DNA of 64,000 nucleotides from a virus: IMG/VR virus record IMGVR_UViG_3300042888_000580, positions 1 to 64,000 of that record, one strand, 5' to 3'. The notes under the pieces are model-generated. The model saw only the letters and a list, made by a program, of their open reading frames with translations. It was not told where the DNA came from and did not search any database. Positions 1 through 64,000 of this stretch are shown piece after piece. Made by a program: the position numbers and the translations under genes. The stretch's first letter is position 1, and each line of letters opens with the position of its first letter.

Positions 1-2
1 AA

Positions 3-1913
3 GCAAAGAAAACAGCATCAAATGATACAGAAATGTCATTTAACATTTATGAACCATATGGTTTTTCATTCATAACAAAATTAAATAATGCAGCGGATAT
101 ATTAAAAAAGAAAAGTAAATTAAAAGACTATAAAGATTTATCTAACTCTACAAAACAATTTTTTGTGTTAGGAATTAGGTTTCAAGGGTATGATGAAAAT
201 GGTAAAGAGATATCAGCAGTATCTACTTATAACCAAGATACATTTGATGTGACAGGTGATTCGGGTGGCGTATTTGAAAGATTTTTTGATATAAGAATTA
301 CTGATTTTAAATTTAAACTTGACGGTAAGATGACAGTATATAATATTACTGCCGCAACAGTTGCACCAAAAGCAGGATTTGGTGTAAAGTATGGTAGGAT
401 AGATAGAGGTGCTAGAGTAGAAGGAAGTACAGTAGAAGATGTATTACGAGGAACTAAAGGTTTACTAACATCATTAAACGAACAACAAGTATTACAAACT
501 AAGAAGAATGGTGAAGGTAGTATAGCAAATGTATATAAGCTCAGATATTTAGGTACTGCTGAATCAGAAATAGGATCTGCATCTATTGTAAGTATTGCTG
601 ATTTGGATAAATCTAAGTTGCCAATGAGTGTGGCTGAAAATATTAAACAAGTAAATGACGCAGTATCAGTATCAGCCATACCTAATACTAATAGCAGAAC
701 TATTACATTTGCAAACGATGTGTCTATAATGCAAGCTATAGGATCAATTGTTTCTCAAAGTAGTTATTTAGAAAACGCATTGACTGAAGTAATAAAATCC
801 GATACTGAACCTCCGCAACCGGGACAAGGCACTGCTACAGTTAAAGATCCTAACCCAAGAACTATTAAATGGTATAACTTGGGTGCAGAAGTTAAATGTT
901 TGGGTTTTGATAAGATAGTGGGTGATTTTGCTTATGAAATTACCTACGTTATACAACCATATGAAACTCCAATGGTTACTAGTCCATATGCAGGTAAAAC
1001 ATCAAAATATTATGGTGCACATAAAAGATATGAATATTGGTTCACTGGTAAGAATTCAGAAATATTAAACTATGAACAAGCAATGAATAACTCATATTTT
1101 TTACCATCAATGAATCCAACTGGTTCTCCTGCTAGTCAAGGTGGCGGGGCAGATATTGCTACTGTACCGGGTAAACGACAAAATGAAGATAGAACGGGTA
1201 AATTAGATATAGGTAAGGAAGCACAGAATTCTTATCTAACAAGTTTATATGATCCTGGTGCATATGCTACTGCAAAGGTTACTATATTAGGAGACCCTGA
1301 TTATCTAATGCAAGATAGTCCTAGTTCAATTAATCAAGTATATCGTCAATTTTATGGCAAAGGTTTTACTATTAACCCAAATGGTGGACAAGTTTTTATT
1401 GAGATAGATTTTAAAGAAGCGGAAGATTATAATAATGATACTGGATTATTAACTGTTAACGATTCTATATTATTTTGGAAATATCCTAAAGAGATAGCAT
1501 CACAAGTTAAAGGTGTGAGTTATATGTTAGTTGAAGTAATAAGTAGTTTTTCAAAAGGTAAATTTACACAAGAATTAGATTGCGTAATAAATCAGTTTCC
1601 TGGTATTACTAATAAATCTGATAAAAATGCGGCAGGTAGACCATCTAATGTAGAAGAAAATGTGTTTGATACTAGGCAGAGTATACAAGAAAATGTGTTT
1701 AATCCGGCACAAGATGTACAAGAAAGCGTCTTTGATCCAACTGCCGGCGGTATATCAGGAGCCGGATCTAACAGCACAAACAAATCTCTTAATTCAGGTT
1801 CGGAAGCAAGAGATGATAATATAATAGATGCTAAGAAACAACCCCCGAATGATCCCGGCGGTGGTAGGGAAGATCCTAATACAGGAAATGTATTAGATAT
1901 GGGATTAGGATAA
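3..1913 (+). CDS. Baseplate hub-like structural protein, 5' end outside window
   Basis: The reading frame is open to the left edge of the window, so the gene is cut at its 5' end. The first ATG inside the window is at 33, but the residues before it read as protein and join smoothly to a segment containing EPYGFSF, so I do not take that ATG as the start. About 636 residues are visible. The protein is beta-rich with no membrane segment; its last 110 residues are low in complexity, with a repeated NVFDTRQ/NVFNPAQ/SVFDPTA motif at about residues 550-575. It ends four bases before the gp5-like gene, so the two are probably translated together. Its position suggests a hub or tube-end protein (gp27-like or gp53-like role), but this is inferred from gene order; I do not recognise the family with certainty. 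Confidence 0.6.
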   Translation, partial: AKKTASNDTEMSFNIYEPYGFSFITKLNNAADILKKKSKLKDYKDLSNSTKQFFVLGIRFQGYDENGKEISAVSTYNQDTFDVTGDSGGVFERFFDIRITDFKFKLDGKMTVYNITAATVAPKAGFGVKYGRIDRGARVEGSTVEDVLRGTKGLLTSLNEQQVLQTKKNGEGSIANVYKLRYLGTAESEIGSASIVSIADLDKSKLPMSVAENIKQVNDAVSVSAIPNTNSRTITFANDVSIMQAIGSIVSQSSYLENALTEVIKSDTEPPQPGQGTATVKDPNPRTIKWYNLGAEVKCLGFDKIVGDFAYEITYVIQPYETPMVTSPYAGKTSKYYGAHKRYEYWFTGKNSEILNYEQAMNNSYFLPSMNPTGSPASQGGGADIATVPGKRQNEDRTGKLDIGKEAQNSYLTSLYDPGAYATAKVTILGDPDYLMQDSPSSINQVYRQFYGKGFTINPNGGQVFIEIDFKEAEDYNNDTGLLTVNDSILFWKYPKEIASQVKGVSYMLVEVISSFSKGKFTQELDCVINQFPGITNKSDKNAAGRPSNVEENVFDTRQSIQENVFNPAQDVQESVFDPTAGGISGAGSNSTNKSLNSGSEARDDNIIDAKKQPPNDPGGGREDPNTGNVLDMGLG

Positions 1914-1917
1914 GATT

Positions 1918-4900
1918 ATGGCATACGATGAAATAAAACCTCGAGGTAGTACTAAAGCAAGTCAACCAGATGCAGGTGGTGCAGTATTACGTAGCGTACC
2001 ACTATTTGGTATTGTTAAAGATAATATAGATCCTATTCGTTCTGGTAGACTACAAGTATACATTAGTGACTTGGGAGGACTAGATCCAGATGATAGTAAT
2101 TCTTGGGTAACTGTTAGTTATATGACTCCCTTCTATGGCGTAACTACACCATCAGGTGCAAATACAGGTTACGGAGAATACATTAAAAATCCTAACAGTT
2201 ATGGTATGTGGAATAGTCAACCTGATTTAGGTACAACTGTTATATGTATATTCATTAATGGTGATCCTAATTATGGATTTTGGATAGGATGTGTCCCGCA
2301 GCCAGAAGCATTACAAATGGTTCCTGCAATTGGTGGTACAGATAATATTGTAGCAAATGCAGGTGAAGCAAAAGGATTGGGCGGAGCTGTTAGATTACCA
2401 GTTACTAATCTTAATAGCAATAATGCAGGAATCGCAAACAGTAATAAATTTTTAACTGATGCTAAACCTGTACATAGTTATGTTGCTAGTATATTAGCAC
2501 AACAAGGTTTAATTAGAGATCCTATACGCGGTGTTATTGGTTCAAGCGCACAACGTGAAACACCATCACGTGTTGGTTGGGGTGTAAGTACTCCTGGTAG
2601 ACCTATATATGAAGGTGGCTTTACTGATGAAACAATTGCTAAGGCTGCAACAAGTGGTAAATCAACTGGACTAAAAGTTGTTGCTCGTAGGGGAGGACAT
2701 ACTTTAGTAATGGATGACGGAGATATATTAGGTCGTGACCAATTAGTAAGACTACGTAGTAGTTTAGGACATCAAATATTAATGAGTGATGACGGGCAAA
2801 CATTATTCATCATCCACGCTAATGGACAAAGTTATATTGAATTAGGTAAAGAAGGTACAATTGATATGTACTCTACTAATTCATTTAATGTAAGAACACA
2901 AGGTGATTTAAATCTACATGCTGATAATAATATTAATATCAATGCTGGTAAGGCACTAAACATAAGTGCTGATACTATTGCAATTAATAGTGAAAAACAA
3001 ACCACACACAAAGTTGGAACAGATTTTAGTTTATATGCTTCTGGTACATATACAACTAAAGTAGATGGTAAGATGAGTTTTGCTAGTGCGGCAGACTCAT
3101 CATTTTATAGTGATGCTATAACATATTTTAACGGTAGTAAGATTAATTTAAATACAGGAGCATCAAGTTTAGTTCCTCAAGAAGTTAAACCATTACCAGT
3201 AGTAGCACATACTGATACATTAAATGATGCCACTAAGGGTTGGTTAGCGGCACCTGGCAAATTATTAAGTATTGTAAGTAGAGCACCTGCTCATGCACCA
3301 TGGGCTAGTGCAAATCAAGGTGTGGATGTTAAAGTTAATAACAATGCGAGTGCGGCATTACCGGCTGCACCAAGTTCAGCAGTAGCGGCAGCAAATGCCA
3401 GCACCGGATCATCTCCGGTCACATCACCGGTCACTGCATCTGTCGCATCCACAGTACCCCCATCGGCAGCAATTAGTGCGGCATTAGATAAAAACACAAC
3501 AGGCACTATAGTTGGTCAAATATCAACATTAGCCGCAGTAGGTTCGGCTGCGGATGCAGTTAAATTGGGTGCAGGTGTAGTACAAACTGCAACAGGCCCC
3601 GTAGCGGCCATTGGCGCTATGGCACAAAGTCCTGCACAATTAGAAGCATGTGGAGTTATCAAACCGGGTGCGGCCGCATTAATTAACAATTTAGTAGAAA
3701 GTGGTAAAACAATACAACAAGCATGTACACCAAATCTGTTTACAGGTAAAGACGGAGCTTCAAACTTAACTAGCTATGTAAATAATCCGGTAGCACAAGT
3801 TGCCGGTGCTGTACAAACATTAACTCAAGCACAAACAGCATTAACACAAACTGGATTGATTACTGGAAAAGAATCAGGTACAGCTATAGCAGGATTGGTA
3901 ATGTCAGCCGCTACAGCCGGCATACAAAATACTGTAAATTTAGTTAGCAATGCGGCTGGCGCAGTAGCAGGAGCAGTTAATGGAGCAATATCAAATGTAG
4001 TAGGTGCGGCGACTGGAGCATTGAATACTGTATTAGGGTCAGCCACAAGTTTAGTTTCTGCAGGTAATTTTGCAGGTAACTTGGCATCTACTGTTACTGG
4101 TGGTCTAAGTAGTATTGCAACTTCACTAACTGGTATGGCAAAGGGCGCGGTTGCTGGTATATCAGGATTATTAGATAGTGCTAAGGGTGTTGCCGGTAGT
4201 GCATTTTCGGCAATTAGCGGTGCGTTACCAACACTAGCTGTTGGTGTCCCGCAAAATATTAAAGAGATAACAGAAAAAGCACAAGCGGCCGCCCAAGCTC
4301 CGGCAGCGAATTCATTGACCGGAGCATTAAACTCAGTAACAGGTGGAATAACCGGAGCAATAGGTGCAGTAACAGGTGGAATAACTAGTGCAATTAGTGG
4401 AGTAGTAGGGTCAGTTACCAGTGGAATAACCGGAGCAATAGGTGCAGTAACAGGAGTAGCATCTGGATTATTAAAAACAGCGACGGGTATAACAGCAAAT
4501 TTATCTACTGGTTTGGGATCATTGCCAGGTGGAGGTGCAGTAGCGGCAATAGTTGATAATGCAGTTGGTGCAATTAATAGTGTGCCGGGAGTTAGCGCAG
4601 TAACAGGATTAATTGGTCAAGCAACATCAATTACAAATGGTATATCTAGCTTAACATCAATTAACCCACTAGCCTCTTCAGGTGCATTAAATGCAGTTAC
4701 AGGTGCAGCCGGAGCATTAACAAAAGGGTTGGATGACTTAAAGAGTGGAAAATTATCATTGGCATCATTGGCATCTGCTGGATTACCGGCTGGTGCAGCC
4801 GCACAATTAAATGCCGCAATGAGTTCAATGAGTTCAGGAGGTGCAGTACAAATTAAATTACCAACAGTAGCTATTAATACCACCGATAGAGGAGAATTAA

Positions 4901-5259
4901 CTCAATCAATAACATCGTTGTTGGGTAGTGCAAAGATACCAATGCCAAATTTTGAAGGAAATCCGGCTACATTGGGAACAACTCAATCTGAAAGTAGTAT
5001 TGCAGAATATAATAAAACAACAGAAGAAATTAACACACTAAGTGATAAACGATTTGACTTACAAAAAGAACTAAATGATGCTAGATATGCTAGTAATAAA
5101 GCTAAAACTGAATTACCTGCAGGCGATCCAAGCATTGCAAGTGCAGAAGCGGCCCTCAATACTGCTAGAGAAAATATAACTAATTTAGATAAACAAATTG
5201 AAGATTTAAGAAAAAAAATAAATGCGTCAGCTACCGCTAGTGGCTCCATGACAGCATAA
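1918..5259 (+). CDS. gp5-like baseplate central spike protein (OB fold plus beta-helix, no lysozyme)
   Basis: Residues about 25-140 match the gp5 N-terminal OB fold: LFGIVKDNIDPIRSGRLQVY, then alternating strands and NGDPNYGFWIGCV. Residues about 245-365 (GGHTLVMDDGD, LRSSLGHQILMSDDGQT, INAGKALNISAD) match the beta-helix region shared with VgrG. T4 gp5 carries a lysozyme domain between these parts; here only about 100 residues separate them and no lysozyme motif is visible. Residues about 470-1010 form a long Ala/Gly/Ser/Val-rich stretch with repeated GAVTGGITGAI-type units. Residues about 1030-1105 look like a charged coiled coil. The protein should sit at the tip of the tail tube and pierce the outer membrane. 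The role of the hydrophobic extension is unknown. Confidence 0.85.
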   Translation: MAYDEIKPRGSTKASQPDAGGAVLRSVPLFGIVKDNIDPIRSGRLQVYISDLGGLDPDDSNSWVTVSYMTPFYGVTTPSGANTGYGEYIKNPNSYGMWNSQPDLGTTVICIFINGDPNYGFWIGCVPQPEALQMVPAIGGTDNIVANAGEAKGLGGAVRLPVTNLNSNNAGIANSNKFLTDAKPVHSYVASILAQQGLIRDPIRGVIGSSAQRETPSRVGWGVSTPGRPIYEGGFTDETIAKAATSGKSTGLKVVARRGGHTLVMDDGDILGRDQLVRLRSSLGHQILMSDDGQTLFIIHANGQSYIELGKEGTIDMYSTNSFNVRTQGDLNLHADNNININAGKALNISADTIAINSEKQTTHKVGTDFSLYASGTYTTKVDGKMSFASAADSSFYSDAITYFNGSKINLNTGASSLVPQEVKPLPVVAHTDTLNDATKGWLAAPGKLLSIVSRAPAHAPWASANQGVDVKVNNNASAALPAAPSSAVAAANASTGSSPVTSPVTASVASTVPPSAAISAALDKNTTGTIVGQISTLAAVGSAADAVKLGAGVVQTATGPVAAIGAMAQSPAQLEACGVIKPGAAALINNLVESGKTIQQACTPNLFTGKDGASNLTSYVNNPVAQVAGAVQTLTQAQTALTQTGLITGKESGTAIAGLVMSAATAGIQNTVNLVSNAAGAVAGAVNGAISNVVGAATGALNTVLGSATSLVSAGNFAGNLASTVTGGLSSIATSLTGMAKGAVAGISGLLDSAKGVAGSAFSAISGALPTLAVGVPQNIKEITEKAQAAAQAPAANSLTGALNSVTGGITGAIGAVTGGITSAISGVVGSVTSGITGAIGAVTGVASGLLKTATGITANLSTGLGSLPGGGAVAAIVDNAVGAINSVPGVSAVTGLIGQATSITNGISSLTSINPLASSGALNAVTGAAGALTKGLDDLKSGKLSLASLASAGLPAGAAAQLNAAMSSMSSGGAVQIKLPTVAINTTDRGELTQSITSLLGSAKIPMPNFEGNPATLGTTQSESSIAEYNKTTEEINTLSDKRFDLQKELNDARYASNKAKTELPAGDPSIASAEAALNTARENITNLDKQIEDLRKKINASATASGSMTA
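4343..4454 (+). repeat. 34-bp direct repeat inside the gp5-like gene
   Basis: A 34-base sequence at 4343-4376 recurs exactly at 4421-4454, a spacing of 78 bases (26 codons), so the frame is kept. It encodes part of the Gly/Ala-rich GGITGAIGAVTG units. This suggests growth of the low-complexity region by in-frame duplication. Confidence 0.9.
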
Positions 5260-5260
5260 C

Positions 5261-5267
5261 ATAAATA
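5261..5267 (+). promoter_or_regulatory. T4-type late promoter box (gp25)
   Basis: ATAAATA, seven of eight bases of the T4 late consensus TATAAATA, starts 24 bases before the gp25 ATG. A start site about six bases after the box would leave a short leader that keeps the AGGA ribosome binding site. It lies in the 25-base gap between two structural genes. Confidence 0.6.
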
Positions 5268-5284
5268 TACTATAGGATAACAAT

Positions 5285-5734
5285 ATGCCAACATACATTG
5301 GTTTCAGTACAATTAACGCTAACAAGCCCCGATCTACTAATTTACCAGCGGGTATTGCGGGTGGTGTGGGTTCTATGGTACAACCAGTTATACCCGGCAA
5401 AAAGTTTAGGTTAGTTGACCAACAATTAGTTATACAAGATTTCATTAATGCATTGAATATTCAACAAGGTCAAAAGGTAGGCAATCCAGGATACGGGACT
5501 ACACTTTGGAGTTTTGTTTTTGAGCCAAATACATTTGATGTACAGAACAAATTAGAAACTGAAATCAGACGAGTGGCCAATCAAGACCCAAGAATGATAG
5601 TTAATACTGTTAGCGCATATCCTCAAGAAAACGGTATATTACTTGAAGTAGAACTAGCCGTTGCACCTTTTAATAATGCAGAAATTCTTAGTGTTTTCTT
5701 CAATAATAGTACAAATACAGCAGTAATTCAATAA
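5285..5734 (+). CDS. 25: Baseplate wedge protein gp25
   Basis: This 149-residue protein has the gp25/GPW lysozyme-like fold signature of contractile tails: FINALNIQQGQKVGNPGYGT, a W-x-FVFEPN motif at about residues 77-83, then LETEIRRVANQDPR and a final beta segment LLEVELAV. Length is near that of T4 gp25 (132 residues). In T4, gp25 sits where the wedge meets the tube and helps start sheath polymerisation. The gene lies between gp5-like and gp6 genes, as in other T4-like phages. It has an AGGA ribosome binding site and a late promoter box upstream. Confidence 0.93.
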   Translation: MPTYIGFSTINANKPRSTNLPAGIAGGVGSMVQPVIPGKKFRLVDQQLVIQDFINALNIQQGQKVGNPGYGTTLWSFVFEPNTFDVQNKLETEIRRVANQDPRMIVNTVSAYPQENGILLEVELAVAPFNNAEILSVFFNNSTNTAVIQ

Positions 5735-5746
5735 TCTTCCAAAAAT

Positions 5747-5785
5747 GGTGTTTTCATTTAAGATAAATACTTAAAAGAGAACACC
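5747..5785 (+). promoter_or_regulatory. Hairpin covering the gp6 ribosome binding site, with a late promoter in its loop
   Basis: GGTGTTTTC (5747-5755) can pair with GAGAACACC (5777-5785) as nine base pairs with one G-U. The 3' arm contains the AGAGA ribosome binding site, and the gp6 ATG follows at 5789. A late promoter box, ATAAATA at 5763-5769, lies in the loop; its expected start site (about 5775) is downstream of the 5' arm. Read-through transcripts would mask the site, while late transcripts would not form the stem. T4 gene e is a known precedent. The regulation here is inferred. Confidence 0.6.
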
Positions 5786-5788
5786 ACT

Positions 5789-8700
5789 ATGGCAACCAGC
5801 TCACGACAATCAGCATTATTCGGCGTTAACGATTGGAAGGCAATCTATCAAACCTTCCGTGAAGCCGATTTCCGTTCATATGACTATGAAACATTACGTA
5901 AAAGTTTTATAGATTATATACGTGTTTACTATCCAGAAACTTTTAATGATTACATTGAATCAAGTGAATTCATAGCATTAATGGACGTTATGGCTTTTAT
6001 GGGTCAAGGTCTTGCATTCCGTAGTGATCTTAATGCCCGTGAAAACTTTATTGATACGGCTGAACGCAGAGATAGTGTTGTTAAATTAGCAAATTTAATC
6101 AGCTATACTCCTAAACGTAACCTAGCTGGCCAGGGTTATATTAAAGTAACAAGCATTCAAACTACTGAAAACATTACGGATCTAAATGGATTTAATTTAA
6201 GCAATCAAGCTATATTGTGGAATGACCCTGCTAATGTTAATTGGTTAGAACAATATAATACAATTATCAACGCAACATTGATTAACACACAGCGAGTTGG
6301 ACGCCCGGGTAATACAGCACAATTATCAGGTATTAAAACGGATGAGTATACAATTAATATTCCACAAAACACATTACCAATAGTGCCATTCACTTCGGTT
6401 GTAGATAACCAAGCAATGAATTTTGAATTAGTTAGTTCCACTACGTTGGATGAAGATTATGTTTACGAAATTCCTCCTGCACCAAGTGGCAGAATGAATA
6501 TGGCTTATCGCAATGACAAATTAGGTTACGGTAGTCCAAATACAGGTTTCTTCTTTTATTTCAAACAAGGAACATTGCAAAATTTTGATTTTAATTTAGA
6601 ACAACAAATTTCAAATCAAGTTGTTGATATTGATATTCAAGGTGTTAACAATACCGATACTTGGTTATATCAGTTAAGTACTGATAACAGTTCCGCAGTT
6701 AATAGAACGTTATGGAATCAAGTAGAGAATGTTTATGCCGATGCTTATTTACAAACTGAAAATAGTGTTCGCAGAATATTTTCTGTAGGTTCTAGATTTA
6801 ACGACCAAGTTAGTTACGTTTTTGGTGATGGAGTATTTTCCGAGATTCCAGTTGGAACATTTAGAGCATATGTACGTGCAGGTAATGCATTGACATATAC
6901 TATTGATCCAAATGAGATGCAAAATCTATCGGTCACACTAAGTTATATTAGCAGGTTAGGACGAACAGAAACACTTACATTAGGATTAGAATTACAGACA
7001 CCAGTGTCAAACGCACAGGCAAGAGAAACATTATCAAACATTAAACAACGTGCCCCTTCCCGCTATTATACACAGAACAGAATGGTTAATGGGGAAGATT
7101 ATAACAATTTCCCATACACATTATACAGTTCTATTGTTAAAAGCAAAGCTATTAACCGTAGTTCTGTTGGTGTATCAAAAAACTTAGACCTATTAGATCC
7201 AACCGGAAAATACTCCAGCACAAATTCATTCTCAAGTGACGGTGGTATGTACCAAGATGATACTGATGGTAATATATTATTAACCATTACTACATCCGGC
7301 GATATCATCACATTCCTAACAGATACATTAGGTGCACTCTTAGCAGATAATCGTGCTAGACAATATTATATACAAGATTATACGAGATACAATGTTAATG
7401 CGGCTTCCGGTGACGGTACAGTATATTGGCAAGAACAAACAGTTAATGCTAGTAGTTTAACTGGTTATTTCTTTACCATTAATGGTAGCAATAATACTCC
7501 TATACCTGTAGGAACATATTCTACCTATAATATGAAATACACTACTAAAGGTGCAATGATGAAATTTACTGCTCCAGCTGGATATTATTTTAGCGACACA
7601 AATCGTTTAATAGCCGGCATAGCTAGCCCATCAGATAAAACTTATATATGGACTACTGTATTAAATGTAGTGGGTGACGGATATAATAATGGTGAAGGTG
7701 CATTTAGTAACGGATTAGGTCCAATAACATTAAATGGTTATGTGCCTCAAGGTGCAATTGTTTCTACTATATTACCTGCATTTGATAACTCATTACCTAA
7801 TATAGTAATACAAGAATGTATTGTTAGAATGGAATTAAATCAAAGCTTTAGTTTAATATTTGATAACAGTTTAACTATAGCACAAGATCGATGGAGTATT
7901 GGTACATATGATGCTAGTAATTATTTTGTAAATATATTAAGTTTAGGAAGTAATCGTTATAGTATATCATATCGCTCATTGGCATACTATTTTGGTAGTG
8001 TCGCTGATACACGTTTCACATTTGAAAATGGTAAATTAGTATATGATCCTTTTAGTGGAAAAATATTACAAGACTTTGTTAAAGTATTAGCAACCAATAC
8101 ACAACCTAGTAGTAATTATCCATTAGCGACACCTATTACTACCAGTATTATTGGTCAAACAGTTGAAAGTGACGGCTATGTAAATGATTTTGAAGTTGAA
8201 GTAGCAAGTATAGATGTTAATGATAGAACCATTGTAAGTAACCCAGACTTTTTCACAGAGGTAACAGGTTATGTTAATGGTAATACTAATATAGGAATTT
8301 ATACATTCTTTGTATTATTACAAGATGCGGTAAATCTTTCACGTTACCAATTAATACCATCAACCGATGTAGTGTATATCTATTCAACCAAAACACAAAT
8401 TGAAATAGTTAAGTATGAGTACCCAGAAGGTCAATTATTCTATGCATTTACTGATAATTTATTTTACACAACAATTCAAGATCAAACAGTTAACACACCA
8501 TTTTATATTGTAACTGAACAACCACAATATATTATGAAACCAGGACGTCAAGGACTACAATTTCAATATCGTCATAATAGTAATAATACAACACGTATTG
8601 ATCCCGCTACTACAAACATTATTGATTTGTATGTAGTTACACAGGCTTACTATACTGCTTATCAAAACTGGTTACAAGACATTACCGATACAGTGCCAAT

Positions 8701-9169
8701 ACCAGACAAACCAACAATTAATGAATTGACACAGGCATATGGATCATTAAATGATTACAAGATGTTAAGTGATAGTATTATATTGAATAGCGTAGTATTT
8801 TTACCATTATTTGGACCTAAAGCGCCAACTCAATTAAGAGCAACTGTTAAAGTAATTAGAGCAGGTAACACAAATGCAAGTGATAGTGAAATACGTAGTG
8901 CAGTTCTGTCTGCCATGAATACATATTTTAATATTAACAATTGGAATTTTGGAGATACTTTTTACTTCAGTGAATTAAGTGCATATTTACACGCTCAAGT
9001 AGGAGATTTAATTAGCTCCGCTGTATTAGTTCCAAATGATCCCACAATGAGTTTTGGAGATTTATATGAGATTAAATCAGCTCCGTATGAAATATTTGCC
9101 AATGGAGCAACAGCAAATGATGTTCTTGTGATTGCGGCACTTACACCAGCACAGTTACAGATAAGATAA
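5789..9169 (+). CDS. 6: Baseplate wedge protein gp6
   Basis: The N-terminus carries the clear gp6 signature: the DYETLRKSFIDYIRVYYPETF, ESSEFIALMDVMAFMGQGLA and RENFIDTAERRDSVVKLANL region within the first 110 residues. The end also fits, with AELTQAYGSLNDYKMLSDS-type helices and a beta-rich finish. The protein is 1,126 residues, much longer than T4 gp6 (660), with the extra length in the middle. In T4, gp6 dimers join neighbouring wedges into the inner baseplate ring. The gene follows gp25 and precedes the giant structural gene. Its translation may be controlled by the hairpin and late promoter just upstream. Confidence 0.92.
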   Translation: MATSSRQSALFGVNDWKAIYQTFREADFRSYDYETLRKSFIDYIRVYYPETFNDYIESSEFIALMDVMAFMGQGLAFRSDLNARENFIDTAERRDSVVKLANLISYTPKRNLAGQGYIKVTSIQTTENITDLNGFNLSNQAILWNDPANVNWLEQYNTIINATLINTQRVGRPGNTAQLSGIKTDEYTINIPQNTLPIVPFTSVVDNQAMNFELVSSTTLDEDYVYEIPPAPSGRMNMAYRNDKLGYGSPNTGFFFYFKQGTLQNFDFNLEQQISNQVVDIDIQGVNNTDTWLYQLSTDNSSAVNRTLWNQVENVYADAYLQTENSVRRIFSVGSRFNDQVSYVFGDGVFSEIPVGTFRAYVRAGNALTYTIDPNEMQNLSVTLSYISRLGRTETLTLGLELQTPVSNAQARETLSNIKQRAPSRYYTQNRMVNGEDYNNFPYTLYSSIVKSKAINRSSVGVSKNLDLLDPTGKYSSTNSFSSDGGMYQDDTDGNILLTITTSGDIITFLTDTLGALLADNRARQYYIQDYTRYNVNAASGDGTVYWQEQTVNASSLTGYFFTINGSNNTPIPVGTYSTYNMKYTTKGAMMKFTAPAGYYFSDTNRLIAGIASPSDKTYIWTTVLNVVGDGYNNGEGAFSNGLGPITLNGYVPQGAIVSTILPAFDNSLPNIVIQECIVRMELNQSFSLIFDNSLTIAQDRWSIGTYDASNYFVNILSLGSNRYSISYRSLAYYFGSVADTRFTFENGKLVYDPFSGKILQDFVKVLATNTQPSSNYPLATPITTSIIGQTVESDGYVNDFEVEVASIDVNDRTIVSNPDFFTEVTGYVNGNTNIGIYTFFVLLQDAVNLSRYQLIPSTDVVYIYSTKTQIEIVKYEYPEGQLFYAFTDNLFYTTIQDQTVNTPFYIVTEQPQYIMKPGRQGLQFQYRHNSNNTTRIDPATTNIIDLYVVTQAYYTAYQNWLQDITDTVPIPDKPTINELTQAYGSLNDYKMLSDSIILNSVVFLPLFGPKAPTQLRATVKVIRAGNTNASDSEIRSAVLSAMNTYFNINNWNFGDTFYFSELSAYLHAQVGDLISSAVLVPNDPTMSFGDLYEIKSAPYEIFANGATANDVLVIAALTPAQLQIR

Positions 9170-9195
9170 GTAATATATAACCATAGAGAGAAATA

Positions 9196-12100
9196 ATGGC
9201 AACAAGAATTAGAACATTAAATTTTCTACCTGAAATATTTAAAACAACTACCAATAGTCAATTTTTAAACGCAACGTTGGATCAGATAGTAGACCAACCA
9301 AATACTAAAAGAATTCAAGGTTACATTGGTAGTAGATTTGGGTATGGTGTTAATGCTAAAAATTATTACGTAACAGAACCTACAAAAACTAGAACAGATT
9401 ATCAATTAGATCCGGGTGTAGTATTTCTAAAAAAAGACACAAGCACTGCACAAGATTTTATAAGCTATCCAGGTATAATTGATGGATTAAAATTAGAAGG
9501 CGCATTGACAGGTGACAATAATAGATTGTTTACTAGTGAATTTTATTCATGGGACAGTTTTACAGACCTGGATAAGATTATTAACTTCAACCAATATTAT
9601 TGGATTCCTGAAGGACCCGAAGCCGTAACAGTTAGTACAGAAACTGTTTACAATGCTACAGATTATATTATCACAAGTACTCCAAATGGATATTTAGTAA
9701 CTGCTACTGGTCAATCACAAGGCTCTACTAACCCGTCACTTACATTATTGCGTGGCGGTACATATACATTTAATGTCAATCAAGCTAGTGAATTTTGGAT
9801 TCAAGGAATGCCGGGCATTACTGGGTATGACCCTAATCAGCCTAACGTACAGACACGTGATGTATTGGGTGTTGATAATAACGGTGCTGAAGTTGGCATA
9901 GTAACATTTACTGTTCCTTTTAAAACTGCACAAGATGAATATGAATTACCCGGCAACAATCGTGTTGATTTAGTAACTACATTATTGTATGCTAATGTTG
10001 ACGGGGTATTACTCAGTAGTTTGACAAATGGAATAGATGGTATCACCTCAATAGACGGTCTTACTTTAATGTTTTATAATAATGAAAATGAAACAACATT
10101 TTATACCATTACATATACCGGTGATATCACAGACCCCACAATAACGTTAGTTGCCGGTACTACAATTCCAGTTGAAGAAAACATTACAGCTAATTTTGGT
10201 ACAGAGTATATTGGTAGAACGTTCTACAGAACTACCGGCAGTGTAATTACTTTAATTCCTTATTTAAGTGCAATACTTGATACATTGTATTATCAAGATG
10301 GAACGTCAAGTAATAAAGTAGGACAAATTAGATTAATCTCTAGTAATACAACTAACCGTATTGATGTGCTTACTGATATTATAGGTCAAGCAAACTATAC
10401 ATCTCCAAATGGAGTAGTATTTACTAATGGATTAAAAGTAATATTATCAGGAGAAATATATCCTGTTAGCTATGAGAATATTAGATTTTATGTTGAGGGT
10501 GTGGGTACAGCAATAGAATTAATTCCAGTTACTGATTTTGTAGCCCCTGAACCGTTTACTCAGGGTACATATATACCGTTTGACACAACACCATATGATA
10601 TTGGAAACTTTGATGTTAACTTGTATATCCCTGTGTTACAAGATTATATTACTATTGCTAGAAACAGTATTGATAAAAACCCATGGTCAAGAAGTAACAG
10701 ATGGTTTCATATTGACGTAATTAATGCAACAGCTACCTATACTAATAATCCAGAATTAGCTACACTATATGCTACACCTGACAATAAAGCTAATCGTCCT
10801 ATTATTGAATTTTATCCTAATTTACGTTTGTTTGACGCAGGAGTTGTTGGCAAACCACCAATTGACTTTATTGATTTCAGAACAACTGATGCATTCAATG
10901 ATGTTACCGGTGTTGCCGGGCAAGAAAGTTATTACCCTGATGTAGAAGTATATACAGCATATACTGGATCAATTGTAGGTACTACAGGTACATCTACTAC
11001 TATTTCTATCTTATCCTCAGCCGTTACTGGCGCATTTCAAGTTGGTCAATATATAAATGATAGTACTAATGTGTTGCCAAGAAATAGTCAAATCACTGCT
11101 ATAACCGGAACAACTACATTAACCTTAACAGTATCTTGGGTTGGATCACAAACTATAGTATCAACTTCAAATGAATCATCATTCATTGCTAACGATATAC
11201 AAAACGATAGTTATTCAGTATTTGATGGAGCACGTATTGTGTTTGCAGCCGACACCACATTAAATGTAAGAAATAAAATATATGTCGTTAGATTTTCTAC
11301 ATTGGTGTTTGGAGACACTCCGGTAATTACATTAACAGAAGCAGAAGATGGACTGGTTTTAACAGATGAACAAACATTTGCATTTAGAGGTTATAACTAT
11401 CAAGGCATGGATTTTCACTTTGATGGTACTAATTGGCAAGAAAGTCAACAAAAAACTACAGTAAATCAACCACCATTATTTGATATACTTGACAATAATG
11501 GAATTAGTTTTGGTGATCGTGACATATATGTTGGTACGTCATTTGCCGGTAATAAATTATTTGCATACGGTATTGGTTCGGGCATAGATGATCCTGTACT
11601 AGGATTTCCATTAACGTATAGCTCTATTGATAATATAGGTGACATCAGTTTTGATGTGTCATTAAACTCAGAATCATTTAACTATGTAAGTGGAACTGTT
11701 CCTATTACACAAAAAGTTAATACAGGATATGTTTATAATTATAGTGATTTAACAACTTCAACAAGGCAATTGGGTTGGCAAACAGCAGTTGGGCCTAGCG
11801 TACAATATCAAATATTTGAATTTGATTATTTTGCCGCAAACCCTACCACAACATACACATGTGATATTGCTAAACTAGCTAACACCGATAGTCCATGGCC
11901 TACTATACAACTTTTTGTAAATAATAAAATACAATATTCAAGTGATTATACAGTAGAAACTACAGCTACACAAACTATAGTAACCTTTTCAGTACCTAAT
12001 CCAGAAATAGATACAGTAGTTGAAATATTGTTATTAAGCGATCAGGTAAGTGAAACAGCCTATTATAGTATACCTATTAATTTAAATAATAACCCACTGA

Positions 12101-15100
12101 ATGAAGATATTGTTTCTGTCAATGTAGGTGATATACGTGGTCAATATCAAAGTAGTTTTTATAATAATCCAAATACTACCGGTAATGTATTTGGTGCAAA
12201 TAATTACCGTGACTTGGGTAATATGGTTCCATATGGTAATAGAATTATTCAGAATAGTGCAAGTTTAGTATTACCCGGAGCATTCTTACGTAAACAAAAT
12301 CAGAATCTGTTCAATGCATTAATGTATAATGGTAGAGAATATATTACTTTCAAAACATTATTAGTTGACACAATTAATACGACAGATTTTACTGAACGGT
12401 TATCTCCTGCAACTATGTTAGATAATGCATTAGATGTAATTACTAGCGCAAAAACAGATAGTAATAGTTTCTTTTGGAGCGACATGTTGCCGTCAAAAGC
12501 GGCATACATTACTAACACGTATAGTTTTGCAAACGCATTGGATGTAAGTATATATCCATTAAGTAAAATATATAATTTTGCCACAGCTAATTATAATGGG
12601 GTATTGGTTTATTTAACTAATACATTAGGAATAATAACACAATTAATCAATGGAGTTGATTATACAATCAGTAGTGATAGCCCATCGTTAACAGTAACAT
12701 TGGATTTGGCTCCCGGTGATCAAATTACTATTAAAGAATATAATCAAACATACGGTAGTTATATTCCAAATACTCCTACTAAATTAGGTTTATATCCCTC
12801 AACGATACCTACAGTTATATTAGATACTGCATATTATCAACCTACATATTTTATTGTAGGGCATGATGGGTCATATAATAAATTATATGGTGATTACATT
12901 GACGGAGTATTAATTGATTTCAGAGATCAGGTATTACTTGAATTTGAAAAACGTATATATAACAACTTGAAATTAAGCAATGTTATTCCTATACAAGAAT
13001 ATGAAGTATTGCCTGGTTTCTTTAGAGATACTGATTATAGTTATGATGAAATATTACAGATTTACTCAACTAGTTTCTTAGATTGGGTTGGTCAAAATAG
13101 AATTAATTATAAAACTCAGTTTTATAGTGCTAATAACGAATTTACATACAATTATAATCAAAGTGGTAATAAAATAAACAGAGAAGTTATTCCTCAAGGA
13201 TATTGGAGAGGTGTATATGAATATTTCTATGATACTAGTACGCCGGATACTAGTCCATGGGAAATGCTTGGCTTTACAGATCAACCAACATGGTGGGAAA
13301 CACGATATGGCCCTTCTCCATACACAAGCGATAACTTAGTATTGTGGAATGATTTAGCACAAGGTATTGATTGGAATAATGGTAATCCAGTTGTCATACC
13401 ACAAGCAATTCGTCCTGAATTATTACAAGTATTACCAGTTGACAGTGAAGGTAATATAGTATCACCTTTTGTTTCTATTGTCGGTAACTATAGTAACACA
13501 TCATTCAACCGTGATTGGATAGTAGGAGATGTTGGGCCTGCAGAGTTCTCATATCGTAGAAGTAGTTCATGGCCGTTTGATTTAATGCGTATATTAGCAT
13601 TGACAAAACCTGCAGAATTCTTTAATTTAGGAGTTGACATTGACAACTATAAATTTAATGAAGAATTTAATCAATATCTAGTTAATGACCGTAGTCATTT
13701 AGTTATAAGCGATGTAGAGATTTATGGTAATGGCACTGCTAAAACAAGTTATATCAATTGGATTGTTGACTTTGAAAAACAAGTGGGCATTGATGCAACC
13801 ACTAACATTACTGATTTGCTATACAATGTTGATGTTAGATTAGTATACAGACTTGCTGGCTTTAGTGATAAAAATTTATTAAGATTCTACGTTGAAAAAT
13901 CAACAGCTAATAGTAACAATAGTAGTTTATTGATACCTGATGAAAGCTATCAAGTATTGTTATATGATAATCAACCATTTGATAAAATTGTTTATAGTGG
14001 TGTGGTTGTCCAATTAACAAATACTGGTTACAAAGTATATGGTAATAGTCAGACCAATGCGTATTTTAAAATATTAGCACCTAAAATTAATGGTAACTAT
14101 GAAAGAGTATCAGTTCAGGGATTAAGTGTACAATTAGCTAGAGACTATTACACTACACCGGAGGTAGTAGCATACGGAACTGAATTTATTACAGTACAAC
14201 AAGTATCACAATTTTTAGAAGGTTATGGAAGATATTTGGCTAGCCAAGGTGTATTGTTTGACCAAATTGAATCTGGCTTGACAGTTAGCTGGAGACAAAT
14301 GGTAGCTGAATACTTATATTGGGCTCAATCTGGGTGGGAAGTAGGAAGTATTGTTAATATTAATCCGGCATCTAATTTAATTTCTATTAACAAAGATAGT
14401 TATATTGTACAACCACTAACACTACAAAGACAAAACTTTATATTAAATCAAAACTTATATCCAATACAAAGTACTGACTTAAGCGTAATTCGTGATGGAA
14501 CATTGTTTACAGCACAACCATTAAATCAAGGTGATACAGTTGCTTATGGACAATTTAACATTAGTAATTTTGAACATGGTATCGTATTTGATAACGTTAC
14601 TGTATTTGATGATGTAATTTATAACTTAATTACAGGTTTACGTCAAAATCGTATCACATTGCGTGGAGCTAAAACAGCCGAGTGGAATGGTACAATTGAT
14701 GCTCAAGGCTTTGTCTTGAATCAAGATAATGTACTTGATTGGGATAAAACAGTAAAATATACAACCGGTAGTATTGTTAAGTATAAAAACAAATATTGGA
14801 TAGCTCTCACTATTATTCAACCTAAGGAATTATTTGAAGAACGTGAGTGGAAAGAAACTGATTATAACGAAATACAAAAAGGACTATTGCCAAACACAAG
14901 TACACGTTCTTATGAAAGTACAATATACTATGATGTAAATCGTGCTAACTTAGAAAATGATGCCGATCTATTAAGCTTCAGTTTGATTGGATATCGTCCA
15001 CGTGATTATTTGGCACTAGTTGATCTAACTGATATTACACAAATTAACGTTTATAAAAACTTTATTAAGAATAAAGGAACATTAAACGCAGCCAGCGCAT

Positions 15101-18100
15101 TCAAGGGCGCTAACTTACCACAAGGTGGTATTAATTATGATATATATGAAAACTGGGCTATTAAATCAGGTGAGTTTGGTGGTGTACTAAACAGCAATTT
15201 TATTGACTTCAAATTAAATCAAAACTTATTAACCGGTAATCCTAGCATCGTTGGATTAACTAATGGGATAACTACTGCCGGAGTACAACAAGAAGTACCG
15301 TTATATAGTTTATATAATTATGGACGCCCGGTAACTAGTACAGATGTATTGCCGTTATTACCAACAGATACGCCTTCGACATTATTTCCGTATGCAGGCT
15401 ATGCTAACTTTAATGATATGCGTATTGCGGCATATTACTATTTTAACTTAGCAAACAGTACATCACCTAGAGGTGTACTAACACCTTTATCAGAGTTATA
15501 TGTAGGTCAGTATGTTTGGATAGCTGATTATCAAGGTACTTGGCAAGTAATGACACCTGCAAGTTTAGGAGCTGTTGTATTTGCTAAAAATAACTTAAAT
15601 GGTACTGCGACAATAACATTTAATAATCCACATGGATTGACAAAATATCAACCATTTGCAATTGTAAACTTTAATGATAGCTTGAATGGTTATTATATAG
15701 TTAATACTGTAATTGATCTCAATAGTGTTTTAGTCAATGTAACATTGGCACCGTCAATTACTATTGTAACTGGTCAAGGTATTGGATTTAGATTCCAATC
15801 ACAACGTGTTGATAATCCTAGTGATATCATTGATTTGCCTTTATTGAATACAGAATTTGTTAAGAATAAAGTTTGGGTAGATACAAATAATGATGGTGAT
15901 TGGGCTGTATATCGTAAGAGTATAAATTATACGTATGATTCTGAATTAGTAAAAGATGGATCAGAATCATTTGGTAGTGCAGTTGCATATACCGATACAT
16001 TAGGTTATTTAATTGGTGATGCAGATGCTGGAGTAACATATCGCTATTCTTTTAATGTATTGTTTGATAGATATGATTTGAAGCAAACATTAACCGGTGT
16101 TGCATCGTTTGGTACAACAATTACATATGCCAATGACATATTTGTGGTGTCACAACCTACAGGTACACCTGAAGTTTATGTTTATCAATTAGTAGTTAAT
16201 ACTACTGTAGATGAATTACAATCATTGCAATCTGCTATATCAGCACCAGGCGGTGTAACTGAGTGGGGTAGAGCTATTGCTATATCTGGAGATACTAATT
16301 GGTTATACATATCAGCGGTAACATCCTCTACTAGCCTAGTATATGTTTATCGTTATTCAACTGTCACAGAAGAATATGAACAATCTGCTACTATTGATTT
16401 GGGATTAACTAATGCTGATAACTTTGGATACTCATTGTCAACAGATTACTATGGTGATACTGTTATAATTGGAACACCAGATCAAAATTACGATGGTTCT
16501 ACTGAAAATTGGGGTTACACTTATGTATATGATAGAACAGTTCAAAATTTTGAAGCACAATATACAAGTATAACTTATGTACCACAACCGTTTACATTAG
16601 CTTGGACACCTAGTACAACTTCAATAACTGTTACTGCAAGTGATGCAACGTTAGATCGATTTACATGTGCTAGTAGTTCTAGTCTTGTTATAGGTGACCC
16701 AATCACATTTACTGGTACTGTGTTTGGCGGCATAGCACTGAACACTGTTTATTATGTATTAGCTAAACCTTCAGGAACTACTTTTACTATATCTACTACA
16801 CGTGGCGGATCAACATTGCAATTAAATAACGGTAGTGGGTCAATGACCGCAACTCAACAAGATACACCATTGTACGTATCAGTTAATGGAACTTTAATTG
16901 ATGATTCAACATATTTTAATATAGGTTCTACTATTACTATAGTACAAGGATTAAACGCAGGTGATATAATCACGGTAAGTAGTAATAACTTTGTGTTAGC
17001 CCAAACCCTCACAACTGAGAACACACCTAGAATTGGCGTACAGTTTGGTACTAGTGTAGATACTAACACATATGCTACTGAAATATTAGTTGGCGCCCCT
17101 TTTGAATTAAACAGTCAAAATCAAGAAGGTGTTGTATATCGTTATACTAACGGCGGTGGTAAGTACGGTATGATTATAGGTACTACTGCTACTAACATTA
17201 CAACCACTAGAACTATTTTAGTTAATGGTTATATGGTTGTATTAACCGCCGGCAATGCAACAGTAGTTGCTACTGCAATTAATCAAGCAAACATTACAAA
17301 TCTACAAGCTACCGCAGTCGATGGCAAATTAATTATTAGTTTATTAGATAATGCGTTAGCGTCACCAAACGATAAGCTTAATGTTACTGTATTAGATACA
17401 GCTACATGGTCTGAATTAGGATTTAGTACCTATACTCAAACACAAGTAATTACTGATCCTCATGTTCAAGGCACAACTCAATTTGGTAATGTGGTTAAAT
17501 TTAATGAATTTAATTCGTTTGTTGTAAGTGCACCAACTGCTACACGATATCAAGCAACAACATTTGATTCTACCGATGATGAAGATTATGATAACGATAC
17601 ATTATTTGATAATAATACTACACAATGGATAGACACGTATGCAAATGCAGGTGCAGTTTATATGTTTGATTATCTATCGGTTTATAATGAATCATTAATA
17701 AATTGTGGTAATTTTGTATATGCACAAAGTACCAATGATATTAATGAAATATATGGTAGTCAACCAATGTACGGTCATGCAGTAGAATTTAATGCTTCAC
17801 GTGTAGTTATTGGCACTCCAAACTTTAAGCCAGACACTGTTGCAGGACAGATTATAACATATTTCAATTCTATTGGAGCTCCTGATTGGAGCGTATATAG
17901 AAGTTCAAGCCCAATAGTTGATATTAATAGAATTCAAAACATACAATTGTATAGTGCAATCACCAACGACACACTAGATAATTTAGATTACATTGATCCG
18001 TTGCAAGGTAAAATATTAGGGTCAGTTAGAGAAAATATTGATGTAGTATCTAATGTTGATCCAGCTGGATATAACAGTCCTAATAATACTCAAGGGTCAA

Positions 18101-21100
18101 TGGTATGGGGCTCATCACAGGTTGGGCAAATATGGTTTAATACAAGCACAACACGATTTGTAAACTATCATCAAAATGATATTGTATATAATAGTAAATG
18201 GTGGGGACAAATCTTTCCGGGTAGCGATGTAACGGTTTATAGTTGGATAACAAGTAATACTCTTCCGATATCATATGCAGGTCCGGGTACGCCATATAAT
18301 GTTGACACTTATTCAATTGAATATACCTTAAATGCAACTGGTGTACTAACTCCTGTATACTTCTATTGGGTAAGAAATACTAATATTATATTCACCCTGC
18401 GTGGTAAAACATTAGCAGATAGTATTATTCAATCGTATATTGCATCACCTATTAATTCTGGTATAAGTTATTTTGTTCCTTTAGAACAAGACATATTTGC
18501 TTTATATAATTGTGCTAATAACATCAATGCCAATGATACAGTATTACATATTGGTTATTCTACTGGAACAAATGATGATGTATCACATAGTTTATACAAT
18601 TTAATTCGTACTAATTATGCGGATGATTTCTTACCTGGATTACCTACTACCAATGGAGCTGATGTTCCTGAATCATTATATGATAGGATGTTAGATAGTT
18701 TATGCGGTGTGGATGAATCTGGTGCAGTAGTTCCTGATCCATTCTTACCTAAACCAGTACAATATGGTATATATGCAAGACCAAGACAAAGTTTCTTTGT
18801 CGATAGATTACTTGCATTGAAAAATTATTTAACATATGCTAATGAAATATTATCACAATACCCTATAAGTGAAACACGTAGGTCATTATTCTTATTCACT
18901 GAAGGTGCAACTAATCCGTCGACAGTAGATAATCCTAATTGGTCAGGTAGTGTATTACCATTTTATGCCACACCTGATTATTGGTATTATATTAATTGGT
19001 GGGCAACTGGATATGATGATAATACTAAATCAGCATTACAAGTTCCTATATATGCTGACTTAGCAACAATAAATGCCACAGCTGGTTTAATTGTTACTGT
19101 TGCGGCAAACGGAGATGGAAAATCAGAAACATATGTATATACTAATTTAAATACATGGGACCGTATTGGATTACAAGATGGTACGATTGAGTTTAGTAGT
19201 AATTTATGGGATTATGCTACAGCCAGATTAGGATTTGGAGATAATTTCTTTGATACTACACCATATGATACATATCCATCACAAGAAACACGTAGCATAG
19301 TTAGAGCATTGAATGAAGAAATTTATACCAATGAATTGTTAATCTTCAGAAATAAAAGTTTAATTCTATTATTTGAATTCATTCAAAGTGAAACAATTGA
19401 ATCACAAAATTATTTACCATGGTTAAATAAAACATCATTTATGGATGTTGGGCATACTATACGTGAATTATTACCGTTAGAAGTATTTCAATCTGATAAT
19501 CAAGACTTTTTAGCTGGTTATATCAATGAAGTTAAACCGTATCACGTAGTTATTAAAGAGTTCTTATTTAAGTATACTGGTTCTGATTTATACGCAGGAA
19601 CAATAACTGATTTTGATTTGCCCGCACAATATAATACAGATATTCAACAGTTTATTACTCCTGAATTAGTATATTCTAATCCAAGTGGTGCAAATCAATA
19701 TTTACCAAGTGATCCTATATGGGAAACTGCTCCGTATAGTGAATGGTTTAATAATTATGGATTAGGTATTACTGGTGTTGATGATTATCAGATAACAGTA
19801 TTAGCATCATATGTTTCATTAAATTCGCCGGCTATGGCAGTGGATAATGCATATGGCTTTCCAATCAATGGAACAATATTAATTGGTGATGAATTAATTG
19901 GTTATTCTAATGTTAATCGTTCTAATAATACACTTAGTGGATTAACTCGAGGTGTGAATGGTACACCAGTAACAGTACATATTCCGGGTGAAATAATTAC
20001 AATAAATTTACCTGCTATATTAGTATTAAACGGTGGTCGTGGTTATGCTGAACCTCCTAGAGTAGTTGCATATATTGATACTACTATATACCCGGAACCA
20101 AGACGTGTGGCAGTATTGCAAGTGGTAATGAATTTAGATTCAATATTGCGTGTAGATGTAATTGATCCGGGAGACGGATATGCAGTATTGCCTGAAATTA
20201 TAATTGACCCATCTGTTTCAGTAACATTTACTTCAGATGATGTTAATTTGTTATCAAATACAATATCATTACCTTCACCATTATTACAGACAGGTGATTT
20301 GATAACATACACTATAGGTACAAGTACAACTCCTGTAGGTGGATTAGATGTTGACCAGTACTACTATGTAAATGTCTTAGAATCTACGCCAACATTTGTT
20401 GTTGCTTTATATACTACTTACAGAGATGCTATTAACGATAGTGATCGTGTAATATTATTTGATACTGGTTTGGGTGTTAATAATGTATTAAATGTTAGTG
20501 CAAGAGCAAGTTGTGTATCAACTTCTTTACCAATAAGAGAGAATCAAATAACATTACGTTTTGACAGAACAACATACAATTCAGAATTAACTGATTGGGT
20601 TGGCGGAGCATTTTATGGAAGTTTCTATGCTGGATTGTATAATAATTCAGAAAGAATAGCTAGTTCAAGTATTGGATTACAGTCAACACAACCTGACATT
20701 GACACTATATTAGCCAGTGCGGCAGGCGCAGTTTTTGAAATTGAAGATGTTACTAACGTTGAAGTTATAATTTGGAGTTCACGTACAAGAATTGTATCAG
20801 CCATTAATACTAGTACTAATGTAATAACAATAACTGCCTCTGATGGCGGAGCATCACTTATTAATAGTGATTCAATAACTAACCCTACAATAGGTTTTTA
20901 TATTGGCATGCCAATTAAATTTATAGGGGCAGTGACCGGTAACATAACAGTAGAAACTACCTATTATATTAAATCGTTAGTTGACGGAAATAAGTTTACA
21001 CTATCTGCTTCAATATCAAGTGGAGTGCCCGGGGCAGTATTGTCAATGGCGGGTACAATATTGGGATCAGCTGGCTTAACTGGATACGTAGGTGAAGTTA

Positions 21101-24100
21101 CTAATACAGCGGTTGTTACTATATTCTATCCAGGCATATTAACAGCAACTGCTACTAGTAGTATAACTAATGGAATATCAGTACCGTTAACAGGTAGTGG
21201 CTTGGGCGGAACTACTGGATTCTACACAAATCTACCAGTATTTTTTGTAGGTACTGTATTTGGTGGTGTCATTGAAAATGAGAGATATTATGTTACTACT
21301 GTAATAGACGATGAAACATTTACTATGTCTACAACAGAAGATCCTGTAATGGTTAGTGTTACAAATACTACAGCTAGTACGGATTATATTACGTGTGATG
21401 ATGCAACTGGTTTATCATTCAATGACCCTATTATATTTAATAGCATGAGTGTTAGTGGATCTGCTGTATCAACATTTGGTAATATAGCAGACGGGACCAT
21501 TTATTATGTAAGTGCTATAATTAATGATACTAATTTTCAAATATCTACTGTACCAAATGGTGGAACATTTGGCCTAGCTGATCAGGCTGCGGGTACAGGT
21601 ACAGGATGTACAGGTACAAATCAAAAAGATATAGTACAATTAACAACTGCTACTGGATCAATGACATGCAATGTTGGATTACCGGTTAGCCCGGGACAAG
21701 TTACTGGCCAAGAATTTACATTCTATCCAACATCAGCAACTACTGTATCTTCTCCTGCATTCACTCAAGGAAATTTAATTACCAGAACTATTAAGAATGC
21801 ATTAGCTGACGGAGATTATCTATCACTAGAATCTGAAACCGGTGGTACAACTAACATGTATGTAAATATGCCAGTTAGAGTAGCCGCATCATACGGTGGA
21901 TTAAGTACTGGAACAACTTATTATGTTGTAAATATAGGAACAGTAACTACTGAAGTAATTCAAACTACATCAGCAAATGTATTAATTTCTACTGGCACCG
22001 CTGGATTTTACGTTGATATGCCTATAACCTTTACAGGGTCTACATTGGGCGGAACTATTGAAAACACATTATATTTTGTCAAAACTGTAAATGTTAATGG
22101 AACTGATTTTACTATCACAGACTCACAGGGTGGCGCAACACTTGCCTTGAGTAACGATACAGGATCAATGACAGTAACCGGTGCACCTTACATCAAGGTA
22201 TCAGCAACTTTGGGAGGTGGTGTCCTTGCATTATCAAATGCATCAACAAGCACAACCTTAACACAATATCCAACATCAAGTCCGTCATTTGATGTAAGTT
22301 GGATATTAGGTGGGTATAGTGTTGACATTACTGGCGCAGGTGCCGGATATGCAATTAACAATACCTTTACTGTATTAGGAACAGCATTGGGTGGCACAAC
22401 TCCTACAAATAATTTAGTAATGACAGTTAATACTATTGGAACTAATGGACAAGTAACATCATTAATTAATTCAGGTACTCCTCCTGAAATTGTTGAACAA
22501 TATTACTTAAAAGTAATATCAACAACAGAGTGCGAGGTATATAGTGATTCACAATTACAAATACCAGTAACTGGAATAAACTTCCCGTTCACTGCAGGTG
22601 ATTATGCATTATTACCAGAACCGTTCTACTTTAATCAAAGTATTGTTAAGTATAATAACAGAGTTTACCAATGTATTATCAGTAACAATGACACAGAGTT
22701 TATATTTGGTAAATGGGAAGAATTGCGTAGTGATAGTAGAAAATTAAACGCACTAGATAGAATTGTAGGTTATTATCAACCAACTATTAATATGCCAGGA
22801 CTAGACTTGACACAACTAGTAGATGGTATTATCTATCCTAATAGTACATACAAAGATAATGCATTCCCTCCTTCAGAAGAATATACATTAGATACTATCT
22901 TACAGGATCAATTGTTTAGTCCAACTGAAGTAGATGTTACCTCTATATTATGGAACGGTACTACATATTTTGCCCCTGCTAATTCTCCAACATACTCAGA
23001 TATTACTTATAGTACTACTGGTACTACTTGGCTATCTAATAAAGTAGCAGGTCAACCAATAGCATTAACTGATATAGTGTATGCAAACTCAAAATATGTT
23101 ATGAGTTCACAAAATAACGTAACTCCTATATTAGTAAGCATTGATGGAATAGTTTGGACTACTGCAGGATTAGAAAGTGGATCAGTTTCAATAGATAACA
23201 CTAGTCTAAATAGTGTTGCGTATTTTAATGGTATCTATGTTGCTGTTGGTGATAATATTGTATCTAGTGGTGACGCTTATATATGGTTAGAAAGATATCG
23301 TTTCACTGATATGGTTTTATACGGAGTATCTGCAATAACTATTAATAATTTTGATGGCTTTATTGCTGTTGGAGTTGGCCCTGATTATAGTGTTATCCCT
23401 ACAATAACACAAAGTGTTATATTAAAAAGTTTAGACGGAATATTATGGACAAATATTACACCATCTGCATCAGCCGAAACATTATATGGTGCATCTAGTG
23501 GTAATAATACTATTGTAGTTGTTGGAAATAACGGAGCTATCTTTACAAGTATTAACGGCAGTAACTGGAATGATATTAGCACCGGGTCTGCAAACCTAAG
23601 AGATATTGTATATTCCGATAGTCTTGGACTATTTGTTATCGTTGGCGAAAGTGGATTTATTGGAACATACGACGGTAGCACATTTTCAGTAGAAACATCA
23701 GGTACTACTGAAAATCTAAATAGCGTAATATGGAATAGTGATTTAAGTGAATTTATTGTTACAGGTAATAATAATGTTATACTTAAAAGTATAAATGGTA
23801 TTGATTGGACAATTAGCAACATATTTGTTACTGACCCCACAGTATATGATGTTCAAGGAGATGCATTTACATCAGGATATGGTCCTGAAGAATTAGTACC
23901 TGGAGTAGTAACTGATAATTTAACAATGGTTGTTACTACTCGCCCGGGAACAAATTGGGATGTAGCGACTTATCAACACGTCGGATATAATGTAGTATCT
24001 ACGACACTAACTCCGATTACTAATGGTCAATTAATCTTTAGTTTTGATGGATTAGTTTTAATACCAGCACAGTTATCTGTATTTCAAATTGACGGAACAA

Positions 24101-26724
24101 CTGGATTAGCAACACGATTATATTATGATTCATTTACAGTGGATTGGTTGCTAAAAACAATCACATTAGTAAGTGCATTACCTATAGGCGATTCACTATT
24201 AGTAGAAGTATATGAAGTTGGTAACGGTGATCAATTAGAAAAATCTAATAGTCAAACTGACCCTATTAGACTCAATGATGTTACTGGATTTAATGAAATA
24301 TACTTAAACTGTAATTATAGTGCAACACTTACATCTGGATCCGGAGTTATCATACCCGGTACATCACCAATCAATGTTATTGCAACAGAAACAGACAGCA
24401 CAGAAAATTCTATATTATGTGATGATGTACGATATTTCACAATAAATGATCAAATTATATTCTACGGAGATGTGTTTGGGGGGATAGTAGCTGACACCCA
24501 TTATTATGTTAAGACTGTAAGTAACGTAACAAATAAAATCACAATATCAGAAACTAATCCAGGAGGAGTAGCAGGACCTACATTCGTATTAACTAGCGAT
24601 ATAGGTTCAATGGATATTATAATAGAAGTTGGAAGTGGAGCCCCTTGGACAGATCCTATAGTTTATCACAATGGTACTAAACTTATATTAGGACATACTA
24701 ATAGAGTTACTCAAACTTCTAGTGCTACTAATTCCATAACATGTAATACTACTAGTGGCATGGAAGTAGGTGAACCAATTGTGTTTAGCAATACAATTTT
24801 TGGTGGTGTTATAGATCCCCAAGTAATCTATTATATTAAAACAATTATTGATGCTAATGAATTTACTATTTCTGAAACACTCGGGGGTGCAGTATTAGTA
24901 TTGACTAATGCAGCCGGTGGTGCGATTGGCATTACTAATGACTATGCCTTTGGTATAGCAGATAACGGCACGTCAGCAAAAATAATATTTGCGGCACAAT
25001 ATGATGATACTGCAGATTATCTAACCTATACTGTATTTGGTGAAACATTCCCAGACCAGTATGGATATACTATACCAGAAGTACAAATAATTGAAGGTAA
25101 CGGGTCAATTGGGCCATTTGCTCTAACCAACTATATTGGTGATGATAACCCATTAAATGCAGTAGTAGAAATTAATGGAGTTCGTATTACTGACACAGAA
25201 TACACAATTAACGATACAGCAGATACATTGACTTTTACTACATTAACTCCATCATCTAGCGATACTATTGCAGTAACAAGTTATAATCTAACAGAACGTC
25301 AAGCTTTTAATACTCAGTATGATATAACAGGAACTACTGTTTCATCCATTGTCAATATTAATAATGAAATAACAGCACCCATAGTAACAACCTATGTTAC
25401 TGCAACCACAGCAGGTACTAATTTATTAACTTGTAGCGATACTAGTGGATTCATTGTAGATCAAACAATTATATTTCAAGGAACATCATTTGGTAATGTG
25501 TTAACAAACGGCACCGTGTACTACGTAAAATCAGTAACATTCCCGTATGATGGTACATTTACTATTTCATCAACATTGGGCGGCACAACATTTACATTGA
25601 CGACTGGTTCTGGGGTTATAATATCATATGTAGGTGGACAACCTGCAGTACGTGTTACTACTAGTAGCCCGCATGGATTAGCTTCTCCGACAGCAAGTGA
25701 CGAATTAATAAGAATAGACGGTACTTTGGGCTCAATTCAATTGAACAACAATACTTACTATGTCCACGTGATTAACGACACACAAATTGATTTGTATAAT
25801 ACACCATACTTGTCTGCCATAGGTGATGTCAATGATCCGGTTACAAGTATATCTTCATATACATCAGGTGGTTATTTGTGGATAGATGAAATATTTGTAG
25901 TTGATAGTATTTGGGAACAAAATAATGTTGACAGACTATGGGTTACTATTAACGGGTATCGTGTCCCGTCATCATCGTTGTACTTAAATGCTGATAATAA
26001 CTTGAGTATTTTGGTATCAATTATTTCAACAGATGATATTACTATAACAAGTATGATATCTAGTGCGACACCAAATCAATTGGTTTATTTACAAAATGTT
26101 AATAAGAACGGAAATGGATCGGTATACAGAGCAAATACTGATACTAGAACTTGGTTGGTTGAACCACTATATTATACAAATGAAATAATATATGTGTCGG
26201 ATGTAACTAGAATTACAGATACTTTAGTACAAAATGTTGTCGCACCGGCAGCAGTAGATGGTATTATAAGTATAGGACTAGATGCTGATAAAAATACTAT
26301 TTCTCAAGTAATAGTTTACAATACTACCACAAGTAGTTATGTAAATTCTAATAATTATTCCATAGTAATTATAGATTTAGTTCCAATTTTACAAATAACT
26401 GATGAGGTTACTGTAGGAAATAGCTTAATCATAACTACTATTGAAGGTAATTTAATATATATTAACGGTGAGCAAATTAGATTTAGTACAGTAGATTTAG
26501 TTAATAATACTATATCTGGGTTACAACGTGGTTCAAATGGTACCGGAATATTAGACTTTATACCGAAGTATTCTGAAGTATTTGGAATATTGTCTAATAA
26601 TTTATTACCTAGCGTAAATTACAATCTGACTTGGAACAGTAATGTTTACAACGTTAATGATGGTGATCCACTACAGATTAGTGTAACAAATGCGGCAATT
26701 TTCTTAAATTCGGGGGAGTCTTAA
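9196..26724 (+). CDS. Giant baseplate/tail structural protein (5,842 residues) at the gp7 position
   Basis: The N-terminus (TLNFLPEIFKTTTN, then QGYIGSRFGYG) looks like a conserved wedge-attachment region, and the gene sits where T4 has gene 7. T4 gp7 is about 1,000 residues, so this is roughly six times longer. Visible parts: FG-GAP-like blades at about residues 2255-2890 (seven FG-containing motifs such as GSESFGSAVAYT and VQFGTSVDTN); Asp-box-like SxxGxxW motifs at about 4590-4880 (SIDGIVWT, SLDGILWT, SINGIDWT); about nine copies of a small beta repeat at about 2480-2555, 3860-4350, 5060-5250 and 5400-5480; and two ISGL(Q/T)RG(S/V)NGT motifs near 3580 and 5775. No membrane segment or enzyme motif was recognised. 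It probably forms the outer baseplate and carries binding surfaces. The gp7 equivalence is inference. Confidence 0.75.
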   Translation: MATRIRTLNFLPEIFKTTTNSQFLNATLDQIVDQPNTKRIQGYIGSRFGYGVNAKNYYVTEPTKTRTDYQLDPGVVFLKKDTSTAQDFISYPGIIDGLKLEGALTGDNNRLFTSEFYSWDSFTDLDKIINFNQYYWIPEGPEAVTVSTETVYNATDYIITSTPNGYLVTATGQSQGSTNPSLTLLRGGTYTFNVNQASEFWIQGMPGITGYDPNQPNVQTRDVLGVDNNGAEVGIVTFTVPFKTAQDEYELPGNNRVDLVTTLLYANVDGVLLSSLTNGIDGITSIDGLTLMFYNNENETTFYTITYTGDITDPTITLVAGTTIPVEENITANFGTEYIGRTFYRTTGSVITLIPYLSAILDTLYYQDGTSSNKVGQIRLISSNTTNRIDVLTDIIGQANYTSPNGVVFTNGLKVILSGEIYPVSYENIRFYVEGVGTAIELIPVTDFVAPEPFTQGTYIPFDTTPYDIGNFDVNLYIPVLQDYITIARNSIDKNPWSRSNRWFHIDVINATATYTNNPELATLYATPDNKANRPIIEFYPNLRLFDAGVVGKPPIDFIDFRTTDAFNDVTGVAGQESYYPDVEVYTAYTGSIVGTTGTSTTISILSSAVTGAFQVGQYINDSTNVLPRNSQITAITGTTTLTLTVSWVGSQTIVSTSNESSFIANDIQNDSYSVFDGARIVFAADTTLNVRNKIYVVRFSTLVFGDTPVITLTEAEDGLVLTDEQTFAFRGYNYQGMDFHFDGTNWQESQQKTTVNQPPLFDILDNNGISFGDRDIYVGTSFAGNKLFAYGIGSGIDDPVLGFPLTYSSIDNIGDISFDVSLNSESFNYVSGTVPITQKVNTGYVYNYSDLTTSTRQLGWQTAVGPSVQYQIFEFDYFAANPTTTYTCDIAKLANTDSPWPTIQLFVNNKIQYSSDYTVETTATQTIVTFSVPNPEIDTVVEILLLSDQVSETAYYSIPINLNNNPLNEDIVSVNVGDIRGQYQSSFYNNPNTTGNVFGANNYRDLGNMVPYGNRIIQNSASLVLPGAFLRKQNQNLFNALMYNGREYITFKTLLVDTINTTDFTERLSPATMLDNALDVITSAKTDSNSFFWSDMLPSKAAYITNTYSFANALDVSIYPLSKIYNFATANYNGVLVYLTNTLGIITQLINGVDYTISSDSPSLTVTLDLAPGDQITIKEYNQTYGSYIPNTPTKLGLYPSTIPTVILDTAYYQPTYFIVGHDGSYNKLYGDYIDGVLIDFRDQVLLEFEKRIYNNLKLSNVIPIQEYEVLPGFFRDTDYSYDEILQIYSTSFLDWVGQNRINYKTQFYSANNEFTYNYNQSGNKINREVIPQGYWRGVYEYFYDTSTPDTSPWEMLGFTDQPTWWETRYGPSPYTSDNLVLWNDLAQGIDWNNGNPVVIPQAIRPELLQVLPVDSEGNIVSPFVSIVGNYSNTSFNRDWIVGDVGPAEFSYRRSSSWPFDLMRILALTKPAEFFNLGVDIDNYKFNEEFNQYLVNDRSHLVISDVEIYGNGTAKTSYINWIVDFEKQVGIDATTNITDLLYNVDVRLVYRLAGFSDKNLLRFYVEKSTANSNNSSLLIPDESYQVLLYDNQPFDKIVYSGVVVQLTNTGYKVYGNSQTNAYFKILAPKINGNYERVSVQGLSVQLARDYYTTPEVVAYGTEFITVQQVSQFLEGYGRYLASQGVLFDQIESGLTVSWRQMVAEYLYWAQSGWEVGSIVNINPASNLISINKDSYIVQPLTLQRQNFILNQNLYPIQSTDLSVIRDGTLFTAQPLNQGDTVAYGQFNISNFEHGIVFDNVTVFDDVIYNLITGLRQNRITLRGAKTAEWNGTIDAQGFVLNQDNVLDWDKTVKYTTGSIVKYKNKYWIALTIIQPKELFEEREWKETDYNEIQKGLLPNTSTRSYESTIYYDVNRANLENDADLLSFSLIGYRPRDYLALVDLTDITQINVYKNFIKNKGTLNAASAFKGANLPQGGINYDIYENWAIKSGEFGGVLNSNFIDFKLNQNLLTGNPSIVGLTNGITTAGVQQEVPLYSLYNYGRPVTSTDVLPLLPTDTPSTLFPYAGYANFNDMRIAAYYYFNLANSTSPRGVLTPLSELYVGQYVWIADYQGTWQVMTPASLGAVVFAKNNLNGTATITFNNPHGLTKYQPFAIVNFNDSLNGYYIVNTVIDLNSVLVNVTLAPSITIVTGQGIGFRFQSQRVDNPSDIIDLPLLNTEFVKNKVWVDTNNDGDWAVYRKSINYTYDSELVKDGSESFGSAVAYTDTLGYLIGDADAGVTYRYSFNVLFDRYDLKQTLTGVASFGTTITYANDIFVVSQPTGTPEVYVYQLVVNTTVDELQSLQSAISAPGGVTEWGRAIAISGDTNWLYISAVTSSTSLVYVYRYSTVTEEYEQSATIDLGLTNADNFGYSLSTDYYGDTVIIGTPDQNYDGSTENWGYTYVYDRTVQNFEAQYTSITYVPQPFTLAWTPSTTSITVTASDATLDRFTCASSSSLVIGDPITFTGTVFGGIALNTVYYVLAKPSGTTFTISTTRGGSTLQLNNGSGSMTATQQDTPLYVSVNGTLIDDSTYFNIGSTITIVQGLNAGDIITVSSNNFVLAQTLTTENTPRIGVQFGTSVDTNTYATEILVGAPFELNSQNQEGVVYRYTNGGGKYGMIIGTTATNITTTRTILVNGYMVVLTAGNATVVATAINQANITNLQATAVDGKLIISLLDNALASPNDKLNVTVLDTATWSELGFSTYTQTQVITDPHVQGTTQFGNVVKFNEFNSFVVSAPTATRYQATTFDSTDDEDYDNDTLFDNNTTQWIDTYANAGAVYMFDYLSVYNESLINCGNFVYAQSTNDINEIYGSQPMYGHAVEFNASRVVIGTPNFKPDTVAGQIITYFNSIGAPDWSVYRSSSPIVDINRIQNIQLYSAITNDTLDNLDYIDPLQGKILGSVRENIDVVSNVDPAGYNSPNNTQGSMVWGSSQVGQIWFNTSTTRFVNYHQNDIVYNSKWWGQIFPGSDVTVYSWITSNTLPISYAGPGTPYNVDTYSIEYTLNATGVLTPVYFYWVRNTNIIFTLRGKTLADSIIQSYIASPINSGISYFVPLEQDIFALYNCANNINANDTVLHIGYSTGTNDDVSHSLYNLIRTNYADDFLPGLPTTNGADVPESLYDRMLDSLCGVDESGAVVPDPFLPKPVQYGIYARPRQSFFVDRLLALKNYLTYANEILSQYPISETRRSLFLFTEGATNPSTVDNPNWSGSVLPFYATPDYWYYINWWATGYDDNTKSALQVPIYADLATINATAGLIVTVAANGDGKSETYVYTNLNTWDRIGLQDGTIEFSSNLWDYATARLGFGDNFFDTTPYDTYPSQETRSIVRALNEEIYTNELLIFRNKSLILLFEFIQSETIESQNYLPWLNKTSFMDVGHTIRELLPLEVFQSDNQDFLAGYINEVKPYHVVIKEFLFKYTGSDLYAGTITDFDLPAQYNTDIQQFITPELVYSNPSGANQYLPSDPIWETAPYSEWFNNYGLGITGVDDYQITVLASYVSLNSPAMAVDNAYGFPINGTILIGDELIGYSNVNRSNNTLSGLTRGVNGTPVTVHIPGEIITINLPAILVLNGGRGYAEPPRVVAYIDTTIYPEPRRVAVLQVVMNLDSILRVDVIDPGDGYAVLPEIIIDPSVSVTFTSDDVNLLSNTISLPSPLLQTGDLITYTIGTSTTPVGGLDVDQYYYVNVLESTPTFVVALYTTYRDAINDSDRVILFDTGLGVNNVLNVSARASCVSTSLPIRENQITLRFDRTTYNSELTDWVGGAFYGSFYAGLYNNSERIASSSIGLQSTQPDIDTILASAAGAVFEIEDVTNVEVIIWSSRTRIVSAINTSTNVITITASDGGASLINSDSITNPTIGFYIGMPIKFIGAVTGNITVETTYYIKSLVDGNKFTLSASISSGVPGAVLSMAGTILGSAGLTGYVGEVTNTAVVTIFYPGILTATATSSITNGISVPLTGSGLGGTTGFYTNLPVFFVGTVFGGVIENERYYVTTVIDDETFTMSTTEDPVMVSVTNTTASTDYITCDDATGLSFNDPIIFNSMSVSGSAVSTFGNIADGTIYYVSAIINDTNFQISTVPNGGTFGLADQAAGTGTGCTGTNQKDIVQLTTATGSMTCNVGLPVSPGQVTGQEFTFYPTSATTVSSPAFTQGNLITRTIKNALADGDYLSLESETGGTTNMYVNMPVRVAASYGGLSTGTTYYVVNIGTVTTEVIQTTSANVLISTGTAGFYVDMPITFTGSTLGGTIENTLYFVKTVNVNGTDFTITDSQGGATLALSNDTGSMTVTGAPYIKVSATLGGGVLALSNASTSTTLTQYPTSSPSFDVSWILGGYSVDITGAGAGYAINNTFTVLGTALGGTTPTNNLVMTVNTIGTNGQVTSLINSGTPPEIVEQYYLKVISTTECEVYSDSQLQIPVTGINFPFTAGDYALLPEPFYFNQSIVKYNNRVYQCIISNNDTEFIFGKWEELRSDSRKLNALDRIVGYYQPTINMPGLDLTQLVDGIIYPNSTYKDNAFPPSEEYTLDTILQDQLFSPTEVDVTSILWNGTTYFAPANSPTYSDITYSTTGTTWLSNKVAGQPIALTDIVYANSKYVMSSQNNVTPILVSIDGIVWTTAGLESGSVSIDNTSLNSVAYFNGIYVAVGDNIVSSGDAYIWLERYRFTDMVLYGVSAITINNFDGFIAVGVGPDYSVIPTITQSVILKSLDGILWTNITPSASAETLYGASSGNNTIVVVGNNGAIFTSINGSNWNDISTGSANLRDIVYSDSLGLFVIVGESGFIGTYDGSTFSVETSGTTENLNSVIWNSDLSEFIVTGNNNVILKSINGIDWTISNIFVTDPTVYDVQGDAFTSGYGPEELVPGVVTDNLTMVVTTRPGTNWDVATYQHVGYNVVSTTLTPITNGQLIFSFDGLVLIPAQLSVFQIDGTTGLATRLYYDSFTVDWLLKTITLVSALPIGDSLLVEVYEVGNGDQLEKSNSQTDPIRLNDVTGFNEIYLNCNYSATLTSGSGVIIPGTSPINVIATETDSTENSILCDDVRYFTINDQIIFYGDVFGGIVADTHYYVKTVSNVTNKITISETNPGGVAGPTFVLTSDIGSMDIIIEVGSGAPWTDPIVYHNGTKLILGHTNRVTQTSSATNSITCNTTSGMEVGEPIVFSNTIFGGVIDPQVIYYIKTIIDANEFTISETLGGAVLVLTNAAGGAIGITNDYAFGIADNGTSAKIIFAAQYDDTADYLTYTVFGETFPDQYGYTIPEVQIIEGNGSIGPFALTNYIGDDNPLNAVVEINGVRITDTEYTINDTADTLTFTTLTPSSSDTIAVTSYNLTERQAFNTQYDITGTTVSSIVNINNEITAPIVTTYVTATTAGTNLLTCSDTSGFIVDQTIIFQGTSFGNVLTNGTVYYVKSVTFPYDGTFTISSTLGGTTFTLTTGSGVIISYVGGQPAVRVTTSSPHGLASPTASDELIRIDGTLGSIQLNNNTYYVHVINDTQIDLYNTPYLSAIGDVNDPVTSISSYTSGGYLWIDEIFVVDSIWEQNNVDRLWVTINGYRVPSSSLYLNADNNLSILVSIISTDDITITSMISSATPNQLVYLQNVNKNGNGSVYRANTDTRTWLVEPLYYTNEIIYVSDVTRITDTLVQNVVAPAAVDGIISIGLDADKNTISQVIVYNTTTSSYVNSNNYSIVIIDLVPILQITDEVTVGNSLIITTIEGNLIYINGEQIRFSTVDLVNNTISGLQRGSNGTGILDFIPKYSEVFGILSNNLLPSVNYNLTWNSNVYNVNDGDPLQISVTNAAIFLNSGES
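15958..17870 (+). repeat. FG-GAP-like repeat region coding for a predicted beta-propeller
   Basis: Seven segments share an FG core followed by a hydrophobic strand, then G(T/A)P-type and VY-type strands, as in integrin-alpha FG-GAP blades. Examples are SFGSAVAYT, SFGTTITYA, NFGYSLSTD, QFGTSVDTN, QFGNVVKFN, plus WGRAIAIS and YGHAVEFN variants. One copy of the small beta repeat is inserted between blades four and five. Seven blades would close a ring, but the fold is inferred from the pattern only. Confidence 0.55.
20780..22250 (+). repeat. Cluster of small beta repeats in the giant structural gene
   Basis: Five consecutive segments of about 70-90 residues share a pattern: a Thr-rich strand, GF(Y/S)xx(M/L)P(I/V)xF, a GTxFGG(V/T)IExxxYYV core, then FTIS/FTMS and a closing strand rich in L, S, T and G, often ending GSMT. 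Further copies occur near 16630-16860, 24380-24640, 24700-24930 and 25390-25640. These look like repeated spacer or binding domains expanded by duplication. Confidence 0.65.
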
Positions 26725-26889
26725 ATGATAAATAAATGTATGAATGATAATGAAGAAAATAAAGCTACACCTGTACAGGAATATGGGCCAAAACCCGACG
26801 AACATGGTGGGTTTTACTTCTCATCTCATCTAAAAATAACTGATCCAAATACTAAAGAAGTATTGGTTCAAACAAGAGGCGATAACTAA
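26725..26889 (+). CDS. Small 54-residue protein, unknown
   Basis: The ATG directly follows the stop of the giant gene and the TAA overlaps the next ATG by one base (TAATG), so this frame is almost certainly translated within the same message. The second half contains LKITDPNTKEVLVQ, which resembles LKIYDPNSGKVLVD near the N-terminus of the next protein, so the two may share one strand-turn-strand element. There is no signal peptide, membrane segment or known motif. It may be a small structural or assembly protein. Function is unknown. Confidence 0.7.
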   Translation: MINKCMNDNEENKATPVQEYGPKPDEHGGFYFSSHLKITDPNTKEVLVQTRGDN

Positions 26890-27509
26890 TGTCAGTAATA
26901 ACACTATCATATAAAGTAGAAGGGTTCTTAAAGATTTATGACCCCAATAGCGGAAAAGTTCTAGTAGATAAGCATAATGCTATTAACTACGAAAACATGT
27001 CTGAGGCCATTGCTGATACATTAAGCAGTCGTGGTTACGGTGAAATTTATCAGATGGCATTTGGGAACGGTGGTGCAAGTGTAGATGAAACAGGTGTTAT
27101 CACATATCTACCCCCAAATACCACTGGTCAAAATGCGGCACTCTATAATCAAACCTACGCTAAAATTGTAGATGATACTAGTGTTTTTAACTTAGATCCT
27201 ACAAGAAATAAAATGACAGTTTCACATACTACAGGTCGTGTTTATACTGACATTTTAGTACAATGTTTATTAGATTACGGCGAGCCTGCAGGACAAAATG
27301 CATTTGACAATAGTACTCAAACAGATTCAGCTTATGTATTTGATGAATTGGGTCTATTAGCGAATTACGGAACAGATAGTGACGGCAATGTTCTCACAAG
27401 ATTATTAACTCATGTGATATTTCACCCAGTACAAAAGAGTTTGAATAGACAAATTCAAATAGATTACACAGTCAGAATTCAAAGTTTGACAAATCTAGTG
27501 ACAATTTAA
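26889..27509 (+). CDS. Baseplate/tail structural protein, possibly at the gp8 position
   Basis: This is a 206-residue soluble, mostly beta protein. It opens with SYKVEGFLKIYDPNSGKVLV and continues with NAINYENMSEAIADTLSSRG and MAFGNGGASVDETG, a layout I associate with virion proteins encoded beside fibre genes in T4-like phages of aquatic bacteria. It starts inside the stop codon of the 54-residue gene and ends 31 bases before the first fibre gene. The gene order giant wedge protein, this gene, fibres suggests a connector or a gp8-like wedge part. No catalytic motif is visible, and the gp8 assignment is a guess from position. Confidence 0.55.
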   Translation: MSVITLSYKVEGFLKIYDPNSGKVLVDKHNAINYENMSEAIADTLSSRGYGEIYQMAFGNGGASVDETGVITYLPPNTTGQNAALYNQTYAKIVDDTSVFNLDPTRNKMTVSHTTGRVYTDILVQCLLDYGEPAGQNAFDNSTQTDSAYVFDELGLLANYGTDSDGNVLTRLLTHVIFHPVQKSLNRQIQIDYTVRIQSLTNLVTI

Positions 27510-27510
27510 G

Positions 27511-27517
27511 ATAAATA
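27511..27517 (+). promoter_or_regulatory. T4-type late promoter box (first fibre gene)
   Basis: ATAAATA lies 30 bases before the fibre gene start at 27541. The longer string TTTAAGATAAATA is shared with the gp6 late promoter region at 5757-5769, which supports a real promoter family. Confidence 0.6.
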
Positions 27518-27540
27518 ACAGAATATCGGGATAATTTAAT

Positions 27541-28749
27541 ATGGCATATACGATTGTAAAAAGTGATGGTACAGTACTAACGACCATTGCCGACGGTACT
27601 ATAAACACAACTAGTACATCATTGGGCTTACCGGGCAGAAATTATGCTGGTTACGGTCAATCACTTGATACCAACTTTGTTCATGCAATGGAAAACTTTG
27701 CAGATTCAACTCCTCCTGCAAATCCATTACGTGGTCAATTATGGTATAATACAAATGCTAGCACACTATGTGTATGTCCTGCTGACGGAACAGTGTCAGC
27801 TAGTTCGTGGATTACACTAGCACAATCAGGTGGGTCAGGTACAACAACATTTGGTTCAGTAACTGTAACTGGAAATCTACAAGCAAATAATATTCAAGCT
27901 GTAAACAACTCAAATGCCGATATAATCACCACTAGATTATTAACAGTTACAGCTAATGCTTCTATATTAACAGCAAATGTCACAACTGGCAATATTATTA
28001 CATTAAACACAGCAGTTATTACAACTGGATCTGCTAGCACAACCGGAGCAATTACCGGAACTTGGACCTTGACAGGTGGTACAGGTGGTACATCAAATGC
28101 TTTCATAGTTACCGGTGGTGTTATTAATGCTGTTAATGGTATTAAAACAAACAACTACTATTACGCTAATGGGGATCCATTCAATCCTACAGGAACATAT
28201 AACAATGCCAACGTGTTTGACTATCTGACTGGTTCAAATTCAGTAGCACAATTTACAGGTAACATAGCTCCTACTAAGATTACTACAAGTAATATTGCAG
28301 GTGGAGGTACAATTTTTGGTATTTGGACATTGGGTACAAGTGCTAGATTAAATGCTACATATGCTGACTTGGCAGAGCGTTTTGAATCAGATAGTCCATA
28401 TGACGCCGGTACTGTGGTAGAGTTGGGCGGCGATGCTGAAATTACTGCAGTGGTACATGAATTAAGTGAAGATGTATTTGGTGTAGTATCAAACACTGCT
28501 GCCTATCTAATGAATGCAGCCGCAGGCAATGATGACACTCATCCTGCAGTTGCAGTCGGTGGCAGGATACATGTTAAAGTCACTGGTACAGTCTGTAAAG
28601 GGGATAGACTAGTTTCTGCTGGTAACGGTATAGCACGTGCAGCCAAAGTAGGTGAGGCAACATCATTTAATGTAATTGGTCGTGCATTAGCTAATAAAAC
28701 TACTGACGATATTGGTACAGTAGAAGCATTTGTTTCAATTAAAGGATAA
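27541..28749 (+). CDS. Tail fibre protein with conserved N-terminal and C-terminal fibre domains
   Basis: The 402-residue protein starts with a virion-attachment type domain (residues 1-85; NYAGYGQSLDTNFVHAMENF and RGQLWYNT motifs are common in phage fibres). Residues 95-270 are Thr/Asn/Val-rich short strands such as FGSVTVTGNLQANNIQAV, as expected for a trimeric shaft. Residues 275-402 form a compact domain with YADLAERFESD, GTVVELGG, VFGVVSNTAAYLMN and GDRLVSAGNG. That domain recurs at the ends of phage fibres and resembles the intramolecular-chaperone/autoprocessing type, but I cannot identify a cleavage site. It probably contacts the host surface. The next fibre gene follows after four bases. 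Confidence 0.75.
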   Translation: MAYTIVKSDGTVLTTIADGTINTTSTSLGLPGRNYAGYGQSLDTNFVHAMENFADSTPPANPLRGQLWYNTNASTLCVCPADGTVSASSWITLAQSGGSGTTTFGSVTVTGNLQANNIQAVNNSNADIITTRLLTVTANASILTANVTTGNIITLNTAVITTGSASTTGAITGTWTLTGGTGGTSNAFIVTGGVINAVNGIKTNNYYYANGDPFNPTGTYNNANVFDYLTGSNSVAQFTGNIAPTKITTSNIAGGGTIFGIWTLGTSARLNATYADLAERFESDSPYDAGTVVELGGDAEITAVVHELSEDVFGVVSNTAAYLMNAAAGNDDTHPAVAVGGRIHVKVTGTVCKGDRLVSAGNGIARAAKVGEATSFNVIGRALANKTTDDIGTVEAFVSIKG

Positions 28750-28752
28750 AAG

Positions 28753-29703
28753 ATGAGTTACGCACAATTTGGAACAATTCAAGCCAGTGATTACAATACT
28801 CTAGTAGGTGCGGCTACAGGGGGTACTGCTAACGTATTAAACACCGTTTGGTCTACTGGAAGTAGTGGCGCAGGTTATGGTCAACCTGCTGAAGCAAACG
28901 TAGCAGTAGGAGACACTGTAACTGCCGCAAAATGGGCTAATTTAATTACTAAAACATCAAATTTAGCTAGTCATCAAAGTTCAAGTATTACTAGCGTTAC
29001 AGCTCCTGCGTCAGGCAATACAATTACATATAATGCCAATGTTGTAACTAATTTACAAACTACTTACGTAAATAGATTAAATGCTGTGTCACAAAGCGGA
29101 ACAAGTTCTAACACAGCTACATACGGTGCTACTTGGCTAAATGCAATAACATTTACACATACTGTTACTTTTGCTAACGGTGATGCGGCACGTTTTTTCT
29201 TTAACTCGGGCGGACAGTTAGCTATTACATGCGCTCATCCAGCTGGATCGGGTATCAATTTATTATTAAACAATCTAGCAAGTAATGTAGGAACTGTTGT
29301 ATTAAGTGCACCTACTTCAGGTGCTGCAACCATTGCAAGTACAAGTTACAACGGTGTTACTAAAATTGGTGGAGGCGGATCTACTCCGGTAATATCTACT
29401 AATAGTGGTTATTATAATTTGACAACTAGTAATGCAAATGTATTTTACCAAACAGCTAGTACAGGCCCTTCTGGTTACTTATCAACTAATATCAATATCC
29501 TTGTTAAAACAAATGGTACTCAAGGTAGCAACGGTGACGTAGGTAATGTAATTACTATATCTACAGTTTGGGATGAGATTCCAAACGGACTAACAGTAAC
29601 AACCGGATCGGCTACCACAGTAACAATACGTCCACCCGAAGTTACATATATTGCTAATACATGGGGTACACCATCTGTTACTGGCACAGTAACGGGTAGT
29701 TAA
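28753..29703 (+). CDS. Fibre-associated virion protein
   Basis: This 316-residue protein has no signal peptide or membrane segment. The N-terminal 75 residues (ASDYNTLVG, GAGYGQPAEANVAVGDTVTA, KWANLITKTS) look like a conserved capsid- or fibre-attachment module. The rest is rich in Thr, Ser, Asn and Gly, with beta strands such as TFTHTVTFANGDAARFFFNS and FNSGGQLAITCAHPAGSG, a motif seen in phage tail and fibre proteins. It lies four bases after the fibre gene, so the two are probably made together. It may be a second fibre subunit or a minor tail protein. Confidence 0.65.
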   Translation: MSYAQFGTIQASDYNTLVGAATGGTANVLNTVWSTGSSGAGYGQPAEANVAVGDTVTAAKWANLITKTSNLASHQSSSITSVTAPASGNTITYNANVVTNLQTTYVNRLNAVSQSGTSSNTATYGATWLNAITFTHTVTFANGDAARFFFNSGGQLAITCAHPAGSGINLLLNNLASNVGTVVLSAPTSGAATIASTSYNGVTKIGGGGSTPVISTNSGYYNLTTSNANVFYQTASTGPSGYLSTNINILVKTNGTQGSNGDVGNVITISTVWDEIPNGLTVTTGSATTVTIRPPEVTYIANTWGTPSVTGTVTGS

Positions 29704-29727
29704 TTTTTATCAACAGCTTGGTATTCA

Positions 29728-29735
29728 TCTAAATA
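29728..29735 (+). promoter_or_regulatory. Probable late promoter box for the glycosyltransferase operon
   Basis: TCTAAATA differs from the late consensus TATAAATA at one position and starts 24 bases before the ATG at 29752. AGGAG lies between, at a good distance for ribosome binding. It heads the run of overlapping genes that starts here. Confidence 0.45.
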
Positions 29736-29751
29736 CTTCTAGGAGTGTTTA

Positions 29752-30057
29752 ATGGATACCAAAACCTTAATTAGCGAGGCTAAAGCCCGCTTCAATCACA
29801 ATAGCGCAAAAGCGCAACTAAAAGACAAATACGACGGCAAATTTATTATTGCTGAACAAGGGGGACTTTGGAAAGCTACCCCTGAAATCATCTCATTTCT
29901 AAACGCAATGGATGATAACTTTATAATTCTTATTGATAACTTTAATAATCCAGTACAAGTTAACCGTGAACAATTACTAACTGTAGTAAAAGAAACATAT
30001 CAAAGAGTTATGCTTGATTGGTATAAAGAATGGAAAGAGATTGAGACGGTACGATGA
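29752..30057 (+). CDS. Hypothetical 101-residue protein
   Basis: The family is not recognised. The protein is soluble and mixed alpha/beta. It begins with a basic helix (LISEAKARFNHNSAKAQLKD), has a middle part GGLWKATPEIISFLNAMDD with strand FIILIDNFNNPVQV, and ends in a helix rich in Trp, Tyr and Lys. It has a strong AGGAG ribosome binding site and overlaps the next gene by the ATGA arrangement, so it is the first gene of the glycosyltransferase/radical SAM run. A chaperone or assembly role for the preceding fibres is possible from position only. Confidence 0.7.
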   Translation: MDTKTLISEAKARFNHNSAKAQLKDKYDGKFIIAEQGGLWKATPEIISFLNAMDDNFIILIDNFNNPVQVNREQLLTVVKETYQRVMLDWYKEWKEIETVR

Positions 30058-30857
30058 GCAAAGGTGCAATATTATTTGCGTTTAACTCCCCTAAGTTCAA
30101 TTACTATGATATGGCAGTTGCTACTGCTAAACGCATAAATCATTTTTTAAATATTCCAGTAACAATAGTTACAGATGAAGAATCACTTCCATCAATTCAA
30201 AACTACACGTTTGATAAAGTTATAGTTACTAATGCTGATAAAAATAACATACGTGAACATAATATTTGGATCAATAAGGGTCGTTATCAAGCATATAACT
30301 TTAGTCCATATGATGAAACTATACTAGTAGATACAGACTACATGGTTAACTCAGATAAACTATTGAGAACCTTTAATATATATGATGACTTTTGCTGCCA
30401 TGATACTACTAGCTATTTGATGCAACCGGGAGTAGCACAAGAAGTGTTAAGTTCATATAGCTTTAATACACTATGGGCTACTGTCGTAACCTTCAAAAAA
30501 ACTAACCGTGCTAAACAAATATTTGAATGTTTAGAAATGGTACAAAAGAATTATGACCATTACTGTGATATTCATAGCTTTGTTGGTGGGGTATATCGTA
30601 ATGATTACGCACTAACACTTGCACTACGTATAGCAAACGGACATAGTGATAATAATCGTGATATTATCCCATGGAATCTAGTACATGTGGGTAAAAACAC
30701 AACAATATACAGGAACAATGATAGTGAGTTTAACACAGAATATACTGTTATGTATGATAACTGGCAACGTGGCAAGATACGCAAAGAATATATAACACTT
30801 AAAGATATGGATTTTCATGTTATGAATAAAGAAAACTTTATGGAGTTAATCAAATGA
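30054..30857 (+). CDS. Glycosyltransferase-like protein (GT-A type, DxD)
   Basis: The 267-residue protein starts with a Rossmann-like strand-helix-strand (GAILFAFNSPKFNYYDMAVA, then PVTIVTDEES) and has a DxD motif in ILVDTDYMV at residues 90-98, where GT-A enzymes bind the metal and nucleotide sugar. A later HVGKN segment and the NKENF end are consistent with a full-length GT8/GT24-like fold. It probably transfers a sugar in the cytoplasm; donor and acceptor cannot be read from sequence. It overlaps the genes on both sides by four bases. The following gene is a divergent paralogue. Confidence 0.7.
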   Translation: MSKGAILFAFNSPKFNYYDMAVATAKRINHFLNIPVTIVTDEESLPSIQNYTFDKVIVTNADKNNIREHNIWINKGRYQAYNFSPYDETILVDTDYMVNSDKLLRTFNIYDDFCCHDTTSYLMQPGVAQEVLSSYSFNTLWATVVTFKKTNRAKQIFECLEMVQKNYDHYCDIHSFVGGVYRNDYALTLALRIANGHSDNNRDIIPWNLVHVGKNTTIYRNNDSEFNTEYTVMYDNWQRGKIRKEYITLKDMDFHVMNKENFMELIK

Positions 30858-31600
30858 CCAGAGGTTTTGTAATTATGGCACAGGATACTGAAAAGGTCAG
30901 TTATACTAAATGTGCTAAAGCATTAGAACTAAGTATTAAAAAAGTTATGCCCAATAGTAATGTAACTATTATTACTAATGACATGTTACCTCATGGCAAT
31001 TTAGGTGGTTATCATAATGATTGGCAAGTATATGAAGCTAGTCCATATGATGAAACAATCAAATTAGAAGCAGATATGATTATACCACGCAGTATTGAAC
31101 ATTGGTGGGATATACTAAATATCAATGATATTGTAGTTTCAACTAATATTAGAAACTTTAAGGGTGAATTATCTGACTGTAGAGTATATAGGAAGTTTAT
31201 TGATGAAAATATGTTACCTGACGCATACAATAGTATAACCTACTTCAAAAAATCAGAAACAGCAAAACTGTTTTATACGGTAGTAAGAGATATTTTTGAT
31301 AATTGGGAAGAGTACAAAGCTATATTAAAATGCAATCCAAATGAAGAAGTATCAACTGATTGGGTATATGCTATAGCTTGTCACATTATAGGAGTAGAAA
31401 AAACTACATTACCAAACTTTACTGAAATGAGTATGATACATATGAAACAATATATTAATGGCATACCTAGTGAAGATTGGACTAAAACACTAGTATATGA
31501 AGTGTTACACAAAACGATTAGAGTAAATACTTATCCTCAGTTGTATCCTTTTCACTATCATATTAAGTCATTTAGTGATAAAATATTAGAAAGTTATTAA
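30854..31600 (+). CDS. Glycosyltransferase-like protein, paralogue with ExD in place of DxD
   Basis: This 248-residue protein shares its plan with the preceding gene: GFVIMAQDTEKVSYTKCAKA, VTIITNDMLP and the segment ASPYDETIKLEADM (residues 62-75), which aligns with FSPYDETILVDTDYM there. The acidic pair is E-x-D instead of D-x-D, so metal binding may be altered. The C-terminal half (TDWVYAIACHIIG, MIHMKQYING) is helical and could form the acceptor side. It starts in an ATGA overlap and ends in a TAATG overlap. Probably a glycosyltransferase; substrate unknown. Confidence 0.65.
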   Translation: MTRGFVIMAQDTEKVSYTKCAKALELSIKKVMPNSNVTIITNDMLPHGNLGGYHNDWQVYEASPYDETIKLEADMIIPRSIEHWWDILNINDIVVSTNIRNFKGELSDCRVYRKFIDENMLPDAYNSITYFKKSETAKLFYTVVRDIFDNWEEYKAILKCNPNEEVSTDWVYAIACHIIGVEKTTLPNFTEMSMIHMKQYINGIPSEDWTKTLVYEVLHKTIRVNTYPQLYPFHYHIKSFSDKILESY

Positions 31601-31926
31601 TGGAAGAATTTGTAATTTGGGAAGCACCTCCTATTATCAAACCAGAGTTCAGACTATATTATGATGAACGAGGCAATGTGTTATTTTATACTTGTGAAAA
31701 ACCAGAAGGTAATTACGTTGTAATTGATGCTAGTACATTTGCTCAAGGTCGCCCTGATCTTAAAGTAATAGACGGCAAAGTATCAGGTGCTATAGCAGGA
31801 TCAATTGTATCTAAATTAGTACATGACGATGAAGGTACAAATTGTGCAAGTGAAGATTTAAGTATTGTAGTAGACAGTTCCTATAATAATATAACTAAAT
31901 GGAAATTAAAAACATATGAACTCTGA
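31600..31926 (+). CDS. Hypothetical 108-residue protein in the glycosyltransferase run
   Basis: The family is not recognised. It is a small soluble beta-rich protein with FRLYYDERGNVLFYTCEKPE, followed by NYVVIDASTFAQGRPDLKV. It has no signal peptide or membrane segment. It begins in the stop codon of the previous gene and overlaps the next by 11 bases, so it is made with two sugar-transfer genes. It could be an accessory subunit, but this is only context. Confidence 0.65.
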   Translation: MEEFVIWEAPPIIKPEFRLYYDERGNVLFYTCEKPEGNYVVIDASTFAQGRPDLKVIDGKVSGAIAGSIVSKLVHDDEGTNCASEDLSIVVDSSYNNITKWKLKTYEL

Positions 31927-32869
31927 GGATATCATTGATGTAGCTGATTTAGACTGTATCTATCTTAGTTATGACGAACCGCAAAAAGAAGAATTTTGGC
32001 TTAAGATTAAAAACATGGTTCCGTGGGCTAAACGTGTTGATGGTGTTAAAGGTAGTGACGCCGCACATAAAGCTGCCGGCAATGCAAGTGATACAGAACG
32101 TTTCATTTTGATTGACGGCGACAACATGCCGGATGAAAGTTTCTTTAATCTACAATTAGACTTTACTGACAAAGATCCTAACTACAAGATAGCACAATAT
32201 CGTTGGAAAGCTATTAATAATATTAACGGACTACGCTATGGCAATGGTGGAATGAGTTCTTGGACAAAAACTTATGTGCGTGAAATGAAAACACATGAGC
32301 ATCAAACTGAGGGTGATGTTTCACGAATTGCTGACTTTTGTTTAGACAGCAAAGATAACTTATACTGGACAATGTATGATTGCTACTCTACTACTTATCC
32401 TAATTATACTCCGTTTCAAGCGTGGCGAGCTGGATTCAGAGAAGGAGTAAAAATGGTTCTTGACCGTGGATCAAAACCCACAGTTGACGCACTAAAAGAA
32501 ACTGTTGCCAGTCGCAACTTAAACAATTTAACTATATGGCACAACATTGGTCGTGATGTAGAGAACGGAGAATGGGCCATATATGGAGCAAGACTTGGTA
32601 CATACATGACTATGCTCACTGAGTGGGATTCTGCTAACGTACAATGGTTTGATAACTATACTGTATTATGGGAAGAACATTCACATAGAGACCCTGATCG
32701 TGAATCAATATTGCTCGGTGCCGCCTTAAATGACAAATTAGGACTACCAATGAACCATTTTGATAGTGGACAAAGTAAGTTCTTCAAGCGTCACTATAGT
32801 GCTGATAAATATAATCTCGGTCTACTTGTTAAAGAGATGGACGTTATTAGAAAAATAGAAGGATGGTAA
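31916..32869 (+). CDS. Glycosyltransferase-like protein with IDGDN motif
   Basis: This 317-residue protein has an opening strand DLDCIYLSYDEP, then KRVDGVKGSDAAHKAAGNA and FILIDGDNMP (residues 63-72), which contains the D-x-D expected of a GT-A metal site. It continues with INGLRYGNGGMSSW and FQAWRAGFREGVKM. The same set of motifs recurs at the C-terminus of the 1,317-residue protein (VDGVNGRVAAYHAAALAS, NGLVYGHQA, TWRTSFREAIKL), so the two share a domain, but that copy lacks the acidic triad. A sugar-transfer role is inferred; the family name is not certain. Confidence 0.6.
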   Translation: MNSEDIIDVADLDCIYLSYDEPQKEEFWLKIKNMVPWAKRVDGVKGSDAAHKAAGNASDTERFILIDGDNMPDESFFNLQLDFTDKDPNYKIAQYRWKAINNINGLRYGNGGMSSWTKTYVREMKTHEHQTEGDVSRIADFCLDSKDNLYWTMYDCYSTTYPNYTPFQAWRAGFREGVKMVLDRGSKPTVDALKETVASRNLNNLTIWHNIGRDVENGEWAIYGARLGTYMTMLTEWDSANVQWFDNYTVLWEEHSHRDPDRESILLGAALNDKLGLPMNHFDSGQSKFFKRHYSADKYNLGLLVKEMDVIRKIEGW

Positions 32870-33822
32870 TGGAACACAATTATATTAAGTTAGTACACAG
32901 TAATCCCACGCACGAAGATTGGTTTGTAGTTAATTGGTGTATGGGCAATACGTGTAACTTTGAATGTAGTTACTGTCCAGAGAATCTTCATTCAGGTGAT
33001 ATCAAATGGCCTAAACTAGATAAAGTTAAAGAATTCATAACACGTATAGTAGAACAAGTTGCACCACGTAAAGTGTACTTTGAGTTAACCGGTGGTGAAG
33101 TAACACTATACAAACACTTTGTAGAGATATGCAAACACTGTACTGAATTAGGTGCCAAAGTAGGATTGATTAGTAATGGTAGTAGAACATTACGTTGGTG
33201 GGAAGATAACAAACAATACTTTGACCACGTGTGCTTAAGCTTTCATCCAGAGTTTGCAGAAGCTGACCACTTTGTAGAAGTAGTAAAATTGTTGCATGAT
33301 GATGTACGGACACATGTAAACATTATGATGAGTCCGGATAAGTTTGACTTTTGTTATGCTGTAGCTAATAAAGTTAAAGGTATAGGTAATATTAGTATGG
33401 CACTACAGCCCTTGATACATGATTTTGGTGACACATTGTATGATTACGATGAGTTTCAAAAAAAGATATTTGATAAACAGCATGAGTTGATTGTTAAGCA
33501 TATTAAGTACACAAAGTCATTTGATTATTATCGTGGTGCTATGAAGATGATTAAAGAAGATAATACAGAAGTTGTTTCTAGCGCACATAGATTTATTAGT
33601 CAAAAAACCAATGATTGGAGTGGGTGGAAATGTTATGCTGGTGCAGAACAGATTATTGTAGATTTGGGCGGCGATATATATCGTGGATGGTGTAGAGTAG
33701 GTGGAAAGATTGGTAACATCTTTGAAGCTTTTGAAGTACCCAAAACACCAGTTTTATGTAACAAAACAATGTGTCATTGCAATTTTGACATTATGAGCAC
33801 CAAAGAATTAGGTATACAGTAA
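32869..33822 (+). CDS. Radical SAM protein with C-terminal SPASM-like cysteines
   Basis: The first domain has the radical SAM cluster motif C29-x3-C33-x2-C36 in NTCNFECSYCPE, followed by a TGGE segment (FELTGGEVTLY). The last 60 residues hold more cysteines (WKCYAGAEQ, GWCRVGG, VLCNKTMCHC), the pattern of a SPASM/twitch domain that binds an auxiliary iron-sulfur cluster. I prefer the ATG at 32869 over 32863 because AGAAGG then sits six bases upstream and the stop/start overlap is TAATG, as elsewhere in this run. Such enzymes modify peptides, sugars or small molecules by radical chemistry. The target is unknown. Confidence 0.85.
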   Translation: MEHNYIKLVHSNPTHEDWFVVNWCMGNTCNFECSYCPENLHSGDIKWPKLDKVKEFITRIVEQVAPRKVYFELTGGEVTLYKHFVEICKHCTELGAKVGLISNGSRTLRWWEDNKQYFDHVCLSFHPEFAEADHFVEVVKLLHDDVRTHVNIMMSPDKFDFCYAVANKVKGIGNISMALQPLIHDFGDTLYDYDEFQKKIFDKQHELIVKHIKYTKSFDYYRGAMKMIKEDNTEVVSSAHRFISQKTNDWSGWKCYAGAEQIIVDLGGDIYRGWCRVGGKIGNIFEAFEVPKTPVLCNKTMCHCNFDIMSTKELGIQ

Positions 33823-33826
33823 CATA

Positions 33827-35080
33827 ATGGATAATATTAACAACAACAAGCAATTAAGAATATATGATGATAATGGAAAATTTATAAGAGTTTCTGTTGA
33901 TGAAGCGATTGCAAACAGATATAATTATTGGCAGAATTGGAAATGTAGCGCTGGCGTTCAAAATTTATATATTGATTTTGACGGTAACATTTGGGTATGT
34001 AATACTGCTAGTTCATTCATAGATCGTTTCAACCATGACAATTGGAAAGAATTGTTATTCTCTAAGATTGATAAATTTGGAAAAAATATTCCATCCGAGT
34101 GGTGGCATACGGGAGAAGAATTTCTAAAATTAGAATCAGACTTTAAAAAGAATGGCAAGGCATATAAAAAAATAATCCCAGTAACAGAAGAAAATAAAAA
34201 TAATATACCTGGGTTTTTGGGTAATATAAATGAAAGTTTTTCTCTAGCTAAAGAGTGGTTTGTATGTCCATGGAATTCATGTAGTTGCGGTGCTGATGTA
34301 GTATTGAGCAAAGTCAAAACTAAAATGCATAGGACAACTCTTGCTGTTAACAATGAAGGATGGCATGGGCGAGACCGTACTGAAAATGATTATGTTGATA
34401 ATATAACTGATCCAGTTGCAGTTGAATTAAATTATTCTATGCCCTATCAAATTTTATGGGACCTTAGCAGAAAATGTAATTATGACTGTTCCTATTGCTG
34501 GCCCGGAGTACATAATAAAACTGATACTCATAAAGATTATGATTTACTAATACGTACTGCTGATAAGATTATTGAAGACTGGGCGCATAATAAAACCATC
34601 AGATGGAACTTTGGTGGAGGTGAACCTACATTACATCCTAACTTTTTAGATTTTGCCAAGTACCTTAAAGGTAAAAATCAGTGGACTATGGTAACTAGTA
34701 ACGGAACCAGAGATCATAAATACTGGGGGGAACTAGCAAAATATATGAATAGCATATTATTAAGTGCTCATTTTGATGGATTAACCGAATACAATGATGA
34801 AGATAGATTTGTCAAAAACATTAAAGTAATATGTGAACATTTTGATGAACATGACGATGATCATTGGTTAGAAGTGAAATTAATGGCTCCTCCTAAATAT
34901 ATAGATAGAGCATTAAAATTAAAAGAGAAAATATTAAATTTAGATTTATTAAACAGATCGGGTGCAAATGGGAGAATTAAAGGTGTTGTAAGTCTTGTTC
35001 CAATAAGAGGGATGCAAAATCCAGGAGAAGTAGTTCGGTATACTGAGCAACAACTTGAATTATTTAAAAATCAAACATAA
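33827..35080 (+). CDS. Radical SAM protein with SPASM-like cysteines placed before the core
   Basis: The radical SAM motif is C217-x3-C221-x2-C224 in RKCNYDCSYCWP, with GGGEPT some 40 residues later and TSNGT after that. The preceding 200 residues hold a second cysteine set (WKCSAGVQN, WVCNTA, CPWNSCSCGAD). This closely resembles the C-terminal part of the preceding enzyme (WKCYAGAEQIIVD...), so an auxiliary-cluster domain appears to lie in front of the catalytic core. It may have arisen by fusion of the tail of one enzyme to the core of another. It overlaps the next gene by one base (TAATG). Confidence 0.85.
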   Translation: MDNINNNKQLRIYDDNGKFIRVSVDEAIANRYNYWQNWKCSAGVQNLYIDFDGNIWVCNTASSFIDRFNHDNWKELLFSKIDKFGKNIPSEWWHTGEEFLKLESDFKKNGKAYKKIIPVTEENKNNIPGFLGNINESFSLAKEWFVCPWNSCSCGADVVLSKVKTKMHRTTLAVNNEGWHGRDRTENDYVDNITDPVAVELNYSMPYQILWDLSRKCNYDCSYCWPGVHNKTDTHKDYDLLIRTADKIIEDWAHNKTIRWNFGGGEPTLHPNFLDFAKYLKGKNQWTMVTSNGTRDHKYWGELAKYMNSILLSAHFDGLTEYNDEDRFVKNIKVICEHFDEHDDDHWLEVKLMAPPKYIDRALKLKEKILNLDLLNRSGANGRIKGVVSLVPIRGMQNPGEVVRYTEQQLELFKNQT

Positions 35081-37404
35081 TGAAAAAAATAAACTTTGAA
35101 GAAAGACTAAAAGATGCGGATCATTTAGAAAGAATTAATGTTGCATCTACACGAGGATGTCCAACTTATATTTTAGAAAATATGATCAAATGGGACACAA
35201 TGGCAGCTGTTGTAGAGGCTGCTGCGGTTAGTTCTAAAATTGATAAATCATTTATTGAACTTGCAATATTAAGATTTCCTGAAATTGATAATACTAGATT
35301 TTGGAGTGAAAGAGATAGACGACAAAGAATAACATTAATGTCTGATGATATTGCAAAACAAGAAGAAGAAGCAACAAAGATGGTTGTTGGTGATCGGGAT
35401 CAAATTATCTTAAATCATATACTTAAAAAAGATTCAAATCTAAGTCATGCAATATCACATTTAGGAGATGAACAATCTAATGTAGATTCCGGATATATTC
35501 ATAAAGAAGTTGAATGGGCAGACACTTCTAAATTTAGAATTGGACTTGTAGTGGCGCCAGCTTGGGGCAAACTATTTCCACCTTATAACCTCGCTAAACT
35601 AACAGGATTATTGAGACACTTAGATTATAGTGTTAGAGTATACGATCTTAATATAGAATCTTTCCATCATCTTCAAGACACTACTGGAATTGATTATTGG
35701 GCATCAAATAGATATTTTTATTGGAATAGCTCGGAAAGTTTTAGCGAATTTATATTGCCCGACTTGAAGGACGTATTTGATAGAACATTATTTAATATTC
35801 TTCAATCTAATCCTAAGGTCGTTGGATTTAGTTTGTATGATACAAACATCCATGCTAGTCTATATCTAATACGGGAATTAAGATATATGATGCCCGATGT
35901 ATGTATTGTGGTAGGAGGTCCCGGTGCTATTAGCAACGGTCATTTATTAACAACTCTTATAAATTACAAATTTATAGGAGAAGCTGAAGAAAACTTTGTA
36001 AAATTTTTGGAAGAGTTAACCGATGATAACGATGTTGGAAGCAGTCAAACTATAGGGACTGTAAATAGTAAATTAGATTTAGATGTATATCCCTATCCGG
36101 ACTATTCTGATTATAATTTTAGCAATTACGAACACAGCTACGGAGTTAGTATTGAAACGTCTAGAGGGTGTGTTGCAGACTGTAGTTTTTGTGCCGAAAC
36201 ACATTTTTGGAAATTTAGATCAATGACTCCGGAAAGAGTAGTAGATGAAATAGAATATCAACAAAATAATTTAGGTGTTAGTAGATTTTGGTTTGTTGAT
36301 AGTTTAGTTAATGGTAATTTAAAAAATTTCCAAAAACTGGTTGATCTAATATTAGAAAGAAATATTAAAATACATTGGAACTCTTATGCAAGATGTGACG
36401 GAAGAATGACTGCTGAATTCTTACAAAAGGTTACAGATAGTGGATGCACATGTCTGAGCTATGGAGTAGAATCAGGCAGTCAAAAAGTTCTTAATGATAT
36501 GCGTAAGAAGATTGACATATGGGAAGTGGAAAACAATTTAAAAGATTCTAAAGCATCGGGAATGTTTGTTCACATTAATTGGATGGTAGGATTTCCTACA
36601 GAAGAACCGATTGACTGCTTACATAGTTTTCAATTACTATTCAATTGTAGAAATTGGATTGATAATATAAGTCCAGGTTTTGGAGCATCACCGCCCCAAA
36701 GTATTGCACACTGGGATACTAATTGGAAAGATTATGGAATGAATTGGATTGAGAAACCCTACGATAACAATTTGTTTAACTCATGGCATACTGATAATAA
36801 TACTGCTATGCATAGATTTTTAAGAATAAAATTAAACCATGTGTGGTTAGATATAATCAATTATTATTCTGATTCTGCTATGATTAATGCTCAACGATAT
36901 CACAATATACAAGATTTTTATACTTTCACCGGTACTAAAAATGTAACAGACTATGTAATATATGATCAATATGTTAACTTGAATAGAAACACAGACAATA
37001 CATTTTTTGCTAGCATAACTAACGAATATTTTGCTTTGCTATACGTTATATACAAGTACTTTGGAGCTTTTACATTTACATTTAAGTGCAATGCAGAAAC
37101 TGATTTTAATACTTTTGGTGATTATATTTCTAGAATGTACGACTCTGATTTAACGTTTGATATAGACTCTACTGGCAACTATAATATAAAGTTGACACAT
37201 AAATTTGTCCATGATACGGTAACTCCGCACTTAAAAGAAACCTACCGATTGGAAAGAGAAAAGGTCAATTATAGCTTTGATGGTGTTTTTGAAGAAACAG
37301 GTAATATTAATAATTGGACTGAAGAAGAAATTCAAACAAAAGAAACTGTTCACGAACAGTATAGAAATAAATCAAAAAAAGTTTTTAAAATTTCAAATGA
37401 CTAA
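35080..37404 (+). CDS. B12-binding-type radical SAM protein (BchE/Elp3-like layout)
   Basis: Residues 1-145 are helical and of unknown function. Residues about 155-320 follow the cobalamin-binding Rossmann layout (GLVVAPAWGKLFPPYNLAKL, VVGFSLYDTN, CIVVGGPGA). The core has RGCVADCSFC with C364-x3-C368-x2-C371, then a RFWFVDSLVNGN segment and LSYGVESGSQKVLNDM, which are typical of the B12-radical SAM superfamily. The final 200 residues are extra. Family members often methylate unreactive carbons or rearrange rings. The DxHxxG cobalamin motif is not obvious, so true B12 binding is uncertain. The next gene starts inside its last codons. Confidence 0.85.
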   Translation: MKKINFEERLKDADHLERINVASTRGCPTYILENMIKWDTMAAVVEAAAVSSKIDKSFIELAILRFPEIDNTRFWSERDRRQRITLMSDDIAKQEEEATKMVVGDRDQIILNHILKKDSNLSHAISHLGDEQSNVDSGYIHKEVEWADTSKFRIGLVVAPAWGKLFPPYNLAKLTGLLRHLDYSVRVYDLNIESFHHLQDTTGIDYWASNRYFYWNSSESFSEFILPDLKDVFDRTLFNILQSNPKVVGFSLYDTNIHASLYLIRELRYMMPDVCIVVGGPGAISNGHLLTTLINYKFIGEAEENFVKFLEELTDDNDVGSSQTIGTVNSKLDLDVYPYPDYSDYNFSNYEHSYGVSIETSRGCVADCSFCAETHFWKFRSMTPERVVDEIEYQQNNLGVSRFWFVDSLVNGNLKNFQKLVDLILERNIKIHWNSYARCDGRMTAEFLQKVTDSGCTCLSYGVESGSQKVLNDMRKKIDIWEVENNLKDSKASGMFVHINWMVGFPTEEPIDCLHSFQLLFNCRNWIDNISPGFGASPPQSIAHWDTNWKDYGMNWIEKPYDNNLFNSWHTDNNTAMHRFLRIKLNHVWLDIINYYSDSAMINAQRYHNIQDFYTFTGTKNVTDYVIYDQYVNLNRNTDNTFFASITNEYFALLYVIYKYFGAFTFTFKCNAETDFNTFGDYISRMYDSDLTFDIDSTGNYNIKLTHKFVHDTVTPHLKETYRLEREKVNYSFDGVFEETGNINNWTEEEIQTKETVHEQYRNKSKKVFKISND

Positions 37405-38707
37405 CAAAACATTTCATATTCAAGAAAGCAAAGTATTTTGCATGGCTCCGTTTATGCACATACATAATGTTCCGACAGGAGATATACTACCTTGCTGTAT
37501 AAGTTTGGGCGGGAGCATGGGAAATCTATATAAAGAAAGTATTCAAGATATTTGGAACAATGAAAATTATAAAGAATTACGACAAGATTTATTAAATGAT
37601 AAAAAATCAAAACATTGTACAAGATGTTATAAAGAAGAAGAATGGGGAAGTACATCAACAATACGCCGAAGCTTTAATGATAGGTTTAAAGATTTTTATG
37701 AAGAATTAATTGAAAATAATACTGAGACTGACGGAACAATGAGTAGTATGAAATTTCTTAAATGGGATTTCAGATTCAATAATTTGTGTAATCTAGCATG
37801 TACCGTATGTCATCCCACGTATAGCAGTTCATGGGTACCTATTATGAAAGCCATTGATCCTAACTATGCTGAGGATCAATTTAATAGCAGTAAAAAACAC
37901 AAAGAAAGCTTCATTGAAACTATAAAATCTCAAGTAAACAATGTTGAAGAAATATATTTTGCTGGTGGAGAACCGTTACTTCATACTGAACATTATGAAA
38001 TACTAGAATATATTAAAGAATCAGATAGACTAGGAAAAATAGAATTTGTGTACAGTACTAATTTAACTACAATGACTTATAAATCAACTGATGTTTTAGA
38101 TTACTGGAAACACATGGAAAAATTACGTGTATTAGTAAGTTTAGATGAAGTTGATGTGGATAGATTATTTTACATACGATATCCAGCCGATGCAAATAAG
38201 ATATTAAAAAATATTAAACTATTAAAAGATAATTTAACAGGCAGCAATCGCCATTGGGTAATCACTCCAACATGGAGTCTGATGAATATACATCGGATAA
38301 AAGACATATTGGAATATTTTTTAGTAAATGACCTTTTCCCGCATACGTTTTACAATACTAGTATTTGGGAATCTGATTATCATAATATTGTTTTATTATA
38401 TCCCGAATACTTTTCAATACGGTCCGCTAGTAAAGAATGGAAAGAACATTTACGTATTAAAATTTCCGAGTATGAGCAATGGTATTACAATACATTATTA
38501 CCACTAAAATCCTCACAAAAATTACAGGAAGATTGTAAAAATGTATTTGATAATAGGTTAAGTATAATTAAAAATGCATTAGAAGAAACTGTTGAGTTTG
38601 ATGTTAACTGGTATATGGGTTATTTGACTAAATTAGATAAAGAAAGAAATACTGATTTTAAAAAAACCTTTCCTGAGTTACAACATCATACAGGAGAAAG
38701 GCTATGA
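37397..38707 (+). CDS. Radical SAM protein with N-terminal twitch domain
   Basis: The start at 37397 gives MTNKTFHIQ and overlaps the previous gene by eight bases; an earlier in-frame ATG at 37277 would add 40 residues coded inside the previous gene and reads as a shadow. Residues 15-80 hold FCMAP, PCC (C33, C34), IQDIWNN and HCTRC (C74, C77), the cysteine set of an N-terminal twitch domain. The core motif is C131-x3-C135-x2-C138 (LCNLACTVC), with FAGGEPL near 190. This is the twitch-domain radical SAM family. The next gene has the same plan. The substrate is unknown. Confidence 0.87.
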   Translation: MTNKTFHIQESKVFCMAPFMHIHNVPTGDILPCCISLGGSMGNLYKESIQDIWNNENYKELRQDLLNDKKSKHCTRCYKEEEWGSTSTIRRSFNDRFKDFYEELIENNTETDGTMSSMKFLKWDFRFNNLCNLACTVCHPTYSSSWVPIMKAIDPNYAEDQFNSSKKHKESFIETIKSQVNNVEEIYFAGGEPLLHTEHYEILEYIKESDRLGKIEFVYSTNLTTMTYKSTDVLDYWKHMEKLRVLVSLDEVDVDRLFYIRYPADANKILKNIKLLKDNLTGSNRHWVITPTWSLMNIHRIKDILEYFLVNDLFPHTFYNTSIWESDYHNIVLLYPEYFSIRSASKEWKEHLRIKISEYEQWYYNTLLPLKSSQKLQEDCKNVFDNRLSIIKNALEETVEFDVNWYMGYLTKLDKERNTDFKKTFPELQHHTGERL

Positions 38708-40257
38708 ATACTAGTGAATATTGGTTTGATAAACTTCACAACTGTTTTGATTCTAATGAACGAGTTGAACTTATTACAAGTACAGATTTTCCTGAATTGA
38801 TTACTGCTATGATAACACATGATGTTGAATCAGAGGTTATATTAGCAGGTATGAAAAATCCTCATTGTTCAGAAGCCTCAATTGAACTAGCAAAAACAAG
38901 ACTGAATCAAATAAATCCTCAAATACAAGACCTCCCGAAAAATTCAACATTTTGTCCAATTCCATGGGTATCTACTGGCATACAACAAAACGGAGATTTA
39001 AGAATTTGTTGTCAACAAATATATCACCCGTATGGTAAACTAATAGAAAACGGGGAAATGTTAAACGTTAAAAACACTGATATAAATCAATCACGAAATA
39101 ATACAGTATTTAAAGAATTACGTGCAAGTATGTTGCGCGGAGAGAAACATCCGTCATGTAATTTATGTTGGAAAGAAGAAGAAACAGGTTTATCTAGTAA
39201 AAGATTACACAGTATTAATATGTATGGCCACGTAGAATTTATTGATAATACTGATAAAGATGGAAGTATAGATATAGAAAAATTTCCAATAAAATATATT
39301 GATATTCGTTTTGGAAATTTATGCAATTTAAAATGTAGATATTGCGGCCCAACTGATAGCAGTCTGTGGTATGACGATTTTGTTTCTATGTCATACGAGG
39401 GAGAAAAGCCTGCAACAGCCCCTATGTCTTTTTATGGTGGGAAAACTTATAATGTAATCAAAAAAAATACTAATTATACCATTGATTCTTCAGATTTTGA
39501 ATGGTATGAATCGGCTGAATTTTGGGATCAAATTGAAAAACTAATTCCCTATATTGACCGATATTATTTTACCGGTGGTGAACCGACAATTAATAAAATA
39601 CATTTTAAATTACTACAAAAAATTATAGACATGGGTTACAGTAATCGGGTTCATTTGGATTACAATTCAAATATGTTTGCTATACCAAATAAGCTATATA
39701 ACTTATGGGAAAAGTTCAGATCCGTAGGAATAGGATGCAGTATAGATGCAATTGAAGATTTAGCATACTATTTACGTTATCCAAGTACTTGGGATGCACT
39801 AGAACAAAATTTAGATGTACTAGGTAACAATCCAACCAAATCTATTTACGGGACAATATCTACTACGGTAAGTATATTCAATGTATATCATTTTTTAGAA
39901 ATTTCTAAATGGTTAATAGAAAAAAATTATAAAAGAATTAGAAAAACACCTAGCTATCATGTACTAGAGGGCCCGTCTCCCATGAGTATACAAGTACTAC
40001 CTATTAACGTAAAAAATCAAATACAAGAAGCATATGAAATTTTTTACAAAGAAATAGATGAAAAATATGGACTAGAAATGGGTAATATATTTAGGCATAG
40101 CTATAGTGGTTTAATCAACTATATGTTTGCTAAGGATAATAGTCATCTGTTGCCAAAGTTAGCTGAAGATACCCGTAGATTAGATAAAATTAGAGGTCAT
40201 AAATTAGAAAATTATATACCATGGCTGTCTGATATATTAAATAATTATAACGACTAA
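38704..40257 (+). CDS. Radical SAM protein with N-terminal twitch domain, second copy
   Basis: The first 78 residues are helical (ELITAMITHDVESEVILAGM) and are not found in the preceding paralogue. Then come FCPIPW (C84), ICC (C102, C103) and SCNLC (C152, C155) of the N-terminal twitch domain, and the radical SAM motif C207-x3-C211-x2-C214 in LCNLKCRYC. FTGGEPT follows further on. The plan matches the gene before it, which it overlaps by ATGA, so the two arose from one ancestor or work as a pair. It lies directly upstream of the 1,317-residue repeat protein. Confidence 0.87.
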   Translation: MNTSEYWFDKLHNCFDSNERVELITSTDFPELITAMITHDVESEVILAGMKNPHCSEASIELAKTRLNQINPQIQDLPKNSTFCPIPWVSTGIQQNGDLRICCQQIYHPYGKLIENGEMLNVKNTDINQSRNNTVFKELRASMLRGEKHPSCNLCWKEEETGLSSKRLHSINMYGHVEFIDNTDKDGSIDIEKFPIKYIDIRFGNLCNLKCRYCGPTDSSLWYDDFVSMSYEGEKPATAPMSFYGGKTYNVIKKNTNYTIDSSDFEWYESAEFWDQIEKLIPYIDRYYFTGGEPTINKIHFKLLQKIIDMGYSNRVHLDYNSNMFAIPNKLYNLWEKFRSVGIGCSIDAIEDLAYYLRYPSTWDALEQNLDVLGNNPTKSIYGTISTTVSIFNVYHFLEISKWLIEKNYKRIRKTPSYHVLEGPSPMSIQVLPINVKNQIQEAYEIFYKEIDEKYGLEMGNIFRHSYSGLINYMFAKDNSHLLPKLAEDTRRLDKIRGHKLENYIPWLSDILNNYND

Positions 40258-40275
40258 ATCCAGCTAAGTAATATA

Positions 40276-43200
40276 ATGCTTAGAGATGTATTTTATTACG
40301 GTAGTAAACCAAACGTTCACCCAAGAGAAAAGTTTGCAGTTGACTTAGCTGACGCTAGACAACAATGCACCACTGAACATTTTTGGATAATCAACGAATA
40401 TTGTGATTATACAAATTTTGATTGGGATTGGGACTTTGATTTCTTGCCGGATGACGAAGTTTGGACAGGTGAACACAACAATGTATGGCCAAATAAACAA
40501 AATAAAGATAGCGGTACTTGGCTATGCTCACATCAATATAGCGATATAATTATATATCGTGCTGATGTTGAGCCTATACTCAGAAAAAATGTAAAAAATA
40601 CTAATTGGGTAGTACTAGATAAAATTGATGAATTAAAGTTTGATTTTAGTTGGGAACCCAATCCATATGACCCTCCCTACATATATAAATGGGGTTGCAA
40701 ATTCTATCCTACAGAAATAAAACATTATGTAGAATATCACGTTGAGGGTGCAACTAATGTAAAATACATGCCAGAGACAGTAGAGTTATTACCTGAATGG
40801 GCTAACTGGGTAGAAGTACAATCAGTAGATAAATCAAGTTTTGATTTTAGTTGGAGACCCGACCCACGTGAGCCTGCATATATCTATACTTGGGGTAATA
40901 AATATATATCCTCTGAGTTAAAACCCACAGTAGAGTATCATTGTGTAGGAGCTACTGAACGAAAGTATATGGACAACTCAGTTGCTGTATTACCTGAATG
41001 GGATCGGTGGGTAATATGGAACTCTATAGATAAGTTTAATTTTGATTTTAGTTGGAGACCTGACCCACGTGAACCTGCATTTATTTATGTATTTGGTAAT
41101 ACGCAATATCCAGCAGAGATTATGCCAACAGTTGAATATCATGTACCGGGTGGAACAGAATATAAGTTTATTAATGATGAATCAATGAAAGCTAAATTGT
41201 TACCTAACAGTGCTAGATTTGAACATTTAGAAAATAGTGATGGAATAAATTATTCATGGGTTCCTGATCCATGGAGTCCTCCTTATATCTATGTTTGGGG
41301 TAATCAATGGAATAAGCCAGAAGATAAAATATCTATACAATATGTTGTTGAGGGTGCAACAGAATACAAATACATGGAAGAACGTGCCACACGTAAACCA
41401 TATATGGACAATTGGGAAATACCTCCTTATGTCATACAGAATAGTTTTGATTTCAGTTGGGAACCAAACCCGCAGGATCCAGCCTACATATATCAATTTG
41501 GCACTATACATCAAAAGACAGGTGGTCCTCGCTATACAGTACCAGGTGCAACAGAATTAAAATACATTGATGCTGTTAAAGCACAAGTAGTAGCATGGAG
41601 ATTTACAAATTGGTTGATTCCAAAAAATGTAGATCAGGCAACATTTGATTGGAGTTGGCACCCGGATGATACAGAACCAGCATACATCTATCAATTCCCT
41701 AGTACATGGAGTAAAACAGGTGGACCAAAGTTTACAGTTGAAGGTGCGTTTGAAACAAAATACTTAGATTACCCTATAGCAAAAGTAAAACAAGATATGA
41801 CACATTGGTCTATACCTGCAGGATTAGATACTAGTGAGTTTGATTTTAGCTGGCATCCAAATATAGATGATGAGCCTTTGTTTTATCAATTTGGAACACA
41901 ATGGCAAAAAACAAATGGCCCGATGTTTACTGCACCCGGCTGTGACGAAACTACTCCAATCAAATACATGGATATACTTAAAGCAAAACGTATACCTGAT
42001 AAAACAAATTGGATTATACCTGCAGGATTTGATGAAACTAAATTTGACTTTAGTTGGCATCCTGACGCTACAAGCCCTCCCTATATCTATCAGTTTGGTA
42101 CACTATTAGATGATGTTCATTTAGAAGACGGACCCAAATATGTAACCCCAAACAATGATGGAACCGTTGTATTAATGGAAAACACATTATTATCAGATGA
42201 GGTAGTACAATACCCGCAATATTATATTGACACTACATTAGAAATATTGATAGAACAACATAAGGATGAAATCTTTTGGGCATTACGTAAAAATATTAAC
42301 TATACTAAATTTGATTTCATTTGGCAACCAACTAAAGAGCAAGCATTCAACATCAATACGTTTGGATCACCTGACAGTGAATTGACACAAACATACTTAG
42401 TTAACGGTAAGATGTGGCAAAAAGGTTATAGAGATATTAGTTTTATTGAAAATACAAAACTAGATGAAGAATATCTATCTAAATTATTTAAACAAGTAGA
42501 TGCTTTCTTTGTAGATAAAGGAAATAAAGAATCAGCTACAAGATTTGAACAATTAAAAATACAATTTCCCACACTACAAAAGACACGTTACCTAAACAGC
42601 TGGGTAGATACAATCAATCGCTGTATCAACAAATCTACTACAGAACTATGCTGGATACTTAATAGTGAATTAGATTATACCAACTTTGATTTCAACTATT
42701 ATCCTAATCCATGGCAAATGACAATGGTACATGTGTTTGGAACTCAATGGAGTCATTGGGGCAGTACGTTTATGGTTAATAAAGAAACATTTGCAGAAGA
42801 TACAAAATATGTAAAAATTATAGAACACTTGAGTAATCTAAACTTTGTCAAAACAAAACGTGCTATCGCTAGCAATTGTTTATATGATGTTTACTTAATT
42901 GACTACAGTAATGACGGAGTTACTGATATAGTGTCATTGATTGAAAGTAAGACTAAACGTGAAAATGTTTACACAATCAAATATGAAACAGATTACTTAA
43001 CCACATTGAAGAACATGTTGTATGAGTTAGGTATTAAAAAGGACCATTACATCTGGGTATGTAGTTCAATTTGTGATTACACTAACTTTGACTTTACTTA
43101 TATATGTGATCCATTCTCTTTAGAGCAATTGCATGTATTTCCTAGTGACAAACAAAAGTTTGGTGACACATTCTTCATCAATGTAAACAAGTTACGTATT

Positions 43201-44229
43201 CTTGTAGAAGATTTGGATAAGTTAGAAAGTATAGAGAAGATTAATTTTAATCAGCATCAAAAAGTAAAACGTTTGCCTGCCCCTAGTTTTGTTACTGATG
43301 CTGATACACATTTGAATTTCAAAAAACATAGTTATAACTTCCCTTATGCTGTGTTTACTACAAGTGATAATTTAATCGCACCAGACATTAATGATGAACC
43401 AATCAGTATGTGGTCTAGTGAATCAAAGAACATATTGATTACAAATATGGGAGGCACACGTATTGTTGTACCCAAAGAAGCTAACGAATATGTTGAGAAA
43501 GAATTGTATGATTATCCATACATTGCTAAATCAACTAAGATAGGACAGTCAAAACCACTGGATATAGTCTTCCTAAGCAACGGTGAATCTGTAGCTGACG
43601 AGAACTACGAACATTTACTGAACGTGACTAAAGGACTGAAGAATCGTGTTGTTAGAGTTGATGGTGTCAATGGTCGTGTTGCTGCCTATCATGCAGCCGC
43701 ACTAGCAAGTCAAACATCTTGGATGTTTACTGTGTTTGCTAAGTTAAAAGTCAATAGTAAGTTTGACTGGACATGGCAACCTGATAGATTACAGATACCT
43801 AAACACTATATCTTCTATGCTAGTAATCCTGTTAATGGATTAGTATATGGTCACCAAGCTATGATTGCGTACAACAAACAGATTACATTGGGCAATATGG
43901 GTAAAGGTCTTGACTTTACATTGGATAGTGAGCATGAAGTTGTTGAAATTAATTCGGGTGTAGCAAGATATAATACAGATGAGTTTAGCACATGGCGTAC
44001 AAGTTTCCGTGAAGCTATTAAGTTACGATTAGATGATAGTACAATAAGCAGACATAGATTGAAAGTATGGTCAACTGTAGGTGAGGGAGACTACGCCCAA
44101 TATAGTATCAATGGTGCGTTAGATGCTGTAGAATACTATGAATCAGTCAATGGTGAACTAGACAAATTACGACTAAGTTATGATTGGCCTTGGTTGCAAG
44201 AGTATTTTAATACTAAATACAAGTTATGA
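40276..44229 (+). CDS. Large repeat protein (about ten FDFSW repeats) with C-terminal glycosyltransferase-like domain
   Basis: Residues about 120-700 contain eight or nine units of 60-70 residues, each with W(V/I)I..., FDFSW(R/E/H)P(D/N)P, (Y/F)IY(Q/V)(F/W)G, then VxGATExKY(M/I)D. Divergent copies follow (DYTNFDFNYYPNPW near 805, DYTNFDFTYICDPF near 940). Residues about 1095-1317 form a domain shared with the gene at 31916: VDGVNGRVAAYHAA, KFDWTWQPD, NGLVYGHQA, TWRTSFREAI. The repeat unit resembles the middle of this same domain (FDWTWQPD...IPKHYIFYA), so the array looks like many copies of part of an enzyme. The IDGDN site of the relative is replaced (MFTVFAKLKV). Function is unknown; a carbohydrate-related scaffold is inferred. 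Confidence 0.7.
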   Translation: MLRDVFYYGSKPNVHPREKFAVDLADARQQCTTEHFWIINEYCDYTNFDWDWDFDFLPDDEVWTGEHNNVWPNKQNKDSGTWLCSHQYSDIIIYRADVEPILRKNVKNTNWVVLDKIDELKFDFSWEPNPYDPPYIYKWGCKFYPTEIKHYVEYHVEGATNVKYMPETVELLPEWANWVEVQSVDKSSFDFSWRPDPREPAYIYTWGNKYISSELKPTVEYHCVGATERKYMDNSVAVLPEWDRWVIWNSIDKFNFDFSWRPDPREPAFIYVFGNTQYPAEIMPTVEYHVPGGTEYKFINDESMKAKLLPNSARFEHLENSDGINYSWVPDPWSPPYIYVWGNQWNKPEDKISIQYVVEGATEYKYMEERATRKPYMDNWEIPPYVIQNSFDFSWEPNPQDPAYIYQFGTIHQKTGGPRYTVPGATELKYIDAVKAQVVAWRFTNWLIPKNVDQATFDWSWHPDDTEPAYIYQFPSTWSKTGGPKFTVEGAFETKYLDYPIAKVKQDMTHWSIPAGLDTSEFDFSWHPNIDDEPLFYQFGTQWQKTNGPMFTAPGCDETTPIKYMDILKAKRIPDKTNWIIPAGFDETKFDFSWHPDATSPPYIYQFGTLLDDVHLEDGPKYVTPNNDGTVVLMENTLLSDEVVQYPQYYIDTTLEILIEQHKDEIFWALRKNINYTKFDFIWQPTKEQAFNINTFGSPDSELTQTYLVNGKMWQKGYRDISFIENTKLDEEYLSKLFKQVDAFFVDKGNKESATRFEQLKIQFPTLQKTRYLNSWVDTINRCINKSTTELCWILNSELDYTNFDFNYYPNPWQMTMVHVFGTQWSHWGSTFMVNKETFAEDTKYVKIIEHLSNLNFVKTKRAIASNCLYDVYLIDYSNDGVTDIVSLIESKTKRENVYTIKYETDYLTTLKNMLYELGIKKDHYIWVCSSICDYTNFDFTYICDPFSLEQLHVFPSDKQKFGDTFFINVNKLRILVEDLDKLESIEKINFNQHQKVKRLPAPSFVTDADTHLNFKKHSYNFPYAVFTTSDNLIAPDINDEPISMWSSESKNILITNMGGTRIVVPKEANEYVEKELYDYPYIAKSTKIGQSKPLDIVFLSNGESVADENYEHLLNVTKGLKNRVVRVDGVNGRVAAYHAAALASQTSWMFTVFAKLKVNSKFDWTWQPDRLQIPKHYIFYASNPVNGLVYGHQAMIAYNKQITLGNMGKGLDFTLDSEHEVVEINSGVARYNTDEFSTWRTSFREAIKLRLDDSTISRHRLKVWSTVGEGDYAQYSINGALDAVEYYESVNGELDKLRLSYDWPWLQEYFNTKYKL

Positions 44230-44288
44230 TTGTATGAAGTTAAGTGAAACGGATTCAAGACGGGAGTTCGATTCTCCCCTCCTCCACC

Positions 44289-44312
44289 TAAGTGTATGAT
44301 GTATATTTAGGT
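44289..44312 (+). other. tmRNA intervening loop removed during maturation
   Basis: ACCTAA just after the acceptor strand pairs with TTAGGT just before the coding piece. In the precursor this extends the seven-pair acceptor stem by six pairs, capped by a loop of about 15 bases. In two-piece tmRNAs this segment is cut out. Confidence 0.75.
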
Positions 44313-44421
44313 GGGGGAGAACTGGTAATCGATTGGGTCAAGAGTAATGAAATGGACAGTTCGGCAATGCCGAAGCCGTTAGGATTGGGGTATCCCGATT
44401 GTAGAAGCAAAAAAAGTAACC

Positions 44422-44454
44422 GCAAACGACTCACAGTTCGCATTGGCCGCGTGA
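44422..44454 (+). other. tmRNA tag reading frame (ANDSQFALAA, stop TGA)
   Basis: GCA AAC GAC TCA CAG TTC, then codons for ALAA, then TGA. The AND start and ALAA end match proteolysis tags recognised by ClpXP. GTAACC directly precedes the resume codon. The ten-residue length is like betaproteobacterial tags. Confidence 0.9.
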
Positions 44455-44493
44455 GCAGCCTAGGGTAAGACATACCTCGTAACAGAAACTCAG

Positions 44494-44519
44494 ATAGGGA
44501 CTTTGGTCCCTATTTTTTT
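44494..44519 (+). terminator. Intrinsic terminator after tmRNA
   Basis: ATAGGGAC pairs with GTCCCTAT around a four-base loop and is followed by a run of T. It ends the tmRNA transcript. Confidence 0.9.
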
Positions 44520-44520
44520 A

Positions 44521-44527
44521 ATAAATA
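44521..44527 (+). promoter_or_regulatory. Late promoter box directly before the 44532 gene
   Basis: ATAAATA follows the tmRNA terminator and ends five bases before the ATG at 44532. The expected start site would fall at the start codon, so the message may be leaderless, or the true start codon may lie further inside. Confidence 0.5.
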
Positions 44528-44531
44528 CTAG

Positions 44532-45098
44532 ATGAACATTAAAGAAATCATCACTGAAGAAATAGTAGACGAGTATCGTATTAGCGGCCCCGTTGACATC
44601 AAAAATTATATTAGACATGGTAATGCTTTTAAAGATTCTATGTTGTTTGTTAAAACTCCAATGGATCAATACAATGTCAGATATATGGAAAACTCAATTA
44701 GAGGTGGTAATAAAATACATGATTATTTTCTATATGATAAAAAAACCGATAGATGTATAGGGTTGTTTACTTTAGAAATGGTACCACTAAAACTTAATAA
44801 AATCTTACAACCGGGAATTAAAACTGTAACTCCACACATGGCATTGGCACCCGAAGCACAACGTCAGGGAATAAGCACACAAGCCTACAGTACCTTTTTA
44901 CAAGGCGGTCCGTGGGTATTTGTCACGGATCACCATACTAAAGGTGCATCTAAATTGTGGGATTCTTTAGCAACAGGTAATAATATTAGTCTATATGTGA
45001 GTGCTAAAACAGGTGAACTTTTAGACCCTGCGAAGCATCATGAATGGACAGACTTACGTTTATTGGGTCCTAGGGATAGATTTAAGTTAGATAATTAG
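44532..45098 (+). CDS. GNAT-like acetyltransferase family protein
   Basis: The 188-residue protein has the segment MALAPEAQRQGISTQAYSTF (residues about 110-130), which fits the GNAT acetyl-CoA motif (Q/R-x-x-G-x-(G/S)) at the start of a helix, followed by WVFVTDHHTKGASKLWDSL, where GNAT folds place their later strand and helix. The N-terminal half has strands suited to the first part of the fold (DYFLYDKKTDRCIGLFTLE). The substrate is unknown. No good ribosome binding site is visible and a late promoter box ends only four bases away. It stands alone between the tmRNA and the exported-protein genes. Confidence 0.55.
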   Translation: MNIKEIITEEIVDEYRISGPVDIKNYIRHGNAFKDSMLFVKTPMDQYNVRYMENSIRGGNKIHDYFLYDKKTDRCIGLFTLEMVPLKLNKILQPGIKTVTPHMALAPEAQRQGISTQAYSTFLQGGPWVFVTDHHTKGASKLWDSLATGNNISLYVSAKTGELLDPAKHHEWTDLRLLGPRDRFKLDN

Positions 45099-45141
45099 AT
45101 TCCTACCTAATAAAGTGTGATATTTATTAACTAAAAAACAA

Positions 45142-45148
45142 ATAAATA
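45142..45148 (+). promoter_or_regulatory. T4-type late promoter box (exported protein gene)
   Basis: ATAAATA, extended to AATAAATACT, starts 32 bases before the chosen ATG at 45174. The same spacing is seen at 49774, 50262, 51521 and 51826. Confidence 0.6.
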
Positions 45149-45173
45149 CTATCTCTAGAGGATGATAATAAAA

Positions 45174-46298
45174 ATGAAAAGAATTCTCGCTATAGTTGCC
45201 ATGCTGGGTATGGCATTCACGACGCAAGCACAAACTACCACTACATCAGGTACAACCGGTGGTACGACCACGGGTACAAGTACATTAATTAACCAAGGAA
45301 CATATGATTCCAAAAGCTTAGTAGATACTAATAGTACCTCAAACAGCACCAGCACAGTTACTTCAAATAGCAATACCAATAGTAATAGCACCAGTACTAG
45401 CACAGCCGTTGTTAATAGCACTAGTGCAAATACCAATACTAACAATAGCACTAGCGTAAACACGAATAACAATATTAATAGTGGCACAAGCACTGTTAAT
45501 AATAACAATGTCAACTCAGGGTCAATGACTTATACCAATAATAACATTAACTCTGGAACAATGACCTATAACAACAACAATGTAAGTACAAGCACAAGCA
45601 ATAATACCAATATCAACAAAAACGAAAATACTGGTACAATGACATACAATAACAACAATGTCAGTACAAGTACTGCCGTCAACACCAATAATAACGTTAG
45701 TACAAGTACTAGTACTAACAATAATGTTAATACCGGGGATATGACTAACCGCAATATTAACACATCAACCAGTGCTAGTACTTCTACGAACAACAATGTT
45801 AATCAAAATAATTCAGTTAATACAAATATTCAACAAGGTGAGTTAACTAACAAGAATATTAATCAAACTGAGATTACTCAACGAGTTATTCAGCCTCCTC
45901 CGACTGCTGTAGCACCCGCTATGCTGTCAGGTGGTAACGCTGACCTTTGTTCTACGGGTAGTTCAGGTTCAGTTCAGACACAAGTATTTGGTGTAAGTTC
46001 AGGTGGTACAGTACGTGACATGAATTGTGAACGATTAAAGTTATCTAAAACACTATATGACATGGGTATGAAGGTTGCGGCAGTTGCTACTATGTGTCAA
46101 GACCGTCGTGTGTTTGACGCTATGTTAGCCGCAGGTACACCTTGCCCATACGAAGGTAAGATTGGTGAACAAGCTAAAGCATCTTGGGAAGCTAATCCAG
46201 ACAAGATTCCAAAGTTAGACGAGGTAAAAATAGATGACACTTATAAGAAAGTTGGCATTGGCGCTTTGCTTGGCGTTCTTGTCCACAACTTACGCTAA
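45174..46298 (+). CDS. Exported Asn/Thr/Ser-rich repeat protein with conserved C-terminal domain
   Basis: I chose the ATG at 45174 because it gives a clean signal peptide (MKRILAIVAMLGMAFTTQAQ) and AGAGG lies 13 bases upstream; the ATG at 45162 abuts that site. Residues about 24-235 are almost only N, T, S, V and G, with repeated blocks such as SGTMTYNNNNVSTSTS. Residues about 240-374 form a distinct domain with NADLCSTGSSGSVQTQVFG, VRDMNCERLKLSKTLYDMG, ATMCQD and GTPCPY; four cysteines suggest a periplasmic fold with disulfides. I recognise this as a recurrent phage protein without known function. Its last 65 bases overlap the next gene in another frame. Confidence 0.8.
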   Translation: MKRILAIVAMLGMAFTTQAQTTTTSGTTGGTTTGTSTLINQGTYDSKSLVDTNSTSNSTSTVTSNSNTNSNSTSTSTAVVNSTSANTNTNNSTSVNTNNNINSGTSTVNNNNVNSGSMTYTNNNINSGTMTYNNNNVSTSTSNNTNINKNENTGTMTYNNNNVSTSTAVNTNNNVSTSTSTNNNVNTGDMTNRNINTSTSASTSTNNNVNQNNSVNTNIQQGELTNKNINQTEITQRVIQPPPTAVAPAMLSGGNADLCSTGSSGSVQTQVFGVSSGGTVRDMNCERLKLSKTLYDMGMKVAAVATMCQDRRVFDAMLAAGTPCPYEGKIGEQAKASWEANPDKIPKLDEVKIDDTYKKVGIGALLGVLVHNLR

Positions 46299-48456
46299 TA
46301 GTCAAGACATATCTACTACTGGTAATTTAATAAATTACGGTACCGCACCTACGGGTACAACCAGTATATGGAACAACGGTGTCTATGTTAATCAATTATG
46401 CTTTTATGCTGGAGAACCTGGTAACTGTGGACCTAATCCTAGTATTATCACCGGAGGTCGCATCCACTTCAGTTACGGCACCGCGGATCTTAATCAAATT
46501 GTCAATATAAACAACGCACTGTCTGCGGGCGGCACCGGTGTGCAACTTGCTGGATTTAACTACAGCCTTTGGGCCAAGAACGGCAATGGATGGGACGACG
46601 CCAGACAAGATTATCTAGCTGCCTATGTAAAACTATACGGTGCCGGCGGCAATCTAATAGCAGACTATGATTACTCTCAGGCAACCAATAACAAATACAA
46701 CTGGACTAAATTTACATTTTCTGAAACATTTGCTAGTCCATATGTTGCGTCAACACTAAGCACAGCGCAAGTAGGAATGATAGGTAGAGATAATAATTTT
46801 TGGGCAGGAAACTACGGACCTGAAGTTTTTGATGTTGATTTTAGATTAAAATATAAAATTGATCCTTGTGCTACTAACCCTGCTTATAGTTCAACTTGTG
46901 CCGGTTTTGGTAACATACTTAATACTAATAATTTATTAGATTCAACTAAAGGCGGGTTGAGTCTAAATCAAGCGTTTGCAATTAATACCGCATTGCAAAG
47001 TGCAGGTGTTGGAGCAACAGTACATGGATTTAACTACGGATTTAACTGGAGAGTTGGTCAAGGTTTCTCTGGATGTACTGCTTGGAACCAAGACGGATCG
47101 TGTTCGTGGACCATGAACATACCTGCGTATGCTAATGCCACAGTGTCACTTACAAACAGTAGCAACCAGTCTATACATTCAAAGAGTTATAGTTTTACAG
47201 GTGACGGTACTAGTGGTTCAGTGAGTGACAAGTTTTTGTTACCATCTAGTATGAATCAATCATTACTGGGTACGGGTAGAATTGTAGGGTCAGCATCAGG
47301 CACCGGTTCTTCTGTAGAAGGTGCATGGGCAACAATGATTTATACTGCTGACCCTTGTATAGCTAATCCTTTATACAGTTCAAATTGCAAAGGCTATGCA
47401 TTTGCTATGTCCAAGCAATTATCTGCATCAAACAACACATCACCTGTTGCATCAGATGGTACACAGATACAAGATCCAGTGCAAGATCCTACTCGACCTC
47501 CGCCGGGCAGTCAACCACCCCCTGGATCAGAACCGCCACCAGGTAGTCCACCTCCTCGAGAAGGTGCACAACAATCAACTTCTAATAATCCAGCAGGTCC
47601 TCCTCCTGCAAATCAACCTCCTCCACAAGGTGGCGGTAGTAGTCAGCCCAAAGCAGGCGAAGTTAAAACAGCTGGTGATAGTAACAGCAAAGCAGGACCT
47701 AGTCTTGGTAGTGTTATGAGTATGATTAGTAGTAACCAAGCTAGAATAGGTAACGAGGCAAAAACTGTTGTGCAAGCCGCAGAGTCAGCCGCTGCCAAAG
47801 ATGCACAACAAGCACAACAACAAGCAGAAAATGTCGCAGGGTCATTAACTACGCAAAGTATTACTAGCAGTATGACACAATCTGGTACAGGTACAAGTGT
47901 AGTGTCAGTAGCTAATAGTCAATCACAAACTTCTGTAGTAAATGTAGCAAGTGTATCGCAAACTAGCGTGGTCAACGTTGGTGGATTACGCCCAGCAACA
48001 CAAAGTATATTTGCTGATCCTAGCACATCTTTACCTTCAAGTATGATGCAAAGTCAGTTTGATATGTATAGTTTACAAGCTCCAACAAATAACAATAGCA
48101 AACAACTAGACGTAGAAGTACCGCAGAACGAGGGTATTAAGATTGGTGGACGTTCAGCATTAAATGATGCAATGGAACAACGCCCAATGTTACAAAGTAA
48201 TAACGTACAAGAACAAAAGACTGAATCAGTAAACAGAAATGTTCAACCAAATGAATTAGCCGGTGCTGTTGATATTACTAGAATGGCAACACAACCTCCA
48301 GGATATCAAGCATACTCAATGATGATGCCTGATGTAGCATTCTACGCACCAAAAGAAATTTACAGAAATCAAGTAAATGTAGACAACGTAAGAGTCTTGC
48401 GTCAATTGTCTAGTGATAGATTACACCAAGACTTGGTGAACCTACAATACAAATAA
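46234..48456 (+). CDS. Large exported protein with duplicated domain and proline-rich linker
   Basis: The 740-residue protein begins with a signal peptide (LIRKLALALCLAFLSTTYAN). Residues about 25-205 and 205-390 are two related beta-rich domains: NxLxLxQxxxINxAL is followed by GFNY, and both end in a DPC-x2-NP-x-YSS-x-C-x-G motif (near 210 and 380). Residues about 415-470 are proline-rich (PPPGSQPPPGSEPPPGS), then Gln/Ala and Ser/Val/Thr low-complexity stretches and a final charged part. The signal peptide is coded in the overlap with the previous gene. It should be exported by the host during late infection, or is a virion protein that retains a signal-like start. Function is unknown. Confidence 0.75.
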   Translation: MTLIRKLALALCLAFLSTTYANSQDISTTGNLINYGTAPTGTTSIWNNGVYVNQLCFYAGEPGNCGPNPSIITGGRIHFSYGTADLNQIVNINNALSAGGTGVQLAGFNYSLWAKNGNGWDDARQDYLAAYVKLYGAGGNLIADYDYSQATNNKYNWTKFTFSETFASPYVASTLSTAQVGMIGRDNNFWAGNYGPEVFDVDFRLKYKIDPCATNPAYSSTCAGFGNILNTNNLLDSTKGGLSLNQAFAINTALQSAGVGATVHGFNYGFNWRVGQGFSGCTAWNQDGSCSWTMNIPAYANATVSLTNSSNQSIHSKSYSFTGDGTSGSVSDKFLLPSSMNQSLLGTGRIVGSASGTGSSVEGAWATMIYTADPCIANPLYSSNCKGYAFAMSKQLSASNNTSPVASDGTQIQDPVQDPTRPPPGSQPPPGSEPPPGSPPPREGAQQSTSNNPAGPPPANQPPPQGGGSSQPKAGEVKTAGDSNSKAGPSLGSVMSMISSNQARIGNEAKTVVQAAESAAAKDAQQAQQQAENVAGSLTTQSITSSMTQSGTGTSVVSVANSQSQTSVVNVASVSQTSVVNVGGLRPATQSIFADPSTSLPSSMMQSQFDMYSLQAPTNNNSKQLDVEVPQNEGIKIGGRSALNDAMEQRPMLQSNNVQEQKTESVNRNVQPNELAGAVDITRMATQPPGYQAYSMMMPDVAFYAPKEIYRNQVNVDNVRVLRQLSSDRLHQDLVNLQYK

Positions 48457-48467
48457 AGGAAAATAAA

Positions 48468-49088
48468 ATGGCAGAAGAAATAAAAAACGTAAATGCAAAA
48501 GTTGATGAACTAGAAGCGGCAGCAAAAAAATACGCAAGTAAAGATACTGTAATTAGTATTGGTGGATATGAGTTTACCCCTGCTAAACTAATGGTCGCAG
48601 CCACAATTGTATCATCTATATTAGGTGGACTGTATGGATCATTTGAAGTATACAAAGATTACGTGGGCATGAAGAAAAAGATAGCTGAATATGCCGCTCC
48701 AGATTTGTCTGGATTTGATAAACGTTTGGCAGTCATTGAAGAAAACAGTAGCAAAACAAGCGACTATACACGTGATATCAAAACTGATTTGAAGAATGAT
48801 ATTCGCCGTAACGAATCTGTTACTGAACAAGTTGAACGTAGTGTTAAGAATGCACAACGTGAGACTGAAAGTGAGATGCGTGATATGCGTAAAGCTGTGC
48901 GTGAAGACTTGGAAAGAGCAAGAACAGAGGCTGCTGCCATTCGCAAGGACATGGAATCAACACGTAAAGAAATTAACAGTGAATTTACTGCGGCACGTAG
49001 AGAAATCAACCGTGAAGTAGAAACACTAAAGAGAGAAGTTGATAGTAAAATACAAAAGGCCATTGATAATCCTTTGGCAAACAAATGA
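48468..49088 (+). CDS. Membrane-anchored coiled-coil protein
   Basis: The 206-residue protein has one probable membrane segment at about residues 43-62 (LMVAATIVSSILGGLYGSF) and a long charged helix from about 85 to 200 (RDMRKAVREDLERARTEAAA and similar), expected to form a coiled coil. A short N-terminal helix precedes the membrane segment. It has a GGAAAATAAA leader. It lies between large exported proteins and two more small membrane or exported proteins. The layout (one membrane span, long periplasmic or cytoplasmic coil) fits an inner-membrane spanin or a virion-linked membrane protein, but no family is recognised. Confidence 0.75.
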   Translation: MAEEIKNVNAKVDELEAAAKKYASKDTVISIGGYEFTPAKLMVAATIVSSILGGLYGSFEVYKDYVGMKKKIAEYAAPDLSGFDKRLAVIEENSSKTSDYTRDIKTDLKNDIRRNESVTEQVERSVKNAQRETESEMRDMRKAVREDLERARTEAAAIRKDMESTRKEINSEFTAARREINREVETLKREVDSKIQKAIDNPLANK

Positions 49089-49246
49089 AATATCTGTTGC
49101 TACTGATTACGGTAATTGTTATACCGTCATCAGCGGCACGGTATGAGTGTGTGCGTTGGGCGTGGTCAGGGGATGTTTATAACCGCAAAGTAGTATGTTT
49201 AGAATGGCGAGATAGAGATGCACCAAAAGTTGAAAAGAAGAAATGA
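49085..49246 (+). CDS. Small exported protein (53 residues)
   Basis: The ATG at 49085 overlaps the previous stop, and the stop overlaps the next start (ATGA), so the frame is bracketed on both sides. The first 18 residues (MKYLLLLITVIVIPSSAA) are a typical signal peptide. The mature part is short, with two cysteines (YECVRWAW and VVCLEW) that could form a disulfide, and a Lys-rich end. It has no lipobox, so it is not a standard Rz1-type outer-membrane spanin. It resembles small secreted phage proteins of unknown role. Confidence 0.75.
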   Translation: MKYLLLLITVIVIPSSAARYECVRWAWSGDVYNRKVVCLEWRDRDAPKVEKKK

Positions 49247-49725
49247 TAGACCCGATCACCCTTGGCATTGCGTTTACAGCCGCCCAACAATCGGTTGGGT
49301 ATATCAAAAAAGCCATTGCCTTAGGTAAAGATGTTAACAGTCTTTACGGACAGTTTGCTAGGTTTTTTGAAAATAGTGATACAATCCATAGTGCCAATAT
49401 AACAGCGCAAAACAGCAAAAATATTCTTACAGACGGGCAGATTAGGGCATTGTCGGTACAGATTGCTATGCAAAGCAAAGCATTACGTGATGCTGAAAAA
49501 GAACTAAAAGAGATGTTGATATGGTCGGGTAATAAAGATGTTTGGGATGAGATGATGGCTGAACGTGTACGTATGTACAAAGAACGTGCCAAATTACAAG
49601 CAGATATAAAAAATGCCAAAATCCAAGCACAAGCAGATTTGATAGATAGAGCTTTACTTTTTATATCATTTTGCGCTATAGTTATTCCTGTATTTGGTGT
49701 TAGTTTTGCTATAATAGTACGATAG
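49243..49725 (+). CDS. Tail-anchored helical protein
   Basis: The 160-residue protein starts with a helix holding hydrophobic residues (MIDPITLGIAFTAAQQSVGY) and continues as a charged helix (ALRDAEKELKEMLIWSG, ERVRMYKERAKLQADIKNAK). It ends in one membrane segment at about residues 138-159 (ALLFISFCAIVIPVFGVSFA). It is coupled to the 53-residue gene by ATGA. Similar proteins occur in T4-like aquatic phages with no assigned role. A holin or lysis part is possible, since three membrane or exported proteins lie together, but no endolysin is visible in the window. Confidence 0.7.
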   Translation: MIDPITLGIAFTAAQQSVGYIKKAIALGKDVNSLYGQFARFFENSDTIHSANITAQNSKNILTDGQIRALSVQIAMQSKALRDAEKELKEMLIWSGNKDVWDEMMAERVRMYKERAKLQADIKNAKIQAQADLIDRALLFISFCAIVIPVFGVSFAIIVR

Positions 49726-49743
49726 ATTTTACAAAAATATGAG

Positions 49744-49766
49744 TAAATTTAACAATGTTAAATTTA
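49744..49766 (+). terminator. AT-rich hairpin between the membrane cluster and adhesin region
   Basis: TAAATTTAAC and GTTAAATTTA pair perfectly around AAT. There is no T run after it, so it may protect a message end or act as a weak terminator. An ATG in its loop at 49755 is not taken as a start. Confidence 0.5.
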
Positions 49767-49773
49767 TCCTGCG

Positions 49774-49780
49774 ATAAATA
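49774..49780 (+). promoter_or_regulatory. T4-type late promoter box (49806 gene)
   Basis: ATAAATA starts 32 bases before the ATG at 49806. It lies downstream of the alternative ATG at 49755 and so supports the later start. Confidence 0.6.
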
Positions 49781-49805
49781 TACAATTACTAAGGAAACTT
49801 ATAAA

Positions 49806-50225
49806 ATGAAATTATATATTAGACTAGAAAATGGACAACCTATTGATCATCCTATACTTAAGGAAAATTTTATACAAGCATTTCCCGATATAGATATTAA
49901 TAATTTGCCAGAAACTTTTATTGAATTTGTACGTGTAGCACGTCCAAGTGATTTGAGTACATATGAAATATATGAAGGTGTTCATTATGAAATAATTGAC
50001 GGTGTTTGTACCGATGTACATACTGTTCGTGCAATGACCATTGAAGAAAAACAAGCAAAACAAGACCAAATTAAATCAGCTTGGGCCGAACATGGATATC
50101 CAAGTTGGATATTTAATGAATCAACCTGTTCATTTGAATCACCAATTGGTCCACCTCCATCGGACGGTAAGGCACATGTTTGGGATGAAGCTACTATATC
50201 TTGGATTGAAGTAGATGAACAATAA
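49806..50225 (+). CDS. Adhesin/fibre companion protein with C-terminal WDEATxSW motif
   Basis: The start at 49806 has AAGGA upstream and follows a late promoter box; the in-frame ATG at 49755 lies inside a hairpin upstream of that promoter. The 139-residue protein has a beta-rich N-terminal part (LYIRLENGQPIDHPILKENF), a helix ending in EEKQAKQDQIKSAWAEHGYP, and a tail with PPPSDGKAHVWDEATISW. The same tail (PYLWDEATTSW) closes the 70-residue protein at 51552. Such proteins are found beside phage fibre and adhesin genes and may be chaperones or small virion parts. Function is inferred from context. Confidence 0.7.
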   Translation: MKLYIRLENGQPIDHPILKENFIQAFPDIDINNLPETFIEFVRVARPSDLSTYEIYEGVHYEIIDGVCTDVHTVRAMTIEEKQAKQDQIKSAWAEHGYPSWIFNESTCSFESPIGPPPSDGKAHVWDEATISWIEVDEQ

Positions 50226-50247
50226 AAAAGGCTTAAGCCTTTTTTCT
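50224..50247 (+). terminator. Intrinsic terminator
   Basis: AAAAAAGGC pairs with GCCTTTTTT around TTAA, with a T run in the 3' arm. It overlaps the stop codon of the 49806 gene. Confidence 0.85.
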
Positions 50248-50261
50248 TGGGACAATCTGGC

Positions 50262-50268
50262 ATAAATA
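50262..50268 (+). promoter_or_regulatory. T4-type late promoter box (adhesin cassette 1)
   Basis: ATAAATA starts 31 bases before the ATG at 50293. The surrounding 40 bases (about 50259-50298) are nearly identical to those before the 51857 adhesin. Confidence 0.7.
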
Positions 50269-50292
50269 CTATTATATTATGAGGTTAACATT

Positions 50293-51507
50293 ATGGCAAT
50301 AGACATTGGCGCAGGAATTAATATTGGTGGTGGTATTTTAATGCAAGCTGGTCCAAGCGTTCCGGGTGCACCAACAATAGGATCTGCCACAGCTACAGGT
50401 GAAACAACTGCGACCGTATCATTTACTGCACCAGCAAGTAATGGCGGTGCTACTATTACAAGTTATACAGCAACAAGTAGTCCCGGTGGTGTAACTGGTA
50501 CATTGAGTCAATCAGGCTCTGGTACTATCAATGTTACTGGTTTAACAGCAAGTACAAGCTATACATTTACCGTAACAGCGACTAATAGTGTTGGTACAGG
50601 TAGTGCAAGTGCATCAAGTAACAGTATTACAACAAATGCACCACCAACGGGTAGTAAGGCTATCTTTGGATATGGAATTAGTAGTGTTAGCAATGTATCG
50701 ATAACTAATCTAGTATCAACTACAGGTGTTGTTGGCAATGATGTAACAGGTGTCGGTACTACTAGATTTGGATTAGCAGCCGCTGGTTATGGTACAGATA
50801 AAGCTATATTTGGTTATGGATATAATGGATCAACTAATGTATCATTGACCAACTTAGTATCAAACACCGGTGTAGTTGGTAATGATGTTACAGGTGTAGG
50901 CACTGCTAGAAATGGATTAGCAGCCGCAGGTTATGGAACTGATAAAGCTATATTTGGATATGGTGATCTTTACTCAATGACCAATCTAGTATCAAACACC
51001 GGTGTAGTTGCCACAGATACAACTGGAGTTGGTACTGCTAGACGATCATTAGCAGCCGCGGGTTATGGTGGAGATAAAGCTATATTTGGATACGGAAATA
51101 ATGGATCAACTGATGTATCATTGACCAACTTAGTATCAAATACCGGTGTAGTTGGTAATGATGTTACAGGTGTCGGTACTACTAGATATAATTTAGCAGC
51201 CGCAGGTTATGGAACAGATAAAGCTATATTTGGTTATGGATATAGTAATACTTTAATTTCTAACGTATCAATGACCAACCTAGTATCAAACACCGGTGTT
51301 GTTGCTAGTGATACAACAGGTGTTGGCTCTGCTAGAAGTGCATTGGCGGCCGCTGGTTACGGCACTGATAAAGCCATATTTGGATATGGATATGGTAATA
51401 CTTTTTTATCATTGACCAACTTAGTATCAAATACCGGTGTAGTTGGTAATGATGTTACAGGTGTCGGTACTGCTAGATATGCATTAGCGGCTGCAGCCTA
51501 CGGTTAA
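50293..51507 (+). CDS. Adhesin with fn3 domain and six propeller-like repeats
   Basis: The 404-residue protein starts with a short module, MAIDIGAGINIGGGI, shared in form with the adhesins at 51857 and 53307. Residues about 22-115 are a fibronectin type III domain (PGAPTIGSATATGETTATVS to TATNSVG). Residues 122-404 are six units of about 42-50 residues, each opening KAIFGYG and containing TNLVSxTGVV, TGVGxxR and LAAAGYG(T/G)D. The spacer after KAIFGYG and the residues after TGVG(T/S)(A/T)R differ between copies while the rest is almost invariant. This suggests a six-bladed propeller with variable loops that could bind a surface ligand. It has its own late promoter. Confidence 0.75.
   Translation: MAIDIGAGINIGGGILMQAGPSVPGAPTIGSATATGETTATVSFTAPASNGGATITSYTATSSPGGVTGTLSQSGSGTINVTGLTASTSYTFTVTATNSVGTGSASASSNSITTNAPPTGSKAIFGYGISSVSNVSITNLVSTTGVVGNDVTGVGTTRFGLAAAGYGTDKAIFGYGYNGSTNVSLTNLVSNTGVVGNDVTGVGTARNGLAAAGYGTDKAIFGYGDLYSMTNLVSNTGVVATDTTGVGTARRSLAAAGYGGDKAIFGYGNNGSTDVSLTNLVSNTGVVGNDVTGVGTTRYNLAAAGYGTDKAIFGYGYSNTLISNVSMTNLVSNTGVVASDTTGVGSARSALAAAGYGTDKAIFGYGYGNTFLSLTNLVSNTGVVGNDVTGVGTARYALAAAAYG
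50656..51504 (+). repeat. Six tandem repeats of about 130-150 bp in adhesin 1
   Basis: Each unit begins at an AAG GC(T/C) AT(A/C) TTTGG(A/T) TA(T/C) GG block and is highly conserved at DNA level outside two short variable patches. The repeats are in frame and coding, so this is neither CRISPR nor a satellite. Confidence 0.9.
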
Positions 51508-51520
51508 CATTAAAATTAAC

Positions 51521-51527
51521 ATAAATA
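51521..51527 (+). promoter_or_regulatory. T4-type late promoter box (51552 gene)
   Basis: ATAAATA starts 31 bases before the ATG at 51552, and AAAGGGAAA lies in between as ribosome binding site. Confidence 0.6.
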
Positions 51528-51551
51528 CATTTACTATAAAGGGAAAATAAA

Positions 51552-51764
51552 ATGATAGACTTAGAAAACATGCCAGAACCGACCGCAGAAGAAATTGCTC
51601 AAGCAAGAGAAAACGCATTTAATGCTGAACGTCCAGCATCATGGATATGGGATGAAGCCGCAACTTCATACGTTGCACCAATCAGTCCTCCAAATGACGG
51701 ATATCCTTACTTATGGGATGAAGCTACAACTAGTTGGACTCCTTTCCCTGGTTACCCTAGATAA
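51552..51764 (+). CDS. Small adhesin companion protein, WDEATxSW tail
   Basis: The 70-residue protein has an N-terminal acidic helix (PEPTAEEIAQARENAF), then RPASWIWDEAATSYVAPISP and PNDGYPYLWDEATTSW. The WDEA unit occurs twice, and the last copy matches the end of the 49806 protein, so the two share a C-terminal domain. It has its own late promoter and is followed by a terminator. It probably assists or decorates the adjacent adhesins; this is inferred from context. Confidence 0.7.
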   Translation: MIDLENMPEPTAEEIAQARENAFNAERPASWIWDEAATSYVAPISPPNDGYPYLWDEATTSWTPFPGYPR

Positions 51765-51786
51765 TAATCAATAAGATTATCAAAAT

Positions 51787-51810
51787 AAAGGCTCTCAGGA
51801 GCCTTTTATA
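51787..51810 (+). terminator. Intrinsic terminator
   Basis: AAAGGCTC pairs with GAGCCTTT around TCAG, followed by T and AT-rich bases. It separates adhesin cassettes 1 and 2. Confidence 0.8.
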
Positions 51811-51825
51811 TTGTGGCAATTTGGC

Positions 51826-51832
51826 ATAAATA
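51826..51832 (+). promoter_or_regulatory. T4-type late promoter box (adhesin cassette 2)
   Basis: ATAAATA starts 31 bases before the ATG at 51857, within the segment that nearly duplicates the one before adhesin 1. Confidence 0.7.
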
Positions 51833-51856
51833 TTATAATATTATGGGGATAACATT

Positions 51857-53290
51857 ATGGCATTAACAATAGGCGGCGGAATAACTATAGGTGGTGCCAT
51901 TACAGTACAAATTGAATCGGCTATTCCCCCGGTTAATACAGTAGCACCTGTTGTTAGTGGAACAGCAACGGTAGGACAAACATTATCAACAACAAATGGT
52001 ACTTGGACTGGTACACCTACAATAACATTTACATATCAATGGCAACGAAACGGCTCTAACATATCGTCAGCTACTAGTAGTACCTACACATTAGTAAACG
52101 CTGATGCTGGTAATCCAATTAGATGTGTAGTAACTGGTACAAATAGTGTTGGTAATTCATCTGCTAATTCTAATGCTACATCTAATATATCTGCTATTGC
52201 CCCAGGAGCTCCGACTATAGGAACTGCCACAGCAACTGGTGCTACAACAGCTACGGTGGCATTTACTGCTCCGGCAAGTAATGGCGGTGCTACTATTACA
52301 AGTTATACAGCAACAAGTAGTCCCGGTGGCATTACTGGTACATTAAGTCAAGCAGGTAGTGGTACTATTAACGTAACTGGATTAAGTGGAAGTACAAGTT
52401 ATACATTTACTGTAACTGCTACTAATAGTGCAGGTACAAGTAGTCCAAGTGCATCAAGCAATAGTATTACAACAAGTTCTAGTGCAACACCAACCGTAGA
52501 ATATCTAGTAGTTGCTGGTGGCGGCGGAGCGGCAGGCACAGGTACCAATGGCGGTGGTGGCGGTGGCGGTGGTGCCGGCGGCTATAAAACAGCTACAGGG
52601 TTGTCAATTTCGTCTGGATCTCCTATTGCTATAACTGTAGGGGCAGGCGGTACTGGTGGGTATAACAGTGGATATACAGAAGGTAATGACTCGGTCTTTA
52701 ATGGTATAACATCTTATAGAGGCGGCCGTGGCGGCGGTGCCCTAGGTATGTCAGGTGGATTTGGTGGCTCCGGCGGCGGTGGTGTGGGTTATCCACCTGG
52801 AGGTCAGGGTGGATCAAATTTTGGTGCCCAAGGTAATCTCGGTGGCTCTGGTAATTACACTAACGGTGAAAGCGGTGGTGGTGGTGGTGGTGCAGGTGCT
52901 GTTGGCAGTAGTGCCCAATATGGAACCGGTGCCGGCAATGGTGGAAATGGTCTATCTAATTCAATCACAGGAACTGCAACTTATTATGCAGGTGGTGGAG
53001 GCGGCGGGCAACCTGGCGGAGGACAACCGGCAGGTACTGGCGGACAAGGTGGCGGTGGTGCCGGCAACAATGTTGCTAATCAAAATGCTGGGTCAGGAGA
53101 TGCCAACACCGGTGGAGGTGGTGGCGGTGCATATGGTGGCAATGGTGGCGCCGGAGGCTCGGGGATTGTTGTTATTCGCTATCCAGACACATATCCGGCT
53201 GCTACCAGCACAACAGGTAGTCCTACTATAACGGTAGTAGGTGGATATAGAGTATATAAATACACTAGTTCTGGTTCAATAACAATTTAA
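51857..53290 (+). CDS. Adhesin with Ig-like, fn3 and glycine-rich tip domains
   Basis: The 477-residue protein opens with MALTIGGGITIGGAITVQ, the module shared with the next adhesin. Residues about 22-112 form an Ig-like domain (VGQTLSTTNGTWTG, TYQWQRNGS, IRCVVTGTNS). Residues about 115-210 form an fn3 domain almost identical to those of its neighbours. Residues about 215-450 are glycine-rich, starting with VEYLVVAGGGGAAG and holding several runs of G; this pattern is seen in receptor-binding tips such as S16 gp38, which pack glycine helices. The last strands (IVVIRYPDTYP, YRVYKYTSSGSITI) close the tip. Likely the host-recognition part of a fibre. Confidence 0.8.
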   Translation: MALTIGGGITIGGAITVQIESAIPPVNTVAPVVSGTATVGQTLSTTNGTWTGTPTITFTYQWQRNGSNISSATSSTYTLVNADAGNPIRCVVTGTNSVGNSSANSNATSNISAIAPGAPTIGTATATGATTATVAFTAPASNGGATITSYTATSSPGGITGTLSQAGSGTINVTGLSGSTSYTFTVTATNSAGTSSPSASSNSITTSSSATPTVEYLVVAGGGGAAGTGTNGGGGGGGGAGGYKTATGLSISSGSPIAITVGAGGTGGYNSGYTEGNDSVFNGITSYRGGRGGGALGMSGGFGGSGGGGVGYPPGGQGGSNFGAQGNLGGSGNYTNGESGGGGGGAGAVGSSAQYGTGAGNGGNGLSNSITGTATYYAGGGGGGQPGGGQPAGTGGQGGGGAGNNVANQNAGSGDANTGGGGGGAYGGNGGAGGSGIVVIRYPDTYPAATSTTGSPTITVVGGYRVYKYTSSGSITI

Positions 53291-53306
53291 TTGAAAGAAA
53301 TATAAT

Positions 53307-54254
53307 ATGGCACTAACAATAGGTGGAGGAATCACAATAGGTGGTGCTATTACATTACAACCTGAACTTCCTCCCGAAGCTCCAACTATAGGTACTGCTA
53401 CTGCTACTGGTGCAACAACAGCTACTGTAGCATTTACTGCTCCAATCAATGGTGGTTCTAGTGCAATAACAAGTTATACAGCAACAAGTAGTCCTGGCGG
53501 AATCACCGGTACATTAAGTCAAGCAGGTAGTGGAACTATTACTGTATCTGGATTAAGTGAAGCTACAAGTTATACTTTTACTATAACTGCTACAAATAGT
53601 GTAGGCACAAGTAGTCCAAGTGCCGCAAGTAATAGTATTACTACTCCACAAACAGTTCCTACAGTTATAGGACAGGCTTTTGGTGGTGGATATTATGCTG
53701 GAAAAATATCTACTTCGGGTAATGGTGTTGCAACTCATTACCTTATTATTGGTCCAGCAGAATCTGCACAATCATTTCTATTTTGGAAAACATCCAGCAC
53801 AGATACACCCGGTACTAATTCGGTCATTGATGGACCAACCAATACATCAAACATGAATAATTCACTTCATCCGGCTGCTCAGTTCTGTAAGGGATTAACT
53901 GTTGGTGGATATACTGATTGGTATATGCCTGCACAGAACGAACTAGAAGTTTGTTACTACAATTTAAAACCCACATCTTATAATAATAATACAAATTCAG
54001 GTATGAACTCTAACTCAGTCCCCCCTGAACCCTATCAATCTTTTTACACTAATAGTAGTCCAGGAGTAACTTCTGCTACGGATTTTCAATCCGGCGGATC
54101 ACAGGCGTTTGTTAGCAATATTTATTGGAGTAGTACTCAAAATAGCAGTGGCGACGGTAGTGCATGGAGACAGTTTTTCCTTAATGGACAGCAAACAAGT
54201 ACGGCTAAGAGAAATGAATATTATGTTCGTGCCGTACGCAGAATACCAATTTAA
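53307..54254 (+). CDS. Adhesin with fn3 domain and DUF1566/lectin-like tip
   Basis: The 315-residue protein starts MALTIGGGITIGGAITLQ as in the preceding gene. Residues about 25-112 are an fn3 domain (PTIGTATATGATTATVAF). Residues about 118-315 fit the DUF1566/Lcl-type domain related to C-type lectins: GGYTDWYMPAQNELEVCYYN, IYWSSTQNSSGDGSAWRQFF, then YYVRAVRRI at the end. The tip would bind a surface ligand. With the previous gene it forms a two-adhesin cassette from one late promoter, closed by a terminator. Shared stems with different tips suggest exchange of tip domains. Confidence 0.82.
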   Translation: MALTIGGGITIGGAITLQPELPPEAPTIGTATATGATTATVAFTAPINGGSSAITSYTATSSPGGITGTLSQAGSGTITVSGLSEATSYTFTITATNSVGTSSPSAASNSITTPQTVPTVIGQAFGGGYYAGKISTSGNGVATHYLIIGPAESAQSFLFWKTSSTDTPGTNSVIDGPTNTSNMNNSLHPAAQFCKGLTVGGYTDWYMPAQNELEVCYYNLKPTSYNNNTNSGMNSNSVPPEPYQSFYTNSSPGVTSATDFQSGGSQAFVSNIYWSSTQNSSGDGSAWRQFFLNGQQTSTAKRNEYYVRAVRRIPI

Positions 54255-54274
54255 CGAAAGAAATATAATCTATT

Positions 54275-54298
54275 AAAAGGCTCTTAGGAGCCTTTTTT
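54275..54298 (+). terminator. Intrinsic terminator ending the adhesin region
   Basis: AAAAGGCTC pairs with GAGCCTTTT around TTAG, with a six-T run. The hairpin resembles the one at 51787. An early promoter starts two bases later. Confidence 0.9.
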
Positions 54299-54299
54299 G

Positions 54300-54328
54300 T
54301 TGACATAAATTCCATAACATGTTATACT
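54300..54328 (+). promoter_or_regulatory. Sigma70-type promoter, TTGACA-17-TATACT
   Basis: TTGACA at 54300-54305 and TATACT at 54323-54328 are separated by 17 bases. The expected start site falls at the A of the ATG at 54335, so the message may be leaderless. Confidence 0.8.
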
Positions 54329-54334
54329 CAACAT

Positions 54335-54589
54335 ATGAAAATAGAACGTGCTTTAGATTGGAATCAAGTTAGTAGCAACTTATCAAGTCAAATGAATGGG
54401 ATTGGCTACAACCCAGACCTACATCGTATGCACAAAAACATTGATAAAATGGTAACTGAACTAAGCAAACTAGAAGTCAATCTACGTAGAACGGGCAAAT
54501 ACGAAATGTTAGACGATAAAGTTGCCGCTGTCAATACAGCAATCAATCACTTAGAAAAATTAGTACTTATGGCTAACTTAATGAAGTAA
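54335..54589 (+). CDS. Hypothetical 84-residue helical protein
   Basis: No family is recognised. It is a soluble, mostly helical protein with LHRMHKNIDKMVTELSKLEV and a second helix DDKVAAVNTAINHLEKLVLM, possibly a two-helix hairpin. It lies directly after a consensus promoter with almost no leader and no ribosome binding site. It is the first gene of the early-type block. Confidence 0.65.
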   Translation: MKIERALDWNQVSSNLSSQMNGIGYNPDLHRMHKNIDKMVTELSKLEVNLRRTGKYEMLDDKVAAVNTAINHLEKLVLMANLMK

Positions 54590-54590
54590 T

Positions 54591-54619
54591 TTGACAATAA
54601 GTCAATTTGGGTATATAAT
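54591..54619 (+). promoter_or_regulatory. Sigma70-type promoter, TTGACA-17-TATAAT
   Basis: A perfect consensus pair with 17-base spacing, 28 bases before the ATG at 54647. It directly follows the stop of the previous gene. Confidence 0.88.
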
Positions 54620-54646
54620 AGAGTCTTATTCAGTCAAAAGGTATCT

Positions 54647-54901
54647 ATGAAATTCAATGCAATTGCAGTTAGTACTTTGTACTTCAGAGTCTCAGTGAAA
54701 AAAAGGCCCTATAGCGATGAAGAAATTTGTTTATTAATCTCTGCAAGTGATTATACAAAAACAAATAATAAAGGTAAACTTTTATTAGGTAAAACTCTCT
54801 ATTTTAGAGAATTACCATTAACTACTGAACAAACTATTATTGATTCTCATATTGAACAAATTGCCAGAATCAATAATTTTTCTTCTATACAAGTTTTGTA
54901 A
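54647..54901 (+). CDS. Hypothetical 84-residue protein
   Basis: No family is recognised. It is small and basic with mixed strands and helices (AIAVSTLYFRVSVKKRPYSD, EEICLLISASDYTKTNNKGK). No signal peptide or membrane segment is evident. AAAGG lies seven bases upstream of the ATG and a perfect early promoter precedes it. It is flanked by two more such promoters, so it is probably expressed early in infection. A host-takeover role is possible, as is common for such genes, but nothing in the sequence shows it. Confidence 0.65.
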   Translation: MKFNAIAVSTLYFRVSVKKRPYSDEEICLLISASDYTKTNNKGKLLLGKTLYFRELPLTTEQTIIDSHIEQIARINNFSSIQVL

Positions 54902-54908
54902 TCAAAAT

Positions 54909-54937
54909 TTGACAATAAATCCAATTGGTGATACAAT
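54909..54937 (+). promoter_or_regulatory. Sigma70-type promoter, TTGACA-17-TACAAT
   Basis: TTGACA at 54909-54914 and TACAAT at 54932-54937. Its spacer resembles that at 54591 (ATAAATCCAATTGG against ATAAGTCAATTTGG). The 70 bases after it hold no convincing gene; it may add to transcription of the MoxR gene. Confidence 0.75.
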
Positions 54938-55009
54938 ACGTATTGAACAATATAAAACTGACTAGTTAATCAAATGGATAGATGTTGTAAATAAACAACA
55001 ACACAAAAT

Positions 55010-55038
55010 TTGACAACAAATCAGTTTTATACTATACT
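55010..55038 (+). promoter_or_regulatory. Sigma70-type promoter, TTGACA-17-TATACT (MoxR gene)
   Basis: TTGACA at 55010-55015 and TATACT at 55033-55038, 32 bases before the ATG at 55070. AACAGGAGC provides the ribosome binding site. Confidence 0.82.
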
Positions 55039-55069
55039 TCATATATCAAATTTTTAACAGGAGCATTTA

Positions 55070-56170
55070 ATGGCATCAGTATCAGACAATCTCACTATCA
55101 CTAGTGTACAAACTCGCAAAGCAATGCTTAAAGCATTCAAAGCTAAACGCCCTCTTTTCTTGTGGGGCCCGCCCGGCATCGGTAAATCAGAAGTTGTAGC
55201 AGAAGTTACTGAAGAACTAGGTGGCTATATGATTGACTTGCGTATGGCACAAATGGAGCCTACAGATATTCGTGGTATCCCATTCTTTAATAAAGATATT
55301 AATAAAATGGATTGGGCGGCACCAGTTGATTTGCCTGATGATGAACTAGCAAGCAAGTATCCGATCGTAGTATTATTCTTAGATGAAATGAATTCAGCAA
55401 GTCCCGCAGTACAAGCGGCCGGCTATCAGTTGATTTTGAATCGTAGAGTTGGTAAGTATGTACTTCCCGATAACGTTGTAATTGTTGCGGCAGGTAATCG
55501 TGATAGTGACAAAGGTGTTACATATCGTATGCCGATGCCCCTCGCTAATCGTTTCTTACACTTAGAAATGAGAGCAGATTTTACTTCTTGGCAGAACTGG
55601 GCAGTTAACAAAGGCATTCACAAAGACGTTGTGGGTTACTTGAGTTTCGCTAAACAAGATTTGTATGACTTTGATGCTAAATCATCAAGCAGAGCATTCG
55701 CTACACCTCGTACATGGTGTTTCGTTAGTGACTTGTTGAATGATGAGGATGATACTGATAGTGATACATTGTTCAATTTGATTTCAGGTGCTGTAGGTGA
55801 AGGACTTGCTGTTAAGTTTGCGGCACATCGTAAAGTAGCAGGTCGTATGCCCGAACCCTCAGATATCTTGTCAGGTAAAGTTAAGGACCTCGCAGTTAAA
55901 GAAATTTCTGCTATGTACTCATTGACTATTTCAATGTGCTATGAATTGCGTGATGCACTAGAGACAAAGAAAGTTTCTAGCAAAGAGTTCCACACAATGG
56001 CTGATAATTTCTTCAGTTATATTATGGCAAACTTTGAGACTGAACTAGTTGTTATGGGTGCTAAGATTGCACTTAAGACATACAAGTTACCAATTGAACC
56101 TAGTCAGTTAAAGAACTTTGATGACTTTCACAAGAAATACGGCAAGTACATTGTAGACGCAGGTAATTAA
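55070..56170 (+). CDS. MoxR-family AAA+ ATPase
   Basis: Walker A is GPPGIGKS at residues 33-40, Walker B is VVLFLDEMN at 100-108, and the sensor region AAGNRDSD follows near 141. The stretch FLDEMNSASPAVQAAGYQLI and RMPMPLANRF fit the MoxR/CbxX-like AAA+ family. These ATPases act as chaperones with a VWA-domain partner to mature or activate protein complexes, as RavA does with ViaA. Here the partner is two genes downstream (56794). The 366-residue length suits a single AAA+ module plus a helical C-terminal part. It has a strong early promoter. The client protein is unknown. Confidence 0.9.
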   Translation: MASVSDNLTITSVQTRKAMLKAFKAKRPLFLWGPPGIGKSEVVAEVTEELGGYMIDLRMAQMEPTDIRGIPFFNKDINKMDWAAPVDLPDDELASKYPIVVLFLDEMNSASPAVQAAGYQLILNRRVGKYVLPDNVVIVAAGNRDSDKGVTYRMPMPLANRFLHLEMRADFTSWQNWAVNKGIHKDVVGYLSFAKQDLYDFDAKSSSRAFATPRTWCFVSDLLNDEDDTDSDTLFNLISGAVGEGLAVKFAAHRKVAGRMPEPSDILSGKVKDLAVKEISAMYSLTISMCYELRDALETKKVSSKEFHTMADNFFSYIMANFETELVVMGAKIALKTYKLPIEPSQLKNFDDFHKKYGKYIVDAGN

Positions 56171-56171
56171 T

Positions 56172-56336
56172 ATGGCAACAAAGATTTTAACTGGCAAGAA
56201 ATATTTCTACGCAATGGGTCAAAGTGCCCGTGATCGTGGATTGAACAAAAGTGAAGCCGAGGAACTGTACACTAAAGGTGCGGCACCTTACGCAAGGATT
56301 TACTTTGATAAAGGTTATCGCAAACTGTCAATGTAA
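56172..56336 (+). CDS. Small 54-residue basic protein
   Basis: ATG at 56172 follows the MoxR stop by one base, and the frame ends just before the next promoter. The protein is basic with helices (GKKYFYAMGQSARDRGLNKS, EAEELYTKGAAP). No signal peptide or membrane segment is visible. Its position between the AAA+ ATPase and its VWA partner suggests a small accessory protein, but the family is unknown. Confidence 0.65.
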   Translation: MATKILTGKKYFYAMGQSARDRGLNKSEAEELYTKGAAPYARIYFDKGYRKLSM

Positions 56337-56338
56337 TT

Positions 56339-56367
56339 TTGACAATTAATACAATCTCTGTTACAAT
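56339..56367 (+). promoter_or_regulatory. Sigma70-type promoter, TTGACA-17-TACAAT, copy A
   Basis: The 30 bases from 56339 to 56368 are identical to 56739-56768, so the whole promoter including its spacer is duplicated. The ATG at 56396 lies 28 bases downstream. Confidence 0.82.
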
Positions 56368-56395
56368 ATATCTTTAACTTATACAGAGGAACAAA

Positions 56396-56749
56396 ATGTT
56401 ATTACAATTTAGAACATATCGTGGTAAAGCTATTCTTAAAATGGTTGAGAATCTTCTTAAAGAAGGTAACGTCATTCGTAGCCCTGAATATGGTAATGTA
56501 GTTGATGGTATCTATGGTGGCTCACCTGAAGGTATTAAGCTTGACCCTCCTGCTAATATTCGTGGTATCGGTATGGATAGACTAGCAGGTTCTTGTGGTT
56601 ATAAAACTTCTTTTACTAAGAAACAACAAGAAAAAATTGTTTTGATCCACCTCGGTACAAAATACTATGAATTGTATAGTACTGAAAAAGAACTGAATAA
56701 CGCTTCATTCCCCAGTGATGCTTGTGAATTCATTGCAGTTGACAATTAA
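56396..56749 (+). CDS. Hypothetical 117-residue protein
   Basis: No family is recognised. The soluble protein has a basic N-terminal helix (YRGKAILKMVENLLKEGNVI) and a middle section with GGSPEGIKLDPPANIRGIG, then strands VLIHLGTKYYELYS. It has a GAGG ribosome binding site and its own promoter. The -35 box of the next promoter overlaps its last codons. It lies between the MoxR and VWA genes and may belong to the same function. Confidence 0.65.
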   Translation: MLLQFRTYRGKAILKMVENLLKEGNVIRSPEYGNVVDGIYGGSPEGIKLDPPANIRGIGMDRLAGSCGYKTSFTKKQQEKIVLIHLGTKYYELYSTEKELNNASFPSDACEFIAVDN

Positions 56750-56767
56750 TACAATCTCTGTTACAAT
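56739..56767 (+). promoter_or_regulatory. Sigma70-type promoter, TTGACA-17-TACAAT, copy B
   Basis: Exact duplicate of copy A. The -35 box uses the last codons and stop of the 56396 gene. The VWA gene starts 27 bases after the -10 box. Confidence 0.82.
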
Positions 56768-56793
56768 AGAGACATAAACAACAAAGGACCAAT

Positions 56794-58080
56794 ATGAGTG
56801 AAGTAATTAATCCCAGTAAGAAACGTAGTCGTAGTAAGAAATTTGAGAATCTTGTAGGACCTACAGATAGTAAGATTGACTATCAAGCACGTGAACGATT
56901 AGTTACCGCACGTATTGGTCTATTGTTACGTCATAGTTTTTTTGGCAATCTCGCTACACGTATGCAATTGATTAATGCTGATCTATGGTGTAGTACAGCG
57001 GCAACTGATGGCTTGAAGTTCTATTATAATAGTCGTTTCATTATGATGTTGAAGCCTAAAGAAGTTGAATTCTTAGTTGGGCATGAAGTGTTACACGTTG
57101 TGTACGATCATATGGGTCGTAGAGGTAATCGTGATCCCGAAATCTGGAATATCGCTGATGACTATGCTGTCAATGCTGATTTGAAACGTCACAAAGTGGG
57201 TGAGTTTATTAAGACAGTACCTTGCTTGTATGAGCAGAAGTATGATGGCAAAGCCGCAGAAGAAATCTATGATGATTTGATGAAGAATGTTCAGAAAATC
57301 TCTATTGATGATTTACTGGACCAGATGATTGACGATCACATGGATGATGAAGGTGATGGTGACGGAGATCAAGAAGGTGAAGGTAACAAAAAAGGTAAGC
57401 GTCCCTCAATGAGTCCTGAAGAACGTGAACGTGTACGTCAGGAAGTTAAGCAAGCAATTATCAATGCCGCAAGTAGTGCTGAAGCAGGTTCATTACCTTT
57501 AGGTGTTGAGCGACTGATTAAACAACATACTAACCCAGTTATGCCCTGGCGTGAACTGATTCAAACGAATTTGACAAGTGCTATTCGTACAGATTATTCT
57601 TGGATGCGTCCTTCACGTAGAGGTTGGCACATGGATGCTATCATGCCCGGCATGAACCCCGGTGAAGAAATTGATGTTGTTGTTGCTATTGATATGAGTG
57701 GTTCTATCAGTAACAAACAAGCACAACAATTCTTAGGTGAGATTGGTGGCATGATGAATAGTTTTGATGGCTACAAGGTCCACGTATTCTGTTTTGATAC
57801 TGAGACATATAATCCCAAAGACTTCAGTAGTGAGAACATGGACCTCATTGATGAATATGAGCCAATGGGCGGTGGTGGCACTGACTTTGATTGTATCTTT
57901 ACATACTTGAAAGATATCGGCAATGTGCCTAAACGATTGATTGTATTTACAGATGGATATCCCTTTGGTAGTTGGGGTGATGCTGATTATTGTGATACAA
58001 CATGGGTCATTCATGGTGATAAGAATCCCAATCCCCCTTTCGGTACATATGCGATTTATGATGAAGCAGTAACAGCATGA
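56794..58080 (+). CDS. VWA-domain protein with HExxH metallopeptidase-like N-terminal domain (DUF2201 type)
   Basis: The 428-residue protein has HEVLH at residues 97-101 (GHEVLHVVYDHMGRRGNRDP), then WNIADDYAVNADL, as in the DUF2201 N-terminal metallopeptidase-like domain. An acidic linker lies at about 180-205 (DDEGDGDGDQEGEG). The C-terminal VWA domain has the MIDAS start AIDMSGS near 300, GGGGTDFDC near 360 and a FTDGYP segment later. VWA proteins of this type partner with MoxR ATPases; the MoxR gene lies upstream. Together they may form a chaperone or processing machine. Whether the metal site is active is unproven. Confidence 0.87.
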   Translation: MSEVINPSKKRSRSKKFENLVGPTDSKIDYQARERLVTARIGLLLRHSFFGNLATRMQLINADLWCSTAATDGLKFYYNSRFIMMLKPKEVEFLVGHEVLHVVYDHMGRRGNRDPEIWNIADDYAVNADLKRHKVGEFIKTVPCLYEQKYDGKAAEEIYDDLMKNVQKISIDDLLDQMIDDHMDDEGDGDGDQEGEGNKKGKRPSMSPEERERVRQEVKQAIINAASSAEAGSLPLGVERLIKQHTNPVMPWRELIQTNLTSAIRTDYSWMRPSRRGWHMDAIMPGMNPGEEIDVVVAIDMSGSISNKQAQQFLGEIGGMMNSFDGYKVHVFCFDTETYNPKDFSSENMDLIDEYEPMGGGGTDFDCIFTYLKDIGNVPKRLIVFTDGYPFGSWGDADYCDTTWVIHGDKNPNPPFGTYAIYDEAVTA

Positions 58081-58193
58081 TATTAGATATACTTGGCTAT
58101 GGCTTTATAGTACTGGTACTAGGCGTAGTCTTGTATATTTTTATTAGACTTCTCACCGGTGCATTAGATACTTTATCAAAACATGATGACTAA
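58077..58193 (+). CDS. Small single-span membrane protein (38 residues)
   Basis: The start overlaps the VWA stop (ATGA) and the end overlaps the next gene by 11 bases, so it is bracketed on both sides. Residues about 4-28 are hydrophobic (ILGYGFIVLVLGVVLYIFI), then a short LTGALDTLSKHDD tail. It may anchor or modulate a neighbour at the membrane; no family is recognised. Confidence 0.6.
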   Translation: MILDILGYGFIVLVLGVVLYIFIRLLTGALDTLSKHDD

Positions 58194-58539
58194 GCATTAC
58201 TTAGCAGTTTGGGACTGTAACGGTCTTGAAAGCCTACATGATGTTGGCTATCATATGGATAGGTACAATCAATGGGAGAAGCAAAAGGTTGTTGCTATTC
58301 TTAAAGAAGAACGAATCCCGGCAAGGCCTACAGGTATACCATTACAAATGTTGATCCTTCGTGCTAGAGCAAATAGTCAACGTTCATATGAGATTTATGA
58401 ATTCAATAGCACGTTAAAGTATAAAGAACTAACAGAAGCCTTTAATGATAATCCACAACCTATTGTAGAATGGATTAGAGAGAACGGTAAACAAGTTTAT
58501 AGTGACTATGTTAAGCAAGAAAGAAAGTTGATTCTATGA
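58183..58539 (+). CDS. Hypothetical 118-residue protein
   Basis: No family is recognised. Two adjacent ATG codons (58183 and 58186) could start it. The soluble protein has a YLAVWDCNGLESLHDVGYH start, a basic centre (KEERIPARPTGIPLQMLILR) and a helical end (EWIRENGKQVYSDYVKQERK). It overlaps its upstream and downstream neighbours by a few bases, so it belongs to a run of co-translated small genes. Confidence 0.65.
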   Translation: MMTKHYLAVWDCNGLESLHDVGYHMDRYNQWEKQKVVAILKEERIPARPTGIPLQMLILRARANSQRSYEIYEFNSTLKYKELTEAFNDNPQPIVEWIRENGKQVYSDYVKQERKLIL

Positions 58540-58967
58540 TGTATATTGGTACAAGCCTCGGTGGTTGCTTACTTAGTTTGATGGCAAATGAAGTGTCCGA
58601 AAATCAGGTTATGTTCATTGTTACACGTACAATGTGCCCTGACTACAATACTTTTATACAAGTGGTAGAGCAATATTATGCAGAAGGTAATCCTTATGCT
58701 CGTAATCCTGCACAATATGGTTTAAGTGATTATGACCTTACTAATGTAAAAGCTTTGGCAACTAGATTATATTATTCAGGTAGGATACACCAACCTAGAG
58801 TATTTGATGACCAGGGCCGCAGGGAAGGTCATAGTTATATATACGATCATTCTGCAAAATTAGGTAAAGGATTGTGGATGCAAGTTGTCCCTACTAATGA
58901 TAATTCTACCCCGGCAGTAGTTGAAGCTTGGGAGAAGTATAAGATGTTAGATAATTTAACAAAATGA
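58536..58967 (+). CDS. Hypothetical 143-residue protein
   Basis: No family is recognised. It starts in an ATGA overlap (MMYIGTSLGGCLLSLMANEV) and has a middle part with VTRTMCPDYNTFIQVVEQYY and RLYYSGRIHQPRVFDDQGRR. It has no clear membrane segment or catalytic motif. It overlaps the next gene by four bases. It is probably part of the early or middle gene run. Confidence 0.62.
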   Translation: MMYIGTSLGGCLLSLMANEVSENQVMFIVTRTMCPDYNTFIQVVEQYYAEGNPYARNPAQYGLSDYDLTNVKALATRLYYSGRIHQPRVFDDQGRREGHSYIYDHSAKLGKGLWMQVVPTNDNSTPAVVEAWEKYKMLDNLTK

Positions 58968-59215
58968 TTGAATATCAGTTAGATCCTATTACTTGGTTTA
59001 GTGAGAGAGAATTACATTATACTCCCAAACACTTTGTAGTAACGTCACATCCGTGTACATCGGAATCTAAACAATGGGTACTAGATAAATTGAGTGGTAG
59101 ATTTAGTGTTACATATCCTATTGTTAGTAGTAGTTTACTTGAATTAATGACACCTAGTTGTATTGCATTTGAAGATCCACAAGAAGCAGTTTTTTATGAA
59201 CTTAAATGGTCATAA
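58964..59215 (+). CDS. Hypothetical 83-residue protein
   Basis: No family is recognised. It starts in an ATGA overlap with the previous gene. The mixed strand and helix protein contains HFVVTSHPCTSESKQWVLDK and LSGRFSVTYPIVSSSLLELM; no motifs are seen. It is the last member of the run of small overlapping genes. Confidence 0.6.
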   Translation: MIEYQLDPITWFSERELHYTPKHFVVTSHPCTSESKQWVLDKLSGRFSVTYPIVSSSLLELMTPSCIAFEDPQEAVFYELKWS

Positions 59216-59290
59216 ATGGGCATATGGAAATTTTGTAGAGAACAAATTTCTTATTAAATAACTATAAGCATATTACAAGGAGAACATAAT

Positions 59291-59998
59291 ATGAGTTTTA
59301 CAAGACACGTAGGAAAACACGGGGACAGAAAAGTAGCTGTAGTATTCCGAGAAGTACCGGGCGAGCCTCATATGTGCTTAGTAACATATACGGAAACAAT
59401 TAATAAAAATATCCATGATTCATTGATTAGATGTATTGAAAGTGACATTGGGCAAAATAGTGAAAATTTAGCTGATGCATTAAACCGTAGCTACACACAA
59501 GATGGTAGACCAATATTGCAAGTTTTACATTCTGAAAGTCAACTAAAGAAAGTTAACACAGAAATGATTTTAATGACACCTGCACCAAACACACGTATTA
59601 AGTTAAATGAACTTAATAAAATTTTAGATGAAATGAAATTAGGTGAAGATGCTGTTAAACGTATGGCTGAATTAGATCAAAGCCGTGGCATGCAAGATCC
59701 AGCTGATGTAGCACGTAGAATGCGTGGCCCACAAGGTAAACAACCTCCAGTTGTTGCCCCATCAGGTGATGCATTGGGTGATGCGTCATTAGCTAAACAA
59801 CGTATTGAACAAGCACAAAAAATGGAACGTGAAGCTAAAGGCTTATTAGCTGAAGCACAACGTTTAACTTCAGAAGCACAAACACTAGATCCATCATTAG
59901 CTCCTAAACCAGCTAAAGCTAAAAAGGCAGCAGTTGTAGCTGAAGTAGCGACCCCTGCAAAGAAAAAAACTACAAAAAAAATAACTAATGTCGCCTGA
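59291..59998 (+). CDS. Hypothetical protein with Ala/Lys-rich C-terminal tail
   Basis: The 235-residue protein has a compact N-terminal domain (residues 1-100: RHVGKHGDRKVAVVFREVPG, HDSLIRCIESDIGQNSENLA), a charged helical part (RIEQAQKMEREAKGLLAEAQ) and a basic tail rich in K, A and P (PKPAKAKKAAVVAE, TPAKKKTTKKIT), similar in composition to histone H1-type tails. The tail could bind nucleic acid. AAGGAG gives a strong ribosome binding site, and TTAAATAACT upstream is a poor match to the late box. It may be a structural or DNA-associated protein; I do not recognise the family. Confidence 0.65.
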   Translation: MSFTRHVGKHGDRKVAVVFREVPGEPHMCLVTYTETINKNIHDSLIRCIESDIGQNSENLADALNRSYTQDGRPILQVLHSESQLKKVNTEMILMTPAPNTRIKLNELNKILDEMKLGEDAVKRMAELDQSRGMQDPADVARRMRGPQGKQPPVVAPSGDALGDASLAKQRIEQAQKMEREAKGLLAEAQRLTSEAQTLDPSLAPKPAKAKKAAVVAEVATPAKKKTTKKITNVA

Positions 59999-60284
59999 TT
60001 TTATCGATAAATGGGAACACATCCTTGAAGATGTGGAGAAGAACAAAATACCGGTAGAGTTTATTAAAAAATTAATTATTAAACTAACTGGTAAGAAGCA
60101 ACAAACAATTAATATTAAAAGGTTACTTCAACAAGGTTTGGATCCAGATCAAGTAGAAGATGCTGTTAGTCGTAAGTTAAATGAGTTGGAAGATTCTATT
60201 GTAAGTGTAGAATTTGTTCTTAATGTACAAAGTATAGCAGATACTGTGCAACCAGAAACTGATAGACTATTAGGTAAACTTTAA
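59988..60284 (+). CDS. Hypothetical 98-residue helical protein
   Basis: No family is recognised. It overlaps the previous gene by 11 bases in another frame. The helical protein (FIDKWEHILEDVEKNKIPVE, VEDAVSRKLNELEDSIVSVE) contains a basic part (KKLIIKLTGKKQQTINIKRL) that could form a small DNA- or RNA-binding helical domain. This is inferred only from charge. It is followed by a terminator. Confidence 0.65.
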   Translation: MSPDFIDKWEHILEDVEKNKIPVEFIKKLIIKLTGKKQQTINIKRLLQQGLDPDQVEDAVSRKLNELEDSIVSVEFVLNVQSIADTVQPETDRLLGKL

Positions 60285-60292
60285 TTACTTCA

Positions 60293-60319
60293 AAAAGCCC
60301 TGATTAGTCGGGGCTTTTC
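60293..60319 (+). terminator. Intrinsic terminator
   Basis: AAAAGCCCTGA pairs with TCGGGGCTTTT around a short loop, with one T-G pair and a T run. It separates the unknown genes from thyA. Confidence 0.85.
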
Positions 60320-60328
60320 TTATTAACA

Positions 60329-60337
60329 TGATATAAT
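60329..60337 (+). promoter_or_regulatory. Extended -10 promoter element before thyA
   Basis: TGATATAAT matches the extended -10 form TGnTATAAT and ends five bases before the thyA ATG. No good -35 box is visible. If used, the start site would be at the start codon. The call is weak because AT-rich sequence often contains TATAAT. Confidence 0.35.
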
Positions 60338-60342
60338 AATTT

Positions 60343-61242
60343 ATGAAACAATACTTAGAATTAATACAAGATATACTAGACAACGGGGAAATTAAAGATG
60401 ATAGAACTGGTGTTGGCACAATTTCTTTATTTGCTAGACAGTTAAGATTTGATTTGCGTAGGGGCTTTCCCGCAGTCACTACTAAAAAACTTGCTTGGAA
60501 AGCTTGCGTCGGTGAGCTTCTCTGGTTTATTGAAGGATCTAGTGATGATCGTAGACTGGCAGAACTTACCCACGGTAGTAGTGAAGGAAAGACTACTATC
60601 TGGACCCCGAATGCAGAGGCACCGTATTGGAAACACAAAGCAAAATTTGAAGGTGATCTCGGTCGTGTCTATGGGGTACAATGGCGTCACTGGAATATGT
60701 ACCGCACAGAAAAAGACATGGGCCCAGCACACAAAGGTGGTACCCGCCTCGCTGTTGATAAAACAGAAGTCGACCAATTGGCAAATCTCATTAAAGGATT
60801 AATTGAAGATCCTAATGGGCGCAGGCACATACTAAGTGCTTGGAACGTGAGCGAGTTAGACCAAATGGCATTGCCCCCTTGTCACGTTATGAGCCAATTC
60901 TATGTTAACAAAAATCGTGAACTATCTTGCCATATGTACCAAAGATCAGTGGATGTTTTTTTAGGACTCCCCTTCAATATTGCTAGTTATGCACTACTTA
61001 CACATCTATTGGCACATCACTGTGATTTAAAAGTAGGGGAGCTTGTAATTAGTACAGGTGATACACATATCTATAAAGACCATATTGAACAAGTTAAAGA
61101 ACAACTGTGTCGTGAACCTCATCCACTACCAACATTGATGTTGAATGCATCAAAGAATAGTATCTTTGATATGACAATGGAAGATATACATTTGGAGAAC
61201 TATCAAAGTGATGGCCCTATCAAAGCAACAATGGCAGTCTAA
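60343..61242 (+). CDS. thyA: Thymidylate synthase ThyA
   Basis: The 299-residue protein carries the ThyA signatures: RTGVGT with the phosphate-binding Arg21, TTKKLAWKACVGELLWFIEG, GDLGRVYGVQWRHW, the active-site segment ALPPCHV with the catalytic cysteine at residue 180, CHMYQRSVDVFLGLPFNIAS, and the GDTHIYKDHIEQ end. It methylates dUMP to dTMP using methylene-tetrahydrofolate. Its length is slightly above the usual 264 residues. Phages often carry it to raise the supply of thymidine nucleotides. It overlaps the next gene by 35 bases, and a terminator lies upstream. Confidence 0.95.
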   Translation: MKQYLELIQDILDNGEIKDDRTGVGTISLFARQLRFDLRRGFPAVTTKKLAWKACVGELLWFIEGSSDDRRLAELTHGSSEGKTTIWTPNAEAPYWKHKAKFEGDLGRVYGVQWRHWNMYRTEKDMGPAHKGGTRLAVDKTEVDQLANLIKGLIEDPNGRRHILSAWNVSELDQMALPPCHVMSQFYVNKNRELSCHMYQRSVDVFLGLPFNIASYALLTHLLAHHCDLKVGELVISTGDTHIYKDHIEQVKEQLCREPHPLPTLMLNASKNSIFDMTMEDIHLENYQSDGPIKATMAV

Positions 61243-61543
61243 AGACGAATTTACTAGACCCAAGTATCAGGTACAAGTATCTGATACAGGAGAAGAATCA
61301 GTATCTATTACTCAGGTAGTTCATACTATTAGAATGGGTGATGTTGAAGATCCTGATTTGTATGTAGCACAGCCTATATATGAATGGCAACAGACAGAAG
61401 AAGGTAAGTGGATAATGGAAAACTCTAATCCTACACCCAGTTGGCATCGTAACAATGACTTATACGATTATAGTTATGTATATCATATTAGAGCATATCT
61501 AACACACAAACAATTAACATTTTGGAAATTAAAATATGAGTAA
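61208..61543 (+). CDS. Hypothetical 111-residue protein overlapping thyA
   Basis: It starts within the thyA coding end (ATG at 61208 or 61211) and ends eight bases into the SDR gene. The soluble beta-rich protein contains YQVQVSDTGEESVSITQVVH, PDLYVAQPIYEWQQTEEGKW and SWHRNNDLYDYSYVYHIRAY. No family or catalytic motif is recognised, but the tight overlap on both sides supports a real gene. Confidence 0.65.
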   Translation: MMALSKQQWQSKDEFTRPKYQVQVSDTGEESVSITQVVHTIRMGDVEDPDLYVAQPIYEWQQTEEGKWIMENSNPTPSWHRNNDLYDYSYVYHIRAYLTHKQLTFWKLKYE

Positions 61544-62504
61544 TATACTAGTTACAGGCGGATTAGGACTAATTGGACATAACGTAGTAAATAAACTACA
61601 AAAACAAGGACACAGTGTTGTAATTACAGATACTCGCACTACTTATGGTATCATCCCACAAGATGAAATTGATTATCTAATGACTGAACGACTAAAAAAG
61701 ATTCAACCAGGACAAATTCACGCTGTAGATATTGTTAGTGATAGTATTGATTGGTTGTTTGGTAGATATAAGTTTGATATTGTAATACATATGGCAAGCT
61801 TTCCTAGACAAAAAGTTGTTAATGCTAATCCTAGACTAGGAGCACAAACAATGATGGAAGGACTATTGAACTTATGTGAAGCAAGTAAAAAACATAATGT
61901 AAAGAAGTTCATTTACATTAGTTCAAGCATGGTATACGGAGATTTTACTAATGATGTGACTGAGGACTATGACTGTAAACCACAAGGTCAATATGGAATT
62001 ATGAAATTAGCAGGTGAATATCTTGTTAAAGACTACAGCCGTCGTAATTGTTTTAGTCACACTATTATACGTCCTAGTGCAGTATATGGTCCGTTAGATG
62101 TTGAAGATAGAGTTATTGCTAAGTTTATGCTCACAGCTATGCGAGGTGGTACACTAAATGTCAATGGTGTAAATGAAACACTTGATTTTACATATGTTGA
62201 CGATGCCGCAGATGGTATTGTTGCAGCCGCACTAAGTGATAATACAGTAAACAAAACATACAACATTACAAAGAGCCATAGTCGCACATTGTTAGAAGCC
62301 GCACAATTAGCATTGAAGTTAGTAGGTGGAGGTACATTAGTAGTTAAAGATAAAGATGCTGATTTTCCTAGTCGAGGTGCATTGAACATTGATGCCGCTC
62401 GTAGAGACTTTGGATATGATCCTAAAATAGATGTAGAAGAAGGCTTTCAGAAATATTATGATTGGCTTAGTACATCAAGTTATTGGCAAGATAAAATAAA
62501 ATGA
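61536..62504 (+). CDS. NAD-dependent epimerase/dehydratase (extended SDR)
   Basis: The Rossmann motif TGGLGLIG (residues 7-14) and the active pair Y153-x3-K157 (YGIMK, preceded by a SSSMVYG segment that carries the catalytic Ser) mark an extended SDR that acts on nucleotide sugars. The segment TIIRPSAVYGPLD and the C-terminal NIDAARRDFGYDPK are also typical. It would make or convert an NDP-sugar in the cytoplasm. The following aminotransferase and radical SAM gene suggest a small amino-sugar pathway feeding the glycosyltransferases at 30-32 kb, though this link is inferred. Confidence 0.9.
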   Translation: MSNILVTGGLGLIGHNVVNKLQKQGHSVVITDTRTTYGIIPQDEIDYLMTERLKKIQPGQIHAVDIVSDSIDWLFGRYKFDIVIHMASFPRQKVVNANPRLGAQTMMEGLLNLCEASKKHNVKKFIYISSSMVYGDFTNDVTEDYDCKPQGQYGIMKLAGEYLVKDYSRRNCFSHTIIRPSAVYGPLDVEDRVIAKFMLTAMRGGTLNVNGVNETLDFTYVDDAADGIVAAALSDNTVNKTYNITKSHSRTLLEAAQLALKLVGGGTLVVKDKDADFPSRGALNIDAARRDFGYDPKIDVEEGFQKYYDWLSTSSYWQDKIK

Positions 62505-62713
62505 ACGAATTAGAAACCGCATTAAAAGCACACGATTGGACTCTAAATGGATATAAATCTAGAGTCAACATAGACAAGTTGATGAAAGAAAACATCGAAC
62601 AATCAAAATTGTTATGGGAACAATATTGTCCATGGTCTGTTGCTAATGGCGGATATATAGCTTGGGCAAAAAATGCAAATTCCTCACTTTGGTCTAGTAA
62701 GACAGTACAGTAA
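62501..62713 (+). CDS. Hypothetical 70-residue protein between SDR and aminotransferase
   Basis: It starts in an ATGA overlap with the SDR gene and overlaps the aminotransferase by 41 bases. It is small and helical (ELETALKAHDWTLNG, MKENIEQSKLLWEQYCPWSV), with several tryptophans. No family is recognised. The long overlap makes the start of the next gene, or this gene itself, somewhat uncertain. Confidence 0.5.
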   Translation: MNELETALKAHDWTLNGYKSRVNIDKLMKENIEQSKLLWEQYCPWSVANGGYIAWAKNANSSLWSSKTVQ

Positions 62714-63731
62714 TTTAAGAGATGAGTTACTAGATGCCACAGACCGTGCCCTCAAAGACGGGAAGTTAGTAGGTGGACATTATACCCGTTCGTTTGAAGA
62801 ATGGCTCAAACATCGTACTAAAACAAAATATGCTATAACAGTACATTCAGGTACACAAGCGTTAGAGATTATTGCCCGTTGGAAAAAGATTAAACATAGC
62901 GAGACTATGGAGGGTAATCCAACAATTCGCATCCCCAATCTAACTTATCCAGCTACATTAAATGCCTTTCTTACAGCCGGATGGGATATTGAATTAGCTG
63001 ATACTGATAACACAGGAGTTATTAAACTTGAAACTGGCCGAGGTGGAATATATGATTGTGTAATGGGTTTTGCTGGACGTAAACCCTGGCCTAATGCTAG
63101 TTATTCAAATGCTTATGGAGTAATAGTTGACGGAGCACAACATTGGTTAGCATGTGAGGGTGATGTAGGTAGCGGAATGTCAATTAGTTTTGATCCTACA
63201 AAGAACTTACCTAGTTCGGGTAACGGTGGTGCTATTGTAACCAATGATGAAAAATTATACCTTTACGCATCAAGTTACAGAGATAACAACAAACCCTATT
63301 TCCATGATGCTGGATCTAATAGTAAGATGAGTGAACAAGATTGTGCTCAAATTCTTGTTAGAGTAAAATACATAGATGAGTGGCAAAAACGTAGAAGTGA
63401 TATAGCAAAATACTGGTGTGATAAATTTAAAGAATTGCCAGTAACTTGTCTATCAGATACCAAAGATCCACACTCACATCAAAAATTTGTTATGTATCTT
63501 GCTGATAGAAATGATCTACATACTCATTTATTAGCTGAAGGAATTGATAGTAAAATTCATTATGAGTACGTACTGGGTGATTTACCGATTGGTAAAGATT
63601 TATCTAAGCCCGACTTGTTAAGCAATAGTGTATTATTATCTAGAGGTGTGTTAAGTTTGCCTATGTATCCAGAGTTAACCGATAGTGAGATAGATTATAT
63701 TGTAAGTAGAGTTATAGAATTCTATAAATAG
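62673..63731 (+). CDS. DegT/DnrJ/EryC1-family aminotransferase
   Basis: The 352-residue protein has the family layout: the AITVHSGTQALEIIAR region near 55-70, a NLTYPATLNAFLTAGWDIEL segment (usually the Thr-Asn hinge that binds PLP), GVIVDGAQHW near 148, and ISFDPTKNLPSSGNGG with the likely PLP lysine at residue 177. Family members transfer an amino group to keto-sugars of nucleotide sugars. The gene lies just after the SDR, which could supply the keto-sugar, and just before a radical SAM gene. The ATG at 62673 overlaps the previous gene by 41 bases; a later start is possible. Confidence 0.88.
   Translation: MQIPHFGLVRQYSNLRDELLDATDRALKDGKLVGGHYTRSFEEWLKHRTKTKYAITVHSGTQALEIIARWKKIKHSETMEGNPTIRIPNLTYPATLNAFLTAGWDIELADTDNTGVIKLETGRGGIYDCVMGFAGRKPWPNASYSNAYGVIVDGAQHWLACEGDVGSGMSISFDPTKNLPSSGNGGAIVTNDEKLYLYASSYRDNNKPYFHDAGSNSKMSEQDCAQILVRVKYIDEWQKRRSDIAKYWCDKFKELPVTCLSDTKDPHSHQKFVMYLADRNDLHTHLLAEGIDSKIHYEYVLGDLPIGKDLSKPDLLSNSVLLSRGVLSLPMYPELTDSEIDYIVSRVIEFYK
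63723..63730 (+). promoter_or_regulatory. Exact TATAAATA late promoter box
   Basis: All eight bases match the T4 late consensus. It overlaps the last codons of the aminotransferase (Y, K, stop) and ends four bases before the ATG at 63735, so it may serve a leaderless message or be a chance match. Confidence 0.45.
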
Positions 63732-63734
63732 TTA

Positions 63735-64000
63735 ATGAAAATATTCCCAATCAAAGTAGAAAAAGCAACAAAAGCAGACTATAAATTTATTGAATGGAAA
63801 ATACATAATGTATGTAACCATAATTGTAGTTTCTGCGGTAATCAACATAAAGACGGAAGTCAACGTTGGTTTAGTTTAGAAAAATATAAAGAATACACTG
63901 ATAAATTAATTGAAGCCTGCGGAGATATGCCATTTTGGATTCAAATTACAGGTGGTGAACCTACACTATATCCTGATCTTATTCCTTTATTAGCATATAT
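63735..64000 (+). CDS. Radical SAM protein, 3' end outside window
   Basis: The first 88 residues are visible. They include the radical SAM motif in HNVCNHNCSFCGNQ (C28-x3-C32-x2-C35) and ITGGEPTLY, the GGE motif that binds SAM. The gene continues beyond the window. It follows the SDR and the aminotransferase and is the sixth radical SAM gene here; it may act on the same sugar or on another target. The start at 63735 directly follows the stop of the aminotransferase (three-base gap). Confidence 0.9.
   Translation, partial: MKIFPIKVEKATKADYKFIEWKIHNVCNHNCSFCGNQHKDGSQRWFSLEKYKEYTDKLIEACGDMPFWIQITGGEPTLYPDLIPLLAY

Follow-up and report, generated by a model that had tools for sequence, protein, structure and literature searches.

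What does a phage gain from a tmRNA gene that is encoded in two permuted pieces, and what use is made of the stretch between the pieces? These questions are raised by a locus in 64,000 nt of viral DNA (the window: the whole stretch analysed), which belongs to a 76,106-bp linear virus record. Since some related records measure 267-349 kb, this record probably covers only part of a large, myovirus-like genome. In tmRNA biology as published, the precursor is cut into two pieces, the RNA is charged with alanine and works with SmpB, a tag is added and the product is degraded (PMC3985003, PMC11915505). Judged from the sequence, the best explanation for the whole of 44230-44491 is a functional phage-encoded circularly permuted tmRNA gene of the beta type (probability about 0.8).

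The two-piece gene and its parts

A complete circularly permuted two-piece tmRNA gene was identified at 44228-44517 (+) by Rfam and ARAGORN. Two Rfam models are covered over their whole length: RF01850 (beta_tmRNA), with 106.1 bits (cut-off 84, E 2.8e-31), and RF04321 (tmRNA_permuted), with 104.4 bits (cut-off 47, E 2.8e-19). The covariance-model check proposed with the initial annotation thus gave scores above both cut-offs. ARAGORN calls a permuted tmRNA with the tag ANDSQFALAA, identical to the tag read earlier from the sequence.

All parts are on the + strand. The acceptor piece (44230-44288; 5′ end approximate), which carries the 3′ amino-acid acceptor, is encoded first and abuts the stop codon of an upstream gene of 1317 aa. 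It was delimited by Rfam alignment, covariation and homologues found at the same place. It includes one P2 strand, GATTCAA (44252-44258; partner 44333-44339; covariation), and a canonical T arm (44262-44278; stem GGGAG/CTCCC, loop TTCGATT; Rfam alignment and covariation). These are followed by the 3′ strand of the acceptor stem, CTCCTCC (44279-44285, with U70 at 44283; covariation), and by the discriminator and CC (ACC, 44286-44288; read from the sequence). The terminal A is not encoded; the beta_tmRNA consensus is likewise ACC followed by c.

The intervening sequence (44289-44312) separates this piece from the coding piece downstream. It is a 24-nt hairpin, predicted from the fold and from comparison with relatives to be absent from the mature tmRNA; in the fold, acceptor stem and intervening sequence form a single 19-bp hairpin. 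The coding piece (44313-44491; Rfam; approximate 3′ limit set by the terminator) is the mRNA-like domain with the tag. It opens with the 5′ strand of the acceptor stem, GGGGGAG (44313-44319, with G3 at 44315; Rfam alignment and covariation), so that all seven pairs of this stem are formed, G3-U70 included. It also carries the second P2 strand, TTGGGTC (44333-44339; covariation). The tag frame given by ARAGORN (44422-44454) opens with Ala and closes with ALAA: ANDSQFALAA is encoded by 44422-44451, followed by TGA (44452-44454). A rho-independent terminator-like hairpin with a T run was found by a terminator scan at 44492-44519, and homologues likewise end in a hairpin and a T run.

The initial annotation had described a two-piece permuted tmRNA with the acceptor half first and a hairpin joint. 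Every part that it described is present at the place given, and the cut points that it had inferred, 44288 and 44313, are the ends of the pieces according to homologues and covariation. One surplus base is found in the TGGTTTCGA stretch (TGGTAATCGA), as in L232, L238 and L242; this counts against a functional gene.

Covariation between the pieces

The minimum-energy fold of 44228-44345 (z -3.48; none of 200 shuffles equally stable) has exactly the helices that had been described. Covariation was analysed in an alignment of 22 distinct sequences, taken from the window, from related phages, from two Achromobacter phages and from one bacterium. It covered the acceptor, T and P2 helices; the PK1 hairpin of the coding piece appears in the Rfam model alignment. 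Changes on both sides were found in 14 of the 19 pairs of the three helices, a count that is inflated by kinship among the sequences. The proportion of paired cells is 95.9%, versus 72.0% in shuffles. The covariation score is 0.625, versus 0.200 in shuffles, and was reached by none of 500; it was destroyed when the helix partners were slid, as a control.

The acceptor stem is paired in 100% of cells, and G3-U70 is invariant (22/22). Changes on both sides affect all five pairs of the T stem and six of the seven pairs of P2 (90.9% of cells paired). The seven-pair acceptor stem and seven-pair P2 claimed earlier are therefore both present and backed by covariation. Because P2 joins the separate pieces, its covariation (e.g. 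A-U to U-A, A-U to G-C) is direct evidence that both pieces work together. Both the slide control and the many doubly changed pairs speak strongly against an artefact. In five records (L227, L231, L236, L240, L242), the T loop TTCGANT is replaced by GGCAGTG, GGCAGCG or GGCAGTT, with an intact T stem.

A conserved place among phage genes

That the gene is phage-encoded, as had been claimed, is borne out by its phage neighbours and by permuted tmRNAs found at the same place in related phages. The neighbours include genes with PHROG and other matches to baseplate wedge, baseplate hub/tail lysozyme and terminase large subunit, and also to thymidylate synthase, a nucleotide-sugar epimerase and several radical-SAM families. 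The upstream gene (1317 aa, 40276-44229, +), whose homologues precede a permuted tmRNA on the same strand, has no family match; nor has the downstream gene (188 aa, 44532-45098, +) in a protein family search. Just upstream of the 1317-aa gene, four radical-SAM proteins (one B12-binding, two SPASM) are encoded by 33827-40257. A fifth is encoded further on, at L124:735-1718 in the rest of the record. This cluster could possibly be involved in phage-encoded peptide modification or other chemistry. A single ORF of 5842 aa, with no Pfam match in either half, occupies 9196-26724.

The relatives comprise 33 records: 32 viral loci collected with the 1317-aa gene as query, and that of L222, to which the downstream gene led. 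In 22 of these 33 records, a permuted tmRNA scores above the curated cut-off. It lies on the same strand, downstream and within 6 kb of the 1317-aa homologue in 17 of the 21 records in which it could be placed, and at only 12-13 nt in six of those 17. It is absent throughout L191 (G003), L201 (G013) and L202 (G014), despite 2.7-3.9 kb past the 1317-aa homologue. The tag ANDSQFALAA recurs in several related phage loci (e.g. L224-L228, L239).

This conservation bears on the origin of the gene. Genomic islands often integrate at tmRNA genes (PMC11915505), so that a host gene of no use to the phage might have been picked up through imprecise excision or recent capture. Such an origin is very improbable and largely refuted: no close bacterial copy was found, and the gene stands inside a phage operon, keeps its place in related phages and displays compensatory changes.

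What the RNA may do for the phage

A scan found no -10/-35 site on the + strand just upstream of the tmRNA, which also counts against a functional gene. Because no promoter-like site just precedes the gene and a terminator follows it, the RNA is likely to be co-transcribed with the upstream gene, and would end at the terminator. The 19-bp hairpin would be cut at 44288/44289 and 44312/44313: RNase P would act on the coding-piece side and a tRNA 3′ processing nuclease on the other. The two pieces would be held together by the acceptor stem and P2, the CCA would be completed by the host, and alanine would be loaded by alanyl-tRNA synthetase via G3-U70. Since no SmpB gene was found in the 23 related phage records searched, the SmpB of the host would have to serve. 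The tmRNA would then enter stalled ribosomes; A and then ANDSQFALAA would be added, the ribosomes would be freed and the product would be destroyed by host proteases. The likeliest and simplest benefit is extra rescue capacity during infection, as damaged or truncated mRNA accumulates.

The lack of SmpB in the records searched would also suit a decoy, whose tRNA-like domain would titrate SmpB or stalled ribosomes and so block the trans-translation of the host, since a phage RNA of this kind must compete for the host's SmpB. An RNA of mycobacteriophage DS6A that consists of little beyond a tRNA-like domain is cited as an inhibitor of tmRNA (PMC4131195, PMC11915505). A decoy is nevertheless unlikely here: the window gene keeps a whole mRNA-like part, superfluous in a decoy, with a tag of ten residues that closes with LAA, and the identical tag is found in several related loci. 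Ribosome rescue by a complete tmRNA is thus preferred.

Tags, hosts and abundance

The initial annotation had held phage copies of tmRNA to be uncommon and the tag to be a clue to the host; neither view finds support. Two-piece phage tmRNAs are published and abundant in IMG/VR: 53 ARAGORN calls were reported in the phage set of January 2021 (PMC9004378), and a pattern scan of IMG/VR matched at least 120 loci. ARAGORN calls permuted tmRNAs in roughly 95 of those listed.

Comparisons with GTDB and with Burkholderiales give no host. The exact pattern of ANDSQFALAA with a TCN serine is found in 0 GTDB species genomes. A sample of 300 Burkholderiales genomes contains 13 confidently permuted tmRNAs: none has ANDSQFALAA and 11 have ANDE-type tags. 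Assignment of a host through the looser pattern ANDSxFALAA was rejected, as bacteria with this pattern have one-piece tmRNA only.

Permuted tmRNAs, several of them of the beta type and all unannotated, are present in cultured phages of Pseudomonas aeruginosa, Xanthomonas, Stenotrophomonas and Acinetobacter. The tmRNAs of these hosts themselves are generally one-piece. The phage permuted lineage is therefore independent of the present host, and the best fit to the beta-type model does not name a host; nor can phage tags serve to name hosts. Through the window gene, phage permuted tmRNAs gain a lineage that is well supported and independent of the host. The genes of XacN1, UF_RH6, X1, Rb1, QDWS359, QDWS595, SM1 and BUCT628 (L428, L429, L430-L435) are permuted, although most of the hosts have one-piece tmRNA; no tmRNA annotation overlaps these genes in the records examined. 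Unannotated permuted tmRNAs are also found in the Achromobacter phages JWDelta (L002:2994-3378; tag ANDDYIRLAA, structured spacer of 208 nt) and Axy11 (L003:2996-3285; tag ANDDYIRVAA, structured spacer of 114 nt). For JWDelta, ARAGORN proposes a long tag, which was set aside; the frame aligned by Rfam, ANDDYIRLAA, was preferred.

Could the tag itself be the purpose? Under redirected tagging, the phage tag would alter the route or rate of degradation, or would let tagged proteins escape it. This is possible, at rather low odds. It agrees with the lack of ANDSQFALAA (TCN serine) in GTDB genomes and with the wide variety of phage tags, 27-residue ones included. It agrees poorly with a tag that keeps the ALAA end, the usual ClpX-type end, and whose departure from host tags is confined to the middle. 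Extra rescue capacity thus remains the preferred benefit. The very long tags, ANVNKTVTVSGKNVKFSARTAKEALAV and others like it, have about 27 residues; they were seen in L223, L232, L233, L030, L098 and L113, and are conserved between phages.

Open reading frames in intervening sequences

In the window, the spacer is a bare 24-nt hairpin. Six relatives (L224, L225, L226, L229, L238, L242) have a longer intervening sequence with an ORF at the same genomic place. In each, a Shine-Dalgarno-like AGGA lies a few bases past ACC, and the stop codon falls on the first base of the coding piece or close to it. A 4-codon ATG frame in the 24-nt spacer of the window was considered as a remnant of such cargo and rejected, as it is missing from relatives with the same 24-nt spacer.

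A second scan of IMG/VR, whose pattern consisted of acceptor, Shine-Dalgarno and ATG only, matched at least 120 loci. A coding piece was found 83-383 nt downstream in 96 of the listed loci (among L278-L397). These 96 loci hold 73 distinct inserts, most of them with an ORF of 22-122 aa, which fall into about 44 unrelated ORF clusters. When one record per cluster was examined, 41 of 44 had a permuted tmRNA above the curated cut-off, the exceptions being the three longest inserts. As the scan pattern did not impose an open frame, openness could be compared with dinucleotide shuffles of the insert interior. The frame has no stop codon until at most 26 nt remain before the coding piece in 69 of the 73 distinct inserts (9.3 expected, sd 2.6), in 41 of the 44 cluster representatives (4.2 expected, sd 1.8) and in 28 of the 31 inserts of at least 120 nt (0.9 expected, sd 0.9). 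Among the matches listed, 69 of the 73 distinct inserts thus have an ORF preceded by a Shine-Dalgarno sequence. In 47 of the 96 listed loci, the ORF ends exactly one base before the coding piece.

The insert ORFs appear to be under purifying selection: dN/dS is 0.08-0.46 in the ten clusters with enough differences, values that are indicative, since sums over pairs from one cluster are interdependent. One further cluster gave 0.87 (five differences) and two others were uninformative. The product of the L327 insert is clearly a thioredoxin (PF00085, E 4e-21) and another cargo is a CxxCxxCC protein (best E 1.3e-6). In the family search, most insert products matched no family; by inspection, many are peptides of 22-26 aa with a single membrane-spanning segment.

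None of 399 Burkholderiales genomes has a gene-bearing spacer of this pattern. Among the cultured phages that were examined, the spacers (27-127 nt) look structured and have no convincing Shine-Dalgarno ORF. The 97-nt spacer of L231 comprises two T-arm-like hairpins, GTGGTTCAATTCCAC and GAGGTTCGAATCCTC.

Apparent exchange of inserts between tmRNA backbones

Closely related inserts are found in distant tmRNA genes. L337 and L362 have inserts with 95% identity over 383 nt, whereas their coding pieces and acceptor pieces are each only 71% identical, the same level as random pairs of coding pieces (median, 71%). Those of L292 and L368 are 97% identical, versus 79% for the coding pieces and 67% for the acceptor pieces. 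Conversely, one identical 52-nt acceptor piece stands before eight unrelated ORFs.

The limits of the exchanged unit are suggested by L223 and L226, which share an identical 52-nt acceptor piece. L223 is of the window type (CTCCTCC, 24-nt hairpin, GGGGGAG), whereas L226 has CAGGTCC, a 122-nt insert with an ORF, and GGGCCTG. As both stem and insert differ behind the same acceptor piece, the unit that is exchanged appears to be the acceptor stem together with the insert.

Two cargo proteins were traced in IMG/VR. The 122-aa cargo was found at 16 loci, two of which are cut by contig ends; the other 14 are full or nearly full matches, and 13 of them are enclosed in a tmRNA, with five or more backbones represented. 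The remaining match (L449:1501-1851; 67% identical) is outside any tmRNA and apparently part of a longer protein; it may be a source or a sink of the cassette. The 104-aa cargo was found at four loci, all inside a tmRNA. Taken together, phage permuted tmRNAs of the beta type very probably use their intervening sequence as a gene slot, in which cassettes encoding proteins of 22-122 aa are swapped between tmRNA backbones. The window is the short form of this exchangeable intervening sequence.

A possible link between maturation and translation

The ends of the inserts tend to pair with each other. The duplex formed by the first and last 13 nt has a mean energy of -6.06 kcal/mol, versus -4.92 (sd 0.15) when ends are combined across other loci, and none of 1000 permutations was as good. 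In this stem, the Shine-Dalgarno sequence lies in one arm and the stop codon in the opposite arm. The arms may correspond to the processing stem that all these tmRNAs possess. The start signal would then be masked in the uncut precursor, and cleavage would release a minimal mRNA that ends one base past the stop codon. In turn, tmRNA might act on such an mRNA, and a feedback would result. Translation of the cargo is perhaps coupled in this way to tmRNA processing or to rescue load, a tentative proposal.

Comparison with known systems

The window gene resembles the permuted tmRNAs of betaproteobacteria (RF01850, RF04321) in many respects: acceptor piece, hairpin spacer and coding piece in this order; G3-U70, T arm, P2 and a tag ending in ALAA; ACC without an encoded A; and a spacer that extends the acceptor stem. 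It differs from them in being phage-borne within an operon, in its tag ANDSQFALAA, not found in bacteria, in one extra base before the TCGA motif, and in the sequences of P2 and of the stem, which have diverged with compensation.

Among phages, the Methylophilales phage Melnitz and SAR11 phages (PMC9004378) likewise carry permuted tmRNAs and, probably like the source of the window, are aquatic myophages. The Melnitz tmRNA is alphaproteobacterial in type and lies beside a glutamine riboswitch and an early promoter (PMC9004378), whereas that of the window matches the beta-type model and follows the 1317-aa gene. PMC9004378 mentions no protein gene in a spacer. The tmRNAs of mycobacteriophages, Streptomyces phages and Bacillus phage G are also phage-encoded but are one-piece and belong to unrelated phages.

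The intervening sequence is defined in the 2025 tmRNA database, where one holds a tRNA-Ala gene and another a repetitive element (PMC11915505). Those unusual spacers are single cases, whereas the phage spacers harbour unrelated protein genes by the dozen, whose starts and stops keep fixed positions; the text of PMC11915505 mentions no open reading frames in intervening sequences. No published description of ORFs in tmRNA intervening sequences was found in the open-licence literature, a scope within which absence is not proof. Two-piece phage tmRNAs are thus known; the exchangeable gene-bearing intervening sequence of the relatives is apparently new, with strong support from sequence.

Such a slot would surprise specialists of both tmRNA and phages. 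If it is real, a gene for a structural RNA also serves to carry cargo, and dozens of unannotated small phage proteins could be found by position alone. For phages, the old question of what a permuted tmRNA gene is good for would also receive a testable answer: the by-product of maturation would be an mRNA. Cultured phage systems for the tmRNA part are provided by Pseudomonas phage SM1, Xanthomonas phage XacN1, Alcaligenes phage QDWS595 and Achromobacter phage JWDelta.
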